From Coleofasciculus sp. FACHB-1120 (GTDB lineage: Bacteria > Cyanobacteriota > Cyanobacteriia > Cyanobacteriales > FACHB-T130), in the NCBI RefSeq assembly GCF_014698845.1, contig NZ_JACJTV010000003.1, forward strand, positions 248,001 through 312,000: DNA of 64,000 nt, read 5' to 3'. The notes beneath the pieces are model-generated. The model was given only the letters and a program-made list of their open reading frames with translations, had not been told where the DNA came from and made no database searches. Made by a program: the position numbers and the translations under genes. Shown in pieces: positions 1 to 64,000 of the stretch. Position 1 is the first letter of the stretch. Each line of letters begins with the position of its first letter.

Positions 1-62
1 AGATTAATGGCATTCTTGAGAGAGTATGCGATCACCTTGTAATTTGCTAAGCAGACAATTTT

Positions 63-1709
63 TCAAAAATTAACTTTTCTAGCTAAGTGCCAGAGAGTAG
101 CCTTAGTGATGTAAACAGGATCTATCTGCTGCTCCCACTCATATACTTTCTTTATCTGGTAGCTTGGTTCTTGATCGAGAATAGCGTTCAAAGCTTTTTT
201 AGAATTAACAAATACATCAGTGAAATTATCAGCAATATAATTTATAGGTATCTTGCTTTCAATCTCTTCATTGGGCGTTATGAGAGGTTGGCTAAATACT
301 GACTGGAGTCGAACTTTTGGAGCGAGCAGATAAGTCAGAGAAAGAGGAGGGAAGTTGTACCAGATGAAGAGTGGCTGAGTAGCTTGATTAACAATCTGAG
401 CAATTTCGTTGTAGTGACAACCGTTATATTTGTTCCACCATTCTTGTGCTTGAGAACTGACTGCACAAGATAAAACTCCTCCCGTAATGATTACGACTGT
501 AGTAATTTGCCATAGCCGCCGTTGCCATATTTCAGCAGAAAGCGAGGATATTTTGACAGCAAGAAGGTAGGCAATTGCTATTTCTATAGCTAAGTAACAC
601 GGGATGAGATATCGAGCAACGCCGGAGCGCCTTCCTCCAGAAATTAAATCTGGTAGTGTCAATGCGATCGCTGTAACTCCAACCATCGTCAAGATAAACA
701 ACCAAACGCGCTTTTCAGTCTGACGGCAAAGAAAGTAAATTGCATAACTTACTAAAATTAACGACAGAAAGATTGCAATATATAACCCAAAATTTCTATA
801 CTTAAAACTATAATTAAAATCAATAAAGATACGACTAAGATTTAAAATCCACGTTTTTACTAAAGATTGTATCGGAAAACTCGATCGAGTCCACTCTGTT
901 GCTTCATCAACTGTTGATAAATTAGCAAGAGCAATCAGAAGCCAAGGTACAAAAAGTAAGATAGCAGCTAAAGATGCCAGCAGATAGGAGACAAATGTTT
1001 TACTTGCTCGAAACTTTTCTAGCGAAAATACATAAACTCCATGACTAATTGCAGTCAATAGGAAAAATAAATGAGAATAAAGACCTAAAATTAAGGTTGC
1101 TGCGTAAATACTCCAGGCAGATTTTGTTTTTACTCGCATTGCTCTCAAAAGCGATGCACTAGATATTAAAACCGCTACTGTCCACAAGCTATACTGACGC
1201 GCTTCTTGAGCATATAAGATATGAAATGGTGAAATAGCTATCAGTCCAGTTGCCATCCACCCCACCAAAGGCAACTCAAATAATTCTACACATAACCAAT
1301 AAATACAAGGAAACGCAAGTAGACTAATTAAAGCAGGTAGACTCCTCATCACTGCCACTGAGTTCCCCCACATCTGTGCCCAAAATCGAGCTAGCAAAAA
1401 ATAGAGTGGTGGATGCTCAGCAGTTGCTGCTAATGAAGTAATCATATCAGTTAAATCTTTTTCACCATTAGGGCGCTGATATTTCTGCAAATCTTTAGCA
1501 GAGATTTCACCAGTATGAGAAGCTTCCTGCTTAACTTCTTCTATTTTATAACCCGAAATCCGACGTGAAGTGCTACTCTCATCACCCCAATAAACTTTCT
1601 TGTCAAGATTAGAAAATCGAAAGAAAAAACCTATGATTAACAAGATTGCGATAAAAAATCGTAACTCTTTTGAGTAAAAACCGTTGCTCCCTTCCTGTTT
1701 TCTTATCAT
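63..1709 (-). CDS. GT-C fold membrane glycosyltransferase (PMT/GT39-like), copy 1
   Basis: The 548-residue protein has one N-terminal membrane helix (about residues 17-32), then the Asp-Glu pair D43-E44 in a VYWGDESSTS context, and about ten further hydrophobic segments. An acidic pair in the first periplasmic loop is the usual catalytic feature of PMT/ArnT-type enzymes, which take a sugar from a polyprenyl-phosphate donor and transfer it outside the membrane. The motif HPPLYFLLARFW after the loop is also typical. It is clearly a paralogue of the gene at 5069-6781: the two share the start of the fold, LYAQEARQYSLW and GVLSCAVSSQ. The start is ATG. It is the last gene of the long minus-strand block. 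Donor sugar and acceptor cannot be told from sequence. Confidence 0.85.
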   Translation of the reverse strand: MIRKQEGSNGFYSKELRFFIAILLIIGFFFRFSNLDKKVYWGDESSTSRRISGYKIEEVKQEASHTGEISAKDLQKYQRPNGEKDLTDMITSLAATAEHPPLYFLLARFWAQMWGNSVAVMRSLPALISLLAFPCIYWLCVELFELPLVGWMATGLIAISPFHILYAQEARQYSLWTVAVLISSASLLRAMRVKTKSAWSIYAATLILGLYSHLFFLLTAISHGVYVFSLEKFRASKTFVSYLLASLAAILLFVPWLLIALANLSTVDEATEWTRSSFPIQSLVKTWILNLSRIFIDFNYSFKYRNFGLYIAIFLSLILVSYAIYFLCRQTEKRVWLFILTMVGVTAIALTLPDLISGGRRSGVARYLIPCYLAIEIAIAYLLAVKISSLSAEIWQRRLWQITTVVIITGGVLSCAVSSQAQEWWNKYNGCHYNEIAQIVNQATQPLFIWYNFPPLSLTYLLAPKVRLQSVFSQPLITPNEEIESKIPINYIADNFTDVFVNSKKALNAILDQEPSYQIKKVYEWEQQIDPVYITKATLWHLARKVNF

Positions 1710-1768
1710 GAGGTTAGTCCTTTCATTTCAGTCCTTAAATATTTAACCTAGCTAAAAATAAGGTCTCT

Positions 1769-3322
1769 TTACTGGAGAAGATAAACCTCGGCAACTTGAG
1801 TTTCTAAAACCGTACTATGAGCTCGTGTTAAATCTGGATTTCTATAAACATTAAAAACAGGAAAAAGGTTATCAGTACGTTGTACCATGTAGGATTTTGG
1901 ATAAATTAGGTAGTTACCTGCTTGACAAAAAGTTTTAACAATATTGAAATTCTTTTTAGTAATGTATTGATCAATATATTTATAAGGCTGGTACATGGAC
2001 ATCCAACCGACAGGTTTCGGATCAAATGTACAGATTGTTGAGTTTGCAGGTAATTGACTTAAAATTTGAGTAATATCAGAAGTAGATACCAGTCTATTTT
2101 GGCTATATTTGCTGGTTAAATACTGATAGTCATGGCTTGTATTAATCAAGATTGACAACACAATACCTGTAATTAAAAAAGCCCCCAACGACTTATCCGT
2201 TTTCCTAGATAAATCTAAGTAAGCTAGGCTCAAAATAGTCAAAATTATTGGGGAAATTAAAACTAAAAGCTTGTAATGAATGTAATAAACTCCTTGATAA
2301 TTTGAAGCAGCATATAAATAAATAGACCAAGTAAATGCTAAAAAAGCAAAAATAGTTTTGTTTCCTTTGAATTTGGCTATTCCTACCGTTAAAACCACTG
2401 CTAAGAAAATAATAGAAATTAAAATATAAAACCAACCTTCTCCGGTAAAGTAGGCTTGTTGTCCTAGTTCAACATAATTAAAGACCAGCCTACCCATCTT
2501 ACTCAAAACATTAGAAGGAGCTTCTTGATTAGAGCTGGTTAAAGTAGCAATAATTTGTTTGGTATTTAACCAACCGCGACTAAGCTCTCCTTTCCAATAA
2601 GGAAACAAAGCTACAAATGCTGCTAAAACGGACAAGATAGGTAGTAAAAACCTAATAGGAGTTCTGCGGTTTTTTGAGATGAATAAAATAGAGCTGGCAA
2701 TAAAAACTACTGGCATTACAAAAAGAGTTGTGGAATGTAAGCTAATTAATATTGCTAAAACAATTCCATAAAGTATCCAGGAGAAGCATTGAGGAACCAG
2801 AGAAAATCTAGTTTCCAACTGGTATTTATAGAGTAGAGTAAAACAAAGCAGAAAAAATATAATAGGACTGGGGTTCCACTGAAAAGTACTTATAAAAATT
2901 TCTCCAAAAATTAGACTGTACCATAAACCCGCTAAGCCTGCCAGAAGAAGGCGTTTTGAAAACTCAACATTTTCTAATAGTTCATAAACTAAATATATTA
3001 AAAGCGGAATAGATAAAAAAGAGAATAAAGCATTAGGTATAGCTGTAAAAACTGGATCTGAGCCAAATATAGTAAAAGGAAAAACTAGATAATAATAAAG
3101 AGGCGGTAGATGATATCCTCCGACCGAGGCAGAAGGACCTAATATAGGCCAATTTCCTTGCCACATCTTCATGTAGATTTCAGCATCTCTGGCCTGATCG
3201 TAATAAAAAAAAGTGGTATATCTGAGAACACTGAATAGGCGTATCAAAAAGCCAAGAAGTAAGGATAATGCGATTAAAGTATATGCAGTAATGTTGGCTG
3301 GATTCTTCTTAAGATTGAACAC
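1769..3322 (-). CDS. GT-C fold membrane glycosyltransferase (ArnT/PMT-like)
   Basis: A 517-residue polytopic membrane protein with about ten hydrophobic segments and a soluble C-terminal part of roughly 110 residues. After the first helix it carries YYDQARDAEIY (D42, R45, D46), which matches the acidic first-loop motif of PMT-superfamily glycosyltransferases, followed by GYHLPPLYYYLV, a conserved second motif of the group. The start codon is GTG. It lies between other GT-C genes on the same strand with short gaps (59 nt to the next gene downstream) and is probably co-transcribed with them. It is more AT-rich than the genes upstream of 7 kb. Family assignment is good; the substrate is unknown. 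Confidence 0.8.
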   Translation of the reverse strand: MFNLKKNPANITAYTLIALSLLLGFLIRLFSVLRYTTFFYYDQARDAEIYMKMWQGNWPILGPSASVGGYHLPPLYYYLVFPFTIFGSDPVFTAIPNALFSFLSIPLLIYLVYELLENVEFSKRLLLAGLAGLWYSLIFGEIFISTFQWNPSPIIFFLLCFTLLYKYQLETRFSLVPQCFSWILYGIVLAILISLHSTTLFVMPVVFIASSILFISKNRRTPIRFLLPILSVLAAFVALFPYWKGELSRGWLNTKQIIATLTSSNQEAPSNVLSKMGRLVFNYVELGQQAYFTGEGWFYILISIIFLAVVLTVGIAKFKGNKTIFAFLAFTWSIYLYAASNYQGVYYIHYKLLVLISPIILTILSLAYLDLSRKTDKSLGAFLITGIVLSILINTSHDYQYLTSKYSQNRLVSTSDITQILSQLPANSTICTFDPKPVGWMSMYQPYKYIDQYITKKNFNIVKTFCQAGNYLIYPKSYMVQRTDNLFPVFNVYRNPDLTRAHSTVLETQVAEVYLLQ

Positions 3323-3378
3323 TAGTTTAACCCTATTCCTTAAAAAATTTATTTTTTCTTTTTGTCGCTAAAATTAAT

Positions 3379-4908
3379 TTAATCTGCCATTTTGCTAATA
3401 ACTTCCAGATTGAAAATTTTCCGAATAGATAGGTACATCATCAACAATAAAAAAGCAACTGAAGTCGCTACTAGATACCAAGGAATACCGATAAATACAA
3501 GAGAGTTAGGCCAGAGATTTACAGTATGACTACCGTATGCTTCTATGCCAGAATTTAAATACCATAAATTTTGGTTTTGAATTCCTGGAGAATGGGTAGC
3601 AATTTTAAAAGAAGTGAGAAGATTTCTCGCTGCACTCTTCAACATATCCAATGACTGGCTATTTGAGAACTTCCAGACATAGGCTACTTCATCTTTTCGA
3701 GCAAATTCTAGTCTCCAGTACCAATGTGAAATAATTGATGACAATGAGATAATGAAACCAAAACCAGCTAGAAAAATTGCTGAGAGCCTTAAGGAGGTTC
3801 TTTGTAAAACATATTCCATATTAGTTGCAAAGGGCAAAAAGAGAATGGGTATGATAGTCACTAGATAACGGGGACCCCATCCCCCACCACCATACCAACT
3901 CCTCAACCTTGCATGGAGTAGAAACCAAGCTATTGTAAGTACCAATATATACAAAGCTTCTTTTTTATGCTCCTTAAAAAATTTTCTAAATAGAACAACA
4001 GATAGGATTAATAAAGGAGCATATATAAATAGGCTTTTTCCAGGACTCAGCAAAAGACCTGTTAATCCTATAAAAATATTTCCATCCAACGCATTGTTAG
4101 CCAAATACTTGGCATCTGTTTGAACCGGAGAAAGGTGGAAAAATCCAGTTCTTAGATGGTTATACCAAGATTGCCATACTAAAAAAGGGAAGATTATCAG
4201 TAATGCAGTAGCGACATTCTTTACTCGGCTTATTAAAGATGGTCTGCTAATAAGCACTAGATAACCAAGTGAAGCTACTATAGCTAAAATCATTGAGATC
4301 CTGGTAATCAAAGAAAACCCCAAACAAATAAAAGCCAATATTAAATATTGATTTTTTTTGTTGTTTCTAAAATTTAATAACAACAGAAAAGATGTAGTCA
4401 ATAATGTAGAACAGAGAACTCCATCAAAGGATTCCCTAGTATAAGTCCAAAAATAAGTGCTAATAGCTAGAGACAAGGTTGCTAGAAAGCTGGGTAAGAT
4501 AGCTTGACCAAACTGAAACCGCAAGATACCGAAAAAAGCAGTGATTGTAAGCGCCGAATAAAATCCAGGTTGAAACGAACGTATAAATTCTTTCGTTATA
4601 GATATAGCTTTCACCGTAGTGAAAGGAGATAAAATTCTTTCTAAAATTACATTAAAAAAGGCAGTGGGTAGAAAAAATATTGTATTTCCAATTTCTTGGG
4701 AAGCATAGGTCCTCCCATTGGGCGCTATTGAAAAAATTCCCTCTTGTGGAGTATCAAAACCTAGTTCTCCTGTAGTAACAATATGCTCTGCAAGTTTGTA
4801 GTGAAAGGAGCCTTCTGCATAATCAAATCCGCAATTAGTAAGAGCAAAAAATGCCCAGAAAAAACAAAATATGCTTAAACAAATTTTAAAGCTTGAGTTT
4901 TTAATCAT
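3379..4908 (-). CDS. Polytopic membrane protein, probable GT-C glycosyltransferase
   Basis: From the Met at 4908 the protein is 509 residues; an upstream in-frame start at 5010 would add a basic 34-residue tail that does not look like part of the family. The first helix is followed by NCGFDYAEGSFHYKLAEHI, an acidic first-loop segment as expected for polyprenyl-phosphate-dependent GT-C enzymes, then a soluble loop and about ten membrane helices. A Trp/Gly/Tyr-rich segment (RSWYGGGGWGPRY) lies near residue 340. It is the most divergent of the four GT-C genes and could also be an uncharacterised membrane protein of the same fold. It sits between two paralogous glycosyltransferases, which supports a role in building the same surface glycan. 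Confidence 0.65.
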   Translation of the reverse strand: MIKNSSFKICLSIFCFFWAFFALTNCGFDYAEGSFHYKLAEHIVTTGELGFDTPQEGIFSIAPNGRTYASQEIGNTIFFLPTAFFNVILERILSPFTTVKAISITKEFIRSFQPGFYSALTITAFFGILRFQFGQAILPSFLATLSLAISTYFWTYTRESFDGVLCSTLLTTSFLLLLNFRNNKKNQYLILAFICLGFSLITRISMILAIVASLGYLVLISRPSLISRVKNVATALLIIFPFLVWQSWYNHLRTGFFHLSPVQTDAKYLANNALDGNIFIGLTGLLLSPGKSLFIYAPLLILSVVLFRKFFKEHKKEALYILVLTIAWFLLHARLRSWYGGGGWGPRYLVTIIPILFLPFATNMEYVLQRTSLRLSAIFLAGFGFIISLSSIISHWYWRLEFARKDEVAYVWKFSNSQSLDMLKSAARNLLTSFKIATHSPGIQNQNLWYLNSGIEAYGSHTVNLWPNSLVFIGIPWYLVATSVAFLLLMMYLSIRKIFNLEVISKMAD

Positions 4909-5068
4909 TTTGGCTCTTTTTATATTGAGGCAAGTTATTTTAAATTTTATCGGTAATAGTTTAACTTTTAACTGCTTGGCATTGTTCTCTTTTTGTACAT
5001 AACGTAGCAATTGATTTGTTGAATTCCCAGATGAGGATAAAACTCCAATGTCTTAATGCATAACTTTT

Positions 5069-6781
5069 TTAATTATTTTTTAAAATTTTTTCTATTTTCC
5101 AAATCGATCTAGTAGGCATATTAAAGCCAGGTTTTAGTTCCACACGAGGATCGTAAACAAGCTTCATTGTATAGTTTGGCTGCTTATTAAGATTACTTCT
5201 AAATGTTTTATTAGGTTGAATGATAAATACATCACTAAAATTATCAGGAATTTGTGGGATGTCTTTTTGTTGAAACAGAAACTGAATTTGTACTTTTGGT
5301 TCTAGTAAACGGGCGATAGGCATTATATAGTTACCGTTTGTGCCAAATTTATCGGAAAATCGATAGAACAAAAGAGGTCGCTCAGCTTTGTTAATAATAT
5401 GGCTAATCGAGTAAGTGTCGTAGTTATGAATTTTATTCCACCAAGCTACTGATTGAGAGCTGACTGCACAGGATAAAACCCCGCCCGAAAGTAGTAAAAC
5501 TAAAGCAAACTGCCATACCTTCTGTTGCCAGATACTTGCAGCGATAGAGTTAATTTGAACGGCGAAACAATAAGCAACAGTTAGCTGAATTCCCAAGAGG
5601 CAAGGAATGAAATAGCGAGTCATAGCCGATCGTTGCCCTCCTGAAACTAAATCTGGTAGAGCGATCGCTAACGCTGTAACTCCAATAAGAGTCAAGATAA
5701 ATAGCCAAGCCCGCTGAGAAGTTTTCTTACAGAGGAAATCAAGTGAATATCCCACCAAAATTACAAATGCGAGACTCAAATATAGTAGTGGTTCGCGCAG
5801 ATTGAGAGGATACCGACAATATGAAGTCTCCAAACCAAAACACCAGCCTCGATCTAAATCGAAAAAAATCCGGCTGAGACTAATAAGCCAACTTTTAATT
5901 AAAGATGACAGGCTCGGATGCGAATAAGCCCATGAGGTCGCTTCCTGCAAGTTAGACCGATCCAGATAGGTAAGAATAACTAAAACCCACGGGATGAAAG
6001 CTAGAGCTCCCAACGCCGATGATATTAAATAGGCAATAAACGTTTTACTTAAGCGGAACCTTTCAATTACCGCTACATAGATGGCATGGGAAATTGCAAC
6101 CAAGGCATGAAATAAATGAGAATATAAGCCTAACGATACAGTTGCTGCATAAATTCCCCAACTAAGTTTGGTCTTGACGCGCATTGCTCGCAACAGTGCC
6201 GCACTTGATAGCAAGATAGTCACTATCCATAGACTATACTGCCGCGCTTCCTGAGCGTAAAGAACATGGAAGGGTGAGATCGCTACCAATGCGATCGCTA
6301 TCAATCCTACTAACGATGCGTCAAATAATTCTTTGGATAACCAATAAATGCAGGGAAAGGCTAGCAAGCTAATCAAAGCCGACAAACTTCTGATCGCTGC
6401 TACATCACTACCAAACCACTGCACCCAAAATCGAGCCATCAGGTAGTAGAGTGGTGTATGCTCAGGTCTTCCTGCTAAAACCTTAATTGTATCACCCAAG
6501 TTTTTTTCAGGATTGGGTCGCTGATACTTTAGCAAATCATCAACACTAACTATTTTTCCATTGCGAAAATCTCCATTGCGGAATTCTTGGATAAGCTCTA
6601 ACTCGGTATAACCAGAAATTCTTAAGGAAGTGGAAGTCTCGTCAATCCAGTAAACTTTGCGATCGAGATTGACGAATCGGAAGAACACGCCTAATACTAA
6701 CAAGCTGACAATTAAAAACTGCAAAGCAGTTAGAGTAAGCTTACTATCCTTTCTCAATTTGATTTCCATAATTTTTAGCAT
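5069..6781 (-). CDS. GT-C fold membrane glycosyltransferase (PMT/GT39-like), copy 2
   Basis: A 570-residue paralogue of the gene at 63-1709. The first helix (about residues 18-35) is followed by VYWIDETSTS with the catalytic-type pair D47-E48, then HTPLYYLMARFW and about ten membrane helices. It should transfer a sugar from a polyprenyl-linked donor on the periplasmic side. The duplication is not tandem: two unrelated GT-C genes now separate the copies. ATGs at 6781 and 6769 are both possible and neither has a good ribosome binding site. It lies 286 nt downstream of the HTTM-DCC gene in the same orientation. Confidence 0.85.
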   Translation of the reverse strand: MLKIMEIKLRKDSKLTLTALQFLIVSLLVLGVFFRFVNLDRKVYWIDETSTSLRISGYTELELIQEFRNGDFRNGKIVSVDDLLKYQRPNPEKNLGDTIKVLAGRPEHTPLYYLMARFWVQWFGSDVAAIRSLSALISLLAFPCIYWLSKELFDASLVGLIAIALVAISPFHVLYAQEARQYSLWIVTILLSSAALLRAMRVKTKLSWGIYAATVSLGLYSHLFHALVAISHAIYVAVIERFRLSKTFIAYLISSALGALAFIPWVLVILTYLDRSNLQEATSWAYSHPSLSSLIKSWLISLSRIFFDLDRGWCFGLETSYCRYPLNLREPLLYLSLAFVILVGYSLDFLCKKTSQRAWLFILTLIGVTALAIALPDLVSGGQRSAMTRYFIPCLLGIQLTVAYCFAVQINSIAASIWQQKVWQFALVLLLSGGVLSCAVSSQSVAWWNKIHNYDTYSISHIINKAERPLLFYRFSDKFGTNGNYIMPIARLLEPKVQIQFLFQQKDIPQIPDNFSDVFIIQPNKTFRSNLNKQPNYTMKLVYDPRVELKPGFNMPTRSIWKIEKILKNN

Positions 6782-7067
6782 CTTATCGCTATAAATGATT
6801 TTCAGCTCGTTAGGTGAGAGAGGAAGATAAAATTTTTTAAGCCTATATCTGGACTGAGGAACTTATACAAGAGCGATAAAGCTAAATAGCTCAATGTGTG
6901 TTTTGGGTGTGAAAGTTGCCAAAATTAAACTGAAAGGATTTGCTGAAAAGCGATACTCTTTTAAAGATGGCACTAAGAAGCGAACTAAGTTATCGGTAAC
7001 GAGTAGGAATTTTTTTTGAATATAACTTCACGGAACCTACATTGAGCAGCTTTTTTTTATAATGGTC

Positions 7068-8903
7068 TCACTTGTTTAGTTCGGGATTCTGAGAGCAGGA
7101 TTGCTGCCAAGCGGGCTTATTTTCAACATTTTGAGGTTGACCGGGTGGCACGGTTCTCTCGGTCATAAAGTCAATTTCAAAGTTATCTAGTTGTTTTGAA
7201 CCTTGGTGCCGAGCGTTCCAGTCGCGGCAGAGGTATTGCCCATAGTAGGGATAAAGCTTTTTGCCGATGGCGCGATTGAGATTTATGAAATAGGTGCGCC
7301 ATTGCATATTTCGATAGAGGGTGTTTCGCATCTTTCGACTCGGCTTCTCCCAACTCACAGGATCGCCATTTCTCAGAACATCGACTTCAGTTCCATCTTG
7401 AAGCTTGCCTGGGATTACGTGCCAACCATCATCTCTGGGGGGAGCAGGGGCAAAAATGCTCCAAGATTGGTCTACCCTCAAAATGCGGCTAATCCAGTCA
7501 ATCGAATTTAATGCTTTTCGATTAAATTTTTCCGGGGAAAAACTTCTGAAGTTCCAGATAGTGACATAAGCTAGCAAGAGTAACGTCACTATATTCATCG
7601 GTCGTGAAGAACGCACCTCAAGGGGACGGAACTTGAAGGGTTTGGTGAAGTTACCAGCAGCCCTACGGTTAGATGCAATTGTCTCGTAAAATTTCGTTCC
7701 TACAGACATTACGGGTCCCCATTTGAGAAGGGGAACCAGTGGTTTAAATATTGGGGATAAACTACAGACGTAGGCGATCGCTTCCCACTTAAAATGCCTG
7801 TTTCCTTGCCAATCCACGACTACCCAAGAATTTTTCGCTTGCATATCTGCAAAAATCGAGGGATCGTCCTGAGCTAAAAGCAGTGGCGTCTGTGCAGGCA
7901 ATATCAAGAAAGTGCGAATCAGGTGGACAACCTTCTTGCAGAAGCCGCAGTCGGCATCGTAGTAAATCTGGAGTCCGGCTCTTTCTGGAGTATACAGCCG
8001 CTTAGATACCGAGTCCCACACTTCAGTTGGGATGAAAGCTAGCCAGCTGGCTGTACTGAGAAAAGGGAAAATCCCCAGCACAAACGACAAGCCAAACCCG
8101 ATATGTAAGAGGATAAACGAGATGATTGCACAGCAGCGGAAAAAGCTGGTACGGAAGGGAACGAAGAGGAACAGGGGACCGATTGCTTCCAACGATAGGG
8201 CGCTAAAGGTGAGCAGGACTAAAAGTGCAGAAGGTAAACTAAGTAGGAATTGACCAAAGGGTGTAGCGTATTGGTCGAAACTCAAAGCGTAGTAAACCGC
8301 ACTGCCATTAGGCCACCAAAGCGGACTCTTCGCTTTAAAAGCCGCCGAAAAGATGTAGATAAAGCATTGCTGTAGCGTCAGTGCTAGGGTGGCACCGGAG
8401 AGGATACGCTTGGGTAATTTTTGGGTGGATGTATTCAGGGCACTATCCATAGAGTAATAAGCACCCAAGGGCAAAAACATTGACCAGAAAAGCAGGGCGC
8501 GAAGTACATCATCCGCCGCAAAAATCAAAGCTGGGTTCCGGTTGTGGAGAGATACCATCAGTGCCCAAGTTGCGATCGCTGCCAACCGAGTTCGATATCC
8601 CACCAACAGCGCTAAAGCCACGAATCCAGCCAACAAAAACAGAATAACTTGAAACCAGGTTTGACCGCCCAGCGCATGAACTGACCAATACCAAGGTTTT
8701 AAGATAGTAGCTAGTAGCGATCGCGGCATCACCCCAGCATCGGTATAATGTGCTGTCAGATCCCCCGCCCGAATGATTAAATCGGCAAGCACAACCAGCG
8801 CCAAGCCAATCCGAAACAGGGCTAGCGATCGCAGGTCTAACCCAAACAGTTGCTCAAGCTTGGAAGTAAAGATGGCTTTAGATTTTTGCTGAGTAGAAGC
8901 CAT
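7068..8903 (-). CDS. HTTM domain-DCC thiol-disulfide domain fusion membrane protein
   Basis: A 611-residue protein with three parts. Residues about 15-290 form an HTTM (horizontally transferred transmembrane) domain, recognisable by LFGLDLRSLALFRIGLALV near the start and several membrane helices; this domain is homologous to the membrane part of vitamin-K-dependent gamma-glutamyl carboxylase. Residues about 310-430 are a DCC-type thiol-disulfide domain opening with YYDADCGFCKK, with the CxxC cysteines C319 and C322. The C-terminal part is soluble with a Pro- and Trp-rich stretch. The substrate is unknown. It follows the type II NAD(P)H dehydrogenase-like gene on the same strand, so a quinone- or thiol-linked redox role is plausible but inferred. 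Confidence 0.8.
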   Translation of the reverse strand: MASTQQKSKAIFTSKLEQLFGLDLRSLALFRIGLALVVLADLIIRAGDLTAHYTDAGVMPRSLLATILKPWYWSVHALGGQTWFQVILFLLAGFVALALLVGYRTRLAAIATWALMVSLHNRNPALIFAADDVLRALLFWSMFLPLGAYYSMDSALNTSTQKLPKRILSGATLALTLQQCFIYIFSAAFKAKSPLWWPNGSAVYYALSFDQYATPFGQFLLSLPSALLVLLTFSALSLEAIGPLFLFVPFRTSFFRCCAIISFILLHIGFGLSFVLGIFPFLSTASWLAFIPTEVWDSVSKRLYTPERAGLQIYYDADCGFCKKVVHLIRTFLILPAQTPLLLAQDDPSIFADMQAKNSWVVVDWQGNRHFKWEAIAYVCSLSPIFKPLVPLLKWGPVMSVGTKFYETIASNRRAAGNFTKPFKFRPLEVRSSRPMNIVTLLLLAYVTIWNFRSFSPEKFNRKALNSIDWISRILRVDQSWSIFAPAPPRDDGWHVIPGKLQDGTEVDVLRNGDPVSWEKPSRKMRNTLYRNMQWRTYFINLNRAIGKKLYPYYGQYLCRDWNARHQGSKQLDNFEIDFMTERTVPPGQPQNVENKPAWQQSCSQNPELNK

Positions 8904-9009
8904 AAAACGTTAGACCTTAGGGGAAAATTTTTTCATGGTTAATAGTAGTCACCGACTCGCTGTTTGTTAAATTTAATCCTTAGATCGCCGGGAGTGGTTC
9001 ACCGCTAAA

Positions 9010-10335
9010 TCACCGCTTTCTCGAACTCTTGAACCCCAGCCTGACTAACTGCCGCTGGATCGCCGCTAGCCACTTCCAGACTGTTAAGATAACCCGTCGA
9101 ATCGCTTGGTGAATCCAATTTCTCACCACTTGGAGGCGGTGAGGCACGGTTGGCAACCGCTGGAGGTAAACGACTTGTCTGGTAATCGATGCCAAGCGCC
9201 CTTCTAAATTCAGACCAAAGCTAGAAACCGCAGCTGCACCCTTTCCTAACGTCACCATCTCTCCCAAGTGCAAGTAGCGGAAGCGCCGTAAGCGTTTGCC
9301 TGCAATCGCTGCCCAAATGTTGCGAGCAGCACAATCTGCCTGTTGAAAAGCGGCTTGAGCGGTTGCTGGCACCCGTGAGCCACGAGGATTGTAAATTTCC
9401 GCCAAATCCCCCAAAGCAAAAACTTCTGGATAGTCAACTAACTGTAAGGTAGGGCAAGAAATCAGTTGTCCTTGGTTATTATGCTGGCAATCAAGTTCGC
9501 GCACCCAATCGATCTGACGGGTTCCAGCCGTCCAAAATACTAAATCTACAGGCAAAGTTTTAATCTGACCCTCCCGAATCAGGGTAATTTGGTCAGGTTC
9601 AATGCAGTGGATGCTTGTTTCTAACTCTACACCCACACCACGAGTTGATAAAGCACGGTGAGCCGCAGCTTGAGTATGGGCGGAAAAGGTTTTTAAAATT
9701 TGATTGCCCCGGTCAATCAGCAGTACCTGCCCTCGTTTCTGTAGCCGGTCGGCGATTTTGCAAGCGAGTTCTACGCCATTAGGACCAGCGCCCGCGATCG
9801 CAATCCGAATGCTTTCCCGGTCGGACATCTCAAACTCGCGTAGCTGTTGTTTCAGAAGCTCTACATCCGCCAAACTGCGAAAGGTTTGGGCATAAGTACC
9901 AGCTCCGGGAACGCCTTCTAAGCGCGTCTCTCCCCCGACTGCCAAAACGAGGTAGTCGTAAGCAAGACCCTCACCGGATTCAAGCTTTACCTGGCGCGTT
10001 TGTAAATCAACCTCCTGAATTGTGTCTTGACAAAACCGAATATTAGTGTTCTTTAATAGCTTTTGATAAGAAGGAGCAATTTCCCACGCTTGCAATTCAT
10101 CTGTCACCAGTTCGTATAGCAAGGGGGTAAACAGAAAGCGATCTTTCTGCTCAACTAGGGTAATTTCGCATTGACTTGATTTGAGTAAGGGAAAACGGCG
10201 CAGGTACAAAGCAGTGTAAAGACCGCCAAAGCCCCCACCGAGAATGCAAATCCGGGTGGGAGTGGCGCTCCCAGAGTTAGAAGGGGCAGAACTGACCCTT
10301 CTCTGATGCCTTGTACTGTCTAGCTTGCCGTCCAT
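9010..10335 (-). CDS. NAD(P)/FAD-dependent oxidoreductase, type II NAD(P)H dehydrogenase family
   Basis: 441 residues. The N-terminal FAD-binding Rossmann motif is ILGGGFGGLYTALYL (near residue 32) and a second dinucleotide-binding motif IAGAGPNGVELACKI lies near residue 178. TPLLYELVTDE and the late FALGDLAEI segment are characteristic of NDH-2 enzymes, which pass electrons from NAD(P)H to a membrane quinone without pumping protons. The C-terminal 40 residues are basic and amphipathic, as expected for peripheral membrane attachment. Cyanobacterial members include the demethylphylloquinone reductase NdbB; this gene may be that type, but orthology needs a tree. It lies between the SGNH-like gene and the HTTM-DCC gene on the same strand. 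Confidence 0.85.
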   Translation of the reverse strand: MDGKLDSTRHQRRVSSAPSNSGSATPTRICILGGGFGGLYTALYLRRFPLLKSSQCEITLVEQKDRFLFTPLLYELVTDELQAWEIAPSYQKLLKNTNIRFCQDTIQEVDLQTRQVKLESGEGLAYDYLVLAVGGETRLEGVPGAGTYAQTFRSLADVELLKQQLREFEMSDRESIRIAIAGAGPNGVELACKIADRLQKRGQVLLIDRGNQILKTFSAHTQAAAHRALSTRGVGVELETSIHCIEPDQITLIREGQIKTLPVDLVFWTAGTRQIDWVRELDCQHNNQGQLISCPTLQLVDYPEVFALGDLAEIYNPRGSRVPATAQAAFQQADCAARNIWAAIAGKRLRRFRYLHLGEMVTLGKGAAAVSSFGLNLEGRLASITRQVVYLQRLPTVPHRLQVVRNWIHQAIRRVILTVWKWLAAIQRQLVRLGFKSSRKR

Positions 10336-10397
10336 ACCATTGACAGGGGTTTAGATAAATAAGCTTGATATCGAACGCAAATGGCTAAAGCGATTCA

Positions 10398-11363
10398 CTA
10401 TTGCGGCACTTTAGTTGGGGAGTTGGGTGTTGTCAGTTGCGAAGCGATCGCTGGTTTTAGCTGTTGAACCAGCTCCATTGCCCGGATGGTTCTGGCTTCC
10501 GGCTTCAAGTGATAGTGGGTATCGGCAAACAAGCTAGAGTCATCTTTCAAGTTCAACGAGTCTTTTTCGTAGAGCAAAGGAGCGATTTTGCTCAGTTCCT
10601 CAGCCGTCTTTTTAACGTTACGAATCGTCTTCTCGTCGCTGCTGTTCGCATATACCCACGGCAATGACAGCACTAAAGTCGCTCCCTTTGCCTCGACTTC
10701 TTTGCGGAATTTAGCGATCCGCTGAAGCGCGTGTTTGGATACGGGTTCTTGAAATGTCATCTGCCACCACTTCCCAGCGCGTTCTTTCGTCACTGTGGGG
10801 TCGCCACGTTCGTCAACCGGATCGGAGTAGTAGCCGGTCATTTTTCCATTTTCCATCACCTCCAAGCTTGACTTAGTAATTCCTCTTAGAGTGGGAACCC
10901 CTAGCATCATTGCGTCTAGAGCCAACTGCTTGGGAGGGATACCTCCTAAACCGGGCTGTCCAATTGCCATCCCAAATGAACCAGAGCGATCGCCCAACCC
11001 ATCCTCATCCAACAGCAGTAGGTACTCTGGAATCAGAAGTACAATGTCGCCCCGGCGAACTTGGCTCAATACGCTCGGAAGGATGACATCTAGACCAATT
11101 GGGCCATCTAACCCCATGTTGAATACGGGAATGCCGAGTTCTTGCTCCATTAGCTTGGTATTCAACGTATAGTGCGCTCCAGAACCACCCGTTATCAGCA
11201 GGCGGTGGGGTGCTTCAATTTGGCTTGCCAGCGCCACCTTGCGTTCGTACATAGCACGCAGCCAGCTCAGTTCTCCGCCGTAGCGAACGTTATAAAGGTA
11301 CCCAACAGACCAGGCTAAGCCAGCAACCGCTATCCAACTCGCAAGCTTTAGAGGTTTCCACAT
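10398..11363 (-). CDS. SGNH-hydrolase-like membrane-anchored protein (AlgJ/DltD-like partner of MBOAT)
   Basis: 321 residues with an N-terminal membrane anchor (about residues 5-25) and an extracytoplasmic domain. S61 lies in LLITGGSGAHYTLN, at the place of the SGNH nucleophile, and DTHYH near D281 resembles the DTHW motif of alginate acetylation proteins AlgJ/AlgX. Such proteins accept an acyl group from an MBOAT partner or pass it to a polymer. The start ATG overlaps the MBOAT stop codon by one base (TAATG), so the two are translationally coupled. This coupling is the strongest context evidence for function. The family is very divergent, so the hydrolase fold is inferred from motifs and position. 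Confidence 0.7.
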   Translation of the reverse strand: MWKPLKLASWIAVAGLAWSVGYLYNVRYGGELSWLRAMYERKVALASQIEAPHRLLITGGSGAHYTLNTKLMEQELGIPVFNMGLDGPIGLDVILPSVLSQVRRGDIVLLIPEYLLLLDEDGLGDRSGSFGMAIGQPGLGGIPPKQLALDAMMLGVPTLRGITKSSLEVMENGKMTGYYSDPVDERGDPTVTKERAGKWWQMTFQEPVSKHALQRIAKFRKEVEAKGATLVLSLPWVYANSSDEKTIRNVKKTAEELSKIAPLLYEKDSLNLKDDSSLFADTHYHLKPEARTIRAMELVQQLKPAIASQLTTPNSPTKVPQ

Positions 11364-12826
11364 TAGAACTCGAAGTAAATAAATTTAGAGGGGGTATTTG
11401 CAGCTAGCAAGATGGTCAAACCCAACAGAACGCGAGTTACCCAAGGAGATAACAGCAAATCATATTCATTCGTCCGTTTCTGCCAAACAGCCAGGTGTTC
11501 CAGGAACAATTCCACCGTTGTGAGAAAGAGGATCAAAACTAAGACAGCTCCCTCATTCTGGCTAAAGGAACTCATTGCTTCCCCCAAATTGGAGAACGAG
11601 TACGCCCAAGGCGTCACCAGTGTTTGCAGCTTCTGTCCCAGTCGAGTCATATCTGACTCCATGAAGAACAGACAGCCAAGCATCACCGAACCAAATGTTA
11701 GCGCCCACGATAAGAACTGAGGCATGAATAGGCGTTCGCCAACGAATCGGTAAAAAGGGCGACCCGCATATCGCAAAACTAGCAGTAACAAGCCATGATA
11801 GGCACCCCAAATGATGAAATTCCAAGCGGCTCCGTGCCAAAAGCCTGAGAGCGTAAACGTGACGAACAGATAGAAGGCAGCCCACTGCTTCTTTGCGCCC
11901 ATTAGGGGGAGGAAAACGTAGTCTCTAAACCAGGTACTCAGCGTCACGTGCCAGCGACGCCAAAATTCTTGGATGCTGGGTGAAGTGTAAGGGGCGATGA
12001 AGTTGAGTGTTAGCTGAACGCCTACAAATTTAGCTAAACCTAGTGCGATGAAACTATATCCAGCAAAATCAAAGTAAATCCTCAGAGTGAACAAGTAGAT
12101 AGATAACCACACCAGCCAGACATTTCCTGTTTCTTGCAAGTTGATGTACGGCGACAAGTTATCTGCCAGTACCAACTTCATAAACAAGCCCAAAGACAGC
12201 CACTTGAGACCATCCTCAAAGTTTTCTGCGGAGAACTTAAAGCGGAATGATTCAATTTGAGGAAACAGATCAGCTCGACGCTCAATCGGACCAGCGACGA
12301 CTTGCGGGAAGAAGGAAACAAAGTTGATGTAATCAACAACTCCAATTGGCTGCTTCTTTTTGCTTTTGAATGAATCCACGACAAAAGCAACCATCTGGAA
12401 GGTGTAGAACGAAATGCCTGGAGGAATTGCACCTGCGCCGGGAATGCCGCCTCTCTGCTGCCAACTCTCAGCAACCCCCCCTACAAATAGTCCCAGAACA
12501 TCTTCCACAAAGAAGTTCACGTATTTGAAGTAGGCAAGGATGGCGACGTCGATCCCGATTACCACGGCTGCGATCGCTTGCGACTCCCAACCTCGACGGC
12601 GCAACATCAGCCGCACCATCAAGTAGTTCAAGATAATCTCAAAGGCGAAGATAATAAAGCTGGATCGCGACGCATTTACAAACAGCATCAGCGACAGCAC
12701 CATCAACCCAATGCTATCAAAGTAATCTCGCCAAATGTTCAGGTACTTGCCGATATAGCGAACCGTGAAGAGGGGAACGCTGATTAAAAGAAGTACCCAC
12801 CAGAAGGAGAAATCAGAGAAATTCAA
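11363..12826 (-). CDS. MBOAT family membrane-bound O-acyltransferase
   Basis: 487 residues with about eleven membrane helices. The MBOAT signature is clear: SGFWHGAAWNFIIWGAYHG contains the conserved histidines H331 and H344, and RWHVTLSTWFRDYVFLPL is the typical upstream motif. MBOAT proteins of the DltB/AlgI/PatA group move acyl groups across the membrane onto extracellular polymers or lipids. The start is a TTG at 12826, supported by a GGGAGG ribosome binding site at 12837-12842, ten bases upstream. It is preceded by the carrier protein gene and coupled to the SGNH-like gene, which matches the DltC-DltB-DltD arrangement. Confidence 0.9.
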   Translation of the reverse strand: MNFSDFSFWWVLLLISVPLFTVRYIGKYLNIWRDYFDSIGLMVLSLMLFVNASRSSFIIFAFEIILNYLMVRLMLRRRGWESQAIAAVVIGIDVAILAYFKYVNFFVEDVLGLFVGGVAESWQQRGGIPGAGAIPPGISFYTFQMVAFVVDSFKSKKKQPIGVVDYINFVSFFPQVVAGPIERRADLFPQIESFRFKFSAENFEDGLKWLSLGLFMKLVLADNLSPYINLQETGNVWLVWLSIYLFTLRIYFDFAGYSFIALGLAKFVGVQLTLNFIAPYTSPSIQEFWRRWHVTLSTWFRDYVFLPLMGAKKQWAAFYLFVTFTLSGFWHGAAWNFIIWGAYHGLLLLVLRYAGRPFYRFVGERLFMPQFLSWALTFGSVMLGCLFFMESDMTRLGQKLQTLVTPWAYSFSNLGEAMSSFSQNEGAVLVLILFLTTVELFLEHLAVWQKRTNEYDLLLSPWVTRVLLGLTILLAANTPSKFIYFEF

Positions 12827-12887
12827 TTGACTGTTTCCTCCCTATTCTTTAGGGTTTAAAAGTTAGTATCTTATCGAGTTTTTAGCG

Positions 12888-12998
12888 ATTGGTAATTAGT
12901 TATCAGGAATGGGTAATCGTTTATTGTCCAAAGTTGAAGATTTACAGTTTCCACAATAACGGACAAAATTTTTAACCAGTTACCGATTCCCAATTACC
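12888..12998. repeat. Inverted repeat region between carrier-protein and MBOAT genes
   Basis: The 190-nt gap between these genes holds nested inverted repeats. GGTAATT near 12891 pairs with AATTACC near 12993, and TTATTGT near 12921 pairs with ACAATAA near 12953. The sequence resembles the heptamer-type repeats seen elsewhere in the window. It could act as an attenuator or simply be a repeat insertion. Confidence 0.5.
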
Positions 12999-13015
12999 AA
13001 CCCATTTATCTTTCT

Positions 13016-13468
13016 CTAGCTGCCGCTAATCCGGTTCCACAGACCGCCCCAACCAGAAGACTTGGAAGATGCCTCTACTTTTTCAGTTTTGTCGCTACCA
13101 GCATCCTTGACATTGCTAGACGCAACTGGAGAAACTGCCGCTGAGACATCAAACTCTTTAACCAAGTATTCAGCAGATTTTTCAATAGTCGGATAATCCC
13201 ACAGCAGAGTAGAAGGAAGCTCGCATCCTAGCCAATCTTCTAAATCGCCAACCAAGGTGACAGCATCGATGGAATCTAGACCGTAGCGCGTCAAAGGTTC
13301 GCGAACATCAATGGTTTTTGCATTGAGTGAAAGTTGCTTAGAAAGCTTGGTAACTAGCCAAGTTTGAATCGCTTCAGCCGGGGAGTTTTCAACAATCATA
13401 TTGTCGTCTTGTAAATGGTTTTTGCTTAAATCTTCACTAGGCTTGGAGCTGGAGTTCTGAAGCTGCAT
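13016..13468 (-). CDS. Acyl carrier protein with long C-terminal tail
   Basis: 150 residues, about twice the usual carrier length. Residues about 30-110 form the carrier domain with YGLDSIDAV, where S66 is the expected 4'-phosphopantetheine site. The C-terminal 40 residues are Ser/Ala/Lys-rich and end in GWGGLWNRISGS, a Trp-containing stretch that could touch membrane or a partner protein. The ATG at 13468 has a strong GAGGAG site (complement of 13476-13481), so the coding sequence overlaps the end of the upstream flavoprotein gene by 32 nt and is probably translationally coupled to it. In context it should be loaded by the FAAL and modified by the phosphopantetheinyl transferase at 18272. 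Confidence 0.88.
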   Translation of the reverse strand: MQLQNSSSKPSEDLSKNHLQDDNMIVENSPAEAIQTWLVTKLSKQLSLNAKTIDVREPLTRYGLDSIDAVTLVGDLEDWLGCELPSTLLWDYPTIEKSAEYLVKEFDVSAAVSPVASSNVKDAGSDKTEKVEASSKSSGWGGLWNRISGS

Positions 13469-15245
13469 GGGTTTTCTCCTCTGGTGATTGGGCTTGGGCT
13501 AGTTGGAGGGGGACAATCGAAAACATCTTGTTTTCTCTGTCAAGCTTGAGAAGCTCTTGGGCAACATTTTCGATGTAAATGCTAGGAATGATACCTGATG
13601 AAGGACGAAAAGTCATCAGCAGTCTGTTAAGACAAATTGCCAACCATTCACCTTTAGCAAAAAAGCCACCTAAGATTTTTCGGTTGTAAACCCACATATG
13701 TACACAAGCTGCTGCTGCATGCAATGTGCAGTACTTTTTGGCTAGTTCAAATGACTCTGGAGACTGATCGTGCCCGTATTCAAAGCCTGAGCTTGCCAAG
13801 AATTCATCCTGGGCGTCGAGTTCTTCGAGAACAGTGCTTGTCAGTGTTATCAGCTTCTGCAACACTTCAGCATCGACACTAGCATCCGTCTTTAAACCAT
13901 ACAAGTGTTCTAGAGAGATTTCTAGACCTTGTAAAACGTCATCGCATCCCCGACTGAACAGCTCAAATTTCGCCCGTTCGCAGGGCGGCAGCGGTGCTTC
14001 TAGAGAAAATCTGGATTCTAGACGCGATCGCAATTTTTCATAAGTGGCAGCATTTCTTTTCGCCCGGTATTTCGCCATCTGACGAAGCTGTAAAATCAGC
14101 GCGTGCAAGTTGACAACCGTACTGCCATCAAACACGCTAATAATGGCATTATCTCGAACAACCTTTTGGAAAATCCCTTCATCGTGACCTTCGCGCAAAT
14201 AAAAGCGTGCCCCTAGAATTACGGAAAGGTTTTGAACAACCTTTTCCACAGCCGTCGGCACAAAATATTTCACGAAGATAGATGAAACGCTAGATTGCTC
14301 CGGCGCGACATGAAAACTTCTTGCCCCCGCAATTGTGACACAATCGCAGACCAAAATATCTAAAAAAGCCTCTACTAAAGTAGTCCGAGGGTGGGGAATA
14401 TCGAAAACTGTTTTGCCATACAGTTTCCGGCCTAGAGCAAATTTCAGCACCGTTCTAAGTGCTGTATCCGCAGAGCCTAAAGAAAAAGCTGCACACAACG
14501 TCCGGGTTAGGTGAAAGCCTTTCAGCCCCAATTCTAAACCCGCGCCTTCTTGCCCCAGACGCATTTCTTCAGGCACAAAGCAATTATCAAAACGGATTCC
14601 GCTCATGTCAGAACCGCGAATTCCCAAAGTCTTTATCTTAGGAAGATTGGAATAACCCGCTGGATCGATTTCACTTTTATCAACAACAAACAGAGACAAG
14701 CTACGTGCCCCGCCACTATCATCTGTTTTGGCAAGCACAACCGAGATTCCAGAAATGGTCGCTCGGTTAATTGGCCATTTTTCCCCATTCAGGAGATAAC
14801 CACCAGGAACCTTAGTTGCCTGGACATCGCTGCCAACCAGGTCGCTGCCGTGTGCCCTTTCTGAATAAGCAAGACACATGGCACCATGCTTATCTTTAAT
14901 AAACTTTGCCAGCTTTTGTTTCTGTTCGTGGGTGCCTGCCATCCAAACTAAACCAGACCAGAAAAGCGTACTAAAAGTTATCGATGTCGTGAGGTCACGT
15001 CTGGATAAAACTCTAACAAAAGCGACGAATTCCTCATAAGATTTCAGCTCTCCACCATATTCCACGGGGATGTGGTAGTGATGAAGATTCCAGTTATAAA
15101 GCCATTCAACGTCTTTTTCTGGAAATTCTTCGCGCTCATCTAACTCCATGACGCTTTTGAAGGACATCACGCTTTCCGGCTGTGTTGGATCGCCTAAATC
15201 CTTTTCGAGCGCTTCAGCGACCCAGTACTGTTTTAGTTGATGCAT
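13437..15245 (-). CDS. Acyl-CoA dehydrogenase-like flavoprotein
   Basis: 602 residues from the ATG at 15245, which has GGAG six bases upstream. An in-frame start at 15302 would read through a heptamer repeat and is unlikely. The N-terminal and middle domains carry acyl-CoA dehydrogenase motifs such as CLAYSERAHGSDL and GYLLNGEKWPINRA. Where many members have a catalytic Glu in a YEGT motif, this protein has VFDGSTVVNLH, so Asp may replace Glu or the base lies elsewhere. The C-terminal 200 residues are an extension. In this operon it probably oxidises an acyl chain held on the carrier protein rather than free acyl-CoA, as known for PltE/RedW-type enzymes; this is inference. Confidence 0.85.
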   Translation of the reverse strand: MHQLKQYWVAEALEKDLGDPTQPESVMSFKSVMELDEREEFPEKDVEWLYNWNLHHYHIPVEYGGELKSYEEFVAFVRVLSRRDLTTSITFSTLFWSGLVWMAGTHEQKQKLAKFIKDKHGAMCLAYSERAHGSDLVGSDVQATKVPGGYLLNGEKWPINRATISGISVVLAKTDDSGGARSLSLFVVDKSEIDPAGYSNLPKIKTLGIRGSDMSGIRFDNCFVPEEMRLGQEGAGLELGLKGFHLTRTLCAAFSLGSADTALRTVLKFALGRKLYGKTVFDIPHPRTTLVEAFLDILVCDCVTIAGARSFHVAPEQSSVSSIFVKYFVPTAVEKVVQNLSVILGARFYLREGHDEGIFQKVVRDNAIISVFDGSTVVNLHALILQLRQMAKYRAKRNAATYEKLRSRLESRFSLEAPLPPCERAKFELFSRGCDDVLQGLEISLEHLYGLKTDASVDAEVLQKLITLTSTVLEELDAQDEFLASSGFEYGHDQSPESFELAKKYCTLHAAAACVHMWVYNRKILGGFFAKGEWLAICLNRLLMTFRPSSGIIPSIYIENVAQELLKLDRENKMFSIVPLQLAQAQSPEEKTHAASELQLQA

Positions 15246-15257
15246 TGAATTCTCCGT

Positions 15258-15285
15258 GTAATCGGTAATCGGTAATCGGTAATCG
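15258..15285. repeat. Heptanucleotide tandem repeat, four copies
   Basis: Four perfect head-to-tail copies of GTAATCG. It sits between the FAAL stop and the ATG of the flavoprotein gene. It matches the short tandemly repeated repetitive (STRR) heptamers known from cyanobacteria. Confidence 0.9.
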
Positions 15286-15305
15286 CAATTAGCAATTCCC
15301 AATCG

Positions 15306-17150
15306 CTATTTAGGAGTTTGCACTTTCTGTAACAGGGATTCTACTTCTCCCTGGAGACTTTGAAACTTTGCCGTAGCTTGAGGATTTTCGCTCCAATCCG
15401 CGACGACATCCAGACTTCCTGCCAAGAAAGCGGCTCGGCAACCTTGACGCTGAATCTTGCCGCTAGAAGTTTTTAGGATACTCCCAGGCTTCACCAATAC
15501 CACAGCATAAACCTGTAGCTCGTGCTGTTCCGATACCACCTGACGGATGGCTCCGATCACCTCATTGTTGTCTAGATTCTGGGTATGGCGCTCGACTTCC
15601 TGGACAATTACCAGTCGCTCCTCGCCGTTCACCATCACTGAAAACGCTGCACCATGTTCGGGTCGAAGCGCTGCATGACTTTCTTGCACCGTCCATTCAA
15701 TATCTTGAGGATAGTGATTGGTGCCTCGGATGATAATTAAATCTTTGATGCGCCCCGTGATAAACAGCTCGCCATCTTTTAAAAATCCCAAATCGCCGGT
15801 ACGTAGAAATGGTTCTTCATCTGTATCTGCGATGCGTGCCCGGAAGGTGCGTTCCGATTCTTCGGGTCGCTGCCAGTAGCCGTGAGCCACGCTAGGATCG
15901 GATACCCAAATCTCTCCGACTTCATCAGCAGCACATCGGGTGAATTTCTCAGGATGCACGATCGCTATCTTGGTGTCGCAAACTTTAGTTCCGCATCCGA
16001 CAACTGTCCGCACAATATCTTGATTTTTGGAGGCTGGAACAACGCGATTTTTCTCTAATGCTGCCGGATCGAGATTGCACAAAACGGGCGTTGCGGTTTG
16101 TGCAGAGAAGGATACTAATAAAGTTGCCTCAGCCAATCCGTAGGCAGGACAAAAGGCATTCCACTGAAACCCAGATGGTGCAAAAGTTTCGTAAAAACTT
16201 TCCATGACTTGGGGGTTAATTGGCTCGGCGGCATTGCCTGCTGCACGCCAACTACTCAAGTCTAGGGTGGCGCGTTGTTCTGGTGTAACCCTCCGCACGC
16301 ATTGATCGTAGGCAAAGTTAGGACCTTGGCTATGGGTCACTTTGTATCGCGAAATTGCCTGGAGCCAATGGAACGGACGTTTGATAAAGGCGAAGGGTGA
16401 CATCACGTAGCAGGGGATGCCGTTGTAGAGGGGTTGGAGGAGTCCTTCGACCAGTCCGTAATCGTGGAAGTAAGGCATCCACGCCACAGTTACGCTGTCT
16501 GGAGTGTAGCCACAGGCTTTTTGGAGGTTCGCTGAGTGAAACATCACGTTGCCGTGGCTGAGCATTACACCTTTGGGAGTGGAGGTAGAGCCTGAGGTGT
16601 ACTGGAGATACGCCAGCATATCGCTGGTTGCAGCGGGATCTTTCCAGGTCTCAGCCAGAGACAGGTCTACCTGCTCGGTGTCAATCCAGCGCATTGCCTG
16701 AAATTCTGGAATCTTCTCGTCGTACTCTTCAACTAGGGAAAGAATTCCAGAGGTAGTTAGCACCAATGAGGCTTGGGCATCTTTCGCGATCGCTTGCAGT
16801 CTAGGCAAAGTTCGCTTCAGTCGCCCCGCTTCCGGTGGGGGTACGGGAATAGCAATCGTTCCAGCGTATAAACAACCGCAAAAAGCGGCAATAACCTCTA
16901 GGCCTTGTGGATAAAGCAGTAGTGCCCGCTCTCCCCTTGCATTATGCTGTTGTAGCAAGGCAGCGATCGCTCTCGCTTGACGATCGAGCTGAGCATAAGT
17001 GAGCTGGGAACCTTCTTTCTTGCCATCAATCAGAAAAGTATAGGCTACCTTTTCCGGCTGCTGGAGTGCCCTCCACCGCAGCAGTTCAACTAGGGTAGAA
17101 AAATTTTGAGTTGTAGAAGAATTAATATCGCCAGGTGTAAGGGTGTTCAT
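15306..17150 (-). CDS. Fatty acyl-AMP ligase (FAAL), AMP-binding enzyme
   Basis: 614 residues from the ATG at 17150; a GTG at 17198 would add 16 residues. The adenylation signature YTSGSTSTPKGVMLSH lies near residue 155, and GLAEATLL, RTGDLGFL and GRIKDLIIIRGTNHYPQDIE follow in family order. The TSGSTSTPKG core and the NHYPQDIE motif are typical of the FAAL branch, which activates fatty acids as acyl-AMP and hands them to a carrier protein rather than CoA. SSGKIQRQGCRAAFL near the C-terminus contains the conserved Lys. It starts the five-gene acyl-transfer set; no ketosynthase or peptide-synthetase domain is nearby. The chain specificity cannot be read from sequence. Confidence 0.92.
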   Translation of the reverse strand: MNTLTPGDINSSTTQNFSTLVELLRWRALQQPEKVAYTFLIDGKKEGSQLTYAQLDRQARAIAALLQQHNARGERALLLYPQGLEVIAAFCGCLYAGTIAIPVPPPEAGRLKRTLPRLQAIAKDAQASLVLTTSGILSLVEEYDEKIPEFQAMRWIDTEQVDLSLAETWKDPAATSDMLAYLQYTSGSTSTPKGVMLSHGNVMFHSANLQKACGYTPDSVTVAWMPYFHDYGLVEGLLQPLYNGIPCYVMSPFAFIKRPFHWLQAISRYKVTHSQGPNFAYDQCVRRVTPEQRATLDLSSWRAAGNAAEPINPQVMESFYETFAPSGFQWNAFCPAYGLAEATLLVSFSAQTATPVLCNLDPAALEKNRVVPASKNQDIVRTVVGCGTKVCDTKIAIVHPEKFTRCAADEVGEIWVSDPSVAHGYWQRPEESERTFRARIADTDEEPFLRTGDLGFLKDGELFITGRIKDLIIIRGTNHYPQDIEWTVQESHAALRPEHGAAFSVMVNGEERLVIVQEVERHTQNLDNNEVIGAIRQVVSEQHELQVYAVVLVKPGSILKTSSGKIQRQGCRAAFLAGSLDVVADWSENPQATAKFQSLQGEVESLLQKVQTPK

Positions 17151-17605
17151 AAGTACTAATGGAAACCTGCTAGTTTTATTTGGAAGTGGTCGTGGCACCA
17201 GAAACTTGAATAACTAGGCTAACAACTACGATTCATTTTCTTTATTGTTTTTGCTCAGATTTTAAAAAAGCGTCTAACTTGAAAAACCCTGGAAGATACA
17301 GATAAAGGTCTTGCAGCGAAAATGCAGTGAAAATATCAATCTAACTTTAGGTAGTTTTCCAATTTTGGTCTGATGTCTATCTTTAAGCCTAGTAATTCTA
17401 CGAATCTTCACCAAAAAAATATATTTGAATCCCTAGACTAAATACGTCAAATAACTTATCCTACATTGCTTTTCTTGAGATAACACCCGAAAAATCGATG
17501 AAGATTCTGTAAAGTTATTTCATTGTTAAACCAGATTAATCTGTCATCTAAATTACAAACCATAAAATCTTTACTGCACCAGCTGGTTTGTCGAAGACGG
17601 AACTA

Positions 17606-17680
17606 CCAGCAAAGGGGTTTAACTTCGCTGCCATGCATGACAGCACGGAAGATGACAAAAGTGACAATCCCCTTTACTGG
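17606..17680. repeat. Nested inverted repeat, 75 nt
   Basis: CCAGCAAAGGGG (17606-17617) pairs with CCCCTTTACTGG (17669-17680) at 11 of 12 positions. Inside lies the near-palindrome GCTGCCATGCATGACAGC (17627-17644), with one mismatched pair. A hairpin within a hairpin could be a structured RNA, a miniature mobile element or a regulator site. Confidence 0.7.
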
Positions 17681-17778
17681 CAAGGACTTCTGAAGCCTAG
17701 ACTGAAGTAACCTTCTAAAATCTAGATTCAGATAATTTTTTTGACTACGCTTTTGATTGGCAATCAGAAAATATATAA

Positions 17779-17814
17779 ATTCTTTTATATAACTGTCAAG
17801 ATATATAAAAGAAT
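17779..17814. promoter_or_regulatory. Perfect 13-bp inverted repeat, operator candidate
   Basis: ATTCTTTTATATA (17779-17791) and its exact complement (17802-17814) flank a ten-base spacer. It lies between the divergent FAAL and phosphopantetheinyl transferase genes and is AT-rich. The symmetric form suits a dimeric repressor or activator; no bound protein can be named. Confidence 0.55.
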
Positions 17815-18104
17815 GTTCTAAATGTATATTTATTTACACAGAGCGGAACAAATATACTGAAAAAGCCAAAGGGGAAGGGATAGGTGACTTCTCAATAAAT
17901 CTACCAACACAAAGCAAGTGAAGCGAACTATATGAGTCGAACCCGTGAAAAGGCTTAAGAGTTTTTGTCAGTTTCGTATAGATTCAATGATAATGGCACA
18001 CTGAGGCAGGAGCTTTCCTTCAGTAATTCTCCGGACTCAAAATGGTCCAGGATTGGAGTTGGACAACCTCACCTCTTGCTCTTAGCGGTTGAAACAGCAC
18101 AGCG

Positions 18105-18215
18105 ACAGCAAGCACAAAAACGAAACCGGCTGCGAGCAGCTTACAGAACCCTTGACTTTCGGTTAATCTGCGGTTTTGTGACTGGGAATGCGATCGCCCT
18201 AAAATTCTCTTTGAG
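18105..18215. repeat. Dispersed repeat, copy A
   Basis: About 110 nt that align, with small gaps, to 56639-56757. Shared blocks include AGCAAGCA, ACCCTTGA and TTTCGG, and GATCGCC. In one minus-strand frame both copies encode a similar hydrophobic peptide: here ESQGFCKLLAAGFVFVLAV. It is probably a remnant of a mobile or repeated element. Confidence 0.6.
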
Positions 18216-18271
18216 GGATTGGTTCCCTATGGGAGATAACGACAGGCTCAGATTGATGATAGATCGGATTG

Positions 18272-19030
18272 ATGAGTGATATTGATTGTGTGTGGCGTCC
18301 TCCACCAACCGACTTAGTGCTATCGAGCAATGATGTCCATGTCTGGCGTGCTTCCCTCGACCAATCGGCATTTCACGTTCAGCATCTGCAACAAATCCTT
18401 TCTGAAGATGAGCAAATAAGAGCTGAGCGTTTCCACTTCGAGCGGGACAGGAAGCGTTTCATCATTGGGCGGGGTCTGCTCAGGACAATTCTGGGTTGCT
18501 ACTTAGAAATCAATCCAGTCGAGGTGCAATTTTGCTATGGCTCCCGTGGCAAACCAGCATTGGCTGGAACGCACGCAGAAAGTAACCTTCGGTTTAATTT
18601 ATCTCACTCTCAGGATATCTGCCTGTATGCAATAACACGCGATCGCCAGATCGGTGTCGATGTTGAATACATTCGTTCTGTTACTGAAGTTGAAGCGATC
18701 GCTAAACGGTTCTTTTCGGCGCGAGAAAATGCCGTTTTGCGTGCTTTGCCTGCAAATCAGAAGCAGCAGGCATTTTTAAACGCTTGGACTCGCAAAGAAG
18801 CTTATCTAAAAGCAATTGGAGAAGGGCTAGCTCGACCTCTAGATCAAATTGAAGTAACGCTGGCTCCAGAGGAACCAGCGATGCTGCTGAGCATTGAAGG
18901 CGATCGCTTTCAATGCGATCGCTGGTCACTCCAAGAACTGACACCGGAACTCGACTACATAGCCGCTCTGGCTGTGGAAGGAAGTGGCACTTGCACCCGC
19001 TGCTGGCAATGGGTGGATAAAAACGGCTAA
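18272..19030 (+). CDS. 4'-phosphopantetheinyl transferase, Sfp/HetI type
   Basis: 252 residues from the ATG at 18272. The family motifs are complete: IGVDVEYI (Mg-binding Asp and Glu) and WTRKEAYLKAIGEGL, plus RFIIGRGLLRTILG and FNLSHSQD upstream. Sfp-type enzymes transfer phosphopantetheine from CoA to a Ser of carrier proteins. It is divergent from the FAAL cluster and the obvious candidate to activate the carrier at 13016-13468, but such enzymes often serve all carriers in a cyanobacterium. HIP1-like octamers are frequent in the coding sequence. The next gene (cysK) is convergent. Confidence 0.93.
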   Translation: MSDIDCVWRPPPTDLVLSSNDVHVWRASLDQSAFHVQHLQQILSEDEQIRAERFHFERDRKRFIIGRGLLRTILGCYLEINPVEVQFCYGSRGKPALAGTHAESNLRFNLSHSQDICLYAITRDRQIGVDVEYIRSVTEVEAIAKRFFSARENAVLRALPANQKQQAFLNAWTRKEAYLKAIGEGLARPLDQIEVTLAPEEPAMLLSIEGDRFQCDRWSLQELTPELDYIAALAVEGSGTCTRCWQWVDKNG

Positions 19031-19085
19031 ATACTGAGGGTAGGTAGTCGGTGAAAATTCTCACCGCCTCCCCCTGCTTCGCTTT

Positions 19086-20060
19086 CTAATCTGGTGAAAG
19101 TCCCTTTGATGCTAACCATTCTTGATTAAACAGCCGCGACTGATAACGAGCGCCGCTATCGCAGAGGATAGTCACAATCGTATGACCTGGCCCCATCTGC
19201 TTGGCGAGTTCTACGGCTGCTCCTACATTGATTCCTGTGGAGCCACCCATAAACAGTCCTTCCTCTCTCAGCAGCCTGTAGACAACCCGTACAGCTTCGG
19301 TGTCATCAATTTGGATAGCATCGTCTATGGGTACGCCTTCCATGTTGGCGGTGACGCGGCTATTGCCAATCCCTTCTGTGATTGAGTTGCCCTCACTCTT
19401 CGTTTCACCTGTCTTGATATAACTGTAGAGGGCGCTGCCCATCGGGTCTGCTAAGACGGTTTTAACCGCAGGATTTTTTTCTTTCAGGTACATCGCTACA
19501 CCCGCTAAAGTGCCGCCAGTCCCCGTGGCTGTAACCCAAGCATCAACCTTCCCATCCGTTTGTTCCCAGATTTCTTTTCCGGTAGTTTCGTAGTGAGCTT
19601 GTCGATTCGCTAAATTATCAAATTGATTCGCCCAAATTGCGTTTTCCATCTCAGACGCAATTTTGCCGGAGAGCCTCACATAATTGTTGGGGTTGCTGTA
19701 AGGTACGGCTGGAACCGGACGGACTTCTGCGCCAAGTGTCCTCAAAGCATCCATCTTTTCCTGAGACTGGGTATCGGGGATGATAATCAGGCATTTGTAG
19801 CCCTTAGCGTTGCAAATATGAGCTAAACCGATGCCAGTGTTACCAGCGGTTCCCTCAACGACTGTACCGCCAGGTTTGAGCAAACCTTTTTTTTCGGCGT
19901 CTTCAATCATATAAAGTGCTGCTCGGTCTTTCACAGAACCGCCTGGATTGAGAAATTCTGCTTTTCCCAGAATTTCGCAACCTGTTTCATCGCTGAAGTT
20001 GTTTAAGCGGATGAGCGGCGTGTTGCCAACTGTCTCTACAAAACCCTTTTTGATATCCAT
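19086..20060 (-). CDS. cysK: Cysteine synthase A (O-acetylserine sulfhydrylase)
   Basis: 324 residues from the ATG at 20060, beginning [20 protein letters not shown] as in other CysK proteins; the longer frame upstream has no family similarity. It makes cysteine from O-acetylserine and sulfide. [13 protein letters not shown] contains the pyridoxal-phosphate lysine K44, [12 protein letters not shown] is the substrate-binding loop, and [11 protein letters not shown] binds the cofactor phosphate. The length is normal. It lies between the convergent phosphopantetheinyl transferase gene and a Uma2 gene on the same strand and appears to be a stand-alone unit. Confidence 0.95.
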
Positions 20061-20124
20061 TCTGAAATTACCTAAGTTCTTCCCTATAAAAATTTTGGCG
20101 TATCCCGGTAGTCCGACTCGACTT

Positions 20125-20709
20125 TTACCAAACTTTAGCCATGTTGAGGAAAAATCCAGGTAAAACGCGATCACCACTCACTCTGTCGGGATTATCTAGA
20201 CATTGCACTTCTCGATCGGGACGATAGATATAAACTTGGCGGTTTTTCCGGTCAATCAGCCAACCTAGCTGGAATCCTGCCTCGCTCATGTATTCGAGCA
20301 TTTTTTCTTGCAAAGGCTTTAAGTTGTCCGAAGCTGACCTCAGTTCAATCACAAAATCCGGGCAAATGGGGGCAAATTTTTGCTGTTGTTCTGGGGATAA
20401 AGCATTCCATCGTTCCAGTTTTATCCATGAAGCATCAGGCGACCTTTCTGCACCCGTTGATAAAGTAAATCCTGTGCTGGAAGAAAAAGTTATCCCGGTA
20501 CCGTCTTGTTCTGACCATAACCATAGCTGCCCGAATATGTTACCTTCCCGGTTTCCTGTCTCTGAACCAGTCGGGGGCATAATTGATATTTCTCCAGTTT
20601 TATTCCGTTCAATGCGTAAGTCATGGTTAATCTGACAGAACTCAAAAAACTGCTCGTCTGTCATTGGCATTGATGGCGGAATTCTCAAAACTAGAGGAGA
20701 AGAAAACAT
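20125..20709 (-). CDS. Uma2 family (DUF820) endonuclease-like protein
   Basis: 194 residues from the ATG at 20709, which has a good GAGGAAG site; a TTG at 20742 is less likely. It has the Uma2 layout: [11 protein letters not shown], then [27 protein letters not shown] and [12 protein letters not shown], ending in [11 protein letters not shown]. The PD...E-x-R arrangement is a variant of the PD-(D/E)xK nuclease motif common in this family. These proteins are very numerous in cyanobacteria and their role is mostly unknown. No toxin-antitoxin partner is seen next to it. Confidence 0.88.
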
Positions 20710-20893
20710 TCTGGACTTCCTCGATTTAGCTAGAGTGGGCAAAGCCTACTCCAAAATTTTACTGTTGGCTCACTCAAACCAATGAAAATAGCCCGACGGA
20801 CGATTAGCTATTAGATCCATCAGGCTATTGTTAATTATCTAGTCAGCAATCTAGTAAGCGATCGCCCACTTACCCCCACTGATCCACCCAAAA

Positions 20894-21532
20894 CTATTTG
20901 TCCGGTTGGGGAGTCATCCGCAGGTAAGGCTTGATTTCCGTGTAGCCTTTAGGGAATTTCTCTTTTAACACTTCCGGATCTTTCAGGGAAGGAACGATTA
21001 CACAATCGTCTCCCTCTTTCCAGTTAACTGGAGTGGCCACGCTGTAGTGATCCGTTAGTTGCAGCGAATCGATTACCCGCAGCAATTCATCGAAGTTACG
21101 TCCGGTGCTGGGGGGGTAGGTGAAGGTGAGACGCAGTTTCTTCTGCGGATCGATGACGAAGACCGATCTTACCGTTACGGTGTTGGCGGCGTTGGGGTGG
21201 ATCATGTCGTAAAGGTCAGAGACTTTCTTATCCGGATCTGCCAGAATTGGGTAGTTAAGACCAACACTCTGAGTTTCTTCGATATCCCCTACCCAGCCTT
21301 TGTGGGAGTCAACATCATCGACGCTGAGAGCGATCGCCTTCACGTTGCGCTTGTCAAATTCTGGCTTGAGGCGGGCGACTTCGCCAAGTTCTGTGGTGCA
21401 AACGGGCGTGAAGTCGGCGGGGTGAGAAAATAGCACTACCCAGCTATCGCCAGCCCACTCATAAAAGTTGATGGTGCCGTCTGTCGAATCTTGAGTGAAG
21501 TCAGGTACTTGGTCGCCTAATCTAAGAACCAT
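20894..21532 (-). CDS. 1-Cys peroxiredoxin (Prx6 type)
   Basis: 212 residues from the ATG at 21532. It reduces peroxides with the peroxidatic Cys C45 in HPADFTPVCTTELG. LRLTFTYPPSTGRNFDELLRVIDSLQL and the C-terminal VNWKEGDDCVIVPSL are typical of the 1-Cys (Prx6) branch, which lacks the resolving cysteine of 2-Cys enzymes. The length is normal. It lies upstream of, and divergent from, psbU, separated by about 240 nt, so both may respond to photosynthetic redox conditions; the second point is inference. Confidence 0.93.
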   Translation of the reverse strand: MVLRLGDQVPDFTQDSTDGTINFYEWAGDSWVVLFSHPADFTPVCTTELGEVARLKPEFDKRNVKAIALSVDDVDSHKGWVGDIEETQSVGLNYPILADPDKKVSDLYDMIHPNAANTVTVRSVFVIDPQKKLRLTFTYPPSTGRNFDELLRVIDSLQLTDHYSVATPVNWKEGDDCVIVPSLKDPEVLKEKFPKGYTEIKPYLRMTPQPDK

Positions 21533-21774
21533 ATCGAATTTCCTGTGAACTACCTTGAGGAACGATCTTCTATCTTGCCACAAAACCCCAGTTTCCCGGT
21601 CGGAGTTTAGCTCTTTATTAAGATTTGGGCAAAATACCTAATTCCCAATTGTTCCAGAGTCGAAGTGGAGTGGGTGCCGAGAGGTAATAAGATGAGAGGA
21701 TAGAAAACAAAAATTAAACTAATAGTTGAGGACATGGTACCCTCAATCATGCTGTGTCAGGAGGATTTAAGTTT

Positions 21775-22209
21775 ATGAAACGATTGGTTCGTCTGCTGAC
21801 AGTTTTGGCTATGTTAGTGAGCTGCTTCGGATGGATGGGACTGCCTAAAAGCGCTATTGCAGCCGATTTGATGGGTGTAGCACTGCACTCTTCATCAGTG
21901 TTGGCAGCAGTCGAGGCACCCCTCCGGAACCGGGCGGACGATAAGCTAGCCACTGAGTTTGGGAAAAAGATTGACTTGAACAATACCAACGTGAGAGCGT
22001 TTCGGCAATATCCAGGGCTGTACCCCACTCTGGCTAGCAAAGTTGTCGATCATGCACCTTACAAGAAGGTAGAAGATGTCCTGCAAATTCCAGGGCTGAG
22101 TGAGAGCCAAAAAGAACGGCTCCAAGCTAATCTGGATAATTTCACAGTGACGGAAATAGAATCAAGCTTCGTGGAAGGTGGCGATCGCTATAACAACGGC
22201 TACTACTAA
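21775..22209 (+). CDS. psbU: Photosystem II extrinsic protein PsbU (12 kDa)
   Basis: 144 residues from the ATG at 21775, with AGGAGG at 21759-21764 as a clear ribosome binding site. Residues 1-29 are a signal peptide ending near SAIA-A, for export to the thylakoid lumen. The mature part contains [34 protein letters not shown] and [12 protein letters not shown], the helix-hairpin-helix features of PsbU. It stabilises the oxygen-evolving complex with PsbO and PsbV. A stem-loop followed by a T-rich run lies at 22393-22413. This is the clearest cyanobacterial marker in the window. Confidence 0.96.
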
Positions 22210-22392
22210 AGTGCTGATAAGGTGCTAAGTGCTATAGCCCTGTAAGCATAAACTTAGCGATTTGCTAATCGTGCTGAGTCGTGACTATCCAGGAAAAGAT
22301 TCCGTAAGTCGGGTGAGCTAAATAAACTCATCTCAAACTCGGAATCTAGGTCACAAAAAGAACATTCGCCCCTCACGACTCGATTTTCATCA

Positions 22393-22413
22393 CCCACTCC
22401 TCAATGGAGTGGG
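22393..22413 (+). terminator. Stem-loop terminator candidate downstream of psbU
   Basis: CCCACTCC (22393-22400) pairs perfectly with GGAGTGGG (22406-22413) over a five-base loop and is followed by TTATTTATT. It lies about 180 nt after the psbU stop and 38 nt before nadB. Confidence 0.6.
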
Positions 22414-22450
22414 TTATTTATTATGAGTAAAAGTATTAAGGAACGTATCG

Positions 22451-24223
22451 TTGAACTCTATAAGCTCAGAATCTTTATCTCAGCAGGAAATACCCATCCA
22501 GTTTGATGTCTTGGTAGTAGGCGCTGGTGCAGCAGGACTTTATGCGGCGCTTTGTCTGCCAGACTCATATCAAGTTGGTTTAATTACAAAGGATTCTCTG
22601 CCCCTTTCTGCCAGCGACTGGGCACAAGGCGGCATCGCAGCAGCCATTGACCCGGCAGACTCATCTTCGCTGCACGTTGAGGACACAATGCGGGCAGGCG
22701 CGGGTTTGTGTGACCAAAAAGCCGTACAGTTTCTTGTAGAGGAGGCAGCCTCGTGCATTGATTCGCTAGTGGATATGGGCGTCGCCTTTGACCGCAAAGG
22801 AACGCATCTCGCTTTGACCTTAGAGGCGGCTCATTCTCGTCCCCGCGTGCTTCATGCTGCCGATACAACGGGTCGAGCAATGGTGAGTACTTTAACTGAA
22901 CAAGTGCTGCGCCGCCAGAATATCCAAGTGATCTCCAAAGCATTTGCGCTAAGTCTGTGGCTGAATCCTGAAACTGGTGAGTGTCAGGGAATTTGCCTGG
23001 TTTACCAAAATCATATTAGCTGGGTAAGAGCGGGTGCGGTGGTGCTGGCGACAGGCGGCGGAGGTCAAGTATTTGCTCAAACGACAAATCCATCGGTAAG
23101 TACGGGAGATGGGGTAGCGATCGCGTGGCGTGCTGGGGCTATCCTGCGAGACTTAGAATTTGTCCAATTTCACCCTACAGCCCTCACCAAGCCGGGTGCG
23201 CCTCGTTTTTTGATTAGCGAAGCAGTCCGGGGGGAAGGCGCTCATCTGGTCGATTCTCAAGGGCGACGATTTGCCTTTGATTACCATCCAGCCGGTGAAC
23301 TTGCACCGAGAGATGTCGTCAGTCGAGCGATTTTCAGTCACTTACAGAAAATCGCCGCCGATCCTGCCACAGGTCATGTTTTCTTGGATTTCCGCCCGAT
23401 TCCAGAAGAAAAGATTCGCCACCGTTTCCCTAATATTATCCAGGTGTGTCAGCGGTGGGGAATTGATCTGTTTCACGAACCCGTTCCAGTTGCGCCAGCG
23501 GCTCATTACTGGATGGGAGGCGTCGCCAGCGATCTGATGAATCGCACCTCGATTCCCGGTTTATATGCAATTGGGGAAACAGCCAGTACTGGCGTTCACG
23601 GTGCCAATCGTCTTGCCAGTAATTCGCTGCTGGAATGTTTGGTGTTTGGTGCCCAGCTAGCTCATTTAGAAAACAGCCAAAAAGAAGAAGGAAAGACTCG
23701 AAAGTATAAAGCAGGAAAGCTGAAGGATGAAAAAACAAAGGAAAAATCGGACACTGAGAGAATGGGAGATATTTCCCCTTTAACTCGCTCTCAGCCCTCA
23801 TCCTTCATCTGTCATCCTAGTGAAGGAGACAAAATTGAAGCTTTACGGCAAGAGTTACCGCGCTTAGTATGGCAAAGTGCTGGAATTTGTCGATCGCAAG
23901 AGGTTTTAGAGAATGCGATCGCTCAAATCGAAGTCTGGCAAAAAGAATTTGCTGCTTTATCTCTGAGTCAGTATCTGATGAATTTAATTCCTGGTCAGAG
24001 TGCTAGTCTCGATTTACCCGATGCCGACCAGCAACTGCGAACTTGGGGAGAAACTCACAACTTACTAGATGTAGCGTATCTAATTCTCAAAAGTGCTGCT
24101 TTTCGCACAGAAAGCCGAGGGGGACACTACCGAACTGACTTCCCTCAAACCTCGCAACACTGGCAAGTTCACACCTTAGTTCAACACCAGCATTGGTGGA
24201 AATCTCCACCACTACAAAACTAG
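22451..24223 (+). CDS. nadB: L-aspartate oxidase with a low-complexity insertion
   Basis: 590 residues, longer than the usual 530-550. It oxidises L-aspartate to iminoaspartate for NAD synthesis. The FAD site VVGAGAAGLYAAL is near residue 20; SDWAQGGIAAA, HSRPRVLHAADTTGRAM, EFVQFHPTAL and GIYAIGE-like GLYAIGETASTGVHGANRLAS follow in order. Residues about 408-460 (nt 23671-23834) are a Lys/Glu-rich insert ending in QPSSFICHPSEGDK, placed between the flavin domain and the C-terminal helical domain, which resembles repeat DNA read in frame. The start is TTG at 22451; no in-frame ATG precedes the FAD motif. Confidence 0.93.
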   Translation: MNSISSESLSQQEIPIQFDVLVVGAGAAGLYAALCLPDSYQVGLITKDSLPLSASDWAQGGIAAAIDPADSSSLHVEDTMRAGAGLCDQKAVQFLVEEAASCIDSLVDMGVAFDRKGTHLALTLEAAHSRPRVLHAADTTGRAMVSTLTEQVLRRQNIQVISKAFALSLWLNPETGECQGICLVYQNHISWVRAGAVVLATGGGGQVFAQTTNPSVSTGDGVAIAWRAGAILRDLEFVQFHPTALTKPGAPRFLISEAVRGEGAHLVDSQGRRFAFDYHPAGELAPRDVVSRAIFSHLQKIAADPATGHVFLDFRPIPEEKIRHRFPNIIQVCQRWGIDLFHEPVPVAPAAHYWMGGVASDLMNRTSIPGLYAIGETASTGVHGANRLASNSLLECLVFGAQLAHLENSQKEEGKTRKYKAGKLKDEKTKEKSDTERMGDISPLTRSQPSSFICHPSEGDKIEALRQELPRLVWQSAGICRSQEVLENAIAQIEVWQKEFAALSLSQYLMNLIPGQSASLDLPDADQQLRTWGETHNLLDVAYLILKSAAFRTESRGGHYRTDFPQTSQHWQVHTLVQHQHWWKSPPLQN

Positions 24224-24270
24224 GCAGTTCCCAGAAAGAACAAACTTCTTTCTCCTGACTTTTACCTAAT

Positions 24271-24510
24271 TCAGCGCGTTCCTGCACCTGCTCCATCATT
24301 AGGAGGGGGACCGTTATCTTTCGGTTCAAATGCTTTCGTTGCCCTACCAGACTTTAGTGAATTTTGGGTCTTCTCAGCACTCCAAAAGCTATCTGACGGG
24401 CTGTTGTTGGCAAGATTGGGGTTGATTTTGGCAGACACCACCTGGGGGCTGAACAGTTGCAACCCAATCAGTAAAGTTGCTATTCCTGCGAGTCGAAAGT
24501 AATTACTCAT
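24271..24510 (-). CDS. Small secreted protein ending in GAGAGTR
   Basis: 79 residues from the ATG at 24510. Residues 1-28 are a signal peptide (YFRLAGIATLLIGLQLF then VVSA). The mature peptide is about 50 residues, Asn/Ser/Pro-rich, and ends in FEPKDNGPPPNDGAGAGTR. Pro-x-x-Gly-x-Pro followed by a Gly-rich Thr-Arg end is seen in cyanobacterial secreted proteins such as the N-terminal part of DUF928 proteins. An upstream ATG at 24609 is in frame and would include a tandem 15-bp repeat; it is less likely because it hides the signal peptide. Function unknown. Confidence 0.6.
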   Translation of the reverse strand: MSNYFRLAGIATLLIGLQLFSPQVVSAKINPNLANNSPSDSFWSAEKTQNSLKSGRATKAFEPKDNGPPPNDGAGAGTR

Positions 24511-25360
24511 AACACCCGTTACAGTTCCTAGACTTTTGGGAGTGCCACTTTTGGGAGTGCCAGTATTATCAGTATATCCACTGAAAACCTCGGTAGCCAG
24601 TACCTTCATTAAATCTTTTTCTTTGCATTTTCTTAATGAAATCTTGAGCTTTCACAAAGATTTTGTAAAGTTTTAATTTGCAGAAGGTAAGGGAAGCAAG
24701 GGTTTGGCAGTTGTTTCAGCAATTTTCTGAAAATAGCAGGCGCTTCTGTGTAGTGGTCCACTAAACGTTTATTTTTAGGTTTAGTGTTCAGTATTTTCAA
24801 CGATAGGCCTAGCAATAAATCCGGAAGATTCTCATAAACTTAATATTTCGTATCTTGGTCATCTCGACAACGAAATCTTTGGCTCAAAAATCATTGAGCC
24901 TCTTGCTTTGGTATTAATTGCTAAAAATTTAAAGTTCGCTGTCAAGACATAATAGTCCTAAGATATCTGGCTTTATATAGCACTTTCGCAGAGAGCCCCT
25001 TTACATCCCCGCGAAGAGAGCGCATCCGCGTTGCTATGCGATCACTAACGCTAGAAAAAAGTGGGGCTTTTCCGTATGCTCTTCTTAAGGGGTTAGGAGC
25101 ATCTAGGTTTCAAGCTTTCAGTGCGTAAGTCCTGTTAGAAAAAAATCACTTATCGTAGCCTTGCCAATCTCCATGAATAATTTAATCTTATTTATCGTAT
25201 AATTAATGATCATTAATGTATTATTGAATTTTCTTTTTAAAGGGTTTTAAGCATCCTTATTGATTCATCTTCGGTTAATAGGAATTAAGTTAAGGACTAA
25301 GGAATCATTACACTTTTTATTAACAACAGCAATTAAAGTATAGCTCAGCAAAAAACAGTA
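24511..25360. other. 850-nt gene-free region
   Basis: AT-rich intergenic DNA upstream of the small secreted protein gene and downstream of the diguanylate cyclase gene. It contains a tandem 15-bp repeat (24533-24562), a repeat-like GC-rich patch near 25010-25050, and the perfect 16-bp palindrome ATTAATGATCATTAAT at 25202-25217. No gene is supported. Confidence 0.6.
24533..24562. repeat. Tandem 15-bp repeat, two copies
   Basis: CTTTTGGGAGTGCCA is present twice, end to end. The unit is a multiple of three, and on the minus strand it reads SGTPK twice in frame with the small secreted protein, in its leader or an N-terminal extension. Confidence 0.85.
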
Positions 25361-27517
25361 TCAAAAGAACTCAAATCGATTCCGACCTTGCTCTTTAGCA
25401 CGATACATAGCAGAGTCAGCATTTTTAATTAAGGTATCCACAGTATTTCCATTGAGAGGGTAAATACTAATACCAATACTGACAGTTAAAAAGATAGTCT
25501 GTCCGTTGAGGATGAACGCCTGAGATAGAGTTGATAAAGTCTTTTCTGCGACTCTGGCAGCATCTTGCACTCTACTAATGGCAGGTAAAATTACTGTAAA
25601 TTCGTCACCACCCAAACGTGATACGGTATCGCTGCCCCGCAAGCAACCCGTGAGCCGTTGAGCAACCATTCGCAACAATAGGTCGCCCATGTCATGTCCG
25701 AGCGTATCATTAACCTGCTTAAAGCCATCCAGGTCAAGAAACAAAAGAGCAAACACCTGGTTATTACTACTACTCCATTCTAGAGATTGAATCATGCGTT
25801 CATAGAATTGTTTGCGGTTAGGTAGACCAGTTAGCGGATCGTGATAAGCCAGATGCCGCATCTGATCCTCTGAAAGCTTTAATTCAGCGTTAGAACGGAT
25901 TAACTCTGCCGCCGTTTGCTTCAGTTCTTCTTCTATCCGCTTGCGTTCAGTGATGTCTCGGATGACGCCAACTAAAAAGATATTACCAGCAGCATCTTTG
26001 TGGAGCGATCGCTTGGTAGCAATTAAGTAAGTCGTGCCCAAGATATCCGTAAATTCTTCTTCATTTTCTTGCTCTTCACCCCCTTGAAATACTTGCTCAT
26101 TGTGCTGCCAAAAAACCTCAGCCTCATGTTTAGGAAAAAAATCATAAGGAGACTTTTTAAGTAAGGTTTCTAAAGGATAGCCAATAAACTTACAATATGC
26201 CTGGTTTAAAATAATCCAACGATGTTCTTTATCTTTAACAAAAATTGGGTCGGGGATAGTATTAATTACCTTCTGCAAAAACTCTTTAGATCGCTTTAAC
26301 TCCTCCTCCAAATAAGCTAGATGAGTCACAATTGCGATCGCAGATCCCCCAAGCCCCAGAAGTGGAGGGATCAGTGGTATCCACCAACCGAAGAGAAAGG
26401 CGAGGTAAGAAATACCCAGCAACCCAGCCCCAGCCAATAGAATACTTAGACCAGACTTCCTGGAGAGACGCGATTGCCAGCTAATACAAGCACCTATCCA
26501 CGACCAAACCAGAATCCATAAGGATTCCGCTAGATCGGGCCAAGTATTGATCAAGGGGCGTCCGTCTAGGGCGGCGCTCAGGATCGCACTGGTAAAATTG
26601 GCTTGGAGTTCAACACCTGAAATCCTTTGTGCGCTTTGGTTGAGCCTGCTGCTGTAAGGGGTGTAGAAAAAATCCTGGAGGCTAAGTGCGGTTGAACCAA
26701 TCAAAACAATGCGATCGCGCAGAAGGCTGGGTTGTACGCGGTTTGCCAGAATATCTACCATTGAAACAATCTGAAAGCTATTGGGCTGCTTAAAGTTGGC
26801 TAATATTTGATAACCTGTAGCATTCGCCTTCACATAAGCCCCATCATTTGACCTGAAGGTTGGAAAGACGCCCTTTCCTAGTTGTAGATAATCGGGGTTT
26901 ACCCGCGACGGACGAGGAGTAATTCCTTTTTCCTTCAAATAAATTAACGCCAACTGGAGCGCAAAACTTGTATATAGCTTGTTATTTACGTGTGCATATA
27001 AAAAGCTACGGCGCACTTTCCCATCAGCATCAATGAGTACATTATTAAAACCAACTTGCTTGAGAAGGTTTAATACTGGGGATGGTGCGACGCCCAAGCT
27101 TTTTTCAGGTTTCAGTAGTTCAATCCCGATTAAGTTAGGGATAGTTTGACCAGCTTTGATGAATTCTTCATGACCGGGTGGGACAGGGAGATCGCGATAA
27201 ATATCTAAACCAATCGCCCGTGGCTCAAAGGCATTTAATTTTTGCAACAGAGTTGCCATGACGCCGTCAGGAATGGGCCATTGTCCTACCTGCTTTAAGT
27301 CTTTTTCATTAATTTCGACAATTACCAGGCGCTGGTCTATGGGTTCTGGAGGACGCAAACGAAACAACTGGTCTAAGGCTGCCAACTCCCAGGGCTGAAA
27401 CAGCCCAGCCATCCGCAAGATAATGATGCAGCTGGCAACAGCCGACGAAGCGATCGGGATCCGGCGATCTTGTTGAAGCCGTTGCTTCAATCTTGCCCAT
27501 ATACTTTTTTTTAGCAT
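25361..27517 (-). CDS. CHASE2-PAS-GGDEF diguanylate cyclase
   Basis: 718 residues from the ATG at 27517. One N-terminal helix leads into an extracytoplasmic CHASE2 sensor domain (about 40-310, with VIVEINEKDLKQVGQWP and IGLDIYRDL), followed by three membrane helices (about 320-400), a PAS domain (about 415-530, DPIFVKDKEHRWIILN) and a GGDEF domain (about 550-718). RLGGDEFTVIL is the intact active site for making cyclic di-GMP, and RGSD five residues before it is the RxxD product-inhibition site. It should couple an external signal to cyclic di-GMP. It is flanked by long non-coding stretches and appears monocistronic. Confidence 0.93.
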   Translation of the reverse strand: MLKKSIWARLKQRLQQDRRIPIASSAVASCIIILRMAGLFQPWELAALDQLFRLRPPEPIDQRLVIVEINEKDLKQVGQWPIPDGVMATLLQKLNAFEPRAIGLDIYRDLPVPPGHEEFIKAGQTIPNLIGIELLKPEKSLGVAPSPVLNLLKQVGFNNVLIDADGKVRRSFLYAHVNNKLYTSFALQLALIYLKEKGITPRPSRVNPDYLQLGKGVFPTFRSNDGAYVKANATGYQILANFKQPNSFQIVSMVDILANRVQPSLLRDRIVLIGSTALSLQDFFYTPYSSRLNQSAQRISGVELQANFTSAILSAALDGRPLINTWPDLAESLWILVWSWIGACISWQSRLSRKSGLSILLAGAGLLGISYLAFLFGWWIPLIPPLLGLGGSAIAIVTHLAYLEEELKRSKEFLQKVINTIPDPIFVKDKEHRWIILNQAYCKFIGYPLETLLKKSPYDFFPKHEAEVFWQHNEQVFQGGEEQENEEEFTDILGTTYLIATKRSLHKDAAGNIFLVGVIRDITERKRIEEELKQTAAELIRSNAELKLSEDQMRHLAYHDPLTGLPNRKQFYERMIQSLEWSSSNNQVFALLFLDLDGFKQVNDTLGHDMGDLLLRMVAQRLTGCLRGSDTVSRLGGDEFTVILPAISRVQDAARVAEKTLSTLSQAFILNGQTIFLTVSIGISIYPLNGNTVDTLIKNADSAMYRAKEQGRNRFEFF

Positions 27518-27811
27518 CGACCTGGTTGCAGGATTATGCAAACAATTTTGCTGTGTACACCCTCGTGATACAACTTCCCTAAATAGGTGTGGATGGCTCG
27601 GAAAAAACTTTAACTCTTTTCAATTAGGAGACTTTTTCAGGCTCAGGATAGTGCAACATAACTAGCTCGTGAAAAGATCCCTCACCATGCCAAGATTTTG
27701 CCGTTAAAGTATTCGGGCTTCATTTTAGCAAATGTCGAAAATGCCAAATACTTCTACGGCAAATATCTTTTCCAGTTCGGGTGACATCCCTATTTCCTAG
27801 GTCAGCCAAAT

Positions 27812-28750
27812 TTAAAGCCCTGGCAAGGAGTTCTGAAAGTTGCGCGGACCTGTGTAGCTCGATAAATCAGCCAGCTTTTCTAAAGATTTCACACCAGGCT
27901 CGACCAATTTACCGTTGACTTCCCAGCTAGGGTAGCTTTGAATCCCTGCTTTTTGGCAGATTTCTGCCTGCTGCTGTGGTGCTTTGGGATCGGCACACTC
28001 AATATAATTGATTTGGCTGAATGCCTCTTTCCCGAACAATTGTTTTTGATCGTGGCAGTGAGAACACCAGAAAGCCCCGTACATCTTTGCTCCTACCGCT
28101 TCAAGATGTTTCGCTAAAGCAACTTCTGCGGAGCTAGAGACGGTGGTAATGGGAAATGTTTGCGATCCGGCGGAGCCATCCCCTGAAGCGACGGGTGACT
28201 TCACAGTGGCATAGACGCCCAGAGTACTAACCAGGGCTACCATTCCTACGATGATGCCGGTAAAAAATAGTTGTCCCCAGTCTTCCCAAGCGCGACCGAT
28301 CAAGGTCAATACTAACAAGCTAAGGGAGAAGAAAGCGGAGGCAAGACAGTAGAGACAAGCAGCTTTGATTTCAAATGCCAGCAAATACATCAAGTAGCCG
28401 CTGAAGACCGTCATGGCGGTGCCACCGGCAAACAATAACAGCCATGTCCAGTGGTCTAGTTGAGAATGCAGGTCTTTATTTTCAACTGGGTTGACTGCCA
28501 TTGGAGCGAGGGCAAAAGCGACCATGCTGAGATAAGCCAGTAAGCCAAACAAAGTTAAGGGAAAACCAAAGATACTGGCGTAGGGGCTGGAGAGGACTTG
28601 ATCGCACCCGCTGGTGGGACAGGCAGCAGAGCCTCCGGTTAGCTTGACTACGGTTAGATAGCCTGTCACTAAGGCACCTAAAATAGCGATCGCCGCAATC
28701 AGTAGACGGGACCAGCGATGAATCCAAGGAGTAGAACGTCGGCGGCTCAT
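27812..28750 (-). CDS. Vitamin K epoxide reductase-thioredoxin fusion (VKOR-Trx)
   Basis: 312 residues. Residues 15-180 form the VKOR domain with five hydrophobic segments, the loop cysteines C44 and C49 (ACPTSGCDQ) and the quinone-site pair C132-x-x-C135 (CLYC). Residues about 200-300 are a periplasmic thioredoxin-like domain with FWCSHCHDQ (C228, C231) and further cysteines. In cyanobacteria this protein oxidises thiols in exported proteins and passes electrons to quinone, replacing DsbA/DsbB. All expected cysteines are present. It is monocistronic or at most co-transcribed with btpA, which lies upstream on the same strand. Confidence 0.94.
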   Translation of the reverse strand: MSRRRSTPWIHRWSRLLIAAIAILGALVTGYLTVVKLTGGSAACPTSGCDQVLSSPYASIFGFPLTLFGLLAYLSMVAFALAPMAVNPVENKDLHSQLDHWTWLLLFAGGTAMTVFSGYLMYLLAFEIKAACLYCLASAFFSLSLLVLTLIGRAWEDWGQLFFTGIIVGMVALVSTLGVYATVKSPVASGDGSAGSQTFPITTVSSSAEVALAKHLEAVGAKMYGAFWCSHCHDQKQLFGKEAFSQINYIECADPKAPQQQAEICQKAGIQSYPSWEVNGKLVEPGVKSLEKLADLSSYTGPRNFQNSLPGL

Positions 28751-28885
28751 GTCAAAACTGAGGTAGGAGGACTGAGAAGAGTGAATTGAAAACTGAGGAG
28801 TGAAACTTTAGCAGGCGAGAGGGCTTAGTCAAGAATTTTGAGATGTTAGTTTTCTGGAGTTAATTAAAAAACCAACAACTAAAAA

Positions 28886-28919
28886 CTAACAACTAACAAC
28901 TACAACTAACAACTAATAA
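28886..28919. repeat. Heptamer repeat CTAACAA abutting the btpA stop codon
   Basis: Heptamers CTAACAA, CTAACAA, a six-base variant, CTAACAA and CTAATAA run head to tail. The last unit contains the btpA stop codon (TAG on the minus strand). Confidence 0.8.
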
Positions 28920-29755
28920 GTGACCGAGGACACTGGCTTGGGTTCCGCTTTGCCTGCAAAGCTGCGTCGGGTTGCCTCCACAAATTGGCTGACCCGAATC
29001 GGATCGATGGGCTGCTCGATCCGCCCGTGGCGCTTTAGAGAGCTGGAAACAATCACGCCATCTGCGGCTTGCATCAGCGTAGAAATATTTTCCCAGTTGG
29101 CACCACTGCCGATAAATACGGGCGTCCCATTGGCAGCGGCGGTGGCTAGTTCCAAGTCTTCTTGAGTCGGAGGGCTACCCGTCGCCCAGCCACTTAAAAT
29201 GACGCCATCTGCCAAACCCCGCTCAATCGTCTCTTGCACTGCTGTGGTTAGATTTGGGGTACCTAAGGGGCGACCGTGCTTGACTAAGACATCTGCCAAA
29301 ATTTTTACATTGCTGCCCAATTCTCGACGGTAACGGAGCAATTGATTCGCCTCTCCCTCAATCAGCCCTTGGTCAGTTGCCATGACGCCAGTGAGGACGT
29401 TAACGCGGATAAACTGAGCGTGGACGCAGGATGCAATTGCGATCGCGCTATGAGCATCATTGCGTAATACATTAATGCCCACAGGTAACGTCACCAAATT
29501 CATCAGCCGCTGGACAATGAGTGTCATCGCACTAACGACCGCTGGATCTACCTGGTTTTTGGTAAAAGGGGCATCGAAGAAATTTTCCACAATAAGGCCG
29601 TTCACACCGCCCGCTGACAGCGCTGTTGCTTCCTGTTCAGCTCGATCGATTACCGCTTTCAAGCTACCTCCCCAGCGGGGAGATGTCGGCAGCGGCAGAA
29701 GATGAACCACGCCAATGATGGGATTCGGTGTCTTGAAGATTTGATTTAAGTCCAC
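28913..29755 (-). CDS. btpA: BtpA family photosystem I biogenesis protein
   Basis: 280 residues from the GTG at 29755; another GTG at 29773 is possible but has no ribosome binding site. The start of the fold, TPNPIIGVVHLLPLPTSP, and later DGVILSGWATGSPP and PVFIGSGANWENIS mark a TIM-barrel of the BtpA family. In Synechocystis BtpA is needed for stable photosystem I reaction-centre proteins. The last codons run into a heptamer repeat array. A divergent rimO lies 330 nt away with a perfect palindrome in between. Confidence 0.92.
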   Translation of the reverse strand: MDLNQIFKTPNPIIGVVHLLPLPTSPRWGGSLKAVIDRAEQEATALSAGGVNGLIVENFFDAPFTKNQVDPAVVSAMTLIVQRLMNLVTLPVGINVLRNDAHSAIAIASCVHAQFIRVNVLTGVMATDQGLIEGEANQLLRYRRELGSNVKILADVLVKHGRPLGTPNLTTAVQETIERGLADGVILSGWATGSPPTQEDLELATAAANGTPVFIGSGANWENISTLMQAADGVIVSSSLKRHGRIEQPIDPIRVSQFVEATRRSFAGKAEPKPVSSVTY

Positions 29756-30088
29756 TTGTCTACCTGAAAACACCGGCGCATTCTTGCAACACCTGTTGGT
29801 TATTCTCCTTCAAGCGGCAAAAATAGCAGTGAAATGAATCGCATCTCGGATGATGCCATTCTAGAATTTTATCTAGAATGGAGACAGGGGAAGATACCAC
29901 TATCCAGTTCCCGATTCTGGTTGGTGAGTGGAAGATAGATTCTTCAACGACTCACCTCCATCTCCATACTCAATCCCCCCAGTTTGACAACCAACGTCCA
30001 ACTGGGTAGTAAACTGCTGTGCCTAGAATAGGGTATAATATTTTGGCTTCAGCTTTCCCCAGATTTTCTTTAGCTGTATTTAAACCGC
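29756..30088. promoter_or_regulatory. Divergent btpA/rimO intergenic region
   Basis: 333 nt with no gene, holding the promoters of two divergent genes. The main landmark is the palindrome at 29856-29881. No other motif is clear. Confidence 0.55.
29856..29881. promoter_or_regulatory. Perfect 10-bp inverted repeat with six-base spacer
   Basis: CCATTCTAGA (29856-29865) and TCTAGAATGG (29872-29881) are exact complements. It lies 101 nt upstream of the btpA start and about 208 nt upstream of rimO. It could be an operator or a hairpin in the btpA leader. Confidence 0.6.
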
Positions 30089-31414
30089 ATGGGCAATAAG
30101 CCAACAATTGCAATTTCTCACTTGGGCTGCGAAAAAAACCGTATTGATACCGAACATATGTTGGGTCTATTGGTACAAGCTGGGTACCAGGTAGACAGTA
30201 ATGAAGAATTAGCAGAATATGTTATAGTTAATACATGTAGTTTTATTGAGGCGGCAAGGGCAGAATCTGTCCGCACCTTAGTAGAACTGGCGGAAGCGAA
30301 TAAAAAGATTGTAATCACAGGCTGCATGGCGCAGCACTTCCAGGAGCAGCTGCTGGATGAATTACCAGAAGCGGTTGCCGTGGTGGGCACCGGCGATTAT
30401 CACCAAATCGTCGATGTGGTTCAACGAGTGGAAGGCGGTGAACGGGTCACGCAAGTTTCAGAGCTGCCGACCTACATAGCCGATGAAACAACGCCTCGCT
30501 ACCGCACGACATCGGAAGGTGTCGCGTACCTGCGGGTAGCGGAAGGATGTGATTACCGCTGTGCGTTCTGCATTATTCCTCATCTCCGGGGAAATCAGCG
30601 ATCGCGCTCCATTGAATCCATCGTCGCCGAAGCCCACCAGCTAGCCTCCGAAGGAGTCCAAGAGTTAATTCTCATCTCCCAGATCACCACCAACTACGGT
30701 CTGGATATTTACGGGAAGCCGAAACTAGCGGAACTTCTAAGGGAATTGGGAAAGGTAAATATTCCGTGGATTCGGATGCACTATGCCTATCCCACTGGCT
30801 TAACCCCAGCCGTGATCGAAGCAATTCAGGAGACTCCTAACGTATTGCCTTACTTGGATTTGCCGTTACAGCACTCCCATCCGGAAATTCTCCGCGCCAT
30901 GAACCGACCTTGGCAGGGACAGGTCAACGATCAAATTATTGAGCGGATTAAGGCAGACCTGCCTGATGCTGTGTTAAGAACCACGTTCATTGTCGGATTC
31001 CCTGGCGAAACGGAAGAGCATTTTGCACACTTGCTACAGTTCGTCCAACGCCATGAATTTGACCATGTAGGTGTGTTTACTTTTTCCCCAGAAGAAGGTA
31101 CCCCTGCCTTCACCTTGCCCAATCAACTGCCCCAAGAAGTCATGGATATCCGTAGGGATGCCCTGATGGAGGTTCAGCAGCCAATTTCATTGAGAAAAAA
31201 TCAAGCTTGTGTCGGCAAGATTGTTGATGTCTTGATTGAGCAAGAACATCCAGAGACGGGGGAATTAATCGGTCGCTCTGCCCGATTTTCTCCGGAGGTA
31301 GACGGATTAGTCTACGTCCAAGGCGACGTTCCATTGGGTTCTATAGCATCAGTGGAAATCACAAGCACTGACATCTACGACCTCTATGGTCATGTCGCCA
31401 AGCCCGAAGCATGA
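30089..31414 (+). CDS. rimO: Ribosomal protein S12 methylthiotransferase RimO
   Basis: 441 residues. It adds a methylthio group to an Asp of ribosomal protein S12 by radical-SAM chemistry. The N-terminal UPF0004 domain begins [18 protein letters not shown]; the radical-SAM cluster is C154, C158, C161 in [34 protein letters not shown] and the TRAM domain (about 375-441) follow. [10 protein letters not shown] and the DLPLQH context favour RimO over MiaB. The ATG at 30089 gives the normal family length. Divergent from btpA. Confidence 0.94.
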
Positions 31415-31462
31415 AGAATAACAACTCAAGAATGAAGGCTGAAGAACCAAGGCAAGTATTAT

Positions 31463-31483
31463 TTCATACTTCATACTTCATAC
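31463..31483. repeat. Heptamer repeat TTCATAC, three copies
   Basis: Three perfect tandem copies of TTCATAC, with another unit at 31492-31498. It lies between rimO and the helicase gene. Confidence 0.85.
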
Positions 31484-31542
31484 TTAAAAACTTCATACTT
31501 CGCCATTTACAATTCGCGAACACTAACAACTAACAAGAAATT

Positions 31543-32976
31543 ATGACCCTTTCGTTCACAAGCCTAGGCCTTTCAGAAGCTCGCATTCAGCAACTAGAAA
31601 AACTAGGCTTTACTGCACCCACACAAATTCAATCCCAAGCCATTCCTCATCTGTTGGCTGGTCGGGATGTAGTGGGACAATCCCAAACCGGAACCGGCAA
31701 AACAGCGGCTTTTTCGCTGCCGATTTTGGAACGGATCGATGTCAAAAATCCCGCAGTCCAATCCCTGATTTTGACACCTACGCGGGAACTAGCTCAGCAA
31801 GTGGCTCTGGCAATCCGTAGCTTTAGCAGCGATCGCCGGTTGGGCGTGCTGACAGTGTATGGCGGTCAAGCCATTGACCGCCAAATCCAGCGCCTCAGAC
31901 AAGGCGTTCAGATTGTCGTTGGAACCCCAGGACGGGTGATTGATTTGCTCAATCGAGGGGATCTCAAGCTTGAGCAGGTCAACTGGCTGGTGCTGGACGA
32001 AGCCGACGAAATGTTGAGCATGGGCTTTATTGACGATGTGGAAACCATCCTCAAGCAAGTTCCTGCCGAACGTCAGACGGCATTTTTCTCGGCGACAATG
32101 CCGCCGACGATTCAAAAATTGATTGCAAAGTTCTTGCGATCGCCGATGAACGTCTCCGTGGAGCAGCCCAAAGCCGCTCCCTCCCGGATTAACCAAGCGG
32201 TGTACATGGTGCCCCGTGGCTGGTCAAAATCTCGCGCCTTGCTGCCCATCCTAGAACTGGAAGATCCCGAATCTGCCTTAATCTTCGTGCGGACACGCAA
32301 GACAGCCGCTGAACTGACCAACCAACTGCAAGCTGCCGGTCACAGTGTAGACGAGTACCACGGCGACCTCAATCAACAAGCCCGGGAACGGCTGCTGATG
32401 CGGTTCCGCCAACACCAAGTACGCTGGGTAGTTGCTACCGATATTGCGGCGCGGGGTTTAGACGTTGACCACCTGAGCCATGTGATCAACTACGATCTGC
32501 CAGATAGCGTGGAAAGCTACATCCACCGGATCGGTCGCACGGGTCGCGCTGGTAACGCAGGAACAGCCATTTCCCTGATTCACCCAATGGATCGCCGAAA
32601 GTTGGTGCTAATTGAGCGCAAAGTTCGACAAACCTTGAAAATTGTCCAAATCCCCACACGGGCGGAAATTGAAGGGCGACGTCTGGAAAAACTGCAAGCT
32701 CAAGTACGCGAAGTATTGAGTGGGGAGCGCATGGCTTCGTTCTTGCCCGTTGTGGCACAACTGAGCGAAGAATACGACGCCCACGCGATCGCAGCAGCAG
32801 CACTGCAAATGGTGTACGACCAAACTCGTCCCTCTTGGATGTCCAGCGAACAAGAGGCACAAATGGACGACCGAGGAATGTCTAGCAAGCCGAAGCTGAT
32901 CAAGCGTCCCAAACCAGAAGCGAAAACCGAGAACACAGAAGTCAGAAGGCAGAAGCCCGAAGAAATTCGCAATTAA
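31543..32976 (+). CDS. DEAD-box ATP-dependent RNA helicase
   Basis: 477 residues. All helicase motifs are present: the Q motif (GFTAPTQIQSQAIP), motif I (AQTGTGKT-like SQTGTGKTAAF), PTRELAQQ, DEAD, SAT, and motif VI HRIGRTGRAG. It remodels structured RNA, probably in ribosome assembly or cold response as known for cyanobacterial Crh/CsdA-type proteins. The C-terminal 110 residues have a helical linker and a basic tail. The last residues are encoded by heptamer repeats (CAGAAGN three times at 32936-32956), so the true tail may have been extended by repeat expansion. The start ATG is supported by homology of the first 15 residues. Confidence 0.93.
   Translation: MTLSFTSLGLSEARIQQLEKLGFTAPTQIQSQAIPHLLAGRDVVGQSQTGTGKTAAFSLPILERIDVKNPAVQSLILTPTRELAQQVALAIRSFSSDRRLGVLTVYGGQAIDRQIQRLRQGVQIVVGTPGRVIDLLNRGDLKLEQVNWLVLDEADEMLSMGFIDDVETILKQVPAERQTAFFSATMPPTIQKLIAKFLRSPMNVSVEQPKAAPSRINQAVYMVPRGWSKSRALLPILELEDPESALIFVRTRKTAAELTNQLQAAGHSVDEYHGDLNQQARERLLMRFRQHQVRWVVATDIAARGLDVDHLSHVINYDLPDSVESYIHRIGRTGRAGNAGTAISLIHPMDRRKLVLIERKVRQTLKIVQIPTRAEIEGRRLEKLQAQVREVLSGERMASFLPVVAQLSEEYDAHAIAAAALQMVYDQTRPSWMSSEQEAQMDDRGMSSKPKLIKRPKPEAKTENTEVRRQKPEEIRN
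32936..32956. repeat. Heptamer repeat CAGAAGN inside the helicase C-terminus
   Basis: Three tandem heptamers (CAGAAGT, CAGAAGG, CAGAAGC) lie within the last codons of the helicase gene and encode its basic tail. Confidence 0.7.
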
Positions 32977-33123
32977 GTAGCTTAGGTAAGGAAAATTTCT
33001 CTTAGCTTCTGTTTAAGGAGAGACAATAAGTGACAGGGGTGAACTTCTCCCCTTCTCCCCTCTCCGTCTGTTTGAAAAGGGTGGGTTTAGTTCAAGGGTC
33101 AGTTTCTATAAAACCGACTCTGG

Positions 33124-34278
33124 ATGGAACCCACTCCGACAATCCCTTTCCCCTCTCTGACTCCTGTGGCTTTAACTGTATCTGCTGCGAATTCCCCTGC
33201 CCTAAACAACCCTGTTGGACGGCAGTCCTGGCCTGGACTGATTGAGGCATACCGGCAATATCTGCCAGTAACGGACACAACGCCGGTCGTGACACTGCTT
33301 GAAGGCAATACCCCCCTGATCCCGGTTCCTGCGATCGCTCAGATTGTGGGAAAACAGGTGCGCGTTTTGGTGAAGTATGATGGTCTCAATCCTACTGGTA
33401 GCTTCAAAGACCGGGGGATGACGATGGCAATTTCTAAGGCAAAGGAAGCGGGTGCCAAAGCTGTCATTTGTGCCAGTACCGGCAATACTTCAGCGGCTGC
33501 TGCTGCTTATGCCCGTCGGGGCGGTATGCGGGCGTTTGTACTGATTCCCGATGGCTACGTGGCGCTAGGCAAGCTAGCCCAGGCGTTGCTGTATGGGGCG
33601 GAAGTTTTGGCAATTAAAGGAAATTTTGACCGGGCGCTAGAAATCGTGCGGGAGATGGCAGAAAGTTACCCGATCACGTTGGTGAACTCGGTAAATCCCT
33701 ATCGCTTGGAAGGACAAAAAACTGCTGCTTTTGAAGTGGTAGAAGTGTTAGGGAATGCTCCCGATTGGCTGTGCATCCCCGTAGGAAATGCCGGAAATAT
33801 TACTGCTTACTGGATGGGTTTTTGTGAATACCATCAGCAAGGTAAATGCGATCGCTTGCCCCGAATGATGGGATTTCAAGCGTCTGGCGCATCTCCCTTG
33901 GTTACAGGTCAGGCAGTGCCGAATCCAGAAACTCTGGCAACGGCGATTCGCATCGGCAACCCCGTTAACTGGGAACGCGCGATCGCGACTCAACAAGCCA
34001 GCATGGGTCAGTTCAACGCGGTGACAGACGCCGAAATTCTAGAAGCCTATCGTCTCTTGGCATCTGAAGAAGGTATTTTCTGCGAACCGGCGAGTGCGGC
34101 TTCCGTGGCTGGGTTGCTGAAAGTAAAAGATCAAGTGCCCGCAGGTGCTACCGTGGTGTGCGTCCTGACCGGGAATGGGTTAAAAGACCCCGATACGGCA
34201 ATTAAACACAGCAAAAATTCATTTAAACAGGGTATTGAGCCAGATTTGGCAACCGTGGCTCAGGCAATGGGATTTTGA
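33124..34278 (+). CDS. thrC: Threonine synthase
   Basis: 384 residues. It converts O-phosphohomoserine to threonine with pyridoxal phosphate. The cofactor lysine is K95 in [30 protein letters not shown] is the substrate-phosphate loop, and [17 protein letters not shown] and [14 protein letters not shown] complete the family pattern. The N-terminal 35 residues are Pro/Ser-rich and variable, so the exact start is uncertain. A stem-loop lies about 50 nt after the stop. The coiled-coil gene beyond it is convergent. Confidence 0.95.
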
Positions 34279-34330
34279 GCAGTTAGCCTCGGTTTCATCG
34301 GTTATTCTTAGCGTGTGCGCTCCCTCCAAG

Positions 34331-34357
34331 CCTCCCTTATCAAGGCGGCAAGGGAGG
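34331..34357 (+). terminator. Stem-loop after thrC
   Basis: CCTCCCTT (34331-34338) pairs with AAGGGAGG (34350-34357). It has no clear T-run, so a factor-independent terminator is only possible. It lies in the gap between convergent genes. Confidence 0.45.
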
Positions 34358-34370
34358 GAATCTAAGTCTT

Positions 34371-34394
34371 GAAAAGCTTTTTGTTAAGCTTTTC
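34371..34394. terminator. Second stem-loop, overlapping the end of the coiled-coil gene
   Basis: GAAAAGCTT (34371-34379) and AAGCTTTTC (34386-34394) pair perfectly over six bases. The stop codon of the minus-strand gene lies inside. It may protect the RNA 3' ends of both convergent genes. Confidence 0.45.
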
Positions 34395-34965
34395 GCCGGG
34401 GATTATGCCCCTCCTCTTCTTGTGAAGACGGAGGGGTTTGTTTGTTGTTTTTGCTAGCTTGAGTTGTCACCCCTACCCACTGACCGCGAGGAACCGACTG
34501 ACCTGAATTTGCTGCTGGTTGGCGGGTTATACGCTCTCGGCTGAGCCGATCGAGGGTATCCCCAATCGCCGTAGTTAAACTTCTGCGGGTTTGTGCATGG
34601 TTGGTCTGCTCAGATTTTAAAGCCTGGGTAAGGCGATCGCGCTCAACCATCGCCTCGGTTAGTTTTGCTTTTAAGTCCTCCAGATTTTCTAGTTGTTCTA
34701 CTTCGGCACGAACCGCCTCCACAGCACCCGGATTGTCCTCTGTGGATTGCGGTGAACTCTGGAGTTGTCGTAGTTGGCTAGCGAGCTTTTCAATCTGTTG
34801 TTGAGCTAGCTTTGCCTCAGTTCGGCGTTGTTGTGCTTCTGTGGTATACAGTTGACGCCAGTTTGCCGCACTTTCCAAAGCAACATCCCGATCGCGCTCT
34901 AACTCTGCTACCTGCTGTTTCAGCGTCTTAATTTCAGCCAACCACTGCGCTACCTCGTGGGCCAT
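34384..34965 (-). CDS. Coiled-coil protein of unknown function
   Basis: 193 residues from the Met at 34965 (MAHEVAQWLAEIKTLKQQVAELERD). Residues about 5-130 are a nearly continuous coiled coil rich in Leu, Glu, Gln and Ala heptads (AELERDRDVALESAANW, TEAQQRRTEAKLAQQQIEKL). The C-terminal part is Ser/Gln-rich, includes PRGQWVGVTTQ and ends in EEEGHNPRRKA. No enzyme motif, signal peptide or membrane helix is seen. Similar proteins are found in other cyanobacteria, to my recollection; a structural or scaffolding role is a guess. Convergent with thrC and divergent from the BrkB gene. Confidence 0.7.
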   Translation of the reverse strand: MAHEVAQWLAEIKTLKQQVAELERDRDVALESAANWRQLYTTEAQQRRTEAKLAQQQIEKLASQLRQLQSSPQSTEDNPGAVEAVRAEVEQLENLEDLKAKLTEAMVERDRLTQALKSEQTNHAQTRRSLTTAIGDTLDRLSRERITRQPAANSGQSVPRGQWVGVTTQASKNNKQTPPSSQEEEGHNPRRKA

Positions 34966-35116
34966 TAAAAACCACTCCTCATCGATTACAACGATCAATT
35001 TTTAACAAAATTTGCCGATTTGTCATAGACGCTATGGATAGTTTGACAAAACCTCTGTAACCTTAGTAGTTGATTTGGCACAGTATAAAAAACGTTGTAT
35101 ACAGAATTAAACAATA

Positions 35117-36049
35117 ATGCGCTCGTTCTTAGCCTCAATCCGTTTTTTCCGTTTCTTTCGACATTTAAGCTGGACAACCTTAAAGAAAACCTTCCAGCGC
35201 GTAGGTCAACGGCGGTTAACGGGGCTTTCGGCAGAAATGGCATACAACGCCATGTTAGCTTTGTTTCCAGCTATTTTGGCAATCTTGACTGCAATCGGTC
35301 TGTTTCAATCCTCAACAGACACTTTTGAAGGGTTAGCGAAGCAATTAGGTGAAATTGCCCCTAAAGAAGCTCTTTTCCTCATAGAAGGTTTTGCCCACGA
35401 AATCAGTCAATCGCAAAATCAAGGGCTGTTTTCCCTCAGCTTTGTTGCCGCTATTTGGGCTTCTTCTGGGGCGTTGAGTGCTGCTATGACCGCCCTCGAT
35501 CAAATCCATCAGATTCCGCCAGAAAGAACACGACCTTTTTGGAAAGCCAAGTTAATTTCTATTGCTCTGACGATTGGCACCATTGTGCTACTGATCATTG
35601 CTTCCTTTTTAGTGTTTATTAGCGACTTGATTGTGAAGCTATTAATCAGCCAAAGTGGACTATTGGAATTGTTGAGTATTTGGCGGCTTTTGAGCTGGCC
35701 TTTGGCATTAGGCATCGTCGCCTCAGCTTTTGCCTTCATCTATCGTTATGGTCCCAGCCGCTGGGTTGCCGGAACTCCCATCATGCCAGGCGCAATAGTG
35801 GCGGCGGTATCCTGGGCTATCATATCAGCTTTGTTTCGGCTTTACGTCTCTAACTTTGGTAATTACAACAAAGCCTATGGCGCAGTGGGTGCCGTTATTG
35901 TTTTAATGTTATGGCTGTATATGAGTTCTCTGGTACTGCTGATTGGCGATCAGTTAAACGTTACGGTGGGAGAGTCTATGCGGCACCGCAGCAAGGGGAA
36001 ATTAGCCTCTTTAGAGGCAGAGTCTGCACCAGAATCAAAAGCTGGGTAA
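35117..36049 (+). CDS. YihY/BrkB family inner membrane protein
   Basis: 310 residues with six membrane helices. GLSAEMAYNAMLALFPAILAILTAIGLFQ near residue 35 is the signature start of the family (formerly mis-named ribonuclease BN), and RYGPSRWVAGTPIMPGAIVA and YNKAYGAVGAVIVLMLWLYMSS follow near residues 210-270. The N-terminal 30 residues are basic and the C-terminal tail is short and charged. Molecular function is not established for the family. The ATG at 35117 is the only good start. The next gene is convergent with an 8-nt gap. Confidence 0.9.
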   Translation: MRSFLASIRFFRFFRHLSWTTLKKTFQRVGQRRLTGLSAEMAYNAMLALFPAILAILTAIGLFQSSTDTFEGLAKQLGEIAPKEALFLIEGFAHEISQSQNQGLFSLSFVAAIWASSGALSAAMTALDQIHQIPPERTRPFWKAKLISIALTIGTIVLLIIASFLVFISDLIVKLLISQSGLLELLSIWRLLSWPLALGIVASAFAFIYRYGPSRWVAGTPIMPGAIVAAVSWAIISALFRLYVSNFGNYNKAYGAVGAVIVLMLWLYMSSLVLLIGDQLNVTVGESMRHRSKGKLASLEAESAPESKAG

Positions 36050-36057
36050 ATCAAGAT

Positions 36058-36843
36058 TTAAACTTTTTCTGGGTACTTGATGGAGGGAACTTTCGGTGTT
36101 TCCTCCTCAATGCGGATTTGCACTTCTTTGACATAGGAACTCATGTAAGACATCAGTGCATAGATGAAGACAACAACACCCACCATCTCTAAACACTCTT
36201 CCAGACTTGACATCAGCATATATACGATTGCCTCTACTGTCTGTTTGGTTGAGGTAGCTCCCCAAATTAAACGACCATAGTTAGATACGTAAAAACCACT
36301 CACTAGCTCCATGCCAATCGAGCCTCCAACAAAGAAAGTTCCGGCAATCAGAAATAAACGCCGTGTCTTTGCAGGAAGATGGGCGAGAAATTTCAAAAAG
36401 AATAGCAAGACAAGAACTACAAAAGCGATGCCGAAAATTACCCAGGTATAGTATAAAAATCCGGTAGCCTTAAATGTATCTCGAAGTGGCTCAATCGTCT
36501 TTTCATGGAAACTTAGCCATTCGTCTGCCGATAGAAAGAGAAAAAGAACCGACAGAGTGCCCCAGTGGAACGTATAGCCATCGCTTTCAGTTTTCTTTGC
36601 GTAGGTAATAACCGCTAGCAAAATTGAACAAAGTAATAACAGCGATGCTGAAAACAATGCCGGAAAATTTTTCTCGCGATCGATGTTGAATAGCTCTACT
36701 AATTTATTTAACCATAAGAGCTTATAGCCTTGCTGGTACAGGAAATGCCTTGTTAACTGGCTGGCAAGGCTGGCAAAGATGAACCCCGTTACTACAAAAG
36801 TCAAAAATTTCCTAGCTTTCTTTGGAGAGATGAAAAACTGCAT
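36058..36843 (-). CDS. Polytopic membrane protein of unknown function
   Basis: 261 residues with about six or seven hydrophobic segments (for example FLTFVVTGFIFASLASQL, LLLLCSILLAVITYA, WVIFGIAFVVLVLLFFL). The loop DEWLSFHEKTIEPLRDT and the segment SLEECLEMVGVVVFIYALMSYM contain conserved-looking acidic residues. I do not recognise the family with certainty. The start ATG has a GAGAGG site nine bases upstream. It ends 8 nt from the convergent BrkB gene. It appears to be a single-gene unit. Confidence 0.7.
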   Translation of the reverse strand: MQFFISPKKARKFLTFVVTGFIFASLASQLTRHFLYQQGYKLLWLNKLVELFNIDREKNFPALFSASLLLLCSILLAVITYAKKTESDGYTFHWGTLSVLFLFLSADEWLSFHEKTIEPLRDTFKATGFLYYTWVIFGIAFVVLVLLFFLKFLAHLPAKTRRLFLIAGTFFVGGSIGMELVSGFYVSNYGRLIWGATSTKQTVEAIVYMLMSSLEECLEMVGVVVFIYALMSYMSSYVKEVQIRIEEETPKVPSIKYPEKV

Positions 36844-37192
36844 TTTGAAACCTCTCTTAAAAAATTTAAGCTCGGTAAAACGGAGGATTTAAAAATCCCC
36901 CTGATTTTTAAAGGGCTATTTGAGTGCTAATGGCGATTAAGAAGTAGAAGTGTACGATTTCTCCGCTAGCGGCGATCTCCAGCAAAAATTACACGAGTTC
37001 CGCTCGTGTTTTTGTAGAAACCACACGTAGAATAATTAAGGATAAGTTAATGATAGATTAAGTAAGATTTAACAAGATGTCAAGCCTAAGTCTGATGTCT
37101 AACGAAGTTTGGGCACCAGCACCCAAAAGCTTTTCTAAGTTTGTTTCTCAGAAAAATTGGTATAAATCATAAAAACTGAGCTTTACCCAAAG
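36844..37192. other. Intergenic region between a membrane protein gene and ssrA
   Basis: About 350 nt without a gene. It contains a stem-loop at 36991-37009 with T/A runs on both sides and otherwise AT-rich DNA. Confidence 0.6.
36991..37009. terminator. Bidirectional stem-loop
   Basis: ACACGAG (36991-36997) pairs with CTCGTGT (37003-37009). TTTT follows on the plus strand, and AATTTTTG follows on the minus strand. It could be a back-up terminator for ssrA read-through. Confidence 0.45.
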
Positions 37193-37229
37193 CAAAAACC
37201 ACCTTCTACTTTTGGGTAGAAGGTGGTTT
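37193..37229 (-). terminator. Factor-independent terminator of ssrA
   Basis: A perfect 14-bp stem (37196-37209 with 37216-37229) and six-base loop, followed in the minus direction by TTTTTGC. It lies 18 nt after the tmRNA 3' end. Confidence 0.85.
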
Positions 37230-37246
37230 GAGAAAGTAATTAAAAG

Positions 37247-37635
37247 TGGAGCCTACGGGAATCGAACCCGTGTCCAAATTGGGTATTAACCTATCGCTCA
37301 TTCACAGGTTTAGCCTATCTAATCCTCAAGGCGGGAACCATCCATTATCCCGGATGACAGGATTCTCTGATGAGGTCTTAGCTAGCAAATCTACCAGAGA
37401 CGACTTGCTATTGCATCCGTTGGGGTTGTTCTGTAGCCCTTAACGGAGTCAGACTACAGACGCTCAGAAACCTAAGATGAGGTTTTTAGGCAACGACAGC
37501 TGCCTGACGAGCGAATGCTACGATGTTGTTTTTCGCAGTTACTTTTTTTTGAGTCCAGTATTAACGAGAGAAGACTCACTCTCGACCTGAATCACGGGGC
37601 AGCGTTCGCCAACCTGTCGAAACCATGAAGGCCCC
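37247..37635 (-). ncRNA. ssrA: Transfer-messenger RNA (tmRNA)
   Basis: About 389 nt. The RNA rescues stalled ribosomes and tags the unfinished protein. The 5' end GGGGCCTTCATGGTTTCGAC pairs as an acceptor stem (seven pairs with one G-U) with the 3' end AGGCTCC followed by A; CCA is not encoded. The 3' T arm GGGTTCGATTCCC is intact. The tag reading frame lies at 37486-37536 and reads AKNNIVAFARQAAVVA then TAA, close to other cyanobacterial tags. A -10 box and a strong terminator bracket the gene. Confidence 0.96.
37486..37536 (-). other. tmRNA tag-peptide reading frame
   Basis: Sixteen codons from GCG to the TAA stop: AKNNIVAFARQAAVVA. The C-terminal Ala-Val-Val-Ala is a suitable signal for ClpXP-type degradation. 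The resume codon is inferred by similarity to other cyanobacterial tmRNAs. Confidence 0.8.
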
Positions 37636-37651
37636 CTGTCTTACATATCCT

Positions 37652-37657
37652 ATTATA
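37652..37657 (-). promoter_or_regulatory. -10 box of the ssrA promoter
   Basis: A perfect TATAAT on the minus strand lies 16 nt before the mature tmRNA 5' end, leaving room for a short 5' leader. No good -35 element is seen at the usual distance. Confidence 0.55.
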
Positions 37658-37830
37658 GTTATTTGTTGAAAGAGTGGCTGGAGATAGGAAGATTTCCAGA
37701 GAGATTTTCGGGGTGTAATAGCCGAACGATTAAGTTCGGTTTAATCGGCGTTGGCATTCCAGTTGGCATTCCAGATTTAGAGGGAAACGCGATCACTGCC
37801 AACTGTGCAAACGTGTGATACAAGCAGTCG

Positions 37831-39558
37831 CTAATTATCCTTCTGCTTGTCTTGCTTTTCCGCTTTCTCTGGTTTATCCCGCTTGTCCAGTTTGTCCGGT
37901 TTAGACTTCTTTTCCGATTCCGGTTGGGATGGAGTTTCTAGTTTTGGTTTTGTAATGGGCACAACCACTGAACTCGGCGGTGCGGAAGCCTCTGGTGCAG
38001 AAGATGAGGGTGCCGGATTCGTCGGCTTTTGATCGCTACGAGGGAATGGCGGCGTTATCTCCGAAGCGGGAGGAGGCTGTGGAGTGGCAGCCGGGGCGGG
38101 TGGTGGCTGTTCCGAAGCGGGAGAAGATTGTGAATTGGTAGCAGCCGGTGGGGTTTGTTCGGATGTAGGAACCGGCTGTTTTCGCTCCTGAGGTTCTATT
38201 TCTGCCTGTCCAGCGTTCTTGTTCGTCTCACCATTCGATTGCGGCTTGTTCGAGTTAGAGGAGTTCGATGAAGCGTTGGATGCTGGAACATTCCGGTTAA
38301 CGCGCTGTTGCTGAGATTTTCTGCGGAAGGATTTTTGAACTTCAACGGGTTTCCGTTCAGACTCAGCAGAGGTGCTATTGATTTTCTCTATGGGTTCGGG
38401 AGTGACAGTTAGCGGCTCTTGCGGCTGATTTTGCGGCTGGGAAACCGGGGCAACAGAGGAGGCGTCGGGCGGTTGAGACTGACGCCCGACAAAACTCAAC
38501 GCGATCGCTAAACCGGATGCGATCGCGACTCCTGTCGCAATGAAAAGACTGCGGGGACTTCGGAAGGTGGAAGGACGGGATTGATGGTTTCTGGCTTCTG
38601 AGACGGGCGATGCGATCGCGTTTCCATTTCTTGAACCCGAATTTTTTCCCGCCAAAGCTTCGCCTCTAGGCGGTGACATGGGGATAACCGGCACAGTTGC
38701 CGCTGTATGAGTTGGAGGCATTATTTCGGCAACGGAACCTGCAAACTGAAGATCCGGCAACAGAGACAGCCATTCATCCACACTGCCGGGTCGATATTGA
38801 GCATCCACAGCCATCCCGCGCATCACTGCCTGATTTATCGCCGGACTCAGGTAAGGTTTCAAGTCGCGCGGTGCTGGCATCGGTTGCCTGTCTCTGAGTA
38901 CCGCAGGCGTCGGAACTGTTGCCGTTAAAAGCGCGTAAAGTGTGGAGGCTAACCCATAAACATCCGTCGCTGGGGTGCGCTTTGCTTGGGGTAGGTACTG
39001 CTCAATGGGGGCATACCCTTCAGAAACAATACTTGTGTGAGTTTGGGTTGAGTCTGGCGTAAACTCCCGCGAAATCCCAAAGTCAATCAGCACCACCTCT
39101 TGAGTTCCTTGGCGCAGAATGATGTTCTGGGGCTTGATATCCCGATGCAGCAGATTATTTTGATGCACCACTTTGACTGCTGCCCCAATCTGCTGCATGA
39201 AGTGGATAGCAGCGGACTCTGGCAGAGGTTTGTCCGGAAACACGACCTCTTGCAAAGTTTGACCAGCAATATAGTCCATTACCAGGTAGGGCAACCCAGC
39301 TTCCAAAAAGAAATCGTTAACCCGAACGATATTGGGATGGACGCACAACGCCAAACGTCTTGCTTCATCCTGAAACTGACGTCCAAATCGGGCAAAGTCA
39401 GGATGCCGACAGAGGGAATCGTTGAGCGTTTTAATGACTACAGGTTGACCCAAGTAGTGGTGGGTGGCTTGAAAGGTAACGCCAAAGCCACCCCGTCCCA
39501 GTTCTCGATCGAGAGTGTATTTGCCACCCTGCAAAGTTTTGCCAACTAGCGTGTCCAT
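37831..39558 (-). CDS. Serine/threonine protein kinase with transmembrane helix and Pro/Lys-rich tail
   Basis: 575 residues. The kinase domain (about 12-270) is complete: GRGGFGVTF glycine loop, K43 in VVIKTLN, catalytic D140 in HRDIKPQN, D159 in DFGIS, and [10 protein letters not shown] in the activation segment. A single membrane helix follows (about residues 340-360). The outer part is a 200-residue Pro/Ser/Gln-rich low-complexity region ending in a Lys/Asp-rich tail; it may reach into the periplasm or bind peptidoglycan. It is 63 nt downstream of the Omp85-like gene on the same strand and probably co-transcribed with it. Confidence 0.93.
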
Positions 39559-39621
39559 GCAATCACCAAGAATGAAGGATGAGCTAATTTGAACTCATTT
39601 AAATTTCTCTTCCTTCCGATG

Positions 39622-41727
39622 TTAGAACCTTTGACCGATCCCGAATTGGAGTCGGCTTTCACCGTGGTCGTTGATGCCAAAGTCAGCCCTGAGCAAGCCA
39701 ATCGGGGACTGGACGCGCACACCAGCTCCGTAGCCGAAGCCAGTTCCTTGTTTGCCACGAACGGTTCCAGGTTCTCCCGGCACCGTATCGCCAGAGCCTA
39801 AGTCGGAGCCGAAGTCAGCGAATAAAACGCCACCTACCGGCTTAAAAACTGGGAAGCGATACTCGGCAGAGGCTAACACATAGCTGCGACCGCTGGCAAC
39901 ATCACCACTTCCGTAGCCCCGTACAGAATTGATGCCACCGAGATTAAAGGCTTCATAGGGCGGGAGATTACCGATGGTTGTGCCTCCCTGCACGTTGAAG
40001 GCTAATACATCTGGAGTTGCACCGTTGGTTAAATTAAAGGGTATGTACTGGCTGTAGTTTGCCTTAACCCGGTTCATCAAAATACTGCCGTTCCCAACCG
40101 GGATCGATTGTTCTGTACTGAGACTGACAACCGAGCCTTTCGTTGGGTTAATCGGATTGTCTCGTTTATCTTGTGCGATCCCAGCAGACACAGAAACTTT
40201 GTCGTCGATACCGTTTTGGCTATAGGAAAGGCGATTTCCTAATTCATCTACGGGTGAGAGATTGCCTTTACTATCGCGGATACTGGTGCGGGTGTAGTTC
40301 ACTCCTACCGATGCCTGCACATCGCCCACAGGTTTCGTGAAGGTGACACCGCCGCCAAACTGCCCTTCCCGAACTTTGTCCCCATTTGGCAACTTGACAT
40401 CTTCATTAAAGGTTTCGGAAAGTTGCCGCTGTCGAGATGCCTCGATACTATATCCAGGGCGGTCTGGATTGCTGGCGCGATAGGGGCTGGTAACATTCCC
40501 ATTAAACTGTAAGTCGCTGCGGCTTGCTTGGACATTCAAACCCACCTGCTGGTTAATGCCCCCGAAATTCTGGTCTTTATAATTAATGCTGCCGAAGATG
40601 CCACTGTTCTCGCTGTAACCGCCACCGACGTTGACGGCGCGGGAAGTGCGTTCGGTAAGGTCGTAGCTAACGTCAACTTTTCGAGAATCGCCACTGAGAG
40701 AAACATCCGCGTTCTCAAACAGCCCTAACTGATACAGCCGTTGCAAGTCTGTCCGTGCCGCATCGACCCGGAAAGGTTGACCCGGCTTCAGTTTTAACTC
40801 CTGACGGACGAAATTTTCTTGGGTGCGTCCTTTGGTTGGCTTTCCCTCACTGTCTAAAAAGCGGATTTTCACATCCCCAACGGTGCCCTCAGCAACTTCA
40901 ATGGTGACGACCCCATCCCGGCTGGGTTGTACGGCTAGCACTTGTGCTGCCACATAACCATTTTGCTTGTACCATTGGTTGATTTGTTCGGCACTTTGGT
41001 TGAGGAGATTGGGGCTAATTTTTGTCCCCAGTTGGGATTTGAAAAGGTCATTGGCAACTGCTGGGGTCAAGGCTTGGGCACCGGAAAGTTTGAGCGATCG
41101 CACCACTAGGGGTTTCACCTCGAAGACTGTCCTCAGTCCATTTGGCTCGGTATAACTGGTTACGTTGGCATCAGTAAATAGCCCGGTCGCTAAAATCGCG
41201 GTCACATCCTTTTGCAGCTGGCTTTGAGTGGTATCGCCGCCCGGACGAGTTTTAATTGTTTGACGGACAATTTGCTGCAACTCTGGTGTTGCTCCCGCTA
41301 CCTCAATATCTGTTGCGGTTACGACCAAATCTGGTGAATTGATAGAGCTAGCAGGCGCTTTTGGGGGAACGCGAGTCGTCTGCGTAAATTGAGGCAGTGT
41401 CCGGGTTTCGGGTGCAGCAATGGCTCTCGCGGGGCGGGTAGTGACAGAATTAACTGGAACAACTACCTGGCTATTGACGGGTTGTTGAGCTGGCGCGGAT
41501 GACCGGCGCGTACCCGAAGTAACCGGGACAACTACCTGAGCATCTGCTATTTTTTGAGTTGCGGCTGTTGAGGAGGGCACATCGGAAGTGACTGGGACAA
41601 CGACAACTTCTTCAGCGTTTGGTGTCTGGGTCGGGGTGGTAGAAGTTGTACTCGCGCTAGCAAGGGAACCGAGATCGCTTGCAGCCAAAACCGCTAAGGT
41701 ACAAATAGCTAGAGAAGGAACGCGCAT
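39622..41727 (-). CDS. Omp85/BamA-family outer membrane protein with POTRA domains
   Basis: 701 residues from the Met at 41727, which opens a signal peptide (RVPSLAICTLAVLAASDL). A 90-residue variable region follows with three spaced VVVPV(T/N)S motifs. Then come about three POTRA domains (about 140-375) and a 16-strand-type beta barrel, with the family motif GGINSVRGYGSGDVASG and a C-terminal LQFGIGQRF ending in Phe, as expected for barrel proteins. Omp85 proteins insert or secrete outer-membrane proteins; cyanobacterial members are related to chloroplast Toc75. It is upstream of the Ser/Thr kinase gene. Confidence 0.92.
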   Translation of the reverse strand: MRVPSLAICTLAVLAASDLGSLASASTTSTTPTQTPNAEEVVVVPVTSDVPSSTAATQKIADAQVVVPVTSGTRRSSAPAQQPVNSQVVVPVNSVTTRPARAIAAPETRTLPQFTQTTRVPPKAPASSINSPDLVVTATDIEVAGATPELQQIVRQTIKTRPGGDTTQSQLQKDVTAILATGLFTDANVTSYTEPNGLRTVFEVKPLVVRSLKLSGAQALTPAVANDLFKSQLGTKISPNLLNQSAEQINQWYKQNGYVAAQVLAVQPSRDGVVTIEVAEGTVGDVKIRFLDSEGKPTKGRTQENFVRQELKLKPGQPFRVDAARTDLQRLYQLGLFENADVSLSGDSRKVDVSYDLTERTSRAVNVGGGYSENSGIFGSINYKDQNFGGINQQVGLNVQASRSDLQFNGNVTSPYRASNPDRPGYSIEASRQRQLSETFNEDVKLPNGDKVREGQFGGGVTFTKPVGDVQASVGVNYTRTSIRDSKGNLSPVDELGNRLSYSQNGIDDKVSVSAGIAQDKRDNPINPTKGSVVSLSTEQSIPVGNGSILMNRVKANYSQYIPFNLTNGATPDVLAFNVQGGTTIGNLPPYEAFNLGGINSVRGYGSGDVASGRSYVLASAEYRFPVFKPVGGVLFADFGSDLGSGDTVPGEPGTVRGKQGTGFGYGAGVRVQSPIGLLRADFGINDHGESRLQFGIGQRF

Positions 41728-41993
41728 TATAGAAAACCAGGGAGAGAGAGGAGGAGAAGGAGATTGCATACAGATATCCAGCGAAATGGTATAAGACGGT
41801 AGCTAGTGTAAAATCGCTAATTGCTTATCGCTTATGAGGTTTTGTTAAATTTGACACTCGCTATTGCCTTCTGGTTCCATTCGTCGATTTTGAATTTTGA
41901 AATTTCTCCCTGGCTTCTCTGGAGCAAGGAAGGTTGGATTTTGGATTGGCGATGGAGAAACAATCGAAAATCTAAAATCTGTGGAGGTCTGGG

Positions 41994-43310
41994 ATGAGGG
42001 TACTGTGCCTCAGCAATGGTCATGGGGAGGACATTATTGCCGTCCGGATTTTGCAAGAACTTCAGCAACAGTCTCATTCTTTGGAACTAGCAGCCTTGCC
42101 ATTGGTGGGTGATGGGCGAGCTTACGCTGAGTTAGATATCCCCATCATTAGTCACGTGCAAACGATGCCCTCCGGTGGCTTTATCTATATGGATGGGCGT
42201 CAACTAGTGCGAGATGTACAGGGCGGTTTACTACAGCTCACCCTCGCCCAGCATCGTGCGATCCGAAAGTGGGCGTCCCCAGGCAGACCCAAGGAGCGAA
42301 GCAGAGGGGTCATCCTGGCGGTGGGGGATATTGTCCCGCTATTGTTTGGCTGGTTAAGCGGTGTTCCCTATGCTTTTGTGGGTACGGCTAAATCAGAATA
42401 TTATTTGCGAGATGAAGCGGGGCCATTGCCACGGCGCGACCAAAGAGGGCGCTGGGAAGGTTGGTCTGGGTCGGTTTACTTGCCTTGGGAACGTTGGCTG
42501 ATGAGTCAACGGCGTTGTAAAGCGGTGTTTCCTAGAGATGGGCTGACAACTCAGATGTTAAAGAAGTGGTCTATCCCGGCGTTTGATTTAGGGAACCCGA
42601 TGATGGATGGCCTGCAACCACCCAGACCAAAAGCAATATTTTATTCGTCAAATGCTGAACAAGAAGAGATGAGGCGATCGCTAATGGTGGCGCTGCTTCC
42701 CGGTTCTAGACCTCCAGAAGCTTATGCCAATTGGCAGCAAATTATGCAAGCTTGTGTGGGGTTAATGCAGGCGTTTGCACCTCGACCCGTCCTATTTCTG
42801 GGCGCGATCGCACTTGGGTTAAATTTAGACCCTTTGTGCCAAACCCTTGAAGCTCAGGGTTGGCGAGAATCCAATGCACCGAGAGAAAGTGAGAAATCTC
42901 CTTTACCAATTTCTGACCCAGAAGCCCTAACTTTTACGAAAGATAATGGCACTCTGATTCTGACTCAGCACGCTTATAACGATTGTTTGAATCAAGCAGA
43001 TTTAGCGATCGCAATGGCTGGTACAGCAACTGAGCAGTTTGTTGGATTGGGGAAACCCGCGATCGCGATTCCAGGAGAAGGTCCTCAGTTTACCTACGCC
43101 TTTGCCGAAGCTCAATCTCGCCTGCTGGGCCCTTCCCTGATTTTGGTAGAACAACCCGCTAAAGTTGCCGGGGTTGTGCAATATTTATTACACGATCCCG
43201 ATCGGCTACAACTAATTGCTGAAAATGGTCGCCGCCGCATGGGGGAAGCAGGAGCTGCGGAGCGGATTGCTGCTTGTGTAATGGAACGTTTGTTGGGTTT
43301 TTACATTTGA
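41994..43310 (+). CDS. Lipid-A-disaccharide synthase-related glycosyltransferase
   Basis: 438 residues. It begins MRVLCLSNGHGEDIIAVRIL with a GGAGG site (41982-41986) before the ATG. GVILAVGDIVPLLFGWLSG, ALLPGSRPPEAYANW and the late AGTATEQFVGLGKPAIAIPGEGPQ match the cyanobacterial lipid-A-disaccharide-synthase-related family (GT-B fold, nucleotide-binding C-terminal half). True LpxB makes the lipid A disaccharide; this branch is divergent and its substrate is not known to me. Residues about 94-105 (ASPGRPKERSRG) look like an in-frame insertion of repeat DNA. Divergent from the Omp85 operon. Confidence 0.85.
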   Translation: MRVLCLSNGHGEDIIAVRILQELQQQSHSLELAALPLVGDGRAYAELDIPIISHVQTMPSGGFIYMDGRQLVRDVQGGLLQLTLAQHRAIRKWASPGRPKERSRGVILAVGDIVPLLFGWLSGVPYAFVGTAKSEYYLRDEAGPLPRRDQRGRWEGWSGSVYLPWERWLMSQRRCKAVFPRDGLTTQMLKKWSIPAFDLGNPMMDGLQPPRPKAIFYSSNAEQEEMRRSLMVALLPGSRPPEAYANWQQIMQACVGLMQAFAPRPVLFLGAIALGLNLDPLCQTLEAQGWRESNAPRESEKSPLPISDPEALTFTKDNGTLILTQHAYNDCLNQADLAIAMAGTATEQFVGLGKPAIAIPGEGPQFTYAFAEAQSRLLGPSLILVEQPAKVAGVVQYLLHDPDRLQLIAENGRRRMGEAGAAERIAACVMERLLGFYI

Positions 43311-43561
43311 CCTTAGGTTCAATTCTTGCGATTTCTCAGTGGCAGTAGGGGAGCAAAATTGTTCCTCCCCTACGCTTCCTCAGCTTTGTTGAAAGGAATG
43401 ATTAGCCAACTTATACTCAATCCGTTTATTCATTGAGTTGATGTCCAAACTATAATAGAGAATAGAGGATAAGTTTCTTTAAGAAGAGATTGCTTGGCTT
43501 AAGCAAATAAAATTTTAGGTTTGGGTTCATCCAGCCATTGATTAGAGAGGGATCAAAATCC

Positions 43562-43984
43562 ATGTACAAGATAGGTGTATTGGATGATGATGAAAATTGG
43601 TGTTTGATTGTAGAGCGCTTTTTACGAAAAGATTTTGAAGTTCATATTTATAAAACAGTTTTTACATTTTTACAAGAAATAGAAAGTTACGATTTACTGA
43701 TTATCGATTTTTCTCTTCCACCGGCTCCTTATGAAAAAGGCATGGATGGTTGCGAGATTATCAATCATATAAAAGACAAGTTGATAAATCCTCCTTTATT
43801 AGTTTTAGCAACCGGATTTATTAGTGCCAACGAGTTAGAGTTCGGTCGGGAAATTTGTCCAGAAGCAGATGCTTTTTTAGCGAAAGATGCAGGATTAGAT
43901 ATCATTTTGAATCAAATCAAACAGCTGCTAGATTCTAAAAATCGTGATGCATCTAATCGAGCGATCGCAAATCCACCCAGTTAG
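43562..43984 (+). CDS. Stand-alone response-regulator receiver protein
   Basis: 140 residues from the ATG at 43562. A single receiver domain starts IGVLDDDENWCLIVERFL with the acidic pocket, and YDLLIIDFSLPP contains the likely phosphorylated Asp. TGFISANELE supplies the conserved Thr position, and AKDAGLDIILNQIKQLL the Lys. There is no output domain. A TATAAT sequence at 43451-43456 could be its -10 box. No histidine kinase is adjacent, so the partner is unknown. The protein has an acidic N-terminal half and is more AT-rich than its neighbours. Confidence 0.88.
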   Translation: MYKIGVLDDDENWCLIVERFLRKDFEVHIYKTVFTFLQEIESYDLLIIDFSLPPAPYEKGMDGCEIINHIKDKLINPPLLVLATGFISANELEFGREICPEADAFLAKDAGLDIILNQIKQLLDSKNRDASNRAIANPPS

Positions 43985-44074
43985 ATGCCTCATGACTCAA
44001 TAAACGCTAAATTTCCCGTTCGTATTCGCTTGATAAACTACATTGTACAGACAGGGAAAAGTGAAAAAGCGTGC

Positions 44075-44800
44075 TTAGATATTCTTGACCAACACTCCGA
44101 TTTCCCGCTGGATCGGCAGCACGTCTAAAATATCGGTTTGAGAGCAATATTTTAGGTCTTCTTGACAGTCGAGGCGTAACAGGCGTTGACCGTGACTGGC
44201 GTGGTGGAACAACTCTAGTAAATTATTGTGCCACTGCTGGTAAAGAGCGATCGCAGCACATCCTTCATCATTCGCTAATTCTAGCGACCCTTTTTCTTGC
44301 AAAGAATGAGCAATCGCACCTGCACACACCGTATCCTCCAGGGAAAAACTACCTTCCCAACCCGATCCCAGCAGCCAAACCGTCTCCGGCTGCTTGCTGA
44401 GAACGTATTCCACCACTGCTTGACGATTCACCAGCGCTGCTGCCAGAACCACTGGAGCCTTCTGTACTCGTGTTAGGGCGCGAGTGCCATTCGTAGTACT
44501 GATAAATAACCGCCGTCCCTGTACGTGCTCTGGCGTACAATCTAGGGGAGAATTGCCCAAATCGCAGCCAGACACTTTAGCACCGCCTCGTTCACCGGCA
44601 CGCAACCGGAGATCGGCTTGCCACTGTTCGCTGACTTGCATCAAAGTTTCCATATCGCTGAAGACTTGGACAGCCTCAGCACCCGCATTCAGGGCGGTGG
44701 CGATAGTAGTCGTGGCGCGGAGTACGTCGATAGCGATCGCGCAATCCGGTACGCTGTCGGAGGGCGTCAATTCGGGTGTGTGGTAGACAAATAACTTCAC
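44075..44800 (-). CDS. comB: 2-phosphosulfolactate phosphatase family protein (ComB)
   Basis: About 241 residues from the GTG at 44800 ([11 protein letters not shown]); an ATG at 44824 would add eight residues. [44 protein letters not shown] and [14 protein letters not shown] are the family motifs. The founding enzyme dephosphorylates 2-phosphosulfolactate in coenzyme M synthesis; cyanobacteria lack that pathway as far as known, so the real substrate here is uncertain. The gene is convergent with the receiver gene and 77 nt downstream of the thioesterase gene on the same strand. Confidence 0.88.
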
Positions 44801-44877
44801 AATTAAGCTTTTACCTGCAATCAAAACTATTGACTTAACATTTTAGGGAGCATTAGGTACAAAAGCTTACCAATTAG

Positions 44878-45372
44878 TTAAACCGCCGAAAGGCGTGCTA
44901 ACGCATCCTTCATGGTGGGTGGTAACTGGCGCATAATCTTACCCTTCTCTCGATCTACTACCACTAACGTGACTTTGGCAGTGACGTACAACTCTTGCCC
45001 ATCGGTAGATTGAATCTGATAATCCCAATTGATGCGGACGCCCTCAGTATCTGCCATGCGCGTCTTCAGCACAGCACTCATTCCCATCCGCAAAGGGCGG
45101 TGGTAGCGCACCGAAAGATCCACAACTGGCATATCGCATCCCAAGGCAACTAAATCTGCAAATTCGATGCCAATCGAGCGCAAGCATTCCATCCGCGCTT
45201 CCTCCATCCAGGCAATATACGAGCCATGCCAGACAATCCCTGCATAGTCAGTATGGTGAGGATGCGCTTTGACTGGGTATTCAAACCAGTTCTCTGTCGT
45301 AGCTGTTAGAGATACGCTTTCAATCGCGCCCGTCGGTGGCAGTGATGGCGAGGTTTGTGGTTCTTCTGACAC
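44878..45372 (-). CDS. Hot-dog acyl-CoA thioesterase (YbgC/FadM-like)
   Basis: 164 residues with a GTG start. HTDYAGIVWHGSYIAWMEEAR carries the catalytic-type Asp and the conserved His-x-x-Tyr of 4-hydroxybenzoyl-CoA thioesterases. It should hydrolyse an acyl- or aromatic-CoA thioester. A cyanobacterial relative hydrolyses 1,4-dihydroxy-2-naphthoyl-CoA in phylloquinone synthesis; whether this gene does so needs a tree. The first 30 residues are Ser/Thr-rich and variable. It precedes comB on the same strand. Confidence 0.85.
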   Translation of the reverse strand: MSEEPQTSPSLPPTGAIESVSLTATTENWFEYPVKAHPHHTDYAGIVWHGSYIAWMEEARMECLRSIGIEFADLVALGCDMPVVDLSVRYHRPLRMGMSAVLKTRMADTEGVRINWDYQIQSTDGQELYVTAKVTLVVVDREKGKIMRQLPPTMKDALARLSAV

Positions 45373-45657
45373 GTTGCCTATCGTCCTCAGTACACCTAGA
45401 GGATTGTACCTCTAGACTGAGCGCGATCGCCTCCGGAGATCCTCAGATGACTCTTCTGCCTGCGAGAGGGCTATTCTCAGTGCGATTCTTCCGTAACAAG
45501 CGATCGCAAGCGTGGATCTCTTCCGGTAGCATAGAAATTTTCTGCTTGCCAACCGTGATTTCCTCAGAAAGCATCTGCTTTTTGCCGATTTCTTACTGAT
45601 GAAATGACCAATTTCTAAGCCAGCCATCTGCTAAACCGCTTGTGGAGGAGTTGCCAA

Positions 45658-48600
45658 ATGCATCGTCGTGTCTATCACCTCAGTCTTCTCACGATTACCC
45701 TGCTTCTTACCCTTCACCCTTCATCCTTGATCCTTGATCCTTCTGAAAGCGCTTTAGCACAGGCACCAACGTCTCAAGACCGAAAAACTGAAGCGGATCG
45801 ACTTTTTCAACAAGGCGTACAGCAGTACCGGCTAGGGCAATACCCGAAGGCACTCGCTACCTATCAACGAGTGCTGGAGATACGCCAAAAACTGAACGAT
45901 AAAACCGGAATCGGGCAAACTCTCAACCATTTGGGAGAGGTTTACAACTGGTTGCGGCAACATGACAAAGCTTTAGAAGTCTTGCAGCAAGCTTTGGTAA
46001 TTCGTAGAGAATTAAAAGACCGTAGAGGAGAAGGGGAAACCTTAGATAACCTTGGCTTTGCTTACTATTTGAAACAGCAACAGGACAAAGCTTTAGAAAC
46101 CTTCCAGGAAGCCTTGGTAATTCGTCGGGAAGTAGGAGACAAAGCAGGGGAAGGTCAAACCCTCAGTAATATTGGGCTGACTTATGCTTTTGGCTTACAG
46201 CAATATCCTAAAGGCTTAGAAAATTTACAGCAAGCACAGGTGATACACGAACAACTAGGGGATAAGTTCCAAGCAGGAATTACCTTGCGAAGAATCGGCA
46301 GGGTTTATGAGAGCCTGAAAGACTATCCCCGTGCTTTGGAATGGGGCGAGAAAGCGTTGGCTGTCAACCGAGAGGTAAAAAATCGTGCTAGTGAGGGCGA
46401 AAGCTTTATTGCCTTGGGAGACGCTTACTACTATTTAGAAAAATATGACCGCTTTTTAGAACTTTATCAGCAAGCATTGCCCGTGATTCAAGAAGCGGGA
46501 ATTCGCTCATTAGAGGCTAGTGTTCTCTTCTGGATGGGAGATGCTTACAGAAATCTGAAACAATACGATCGAGCGCTTGAGTTTTACCAGCAAGCACTGC
46601 CAATTGAGCGAGAAGCCAATAATAAGTCACAAGAAGCTACCATTCTCACCTCAATAGGAATTTCTTACTTCTTTCAAAATCAATACGATCGCGCTATTGA
46701 ATTTTACCAACAAGCACTGAATATTGGGCGAGAAATTCTAAATAACAAATCGCAAGAAGCTAAGCTTCTCTCTCTGATAGGAAGCGCTTACTATTTGCAA
46801 AGCAATAGCGATCGCGCAATTGAATTTCACCAGCAAGCATTAGCTATTCACCGAGGAATCAAGGATGAACCAGCGCAATTAGAAAGCCTAATATTGCTAA
46901 GTGCAATATATAGCACAACAGCCATATTATCTCAAAACAGAGGGATATATTCTCAAGCAAAAGCAGATTATTCTCGCCTGATAGAGTTGGCACAGGAAGC
47001 TCTAACCCTTGCCAGAGAGTTGAAAAACCCAAAATCAGAAGCAGGTGCTTTAATTCATTTGGGAGCAGCTTACAGCTTTTTTCAAGACGAGCGAAAAGCG
47101 GTTGAAGTCGTACAACAAGCACTGAACATTGCGCGAGAGACCAAGGATTTAGGTATTGAAGACTCAGCTCTGACTCAGCTTGCCAGCATCTATAACACTC
47201 AGGATGACTCTCACAAATATATTGAAATTAGATTGCGACAAGTCGAAATTGCGCGACAGCAAAATAATAAACGGGGCGAGGCAGATGTTTTACTCACTAT
47301 CGCCAGCACCTATAACGTACTTGGAGAAAATCAAAAGGCAGTTGAAACCTACCAGCAAGCATTAGCCGTAGCGCGACAAATCGAAATCGCTAAACTATTG
47401 CCAAATTTACAAGATAGCGCTTTAAGGATAGAGCCGAGTGCACTATCTGGCTTAAGCCTGAGTTACAGCAATCTTGGGGAATATGACAAAGCGATTGATT
47501 GGGCGCAACAGCTATTGAAGCGTGCACAAACCCTCCGTAAACCTGAATTAGAAGTAGACGCGCTGCTGCGGTTGGCTTTCTTATACAATGTACCTCTCAA
47601 AGATGTCCCGAAAGCCATTGAAGTCAGTCAGCAAGCCTTAACCATTGCGCGGCAAATCAAAGAATCCTCGCTTGAAGCAAAGGCACTGGCAAGCTTGAGC
47701 AGCGCTTACAACAAACAGGGAAACTATCCCTTAGCGCTGCAGTCGGCTGAGCAATGTTTAGCAATTGCCAAGCAGCTAGAAAACCCCCAACTAGAGCACA
47801 GTGCTTTGGATGTTCTTGAAGAAATTTACTCCAACCAAGGTAACTATCAAAAAGCGGTGGAGTTTGCTCAAGCTAGGTTGGCAGTAGTGCAAAAGGCAAA
47901 ACTGAACACCTATGAAATCAGTGCTTTAACGTCTCTAAGCCAGAGTTATGGCTTGTTAGGTGATACTACCAAAGCCGTAGAAACAGCCAAGCAAGCCTTA
48001 ACTTTAGCACAACAAAGACAAAATTCTGCTCGGGAAGCCCTAGCTTTAAATACTCTCAGCGACGCCTACCGAGTTCAAGGAGAATACGAACAGGGGATAG
48101 CAGTAGGACAAACGTCTTTGGAGATATCGCGCAAAAACAAAGATTTCATTGGAGAAGTAGCGGCGGCAACTAATCTTAGTGAAATGTATGAGGCGTTGGG
48201 AGAATACCAAAAAGTAATTGCAGTTGCAGAACCAGGTTTAGCACAGGCAAGGAAAATAAATAATCGCGAACAAGAAGCAGAGTTACTAATCAATTTAGGC
48301 AACGCTTACGGAATTATTGGCAAATCCACAGAAGGCAAACAGTTAGGAGAGCAAGGATTAGCAATTGCGCGAGAATTGAAAAATCGTAGGCTAGAATCTT
48401 ATGCTTTAGCTCGATTGAGTAACCGCTACAAAGATTTAGGTGAATATCAGAAAACATGGGATTCACTTCAGCAAAGTTTGAAAATTGCCCGTGAAACTAA
48501 TATTCCAGCAGCACAAACCTTCCCTCTAACTTCTCTGGGGATTGTTTATGCTGAGCTGGGGGATTATCAAAAAAGTAACGAATTCTATCAACAAGCACTG

Positions 48601-50733
48601 CCCATACTACGTCAACTCAAAAATCGCTTTAACGAAAGCCTGGTGCTGCTTTTTATCGCTCAAAACTATTTTGCCCAAGGTAATCCCCAAAAAACCATTG
48701 AATCCGCTCAAAAAGGATTAGCAATTGCTGGAGAAATTAAACAGCCACAAGTCCAAGCATTTGCTAATATCTTGCTGAGTCTTGGTTACGGGCAATTGGG
48801 TAATGACAAACAAGCAATGGAAGCTGGCCAAACTTGGTTGAATTTTGCTAGAAAAGTCCAAAATAAAGTTTGGGAAAAACAAGCTCTTACTTTGGTTGGA
48901 CATATCCATCGCAAATTTAGACGCCAAGAAGAAGCCATTGAGGTATATCAGCAAGCACTTGCGATCGCAACAGATAATCAAGCTCCTGGCGCTGATGCTT
49001 TCATTTATTCAGGGTTAGCGCGTATCTATCAAGATTTAGATCAGTCAAGTGTTGCCATTACTTACTACAAGCAATCGGTTAACAAAATTGAGGAAGTCAG
49101 ACGTGGTATCGAAGGCTTACCACAAGAGTTACAAAACTCTTTCTTGGATGCAACAGTTGATTTCGACAAGGTGAAAGTATCTGATATTTATCGTCAGTTA
49201 GCAGCCTTGTTGCTCTCCCAAGGACGGGATAAAGAAGCGCTGCAAGTGCAGCAACTATTGAGAGAGCAGGAAATTCGCGAAGCCATCAGTCCTAAAGGTG
49301 CTACGGGGGATAAACTTAATATTCCACTCTCTCCAACGGAGACAAAGATTCCTGCTCAAAGCGAGTCAATCATTGCCTTAGCAAGACAAATTAATGAATG
49401 CGATCGCACTAACTGTAGCAAACTTAAAGAGCTTACTACTCGCCGTACCTCTCTGATTGCTGAGTTTGACCAACAATTGCAGAAAATTGACCAAGAAATT
49501 CGCGCTAACCGTGCCAAAGATGACGCTTTCTTTGACCCAAACAAACTGGCAAAAGCTCAAGAAATTGTCGAAGCACAACCAGGCACGGTAATGATTTACC
49601 CTTTGGTGCTAGAAAATGAACTGTGGTTACAACTATATGTCCAAGAAGGTGCCGTCAAAACCGTTAAAGTTAACGTTGGCCGAAATGAATTAGGAAAGAC
49701 GGTTAAAAAGTTTCGCGATTTAATGAAGGAGTGTGAGAAGGTTGCTCATTGTAGTTCTGCTGAAGCTACTAAAATACAAGCAGTTAGCCTAAAACTTTAT
49801 AACTGGCTAATCAGAGATTTAGAGGTAGAACTTCAGAACAAGAATAACCAGGTAAAAAACTTGGTCTTTGCTCTTGATAGGGTGACGCGCTATATCCCTA
49901 TGAGTGCCCTTTATGACGGAAAACAATATTTAATTGAAAAATACACCGTCTACAATGTATTGACAGAGGATACCGACACCCGCGACAAACTACCTGTCGG
50001 TACTCAAAATAGCCCTGTTTTGGCAATGGGATTGTCTGATGCTGTCTCTGGTTTCGGTTCTCTACCAAATGTGCCTGCTGAAATCGATGCAATTGTGCGT
50101 CAAGAAACCAAAAATAACCAGGGAATTTATCCAGGTCAAAAGTTCCTGAACCGTTCCTTTGATTTCGCTACCCTGCAAGATAACCTAAAGGGTTATAGAA
50201 TTTTACACCTAGCGACTCATGGTGTATTTGTTCCGGATAGCGCGGATAAATCCTACCTCCTATTAGGAACCGGCGAACAACTCACGATTCCCCAGATAAA
50301 AACCTTAACCGGGTTAAGCAACATTCATTTGGTAGTATTGTCAGCTTGCCAAACCGCTTTGGCTGGCCCCCGTCAAGACGGCATAGAAATTGCTAGTATG
50401 GCTTACCACTTCTTAAACCGGGGCGCAAAGGCGGTGATGGCTTCCCTGTGGCTTGTGGACGATAGCAGTACCAGTTTCCTAATGCAGCAATTTTATAAAA
50501 ATTTAGCCAACGGCACCTCTGAAAAACCGATGACCAAAGCGGAAGCACTGCGCCAAGCTCAACTCAATCTGCTACAAGGTAATGTCTCAACAGCAGCCAA
50601 TAGCAATCCTCGTGGTGGCATTATTGTCGAACAAATACCTGGCTCTCGACCGCCGATAACCCCCAGCAACGGCTCAAAATTTTCTCACCCCTATTATTGG
50701 GCACCGTTTATTTTGATAGGAAATGGACTTTAA
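45658..50733 (+). CDS. Large exported TPR-CHAT protein
   Basis: 1691 residues from the ATG at 45658, which has GGAGGAG eight bases upstream. Residues 1-34 are a signal peptide containing the unusual LHPSSLILDPSES. Residues about 40-1150 hold about 27 tetratricopeptide repeats of the 40-residue NB-ARC/kinesin-light-chain type. A coiled-coil linker follows, and residues about 1400-1691 form a CHAT domain, a caspase-fold peptidase: H1521 in LHLATHG and C1564 in LSACQTA form the catalytic dyad. CHAT proteases cut specific partner proteins when the TPR part senses a ligand. The Tat-exported caspase gene follows 53 nt later and is a likely partner. Confidence 0.92.
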   Translation: MHRRVYHLSLLTITLLLTLHPSSLILDPSESALAQAPTSQDRKTEADRLFQQGVQQYRLGQYPKALATYQRVLEIRQKLNDKTGIGQTLNHLGEVYNWLRQHDKALEVLQQALVIRRELKDRRGEGETLDNLGFAYYLKQQQDKALETFQEALVIRREVGDKAGEGQTLSNIGLTYAFGLQQYPKGLENLQQAQVIHEQLGDKFQAGITLRRIGRVYESLKDYPRALEWGEKALAVNREVKNRASEGESFIALGDAYYYLEKYDRFLELYQQALPVIQEAGIRSLEASVLFWMGDAYRNLKQYDRALEFYQQALPIEREANNKSQEATILTSIGISYFFQNQYDRAIEFYQQALNIGREILNNKSQEAKLLSLIGSAYYLQSNSDRAIEFHQQALAIHRGIKDEPAQLESLILLSAIYSTTAILSQNRGIYSQAKADYSRLIELAQEALTLARELKNPKSEAGALIHLGAAYSFFQDERKAVEVVQQALNIARETKDLGIEDSALTQLASIYNTQDDSHKYIEIRLRQVEIARQQNNKRGEADVLLTIASTYNVLGENQKAVETYQQALAVARQIEIAKLLPNLQDSALRIEPSALSGLSLSYSNLGEYDKAIDWAQQLLKRAQTLRKPELEVDALLRLAFLYNVPLKDVPKAIEVSQQALTIARQIKESSLEAKALASLSSAYNKQGNYPLALQSAEQCLAIAKQLENPQLEHSALDVLEEIYSNQGNYQKAVEFAQARLAVVQKAKLNTYEISALTSLSQSYGLLGDTTKAVETAKQALTLAQQRQNSAREALALNTLSDAYRVQGEYEQGIAVGQTSLEISRKNKDFIGEVAAATNLSEMYEALGEYQKVIAVAEPGLAQARKINNREQEAELLINLGNAYGIIGKSTEGKQLGEQGLAIARELKNRRLESYALARLSNRYKDLGEYQKTWDSLQQSLKIARETNIPAAQTFPLTSLGIVYAELGDYQKSNEFYQQALPILRQLKNRFNESLVLLFIAQNYFAQGNPQKTIESAQKGLAIAGEIKQPQVQAFANILLSLGYGQLGNDKQAMEAGQTWLNFARKVQNKVWEKQALTLVGHIHRKFRRQEEAIEVYQQALAIATDNQAPGADAFIYSGLARIYQDLDQSSVAITYYKQSVNKIEEVRRGIEGLPQELQNSFLDATVDFDKVKVSDIYRQLAALLLSQGRDKEALQVQQLLREQEIREAISPKGATGDKLNIPLSPTETKIPAQSESIIALARQINECDRTNCSKLKELTTRRTSLIAEFDQQLQKIDQEIRANRAKDDAFFDPNKLAKAQEIVEAQPGTVMIYPLVLENELWLQLYVQEGAVKTVKVNVGRNELGKTVKKFRDLMKECEKVAHCSSAEATKIQAVSLKLYNWLIRDLEVELQNKNNQVKNLVFALDRVTRYIPMSALYDGKQYLIEKYTVYNVLTEDTDTRDKLPVGTQNSPVLAMGLSDAVSGFGSLPNVPAEIDAIVRQETKNNQGIYPGQKFLNRSFDFATLQDNLKGYRILHLATHGVFVPDSADKSYLLLGTGEQLTIPQIKTLTGLSNIHLVVLSACQTALAGPRQDGIEIASMAYHFLNRGAKAVMASLWLVDDSSTSFLMQQFYKNLANGTSEKPMTKAEALRQAQLNLLQGNVSTAANSNPRGGIIVEQIPGSRPPITPSNGSKFSHPYYWAPFILIGNGL

Positions 50734-50786
50734 AGAGTTTTGAGTTTTGAGTTAAGACAGTAATACCAATCTAGTTAGAAGTGATT

Positions 50787-52946
50787 ATGCCTCACATTAA
50801 GCGTCGTCAGTTTTTGCAGTTTGCTGGATCTACTTTGGCAACGCTGGGTTTGAGCCATCTGGATATTATGCAACAAGGCGATCGCTTTGGGAGGGCAATC
50901 GCTCAAGGAACGCCTCGGAAACTTGCCTTGCTGGTGGGGATTAATGCCTATCCAACAGCACCGTTGCGAGGATGCGTCACAGATGTCGAGTTGCAGCAGC
51001 AACTGCTGATTCACCGATTTGGCTTTAATCCGAAAGACATTCTGCTCGTAACTGATGGGCAGGCGACCCGTAAGGGCATCCTAAATGCCTTTGAAGAACA
51101 CCTGATTAAACAAGCTAAAGCCGGTGATGTCGTGGTGTTTCACTTCTCTGGGCATGGTTCCCAAGTAACTGATCCCGACTGCGACTTCAAAGACCCGACG
51201 ACAGGGAAATGTCTTAATAGTACCTTTGTGCCCATCGATAGTTCGCTGCCTACCGGATTTCCCAATGAAAGAGGCGTTGTCGAGGACATTATGGGGCACA
51301 CCTTATTTTTGTTGATGGATGCCCTGAAGACCGAAAACGTGACCGCAGTGCTAGATAGCTGTCATTCAGGCGGCGGCAAACGGGGGAATTTAGTGGTGCG
51401 ATCGCGTGATGGCGGTTCCCAACTCCAACCAGTTCCCGCCGAAATAGAATATCAGCAGCAATGGCGATCGCGCTTGAATCTCTCACCTGCTGAATTTGTG
51501 CGCCGCCGTCGTGAGGGTGTCGCCAAAGGTGTCGTCATCGCCTCCGCCAAGCGGGAACAGTATGCCGCAGATGCCCCCTTTAGCGACTTTTATGCCGGTG
51601 CTTTTACTTATTTAATGACTCAATATCTGTGGCAACAAACTGGCAGCGAATCTTTTGCCAGCGCCCTACCTAATATTGGTCGTAACACCACACGGATGTC
51701 ATCTCGTCAAAACCCAGAATTTGAGGGGAAACCAGGCAGCAATAATCTCAAGCAACCCATTTACTTTGTTGGTCAACAGACGCCTCCAGCAGAAGCTGTA
51801 ATCACTAAAGTAGAAGGCAACCAAGCGCAATTATGGCTAGGGGGACTCAACCCCCAAAGTTTAGCCGCCTTCGATCAAGATGCCATTCTGACCGTAGTAG
51901 ACTCGCAAGGGCGCGAACAAGGAGCCGTGCAGTTAGAATCTCGTCAAGGCTTAATCGGGCGAGGTAAATTGTTAAATACTGCCAAACCCGGATCGTTGTT
52001 GCAGGAACGCACTCGCGGGATTCCCACTGATGTAACTTTAAAAATTGGTCTTGACCCCTCTTTAGGTGATGACACCGCCCAGGCGAAACAAGCTTTACAA
52101 TCAATCAAGCGGATTGAAGCTCTACCTTTACAACAGCAAGAGCTGCAATACATCTTTGGAAGGATGAAGAGTAACGGCAGTTTAGGTTTATTTTCTCCAG
52201 CGATGGAGCCGATTTCTGGCTCCTTTGGTGCTGCCGGTGAAACCGTAGCCGATGCGGTCAGTCGCCTGCAAGCCAAACTGAAATCATTACTAGCAGCCAG
52301 GATTGTCAAACTCACTCTAAATACCAATTCATCGCGCCTAAACGTCAATGCTTCGATGAATCGAGCCGGTCAAAATGAAATTTTGGCTAGTGCTTTCACC
52401 GTTCGCGGTAGCGATCGCGGTATCGGTCAAGGAAGTTCTTCCAATAATTCTTCGGGGAATCTTCCCTCAGATTCTCGCAAATTACCAATCGGAACGTCAG
52501 TGCAGTTCCAGATTACTAATAACGAGCCACGCGATCTCTATTTCAGCGTCCTAGTCATTGACCCAGATGGAGAAATATCAGCGATCTTTCCGAATCAATG
52601 GACAGCAACCGATGATGTTACGCAGGTGAGGGCGGGGCAGACATTACAAATTCCTGGGACTGACGATCAATTTAACCTCGTCACCCAAGAACCCAAAGGA
52701 GTCGCAGAAGTCCTGATTGTCGCCAGTAGCACACCCCTACGAAAAGCCCTGCAAGCCCTGCGAAACCTAGCACCTTCGGATAAAAGAGGTCCCGTATCTC
52801 TTTCGGAGCCAACTCAAGTGATCGGCGATTTACTCGATGACCTCACAGAAGGCACGCGCGGCACCTCTGGAACCTCGTCACAAGGCATAAGCAACGTGGA
52901 TACTACTCAGATGGCGGCGATGTCGATTACCTTTGAAGTTATTTGA
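50787..52946 (+). CDS. Tat-exported caspase-family protease with DUF4384
   Basis: 719 residues from the ATG at 50787. A twin-Arg signal (KRRQFLQFAGSTLATLGL) opens the protein. The caspase (peptidase C14/metacaspase-like) domain spans about 45-330 with the catalytic dyad H123 (FHFSGHGSQ) and C192 (DSCHSGG). The middle part has a coiled/variable region, and residues about 565-665 are a DUF4384 domain (VQFQITNNEPRDLYFSVLVIDP). It probably acts in the periplasm or at the membrane, cutting after Arg/Lys as other bacterial orthocaspases do. It is 53 nt downstream of the TPR-CHAT gene. Confidence 0.92.
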   Translation: MPHIKRRQFLQFAGSTLATLGLSHLDIMQQGDRFGRAIAQGTPRKLALLVGINAYPTAPLRGCVTDVELQQQLLIHRFGFNPKDILLVTDGQATRKGILNAFEEHLIKQAKAGDVVVFHFSGHGSQVTDPDCDFKDPTTGKCLNSTFVPIDSSLPTGFPNERGVVEDIMGHTLFLLMDALKTENVTAVLDSCHSGGGKRGNLVVRSRDGGSQLQPVPAEIEYQQQWRSRLNLSPAEFVRRRREGVAKGVVIASAKREQYAADAPFSDFYAGAFTYLMTQYLWQQTGSESFASALPNIGRNTTRMSSRQNPEFEGKPGSNNLKQPIYFVGQQTPPAEAVITKVEGNQAQLWLGGLNPQSLAAFDQDAILTVVDSQGREQGAVQLESRQGLIGRGKLLNTAKPGSLLQERTRGIPTDVTLKIGLDPSLGDDTAQAKQALQSIKRIEALPLQQQELQYIFGRMKSNGSLGLFSPAMEPISGSFGAAGETVADAVSRLQAKLKSLLAARIVKLTLNTNSSRLNVNASMNRAGQNEILASAFTVRGSDRGIGQGSSSNNSSGNLPSDSRKLPIGTSVQFQITNNEPRDLYFSVLVIDPDGEISAIFPNQWTATDDVTQVRAGQTLQIPGTDDQFNLVTQEPKGVAEVLIVASSTPLRKALQALRNLAPSDKRGPVSLSEPTQVIGDLLDDLTEGTRGTSGTSSQGISNVDTTQMAAMSITFEVI

Positions 52947-53160
52947 CCGTTCTGGAGAGAACACAAGGCAGTATCTTGAGAACCGAATCCACTTGGGCAT
53001 GGGGGTTGAGTGTTTCAGTTTGAAAGATACTGCTAAAGATGGAAATCTGCTGTTTGAGCTAGCCCCGTAGCAGAGACCGTGATACCTTTAAAAATAATGT
53101 AAATATATTGCAATAATTAGGAGGGACTCAAAACGTCTCGCCTCGATACTGCTGTAGAAA

Positions 53161-53184
53161 ACTCAACATCCCTAAAGGTTGAGT
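53161..53184 (+). repeat. Small hairpin upstream of the TnpB-derived gene
   Basis: ACTCAAC (53161-53167) pairs with GTTGAGT (53178-53184) over ten bases, 36 nt before the start codon. IS200/IS605 elements have subterminal hairpins, so this may be a remnant of the left end. Confidence 0.45.
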
Positions 53185-53219
53185 GCAAAGATTACAGTAA
53201 TTTAGGATACAATTCTCTA

Positions 53220-54236
53220 ATGAGAATCGCCCATCAGTATCGATTGCGCCCAACTCAGCAGCAGTTAGTTAGAATGAAGGAGTGGATAGGAGCGCTCAGA
53301 TGGCAGTACAATTATAGGTTGGCTGAACGCTTTAACTGGTGGGAGCAAAAAGATTGCAACACCAACTGCTATTGCCAAAGCAGTTGTTTAATCGCATCAA
53401 TTAAAGACAAGCCAGATTCTTGCAGCCAAAAGCGCAAATTTAAAAAAACAAACCCTTTATTTCCATCCGATAAAAGACTTTTTTTTGAGATATTACAAAA
53501 CTGCATTGAGCAGCTGGCAATCCCTCGATACAATAGGAAAGCCCAGAAGCGGATTGAGCGGTTACAGCGTCAGTTGTCTCGCCAGAAACAGGGCAGTAAG
53601 TGTCGAGTTAAAGCTGTCCAGCAGATTAAATTGTCACCGTTAAATGTTGCAAACCAGCGTCAAAATTTTTACCAACAAGTTGCCAACTGGCTATTGAAGC
53701 AATTAATGGTGGTTGCCGATTGGGATTTGATCAACAAAAAACTCGCCGGGAGCAAATTGGCAAAGTTTGTTACAAGTGCTAGATGGCAACAATCCTTGTC
53801 TGTTTTGGCGCTCATCGGTGCTGGGAAGAAGCGCTATTTGGCGTTTAAATGCTTGATCGCAGGAAGGCATTTCTATGGGCTGATGCATCCATCTGACACG
53901 ATTCCAGAAAATTCTATCTGTGAGGCGGAATTTTCCAAAACGCAGGTTGATAGATGGCTTTCCTATTCTGATGGCAGATTAGCTCTTAATCGAGATGAAA
54001 ACGTTCTCAGGAAAATGAAGGAAAAGGTGGCGGTTATCCCATTAGGCTGTCGGATTAAGGTAGACCGAAAAACTCTCGCTAAAACGAGAACTCTCCAAAT
54101 AAGCCGTAAGGTTGATTGGGAGAATCGGTCACTGAAGATCGGGTTTACTGCGGGCAGGCCAATTGGGCATCTGCTGTGCGAACAGATCAATCGGGCATCC
54201 GCTCTGCGATCGCAATTTTTGTTTAAAGAGATTTAA
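53220..54236 (+). CDS. Decayed TnpB-derived protein with lost nuclease residues
   Basis: 338 residues with no stop. Residues 1-98 match the N-terminus of IS200/IS605 TnpB (HQYRLRPTQQQ, YNYRLAERFNWWEQ). Residues 99-190 match the middle of TnpB (IPRYNRKAQKRIERLQRQLS), but the stretch between, which in TnpB holds the RuvC-I Asp, is absent. The RuvC-II Glu position is W168 (ADWDLIN for HEDLN). The zinc-ribbon Cys pairs are largely lost (YSDGR), while NRDEN keeps the RuvC-III Asp D259. About 75 extra residues follow. The DNA-cutting site should be dead. It is either a pseudogene still open or a domesticated protein. The RRM gene starts 18 nt downstream. Confidence 0.75.
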   Translation: MRIAHQYRLRPTQQQLVRMKEWIGALRWQYNYRLAERFNWWEQKDCNTNCYCQSSCLIASIKDKPDSCSQKRKFKKTNPLFPSDKRLFFEILQNCIEQLAIPRYNRKAQKRIERLQRQLSRQKQGSKCRVKAVQQIKLSPLNVANQRQNFYQQVANWLLKQLMVVADWDLINKKLAGSKLAKFVTSARWQQSLSVLALIGAGKKRYLAFKCLIAGRHFYGLMHPSDTIPENSICEAEFSKTQVDRWLSYSDGRLALNRDENVLRKMKEKVAVIPLGCRIKVDRKTLAKTRTLQISRKVDWENRSLKIGFTAGRPIGHLLCEQINRASALRSQFLFKEI

Positions 54237-54254
54237 GTCTGGAGGTATTTTTCC

Positions 54255-54758
54255 ATGTCTATCCGTTTGTATGTAGGCAACTTGCCCAAAGAAGAAGTAG
54301 ACCGTCAAGAGTTACAAGCCCTGTTTGGGGACATGAGCGATTCTGTTTCCACCAAGGTAATTAAAGACCGGAAAACCGGCAAATGTCGGGGTTTTGCTTT
54401 TGTAACTGTGAAGACAGATGAACTAGCTGATGAAATTATTGAAAAGTTCAACGGTCAGATGTTCCAAGAAAGCCCTTTGAAAATAGAAAAGGCATTGCCA
54501 AGAGCGAAGGGTGAAGGGGAAGAAGAACCTCGTCCAGCCGCTCCAGCTCCGATCAAGGAAAGCGACAAAGCTGCCGGTGGCGGTGGCGGTAGCGCTCCTG
54601 CTCCTACTGGCGGCGGTGGCCGTCGTGGTGGCAGCAACAAGAAGTCACGGCGCTCTGAAGGGTCAACATCGAATGAATCAGATACCTTTCAACCAGATCC
54701 TCGCTGGGCGGGCGAATTGGCGAAGCTGAAGGAACTGTTGGCTGCTCAAAGCAATTAG
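54255..54758 (+). CDS. RRM-type RNA-binding protein (Rbp family)
   Basis: 167 residues with a single RRM domain (about 1-80): RNP2 is LYVGNLP and RNP1 is RGFAFVTV. A Gly/Ser/Pro-rich linker (about 95-135) and an acidic-basic tail follow, ending in DPRWAGELAKLKELLAAQ. Cyanobacterial Rbp proteins bind RNA and include cold-induced members and regulators of mRNA location. GGAGG at 54241-54245 is the ribosome binding site. The stop codon lies inside the first unit of a heptamer repeat array. It is 18 nt downstream of the TnpB-derived gene and may be transcribed with it. Confidence 0.93.
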   Translation: MSIRLYVGNLPKEEVDRQELQALFGDMSDSVSTKVIKDRKTGKCRGFAFVTVKTDELADEIIEKFNGQMFQESPLKIEKALPRAKGEGEEEPRPAAPAPIKESDKAAGGGGGSAPAPTGGGGRRGGSNKKSRRSEGSTSNESDTFQPDPRWAGELAKLKELLAAQSN

Positions 54759-54781
54759 TCATTAGTCATTAGTTATTAGTC
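54754..54781. repeat. Heptamer repeat ATTAGTC, four copies, containing the rbp stop codon
   Basis: ATTAGTC, ATTAGTC, ATTAGTT and ATTAGTC in tandem. The TAG stop of the RRM gene is inside the first unit. It can pair with the array at 54792-54819. Confidence 0.85.
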
Positions 54782-54791
54782 AAGGACGCAA

Positions 54792-54819
54792 GACTAGCGA
54801 CTAAAGACTAACGACTAAC
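54792..54819. repeat. Heptamer repeat GACTAAC, four copies, inverted relative to the previous array
   Basis: GACTAGC, GACTAAA, GACTAAC and GACTAAC in tandem, largely complementary to the array ten bases upstream. Together they form a long hairpin between convergent genes and may end transcription of both. Confidence 0.8.
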
Positions 54820-54821
54820 AG

Positions 54822-55214
54822 CTAATTACTTAGAGGGACTTGCAACCAGTCTTGCAGGTAGCTGCGTAGCTGCCTAGCAAATTCTGGTCGCTGCTGAAAT
54901 CGTTCGGTGCGAACGGGCTTGCGATCTTGATCGAGAGTCCAGCCATAATCACTGCTTAGACGCAATTTGCCTTGCCAGTCTGCTACTGAGACAATCAGCT
55001 GACTTGCAGGGCTGTTGTCTAGCTCTAGAACCCGAAATACGTAGTTAAACGTATTCTGGGTGGCTGCGGCGACCGTAGAAGGCTGACCGTATTTGAGGTT
55101 GAGGCGCGATCGCACTTGTTCTATTAAGCCCGGTTGCTCTACTTCCTCCAAAGTTTTTACGGCTAAGGTTAGTGCAAAATAAAATTCTTCGACTGGAATA
55201 AATTCAAGCTGCAT
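54822..55214 (-). CDS. Conserved-looking protein of unknown function
   Basis: 130 residues starting MQLEFIPVEEFYFALTLAV. It is soluble with mixed helices and strands; FNYVFRVLELDNSPASQLIVSVADWQGKL and SSDYGWTLDQDRKPVRTERF suggest a small folded domain, with a helical end (LRSYLQDWLQVPL). No signal peptide, membrane helix or enzyme motif is seen and I do not recognise the family. It is convergent with the RRM gene and separated from it by the inverted heptamer arrays. Confidence 0.65.
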   Translation of the reverse strand: MQLEFIPVEEFYFALTLAVKTLEEVEQPGLIEQVRSRLNLKYGQPSTVAAATQNTFNYVFRVLELDNSPASQLIVSVADWQGKLRLSSDYGWTLDQDRKPVRTERFQQRPEFARQLRSYLQDWLQVPLSN

Positions 55215-55261
55215 AGATTAGAAGTCAGTTGTACCAGGAAAGCATCTTACAGCATCTGGTT

Positions 55262-56368
55262 TTAACAGGTGCAGGGATCTGTGTAAGACAAAATCCTCAA
55301 CGAGGACTTCCGAAAATCGAGCCGTTGCTGCTGCAAAGTTACCTGTGGCATTGCCAAGCCAAATCCCTGACCGTAATCAACCCCTATCTCGCAGCAGAAC
55401 TCAATATCTTCCATTTCTTCAAGTCCCTCAGCAACGACTCGAATACCCAAGTTATGAGCAGAATTTACTAAACTTTTGAGCATCACCTGCTTGAGAGAAT
55501 GCTGACTGCAACCATGTACTAACCGACGATCTATCTTGATCAGATCGGGACAAAACTCCATGAAGTAGTTATCTGGCGAAACACAGGCGCACAAATCATC
55601 CACAGCAATCCCAAACCCCATTTCTCGCAGGCGGTTGATGGTTTTCAAGAGTTTTGGGCAACTTACCAGCGCTTCTACTTCAGTTAATTCAAATACAATT
55701 TGTTCGGGCTGTAATCCTAGATCGAGAATTAGCTGGATGTTCTGCTCTAGAGATGCAGGATCTTTACTAATTACATTCGGTAATATATTGATAAAAAAGG
55801 TTTGATGACTCTTGGTAGCCGCAATTGATTGTAAACAGATTGTCCGAGCCAGTTCATCAAACTCGTAAGCTAATTTCGTTGAAAGAGCTGCTTCAATCAA
55901 CTGATATCCGCTGAAGTTCCCTTCCCGATCATCTTTGGCGCGTGCCAAACATTCATAAGCGATTATTTCCCCGGATGATAAATTAAAAATAGGCTGATAG
56001 TGAAAAAATATTTGCTGCTTCGCTAAAATCTGAAAAAACCAAGCATATTTAACCGCCTGGGTAATCGTGCTAATCGGTTGCGCTTTTAAAAAATCTCCTA
56101 GTAAATTTTGATAATCGCGTGGCGATATTTCAATGGAAGATTCTCTCTGCTCAGTTCGCGTCAGGAAAAAGCGTGAGGAAGCTTGACTGGTTTCGGAGAG
56201 GACTTGGCTGATCTTGAGAAAAATATTAACTAATTCATGATTATTTACGGTTTGATAGAGAAGCTGAGGCATGGCAGGAAGCTCCTGAAACCCAATGCTG
56301 GATAGACAGCAGCTAGTTTCTTTGTCATCTGGTTGGATAACCAGATTAAGCGGATGAATCTGTGACAT
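55262..56368 (-). CDS. EAL-domain protein with altered signature motif
   Basis: 368 residues from the ATG at 56368. The C-terminal 240 residues are an EAL domain, the family that cleaves cyclic di-GMP. The signature reads YECLARAK, so EAL is ECL here. FELTEVEAL, AVDDLCA, IKIDRRLV and VAEGLEE keep the other metal and catalytic acidic residues and the Lys, but the DDFG loop is DDLC. Activity may be reduced or lost. The N-terminal 110 residues are a separate domain without clear motifs. No GGDEF domain is attached. It is flanked by a 620-nt gene-free region upstream. Confidence 0.88.
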   Translation of the reverse strand: MSQIHPLNLVIQPDDKETSCCLSSIGFQELPAMPQLLYQTVNNHELVNIFLKISQVLSETSQASSRFFLTRTEQRESSIEISPRDYQNLLGDFLKAQPISTITQAVKYAWFFQILAKQQIFFHYQPIFNLSSGEIIAYECLARAKDDREGNFSGYQLIEAALSTKLAYEFDELARTICLQSIAATKSHQTFFINILPNVISKDPASLEQNIQLILDLGLQPEQIVFELTEVEALVSCPKLLKTINRLREMGFGIAVDDLCACVSPDNYFMEFCPDLIKIDRRLVHGCSQHSLKQVMLKSLVNSAHNLGIRVVAEGLEEMEDIEFCCEIGVDYGQGFGLAMPQVTLQQQRLDFRKSSLRILSYTDPCTC

Positions 56369-56987
56369 TACAGCAGAGACTACCAATTTTCTTCTAACGA
56401 ATAAAGATATATCAACTCAGGGAATACCTTGTATCGATTGAAACTGTCTTCTATCTGAGGGTGTAATAGGTATTCCCAACGGTACTATAAGTTAGTTTTC
56501 TAAAAATGGGAAGCTCGTAGCAAACATTATTCGGTTCTAGGCTGCTGTCAAGAAGGTATGAGACGTTTTAGGCAATAACTTTGTCTTATCCATATCCAGG
56601 AACTTGTAGGCATCTTGAACCCGGCGCTTGGAACCACACAGCAAGCATACAAACAAAACATGCCGTGAGTAAGTTGCACAACCCTTGATTTTCGGTGATT
56701 CTGTGCTTTTCTGACTAGGAATACCGATCGCCACAGAATTTCATTCTGTGGGTTTGAGGGAAGAGGTGAGTATAAGTATGGGCAAGAGTTGCGTCAGTGC
56801 GCTTACAGGCTTCGATCTTACAGAAGCCGGTAGTATCTTAATCTTGAAAGTAAAGTCTTGCAAGTAAAGACGTCTGTTGTGGCTAGATGGACGCTTCTTT
56901 CGCCGCTGCTGGTGAAGGGAATTACTGGTGGCGCGGCATTCGTTGAGTGACAGGAGAACAGAGGACGCGATCGCATCCTTACTCGGA
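56369..56987. other. 620-nt gene-free region between the EAL and TPR-CPBP genes
   Basis: No gene is supported. The region holds copy B of the dispersed repeat (56639-56757) and otherwise unstructured DNA. A 65-codon open frame at 56537-56734 overlaps the repeat and has no recognisable features. Confidence 0.6.
56639..56757. repeat. Dispersed repeat, copy B
   Basis: Aligns with 18105-18215. In one minus-strand frame it encodes ENQGLCNLLTACFVCMLAV, similar to the peptide of copy A. The frame is broken by a stop soon after. Probably a remnant of a repeated or mobile element. Confidence 0.6.
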
Positions 56988-58907
56988 TTATGTAGTTAAC
57001 ATTACAAAAACTAGAAAAGTGATCAGGATTGCATTGTAGATTGCATGATCTGCTGTACTTGCCTGAACTCCTGCTTCCTGAGCTATTTTTTCGTTATTAT
57101 TTTTTCTGAAAGACTGGTCGTGTACAAATTTATAGCGGCAAGCAAATAAGAAACCAGGAATAATCAACAGAAAGCCTGCATAAATTGGAATTCCTACGGT
57201 GATATGGACTAAGCCAAAAGCTGTAGAATTTCCGATTATCTGCTTCCAGGTGTTAGCACCTTGACGAAAAATCTTTTCCTCCAATCCAGCCCAAAATGGA
57301 ACCATTAAAATTAAACATATCCAAAAAATAACCATCAAAACTTTTGTGTAATCAAAAGGGGGTTTCTGCGTCTTATTCTTGATCGGTACTGCTTTATAAG
57401 TCTGAGATGCAAACTTTTCCTTGGGTATCGGACGAGGTTGAGTTGCAACATTTGTATTGGGTGATTGCTTGGGTTGGGTTACAACCTTTTCACCGGGTGA
57501 CTGCTTGGGTTGGGTTGCAACTTTTTCATTAGATGATACGCTTTCACTGGGGCTGGGAAGTTGAGAATTGATATCCTCTGGGGGAGGTTGAATGCTTTTA
57601 ATCGTATCAAACGGTTGAAATATAATATTTCCAGAATTTCCGAAAACCGCACTAGCCCATCCCCATTGCATAAATTGGGGGACGTATGGATTTACGACTG
57701 CAAATGTCGTTAGGGTAATAAAAAGAATAAAAGCTGCCCGGACGTAACTTAGAATCCCGCTTTTAAAATAAATTGCTAGCACCCAGCTTAATTGGGACTT
57801 GTTTTTCCAAAGATCCCCTAAGATAAACCAAATGATTCCAATCGAAAATAAGGTAGAAAATAATTGCTTAAAATTTGTTGCCCAAGGTGATTGAGCAGAA
57901 CTGATGACAAAAATAAGTGTTGCGAGAAATAAAAACTGATACTTAAACGCATTGACAATGATTTTTAGATCGTTAAATAGGTGCTTTCTTTTTTCAGAAT
58001 GTACTAAATGCGGAAAAATCTTACCTGTTATGAGCAAGCAGATGAGTTTATAGAACGCAGCCGCTGCGTATTCTGGCTTAAGTTGTAGGGCTTTTTCAAA
58101 ACTTGCGACCGCTTCTTGATAGCGATGTAATTTTGCTAGGATAAAGCCTCGACCGTACCAGGCTTGGGGAAACCAAAATTCTTGACAATCTGGTCGAATT
58201 GTAGTGGCTTTTTCAAAGCTAGCCAGTGCTTCTTCATTTCGCCCTAACTTTACCAGTAACGAACCTCTATTGTACCAAGCTCGCTGGTAGGCTGGATTGA
58301 TTTCCAAAGATTTGTCAAAATTGGAAAGTGCTTCTTGGCGGCGTTTGGGTAACGGTAGCACAGCCCCACGGGTACACCAGGCTTCATAGCCATTAGGATT
58401 AATCTCCAAAGCTTTATCACAGCTAGCGATCGCTTCTTGGCGGCGGTTTAACTTACTCAGCACCCAGCCCCGCTTGTACCAGGCTTGATAAGATTTTGGG
58501 TGAATTTGCAAAGCTTTGTCGCAACTAGCCAGGGCTTCTTTGCCACGATTCAACATCATCAGTGCATAGGCACGCTCAGTCCAAGCTTCGGAATAATTTA
58601 GATTTAAATTTATAGCTTTGTCATAACAGCTAACTGCTTCGTTGTAGCGGCTTAGATAAGATAAGGAAAGTCCATAGTTGTATAAAGTTTTCTCGGAATC
58701 TGGTTGAATACCTAAAGCTTCTTGATAATGGGCAACAGCCTCTTTATACTTTCCTGCTTCCGCTAATTTTAATCCTTCTTCAAACAGCGCTAAGGCTTTG
58801 CGTGTAGGGCTTGTTTGCTCATCCTGAATTTTTTGATGGTGTGCGTCTGGAGTCAGATTTGAGTCGTCTTGATAATCTTCCTGAGAAAAATTTTCACCCT
58901 GAGTCAT
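56988..58907 (-). CDS. TPR-CPBP intramembrane protease fusion
   Basis: 639 residues. Residues about 40-300 are six or seven 34-residue tetratricopeptide repeats (YEAWCTRGAVL, QRAWYNRGSLLVKLGRNEEAL). Several membrane helices follow (about 310-420), then a Pro/Ser/Lys linker with three near-identical Gln-Pro-Lys-x-x-Pro repeats (about 460-505). The C-terminal part has the three CPBP-protease motifs: EEKIFR (E543, E544, R548), FGLVH (F564, H568) and HAIYN (H621, N625). CPBP proteins include CAAX proteases and bacteriocin-immunity-type peptidases. TPR repeats may recruit a substrate to the membrane protease. The start ATG is the first of the frame. Confidence 0.82.
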   Translation of the reverse strand: MTQGENFSQEDYQDDSNLTPDAHHQKIQDEQTSPTRKALALFEEGLKLAEAGKYKEAVAHYQEALGIQPDSEKTLYNYGLSLSYLSRYNEAVSCYDKAINLNLNYSEAWTERAYALMMLNRGKEALASCDKALQIHPKSYQAWYKRGWVLSKLNRRQEAIASCDKALEINPNGYEAWCTRGAVLPLPKRRQEALSNFDKSLEINPAYQRAWYNRGSLLVKLGRNEEALASFEKATTIRPDCQEFWFPQAWYGRGFILAKLHRYQEAVASFEKALQLKPEYAAAAFYKLICLLITGKIFPHLVHSEKRKHLFNDLKIIVNAFKYQFLFLATLIFVISSAQSPWATNFKQLFSTLFSIGIIWFILGDLWKNKSQLSWVLAIYFKSGILSYVRAAFILFITLTTFAVVNPYVPQFMQWGWASAVFGNSGNIIFQPFDTIKSIQPPPEDINSQLPSPSESVSSNEKVATQPKQSPGEKVVTQPKQSPNTNVATQPRPIPKEKFASQTYKAVPIKNKTQKPPFDYTKVLMVIFWICLILMVPFWAGLEEKIFRQGANTWKQIIGNSTAFGLVHITVGIPIYAGFLLIIPGFLFACRYKFVHDQSFRKNNNEKIAQEAGVQASTADHAIYNAILITFLVFVMLTT

Positions 58908-59001
58908 AGGAAGGGAACTCCAGATAGTAGACTGACTGTTGCAGCTGAGTTGGTTTAGGTTTACGCGATCGCATACTTTTCGGATCGGAGCAAACCCCTC
59001 A

Positions 59002-59032
59002 AACCCCCCTTCTCTTCACGGGAAGGGGGGTT
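59002..59032. repeat. GC-rich perfect hairpin
   Basis: An 11-bp perfect stem (AACCCCCCTTC at 59002-59012 with its complement at 59022-59032). It lies between divergent genes, upstream of rpiA, and resembles palindromic repeats dispersed in cyanobacterial genomes. Confidence 0.65.
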
Positions 59033-59177
59033 GGACTCTCCTCGTCGCTAAAAACACCCGTCTTTTAGAAGTGGTTTAGGCAGAGGTGGAGAGGGATGGG
59101 GACAAGTGACCGAGTAGTATTGCAAAGCGATCCTAGCCTACAGAGCTAAGTTGTCAATATCGCCAGGAGTTTTAAGA

Positions 59178-59888
59178 ATGAGTGCAGAACAAGATCCCGT
59201 TAAGGTGATGAAGCAGGAAGTCGGGAAAGCCGCCGCCGCCCGCGTCCAGTCAGGGATGATAGTAGGGCTGGGCACCGGATCGACGACTGCTTATGCAATT
59301 GAATCTTTGGGCGATCGCTTGAAGTCCGGTGACCTCAAAGACATCAAAGGTATCCCCACCTCATTTCAGGCATCCGTGCTGGCTAAACAGTACGGAATTC
59401 CCTTAACCACCTTGGATGAAGCCGATCGGATTGATATTGCCATTGATGGAGCCGATGAAGTCGATCCGCAGCACAATTTGATTAAAGGGGGCGGTGCTGC
59501 TCACACCCAGGAAAAGATAGTAGATTGTTTGGCAGAGCAATTTATCGTCGTGGTTGATAGTTCCAAGCTAGTTGACAAGCTGGGTTCCACCTTTCGCGTG
59601 CCCGTAGAGGTAATTCCGATGGCGATGACACCCGTGATGCGGGCGCTCGAAAAGCTAGGCGGTAAGCCAGAACTGCGGATGGGCGTCAAAAAAGCAGGTC
59701 CTGTCGTCACCGATCAAGGCAATCTGGTCATTGATGTAAAATTTGACACCCTTGATAATCCTGGAGAACTCGAAAAGACGCTCAATAATATCCCTGGCGT
59801 TTTGGAAAATGGTTTATTTGTAGGCGTCACAGATTTGGTTTTAGTGGGCGAAGTGGTAGATGGGAAGCCCATTGTGCGAGAAGCTTAA
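59178..59888 (+). CDS. rpiA: Ribose-5-phosphate isomerase A
   Basis: 236 residues from the ATG at 59178, which has CAGGAG at 59164-59169; a TTG at 59151 is less likely. It interconverts ribose-5-phosphate and ribulose-5-phosphate in the Calvin cycle and pentose phosphate pathway. [24 protein letters not shown] and [14 protein letters not shown] are the substrate loops with the catalytic Asp and Lys residues. The length is normal. A stem-loop lies 46 nt after the stop. Confidence 0.95.
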
Positions 59889-59933
59889 TCTTCTTTTGCG
59901 AGCCTCTGAGCAAAATTACTAATCTGCTCCTCA

Positions 59934-59968
59934 GGATTTTGTCTCTTTTCCCGTGCGAGACAAAATCC
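59934..59968 (+). terminator. Stem-loop after rpiA
   Basis: GGATTTTGTCTC (59934-59945) pairs perfectly with GAGACAAAATCC (59957-59968) over 11 bases. There is no clean T-run; it may act as a terminator or 3'-end protector. Confidence 0.55.
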
Positions 59969-60042
59969 GGCCCTATCCTGGTTTCAGGGATTTTCTTGTT
60001 TATGCTAACTTCTAGCGATCGCAGCAGCTTAAACTCGGATTT

Positions 60043-60582
60043 TTAACGATTTCTCCTTAGCACAGCTACCTGATAGTTGGGCTTGAGAATCTCCTGTCCT
60101 CCCCAACTAATATTGCAATTGCTACCGATAATTTTTCCGGGATGGACGCCCTGCTGGTGAGATGCCCGACAGATAAATTGATCTCGATCTGCTTCGATAC
60201 CACCAGCGATCGCACCTACTGGCACCCGTCCGTTCGATGCTGCTATCCAAACAATCCGAAGGCTTTGCGGCGCGGTTAAAACTTCATAGAAAGGGCTGAG
60301 AATTTCCTTTCCTCCCCAACCAAAATTGCAATTCTCGGCGACAACTTTTCCCAGATGCACGCCACCGTTATATTCGGCGCGACAGATATACAAACGACGC
60401 CCCGGTTCAGACCCACCGACCATGGCATTGGCTGGGATTTCTCCATTCGATGCGCCTACCCAATTCAAAGCTCCTTCGGAACTGGGGCGATTCTGAGCCA
60501 GAATCGCCGAACTCAATGTTAGCAACCCGATTACTGGTAGAAAAGATAAAAAGGTAGCGCGAACAACGTTTGCAAGCATCAT
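60043..60582 (-). CDS. Secreted DM9/DUF3421 domain protein
   Basis: 179 residues from the ATG at 60582, with a signal peptide (residues 1-30). Two DM9-type repeats follow, each with a Trp-x-x-Ala/Gly-Ser-Asn-Gly start (WVGASNGEIPANAMVGG and WIAASNGRVPVGAIAGG), a conserved Cys (ICRAE, ICRAS), a His-x-Gly-Lys segment (GVHLGKVV, GVHPGKII) and a closing WGG(K/Q)EIL. DM9/DUF3421 domains bind mannose in animal lectins; in bacteria the role is not established. Divergent from the aldo/keto reductase with a 69-nt gap. Confidence 0.85.
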   Translation of the reverse strand: MMLANVVRATFLSFLPVIGLLTLSSAILAQNRPSSEGALNWVGASNGEIPANAMVGGSEPGRRLYICRAEYNGGVHLGKVVAENCNFGWGGKEILSPFYEVLTAPQSLRIVWIAASNGRVPVGAIAGGIEADRDQFICRASHQQGVHPGKIIGSNCNISWGGQEILKPNYQVAVLRRNR

Positions 60583-60651
60583 CAATTACCCTAAAAATAG
60601 TTGTGCTTAACTACAGGCACAATGCAGTAGTTTTCTTATGTATTTAGTAAG

Positions 60652-61833
60652 ATGCAGTATCGGCGATTTGGGCGTACGGAATTACAAATGCCCGTGTTTT
60701 CTTGTGGAGGGATGCGCTATCAGTTTAAGTGGCAGGATGTCCCCGGATGGCGAATTCCCCGTGATAACCAACAAAATGTAGAAGCAACGATTCGCCGAGC
60801 CTTAGAAGTCGGAATTAATCACATTGAAACTGCCCGTGGCTACGGCACCTCCGAGATGCAGTTGGGGCGGATTTTGCCAACTTTTCCCCGTGAAAAACTG
60901 ATTGTACAGACGAAAATCAGTCCTAAAGCAGACGCTAAAGAATTCCGCCAAGAATTTGAGAAGTCGCTGGCTTATTTAAAGCTAGATTACGTTGATTTGC
61001 TGTCGCTACACGGGATTAATAACGCCGATTTGTTGCACGATAGCATTAAACCGGGTGGCTGTCTGGAGGTGGCGCGACAGCTACAAGATCGAGGTAAAGC
61101 TCGGTTTATTGGCTTCTCGACTCACGGGCCGAGTGATGTGATTGTGGAGGCAATTGAGACGAACCAGTTTGACTACGTTAACCTGCACTGGTACTACATC
61201 AATCAATTCAACTGGTCTGCCATTGAGGCAGCTTCTCGGCACGATATGGGCGTTTTTATTATCAGTCCTTCAGAGAAAGGAGGAATGCTGTTTAAACCGC
61301 CGCAAAAATTGGTCGATTTGTGCTATCCCCTCAGCCCAATCGTGTTTAACGATTTATTCTGTCTGAGTCATCCGCAGGTGCATACTCTTAGTGTGGGGGC
61401 TTCACGACCAGAGGATTTTGACGAACACTTGAAAACCTTGCCGCTGCTAGAGAAAGCAGAGACGGTTTTGGTGCCAATTCTGCTTCGCTTGGAGAAAGCA
61501 GCGATCGCTACCTTAGGAGAAGACTGGGTAAAAACCTGGCACGTTGGCTTACCAAAGCCAGAAGCAACGCCGGGGGGACTGAATATCCAAGTGATTTTGT
61601 GGCTGAGAAATCTAGCGATCGCCTACGATATGATCGAGTACGCTAAAATGCGCTACAACCTGCTGGGCAACGCCAGCCACTGGTTTCCCGGAGCCAAAGC
61701 GGATCGGGTGCGAGAACTAGACTTCCAGCAATGTCTCGCCCATAGCCCCCACGCCGACAAAATTCCCGCATTGCTAGAAGAAACTGACCGACTGCTAGGC
61801 GGTCAAACTCTCAAACGTTTATCCCAAACCTAA
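60652..61833 (+). CDS. Aldo/keto reductase
   Basis: 393 residues, longer than the usual 320-330. MQYRRFGRTELQMPVFSCGGMRYQ opens the family fold; HIETARGYGTSE supplies the catalytic Tyr with Glu in place of the usual Asp, VQTKIS the Lys and LLSLHGIN the His. FIGFSTHGPSDVI and IISPSEKGGMLF (NADPH-site region) follow. The 100-residue C-terminal extension is helical, and I see no iron-sulfur Cys cluster in it. Substrate unknown. Located between the DM9 gene and mnmH, both separate transcription units by spacing. Confidence 0.87.
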   Translation: MQYRRFGRTELQMPVFSCGGMRYQFKWQDVPGWRIPRDNQQNVEATIRRALEVGINHIETARGYGTSEMQLGRILPTFPREKLIVQTKISPKADAKEFRQEFEKSLAYLKLDYVDLLSLHGINNADLLHDSIKPGGCLEVARQLQDRGKARFIGFSTHGPSDVIVEAIETNQFDYVNLHWYYINQFNWSAIEAASRHDMGVFIISPSEKGGMLFKPPQKLVDLCYPLSPIVFNDLFCLSHPQVHTLSVGASRPEDFDEHLKTLPLLEKAETVLVPILLRLEKAAIATLGEDWVKTWHVGLPKPEATPGGLNIQVILWLRNLAIAYDMIEYAKMRYNLLGNASHWFPGAKADRVRELDFQQCLAHSPHADKIPALLEETDRLLGGQTLKRLSQT

Positions 61834-61865
61834 AATCCCAAACCTAAAATGGTATGAGGGAATAA

Positions 61866-61895
61866 CTAATCGAAGAGTGGCTAATCGAAAAGTGG
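61866..61895. repeat. Tandem 15-bp repeat, two copies
   Basis: CTAATCGAAGAGTGG and CTAATCGAAAAGTGG, one mismatch, between the aldo/keto reductase and mnmH. It is followed by STRR-like TTAGTCA sequence. Confidence 0.75.
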
Positions 61896-61947
61896 CTCTT
61901 GAACAATTAACAGTTAGCCATCAGCAATTAGTCATTAATATTTAACA

Positions 61948-63120
61948 ATGCCGCGATCGCCTAATTATACTCAGCTATCTGAGACAGAAACTTACAGCGA
62001 AATTATTGATGTTCGCTCACCGAGCGAATTCGCTGAAGATCGGATACCCGGTGCGATTAATCTGCCTGTACTGGATGACGAGGAACGCGCTAAAGTCGGA
62101 ACGCTCTACAAACAAGTTTGTCCTTTCACCGCCCGTAAACTAGGCGCTGCTTTAGTCGCTCAAAATATTTCCCGTCACCTCACTCATCACTTTGCTGAAA
62201 AAGACAAAGACTATCATCCCCTTGTCTACTGCTGGCGGGGAGGACAGCGTTCTAACAGTTTTGCGACCGTCTTGAGTCAAATTGGTTGGCAAGTGACTGT
62301 CCTCCAAGGTGGCTACAAAACCTATCGTTCCTTGGTACGCGAGCAACTGCAAGACCTACCAGAACGCTTTACCTTCCGGATATTATCTGGAATGACCGGC
62401 AGCGGGAAAACCCACATTTTGCGCCGTCTGGCTGAGTTTGGGATTCAGATGCTGGATCTGGAAGGTTTGGCAAACCATCGCGGTTCTCTTCTGGGTGAAG
62501 AGTGGGAGAGTGGGAGCCAAGGCGCGGAGAAGCAGCTTGTCGCGATCGCACCTAGAGCTGAGGGACGATCGCCAATAACCCATGCCCAGCCTCAGCCATC
62601 CCAAAAACACTTTGAATCCCTGCTACTGCAACAGTTGCAAAGCCTCGATCCCAACTTTCCCGTATGGGTGGAAGCGGAGAGTAATAAGATTGGGCGCATT
62701 TATGTGCCCCCATCTCTCTGGCAGCAAATGAAACAAGCGAGCTGTGTGGAAATTGAGATGCCTGTAGAAGCCAGAATTCAGTGGCTTTTGCAGGAATATC
62801 CTCACTTAATCGCCCACCCAGAGGTTTTAAAAGCGAAGCTGCACAGGCTTAAATCCCGCTATGGCTGGGAAAAACTCCACGAATGGTACCAGCTCATTGA
62901 TGCTGGCCAGTGGGAAAAATTGGTGAGAGACTTGCTAGAGTGCCACTACGATCCGAGCTACAACCACGCTATCCGCCGCTGTTTTCCTAATTTAGAGCGG
63001 GTGGTTTCCCTGGCGGATTTATCGGATGCCAGTGTAGATGCTTTGGTCAAAATTTTAGATTTTCAAGCAGGTTCTACCGGCGAACAACCAGAATCTATCT
63101 GTTGCTCAACCCCAGCCTAA
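61948..63120 (+). CDS. mnmH: tRNA 2-selenouridine/geranyl-2-thiouridine synthase
   Basis: 390 residues. The N-terminal rhodanese domain (about 15-140) has IDVRSPSEFAEDRIPGAINLPV and the active Cys C95 in VYCWRGGQRS. The C-terminal P-loop domain has the Walker A motif GMTGSGKTH near residue 148. It replaces sulfur by selenium in 2-thiouridine of tRNA wobble positions through a geranylated intermediate. Residues about 185-213 are an extra, low-complexity insertion between HRGS and QPQPSQ, unlike other family members. No selD lies in the window. Confidence 0.92.
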   Translation: MPRSPNYTQLSETETYSEIIDVRSPSEFAEDRIPGAINLPVLDDEERAKVGTLYKQVCPFTARKLGAALVAQNISRHLTHHFAEKDKDYHPLVYCWRGGQRSNSFATVLSQIGWQVTVLQGGYKTYRSLVREQLQDLPERFTFRILSGMTGSGKTHILRRLAEFGIQMLDLEGLANHRGSLLGEEWESGSQGAEKQLVAIAPRAEGRSPITHAQPQPSQKHFESLLLQQLQSLDPNFPVWVEAESNKIGRIYVPPSLWQQMKQASCVEIEMPVEARIQWLLQEYPHLIAHPEVLKAKLHRLKSRYGWEKLHEWYQLIDAGQWEKLVRDLLECHYDPSYNHAIRRCFPNLERVVSLADLSDASVDALVKILDFQAGSTGEQPESICCSTPA

Positions 63121-63299
63121 TTATCCAAAATTTAAAATACGGAAGCCTCATTAGATGCTCTAAATTGTTCTGACATCGATGGGGCTAAGGACGCAGTTAG
63201 GAGGTATCTTGCAGTCCAAGTTATCCGCAGAAATTTCCACAAGCTATGACTCTTAATAAGTTCTTAAGAAGCTATCCATCAGTTATTCGCCATTTGCCC

Positions 63300-64000
63300 T
63301 TAGCTTTTGTCTTTTTGAAGCTCTCTAAGGGCGGAAGTCGCTCTCTGAGAGCCTTCCTTCTGACCTTGACGCTGATAAAGGTCGCGGGCTTGCTCAAAAG
63401 CAGCGATCGCTTCGGGTACCCTTTCTCGCTTTCTCAACGCCACGCCTAGATTGTAGTGGGCTTTTGCATTTTCCGGCGACATTTCTATCAGTCGTCGATA
63501 GGCAACAATTGCCATTAAGTAGTCCTGCTGCTTCAGCAAAATATCAGCGATCGCTGTTTGAGCTTCCACGAGATCAGGTTTGATCTTCACTGCCTGTTGA
63601 TAAGCCTTTAAGGCATCATCCAGATTATTCCCAGTTTGCAAAATTTTGCCAATCTGGAGGTTAATCTGAGCATTGCGAGGTTCGATCTTGGCTGCCCGTT
63701 CTAAAGCCGCCATCCCAGCCGTGACGTTGCCTTGCTTCATGTAAGCGTCTCCCAAGTTCAACTGTACGCCGCTGTCATTTGGGGCGAGAGCAACAGCCTG
63801 CTGGAGCGCTTGAATAGCTTCTGCGGGACGCCCCTGTTTTAGGAGGGCGGAGCCGATAAATTCATAAGCTTGTAAATTTTTTGGATCGAGCTTGAGGGCA
63901 GTTTCATAGGCTTGCATCGCGCCTTGATAATCTTTCAGACGCTGTAATACCACCCCTAATCCTAGATAGGCATTCAGGTTCTTGTTGTTGAGCTTGGCAG
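63300..64000 (-). CDS. TPR protein, 5' part cut by the window edge
   Basis: The frame is open to the last base, so the N-terminus lies outside the window. The visible part is at least six 34-residue tetratricopeptide repeats (AYETALKLDPKNLQAYEFIG, AIQALQQAVALAPNDSGVQ, AYQQAVKIKPDLVEAQ), ending in a basic helical tail (QRATSALRELQKDKS). TPR repeats mediate protein-protein contacts; the catalytic or targeting part, if any, is not visible. It is convergent with mnmH. Confidence 0.85.
   Translation of the reverse strand, partial: AKLNNKNLNAYLGLGVVLQRLKDYQGAMQAYETALKLDPKNLQAYEFIGSALLKQGRPAEAIQALQQAVALAPNDSGVQLNLGDAYMKQGNVTAGMAALERAAKIEPRNAQINLQIGKILQTGNNLDDALKAYQQAVKIKPDLVEAQTAIADILLKQQDYLMAIVAYRRLIEMSPENAKAHYNLGVALRKRERVPEAIAAFEQARDLYQRQGQKEGSQRATSALRELQKDKS

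Follow-up and report, generated by a model that had tools for sequence, protein, structure and literature searches.

The window analysed here, a stretch of 64,000 nucleotides from Coleofasciculus sp. FACHB-1120, contains on its minus strand a conserved unit of seven genes that runs from position 17150 down to 7068 in the order FAAL-ACAD-ACP-MBOAT-SGNH-NDH2-HTTM/DCC. These genes and a divergently oriented neighbour are as follows.

15306..17150, minus strand: ligase resembling fatty acyl-AMP ligases (FAAL), predicted to load the carrier protein (Pfam AMP-binding, 2e-67).
13437..15245 from the first ATG, minus strand: flavoprotein of 602 aa resembling acyl-CoA dehydrogenases (ACAD; Pfam Acyl-CoA_dh_M, _1 and _N).
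13016..13468, minus strand: acyl carrier protein (ACP) with its phosphopantetheine serine in GLDSIDA (Pfam PP-binding, 2.1e-15).
11363..12826, minus strand: MBOAT acyltransferase with H331 and the C-terminal motif FIYFEF, which contains Y484 (Pfam MBOAT, 8.9e-25).
10398..11363, minus strand: protein with a predicted SGNH fold and a hydrophobic N-terminal helix (assigned from the structural model; no Pfam match).
9010..10335, minus strand: NDH-2-like quinone oxidoreductase (NDH2), the pathway copy of two in the genome (assigned by sequence family).
7068..8903, minus strand: membrane protein (HTTM) with a predicted GGCX fold, joined to a DCC thiol-redox domain (CGFC, about 310-415).
18269..19030, plus strand: Sfp/HetI-type phosphopantetheinyl transferase (PPTase), the divergent neighbour.

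The MBOAT gene has a TTG start codon preceded by AGGGAGG and overlaps the SGNH gene by one base, and the ACAD and ACP genes overlap by 32 bases. ACAD and ACP frames were both called at 24 other loci, L024 being excluded because its ACP frame was uncalled; in these 24 the overlap is again 32 bases in 14, 23 bases in five and of other values in the remaining five, two of which have no overlap. An earlier note on this DNA had described the first five genes on one strand, and the coordinates, families and both overlaps that it gave agree with the open reading frames and Pfam. All five are present, but the set was drawn too short, as the NDH-2-like and HTTM-DCC genes had been overlooked.

We determined the distribution of the genes across a single set of 292 genomes from the phylum, with thresholds chosen to split orthologues from paralogues. 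MBOAT (E up to 1e-110) and SGNH (E up to 1e-15) were each detected in 14 genomes, and the two genome sets are identical. ACAD (E up to 1e-60) was found in 15, namely these 14 and G229, and HTTM (E up to 1e-70) in 18, namely the 14 together with G145, G215, G096 and G106. FAAL was detected in 45 genomes at 1e-180, with the top 14 matches (61–100% identity) falling in exactly the genomes that carry MBOAT and SGNH. The NDH2 family is common (103 genomes at 1e-95); 19 genomes have two matches, including all 14, and judged by coordinates each of the 14 has one NDH2-like copy beside a pathway gene. If 10 genera out of 116 were drawn at random twice, the two draws would coincide with a probability of about 10^-13.9, phylogeny being ignored; this value is only a guide, since the genomes are not independent. 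Presence is patchy within genera (in g6, G191 has the set, while G019, G024 and G042 are without it; in g26, G111 and G123 differ likewise), and the genes therefore seem to have been gained and lost jointly. The seven genes are thus co-inherited as one system, and the co-occurrence on which the earlier note had staked its reading holds even where the genes are unlinked.

Gene order was compared across 26 other ACAD-bearing loci, 14 from the phylum scan and 12 from an exact peptide pattern scan, which recovers close relatives only. The hosts of the named relatives are cyanobacterial, including Coleofasciculus and Crocosphaera, with the exception of one Chloroflexaceae MAG. All seven genes occur in order in the window and in seven of the 26 loci (L024, L030, L033, L034, L038, L039 and L040); SGNH is duplicated in L039. 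One locus has the run from FAAL to SGNH (L035) and another that from FAAL to MBOAT (L036), while ACAD-ACP-MBOAT-NDH2 is found in nine (L025, L032, L041-L044, L046, L048 and L049), several of which have short upstream sequence, so that a more distant FAAL is possible. ACAD and ACP stand alone in five (L026-L029 and L031), and the last three comprise a locus at a contig edge (L045), one with a broken ACAD and without MBOAT (L047) and a different type of cluster (L037). The search of cyanobacteria for the five-gene neighbourhood, which the earlier note had suggested, thus recovered the full seven-gene order in these seven loci and split or partial arrangements elsewhere. In 9 of the 14 genomes the set is spread over two to four places, many assemblies being in pieces, and the placements in G235 and G237 come partly from coordinates only. 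SGNH-HTTM and FAAL lie apart from ACAD-ACP-MBOAT-NDH2 in G105 and G143; NDH2-HTTM lies apart in G131, as do SGNH-NDH2 and HTTM in G111. Five g22 genomes carry ACAD-ACP, MBOAT-SGNH-NDH2, HTTM and FAAL at separate places, and the GC content of six g22 loci is 0.416–0.445.

These distributions bear on whether MBOAT and SGNH might be an ordinary acetylation pair, with FAAL, ACAD and ACP belonging to another pathway. The five loci with ACAD-ACP and no nearby MBOAT would fit such a division, as would the fact that other MBOATs in or near the loci share the same type of C-terminal motif. Against it, ACAD-ACP-MBOAT are consecutive in 18 of the 26 loci, and MBOAT, SGNH and the best FAALs share one group of 14 among the 292 genomes, whether or not they are linked. 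A separate MBOAT-SGNH pair devoid of ligase and carrier was not seen, FAAL and ACAD being present in all 14, and we consider the division extremely unlikely. We favour instead a single acylation pathway formed by all seven genes.

By its sequence, the ligase is an adenylating enzyme of the FAAL group, as had been proposed. It matches the solved FadD32 with 332.6 bits and 4-coumarate CoA ligase with 85.7 bits, and it scores 349–468 bits against models of fatty-acid--AMP ligases, below their curated cutoffs; the model specific for the D-alanine ligase DltA gives far less (100.4 bits, cutoff 476). The ACAD matches all three acyl-CoA dehydrogenase domains in Pfam (N-terminal, M and C-terminal), and among solved structures it lies closest to acyl-CoA dehydrogenases, although it is longer. 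Where these have YEGT, the ACAD has FDGS, that is, Asp replaces Glu in a column that we take to be the catalytic site at the MCAD position. This Asp is invariant in all 27 sequences that extend over the position; the alignment has 29 rows, and the other two are fragments. With Asp in place of Glu there, the protein may not act as an ordinary dehydrogenase, and no ETF is encoded among the seven genes. For the dehydrogenase TamT, which occupies a comparable position in tambjamine biosynthesis, the predicted reaction is desaturation of a chain held on a carrier (PMC5939613), and by analogy the ACAD may do the same here. The ACP retains its phosphopantetheine serine in 25/25 sequences and adjoins ACAD at 25 of the 26 ACAD loci, the other being L045, which stops at the contig edge. 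From the relationships of ligase and flavoprotein, we infer that the exported chain would be fatty and unsaturated.

A ligase, flavoprotein and carrier of this kind could also feed an amine or peptide pathway, as the tambjamine enzymes TamA and TamT are proposed to do. One locus has this appearance: in L037 (G229), FAAL, ACAD (48% identity) and ACP adjoin an aminotransferase and an SDR, much like TamA, TamT and TamH (PMC5939613). However, G229 is without MBOAT and SGNH orthologues at the thresholds used, its nearby MBOAT having 31% identity, and no aminotransferase or NRPS domain was found among 20 proteins examined from the surroundings of the other loci, a part of all the neighbours there. 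We hold this to be a very improbable account of the seven-gene set, for which envelope acylation remains our preferred reading.

The C-terminal FXYXXF motif is present in all 22 aligned MBOAT sequences (FIYFEF in 21 and FIYFSF in one), and H331 is invariant. Five other MBOATs encountered also end in the motif (FLYFQF in four, FIYFQF in one), so it marks a mechanism class rather than a pathway. The NCBIfam best match was the DltB equivalog TIGR04091, at 177.3 bits, below the cutoff of 375. As a control, three MBOAT paralogues gave 154–160 bits and the L037 MBOAT 140, compared with 176–177 for the pathway MBOATs. Because the paralogues score nearly as high, the resemblance to DltB is not discriminating, and orthology to DltB was dropped. 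The parallel with Dlt drawn in the earlier note consequently stands for an MBOAT-SGNH pathway that uses a carrier and a FAAL-like ligase, but not for DltB itself.

The AlphaFold model of the SGNH-like protein (pLDDT 84.7) shows an SGNH fold and places the hydrophobic helix at residues 3–28. In VIA, the model matched a GDSL lipase best (Z 13.2, rmsd 3.5, 178 aligned) and also matched the Campylobacter jejuni PatB, CjPatB (Z 11.9, rmsd 4.2, 170 aligned), and DltD was among the weak Foldseek matches (E 0.02). Residues S61, D281 and H285, the candidates for a Ser-Asp-His triad, are invariant in 16/16 sequences, and T282 is invariant too; the spacing of block V differs from the canonical DxxH.

The neighbour of HTTM belongs, by sequence, to the type II NADH:quinone oxidoreductase family. 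Its best solved matches are 4nwz (1.9e-32), which we take to be an NDH-2, and the NADH dehydrogenase-like YjlD (5.6e-30), with FSP1 at about 1e-10; a demethylphylloquinone reductase (NdbB/NDC1) is one conceivable identity.

The protein encoded at 7068..8903, which we take to bear the family name HTTM, has a model (pLDDT 84.2) whose Foldseek ranks 1–16 are all vitamin K-dependent gamma-carboxylase (GGCX), 14 of them with E up to 0.001. In VIA, GGCX gave Z 21.7 (rmsd 6.3, 386 aligned), and the next other chain Z 7.4. The protein is thus predicted to have the GGCX fold. Searches of the PDB by sequence, with phmmer or profiles, found no GGCX up to E 10, and Pfam gave only DCC1-like plus a sub-threshold LMF1, so the relation to GGCX is one of predicted fold. 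Residues 306–390 weakly match glutaredoxin- and GST-type folds (Z up to 6.7), in agreement with the DCC1-like match, and the CGFC of the DCC domain is found in 17 of 18 HTTM sequences, two of which (L095 and L096) are not pathway-linked. In GGCX, H160 is the histidine of the Glu site. K190 of HTTM is invariant in 18/18 and is followed five or six residues later by a Trp; it may be compared with K218 of GGCX, the base for the quinol, which W223 follows (PMC12589487). In G215, NDH2 adjoins a shortened HTTM/DCC, with a PPTase on the opposite side, and at orthologue thresholds this genome gave no match to ACAD, MBOAT or SGNH; the pair is possibly a remnant of the set.

A PPTase specific to the pathway was considered and ruled out. 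The searched genomes (11 of the 14) have one match each, which adjoins the cluster only in G000 and G060, and the PPTase probably acts generally, on this ACP among others, since it is the sole match in the window's genome.

Four GT-C glycosyltransferase genes, which had been proposed to supply the acceptor glycan, are not conserved with the set and were rejected for this role: tblastn with all four gave no match at 1e-5 in 26 neighbourhoods of 7–20 kb, and their GC content is 0.362, compared with 0.48 for the cluster. G111 (L088) is an exception: there the third GT-C protein has a counterpart of 48% identity, encoded by the fourth gene after HTTM and preceded by genes for an MBOAT paralogue, a protein with weak similarity to DUF1574 and a GT2. 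Among the neighbours beyond the seven genes, which were annotated in part, most of them being grouped by similarity instead, no conserved gene for making an acceptor was found.

It is also possible, if on balance unlikely, that the acceptor esterified by MBOAT and SGNH is a small lipid or an alcohol and not a surface polymer, in which case the product would be a small lipid natural product that is exported. A FAAL-ACP start is a typical trait of natural-product clusters (PMC11837247), and the patchy distribution, with 14 of 292 genomes and the split inside g6 described above, would suit such a product. On the other hand, no NRPS or PKS domain was found among the 20 recurrent or large neighbouring proteins scanned, and an MBOAT with FXYXXF and an SGNH partner is the envelope-acylation arrangement of characterised systems, as described in PMC12148441. 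MBOAT is not mentioned anywhere in the main text of PMC11837247, a review of FAALs.

We therefore return to envelope acylation and regard it as fairly probable that the seven genes form a cyanobacterial pathway for attaching a fatty acyl chain to an acceptor that lies beyond the cytoplasmic membrane. Judged from its family, the FAAL would adenylate a fatty acid and load it onto holo-ACP, and the ACAD-like flavoprotein would oxidise the ACP-bound chain, probably introducing a double bond. By comparison with PatAB and Dlt, the MBOAT would accept the acyl group from ACP on the cytoplasmic side and pass it to its own Y484 (FIYFEF) at the outer face, and the SGNH protein, with its N-terminal helix as anchor, would transfer it from the tyrosine to a glycan or lipid acceptor. 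That ACP is the acyl donor to MBOAT is argued for by the dedicated carrier that accompanies the pair: FAAL and ACAD(-ACP) occur with MBOAT-SGNH in 14/14 genomes, while other MBOAT-SGNH systems are without a carrier protein (PMC12148441). The HTTM/DCC protein, with its predicted GGCX fold, might draw on a membrane quinone reduced by the NDH2-like protein and might then modify the acyl group or the acceptor further; these two steps are the weakest. Of the acylation of a surface polymer or lipid first proposed for this locus, the carrier-based MBOAT-SGNH pathway with its FAAL-like ligase stands, and the fatty, unsaturated nature of the chain is suggested by homology only.

For the last two genes we offer, as a doubtful but specific suggestion, a bacterial vitamin K-type cycle. 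Phylloquinone would be kept reduced by the NDH2-like protein; the GGCX-fold protein would use quinol and O2 to generate a carbanion on the exported acyl chain, which may be alpha,beta-unsaturated, and would then carboxylate that chain or modify it in another way; and the DCC thiol domain would help to recycle the quinone. If so, vitamin K-dependent chemistry would act on a fatty acyl group and be coupled to a Dlt-like export. A protein with a predicted GGCX fold is tied here to a defined seven-gene bacterial pathway, and the role of bacterial HTTM proteins becomes directly testable.

No title or abstract describing this gene set was found in the literature searched, a coverage outside which most subscription journals lie. 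Envelope acylation by MBOAT and SGNH has been characterised for acetyl from acetyl-CoA (Pat) and for D-alanyl from a carrier (Dlt). If the proposed pathway is correct, a fatty acyl chain from a FAAL-charged carrier would be added to these cases, and the carrier logic of Dlt would be joined with a fused, PatA-type tyrosine shuttle.

Among known systems, GGCX shares with the HTTM/DCC protein the predicted fold and, apparently, a lysine ahead of a tryptophan (K190 resembling K218/W223), but identity over the structural alignment is 14% and HTTM has an extra thioredoxin-like DCC domain. TamA/TamT have in common with the set a fatty-acid ligase, an ACP, an FAD-dependent dehydrogenase and a predicted unsaturated chain; they differ in leading to an amine, in that TamA is a ligase-ACP fusion and in that MBOAT-SGNH is not included, according to PMC5939613. 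The likeness to PatA/PatB lies in the C-terminal FXYXXF of the MBOAT, whose tyrosine carries acetyl in PatA, and in the SGNH partner with an N-terminal helix. PatA uses acetyl-CoA as donor and no carrier protein (PMC12148441), whereas here a carrier belongs to the set and FAAL and ACAD accompany the pair throughout. With Dlt, the system shares an adenylating ligase, a carrier protein, an MBOAT and an SGNH protein, and also the proposed acyl route from carrier to MBOAT, tyrosine and SGNH serine. It departs from Dlt in its FAAL-like ligase, in the added ACAD, NDH2 and HTTM, in its cyanobacterial host and in carrying the shuttle motif within the MBOAT, whereas in Dlt the motif, which carries the acyl group there too, sits on the microprotein DltX (PMC12148441). 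The system is thus best read as one that works like Dlt, yet is not a member of it.

The seven-gene pathway cluster is flanked in the window by a segment encoding large membrane proteins, in which the GC content is 0.362, versus 0.48 for the cluster; this segment apparently has an origin separate from that of the cluster.

Window 63-6781: genes for four large membrane proteins, with a PMT_2 glycosyltransferase match in one of them

The neighbourhood of the cluster was also considered at related loci. At four of them (L038, L039, L040 and L088), a second MBOAT gene, whose product shows 33-35% identity, immediately follows the HTTM gene, and in L088 the order continues with a DUF1574-like protein, a GT2 glycosyltransferase and a protein resembling the third GT-C of the window. 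At the other end, two of these loci carry a tocopherol cyclase gene near the FAAL gene.

L038 25-1098: tocopherol cyclase gene, two genes upstream of FAAL
L039 165-1265: homologue of the L038 tocopherol cyclase gene, two genes upstream of FAAL

HTTM proteins were also found apart from the full pathway. The proteins of L100 and L101 belong to distant members of the phylum with genomes of 2.2-2.3 Mb; their matches stop near residue 300, and the CGFC motif is not visible in them. The genome of the window itself encodes a second full-length HTTM/DCC protein, with no pathway genes in the 19 kb around its gene.

L100 8293-9801: HTTM protein, 45-46% identity
L101 8447-9943: HTTM protein, 45-46% identity
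L096 8372-10192 (G000:C13:91874-93670): second full-length HTTM/DCC protein, 59% identity

Locus L099 (6530-9893) combines a PPTase, NDH2 and a shortened HTTM/DCC protein without the remaining pathway genes, and the shortened protein seems to lack the conserved HTTM lysine.

Within genus g32, the pathway is present in G143 (4.8 Mb), and at least three genomes of 2.8-3.1 Mb (G147, G183 and G268) are absent from the pathway-gene matches in the MBOAT, SGNH and NDH2 scans; these small genomes are perhaps those of reduced endosymbionts.

A different cluster occupies positions 3601-13610 of L037: here two FAALs and an ACAD of 48% identity are accompanied by an ACP, an SDR and a class I/II aminotransferase. 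Its composition recalls the fatty-amine formation of tambjamine biosynthesis.
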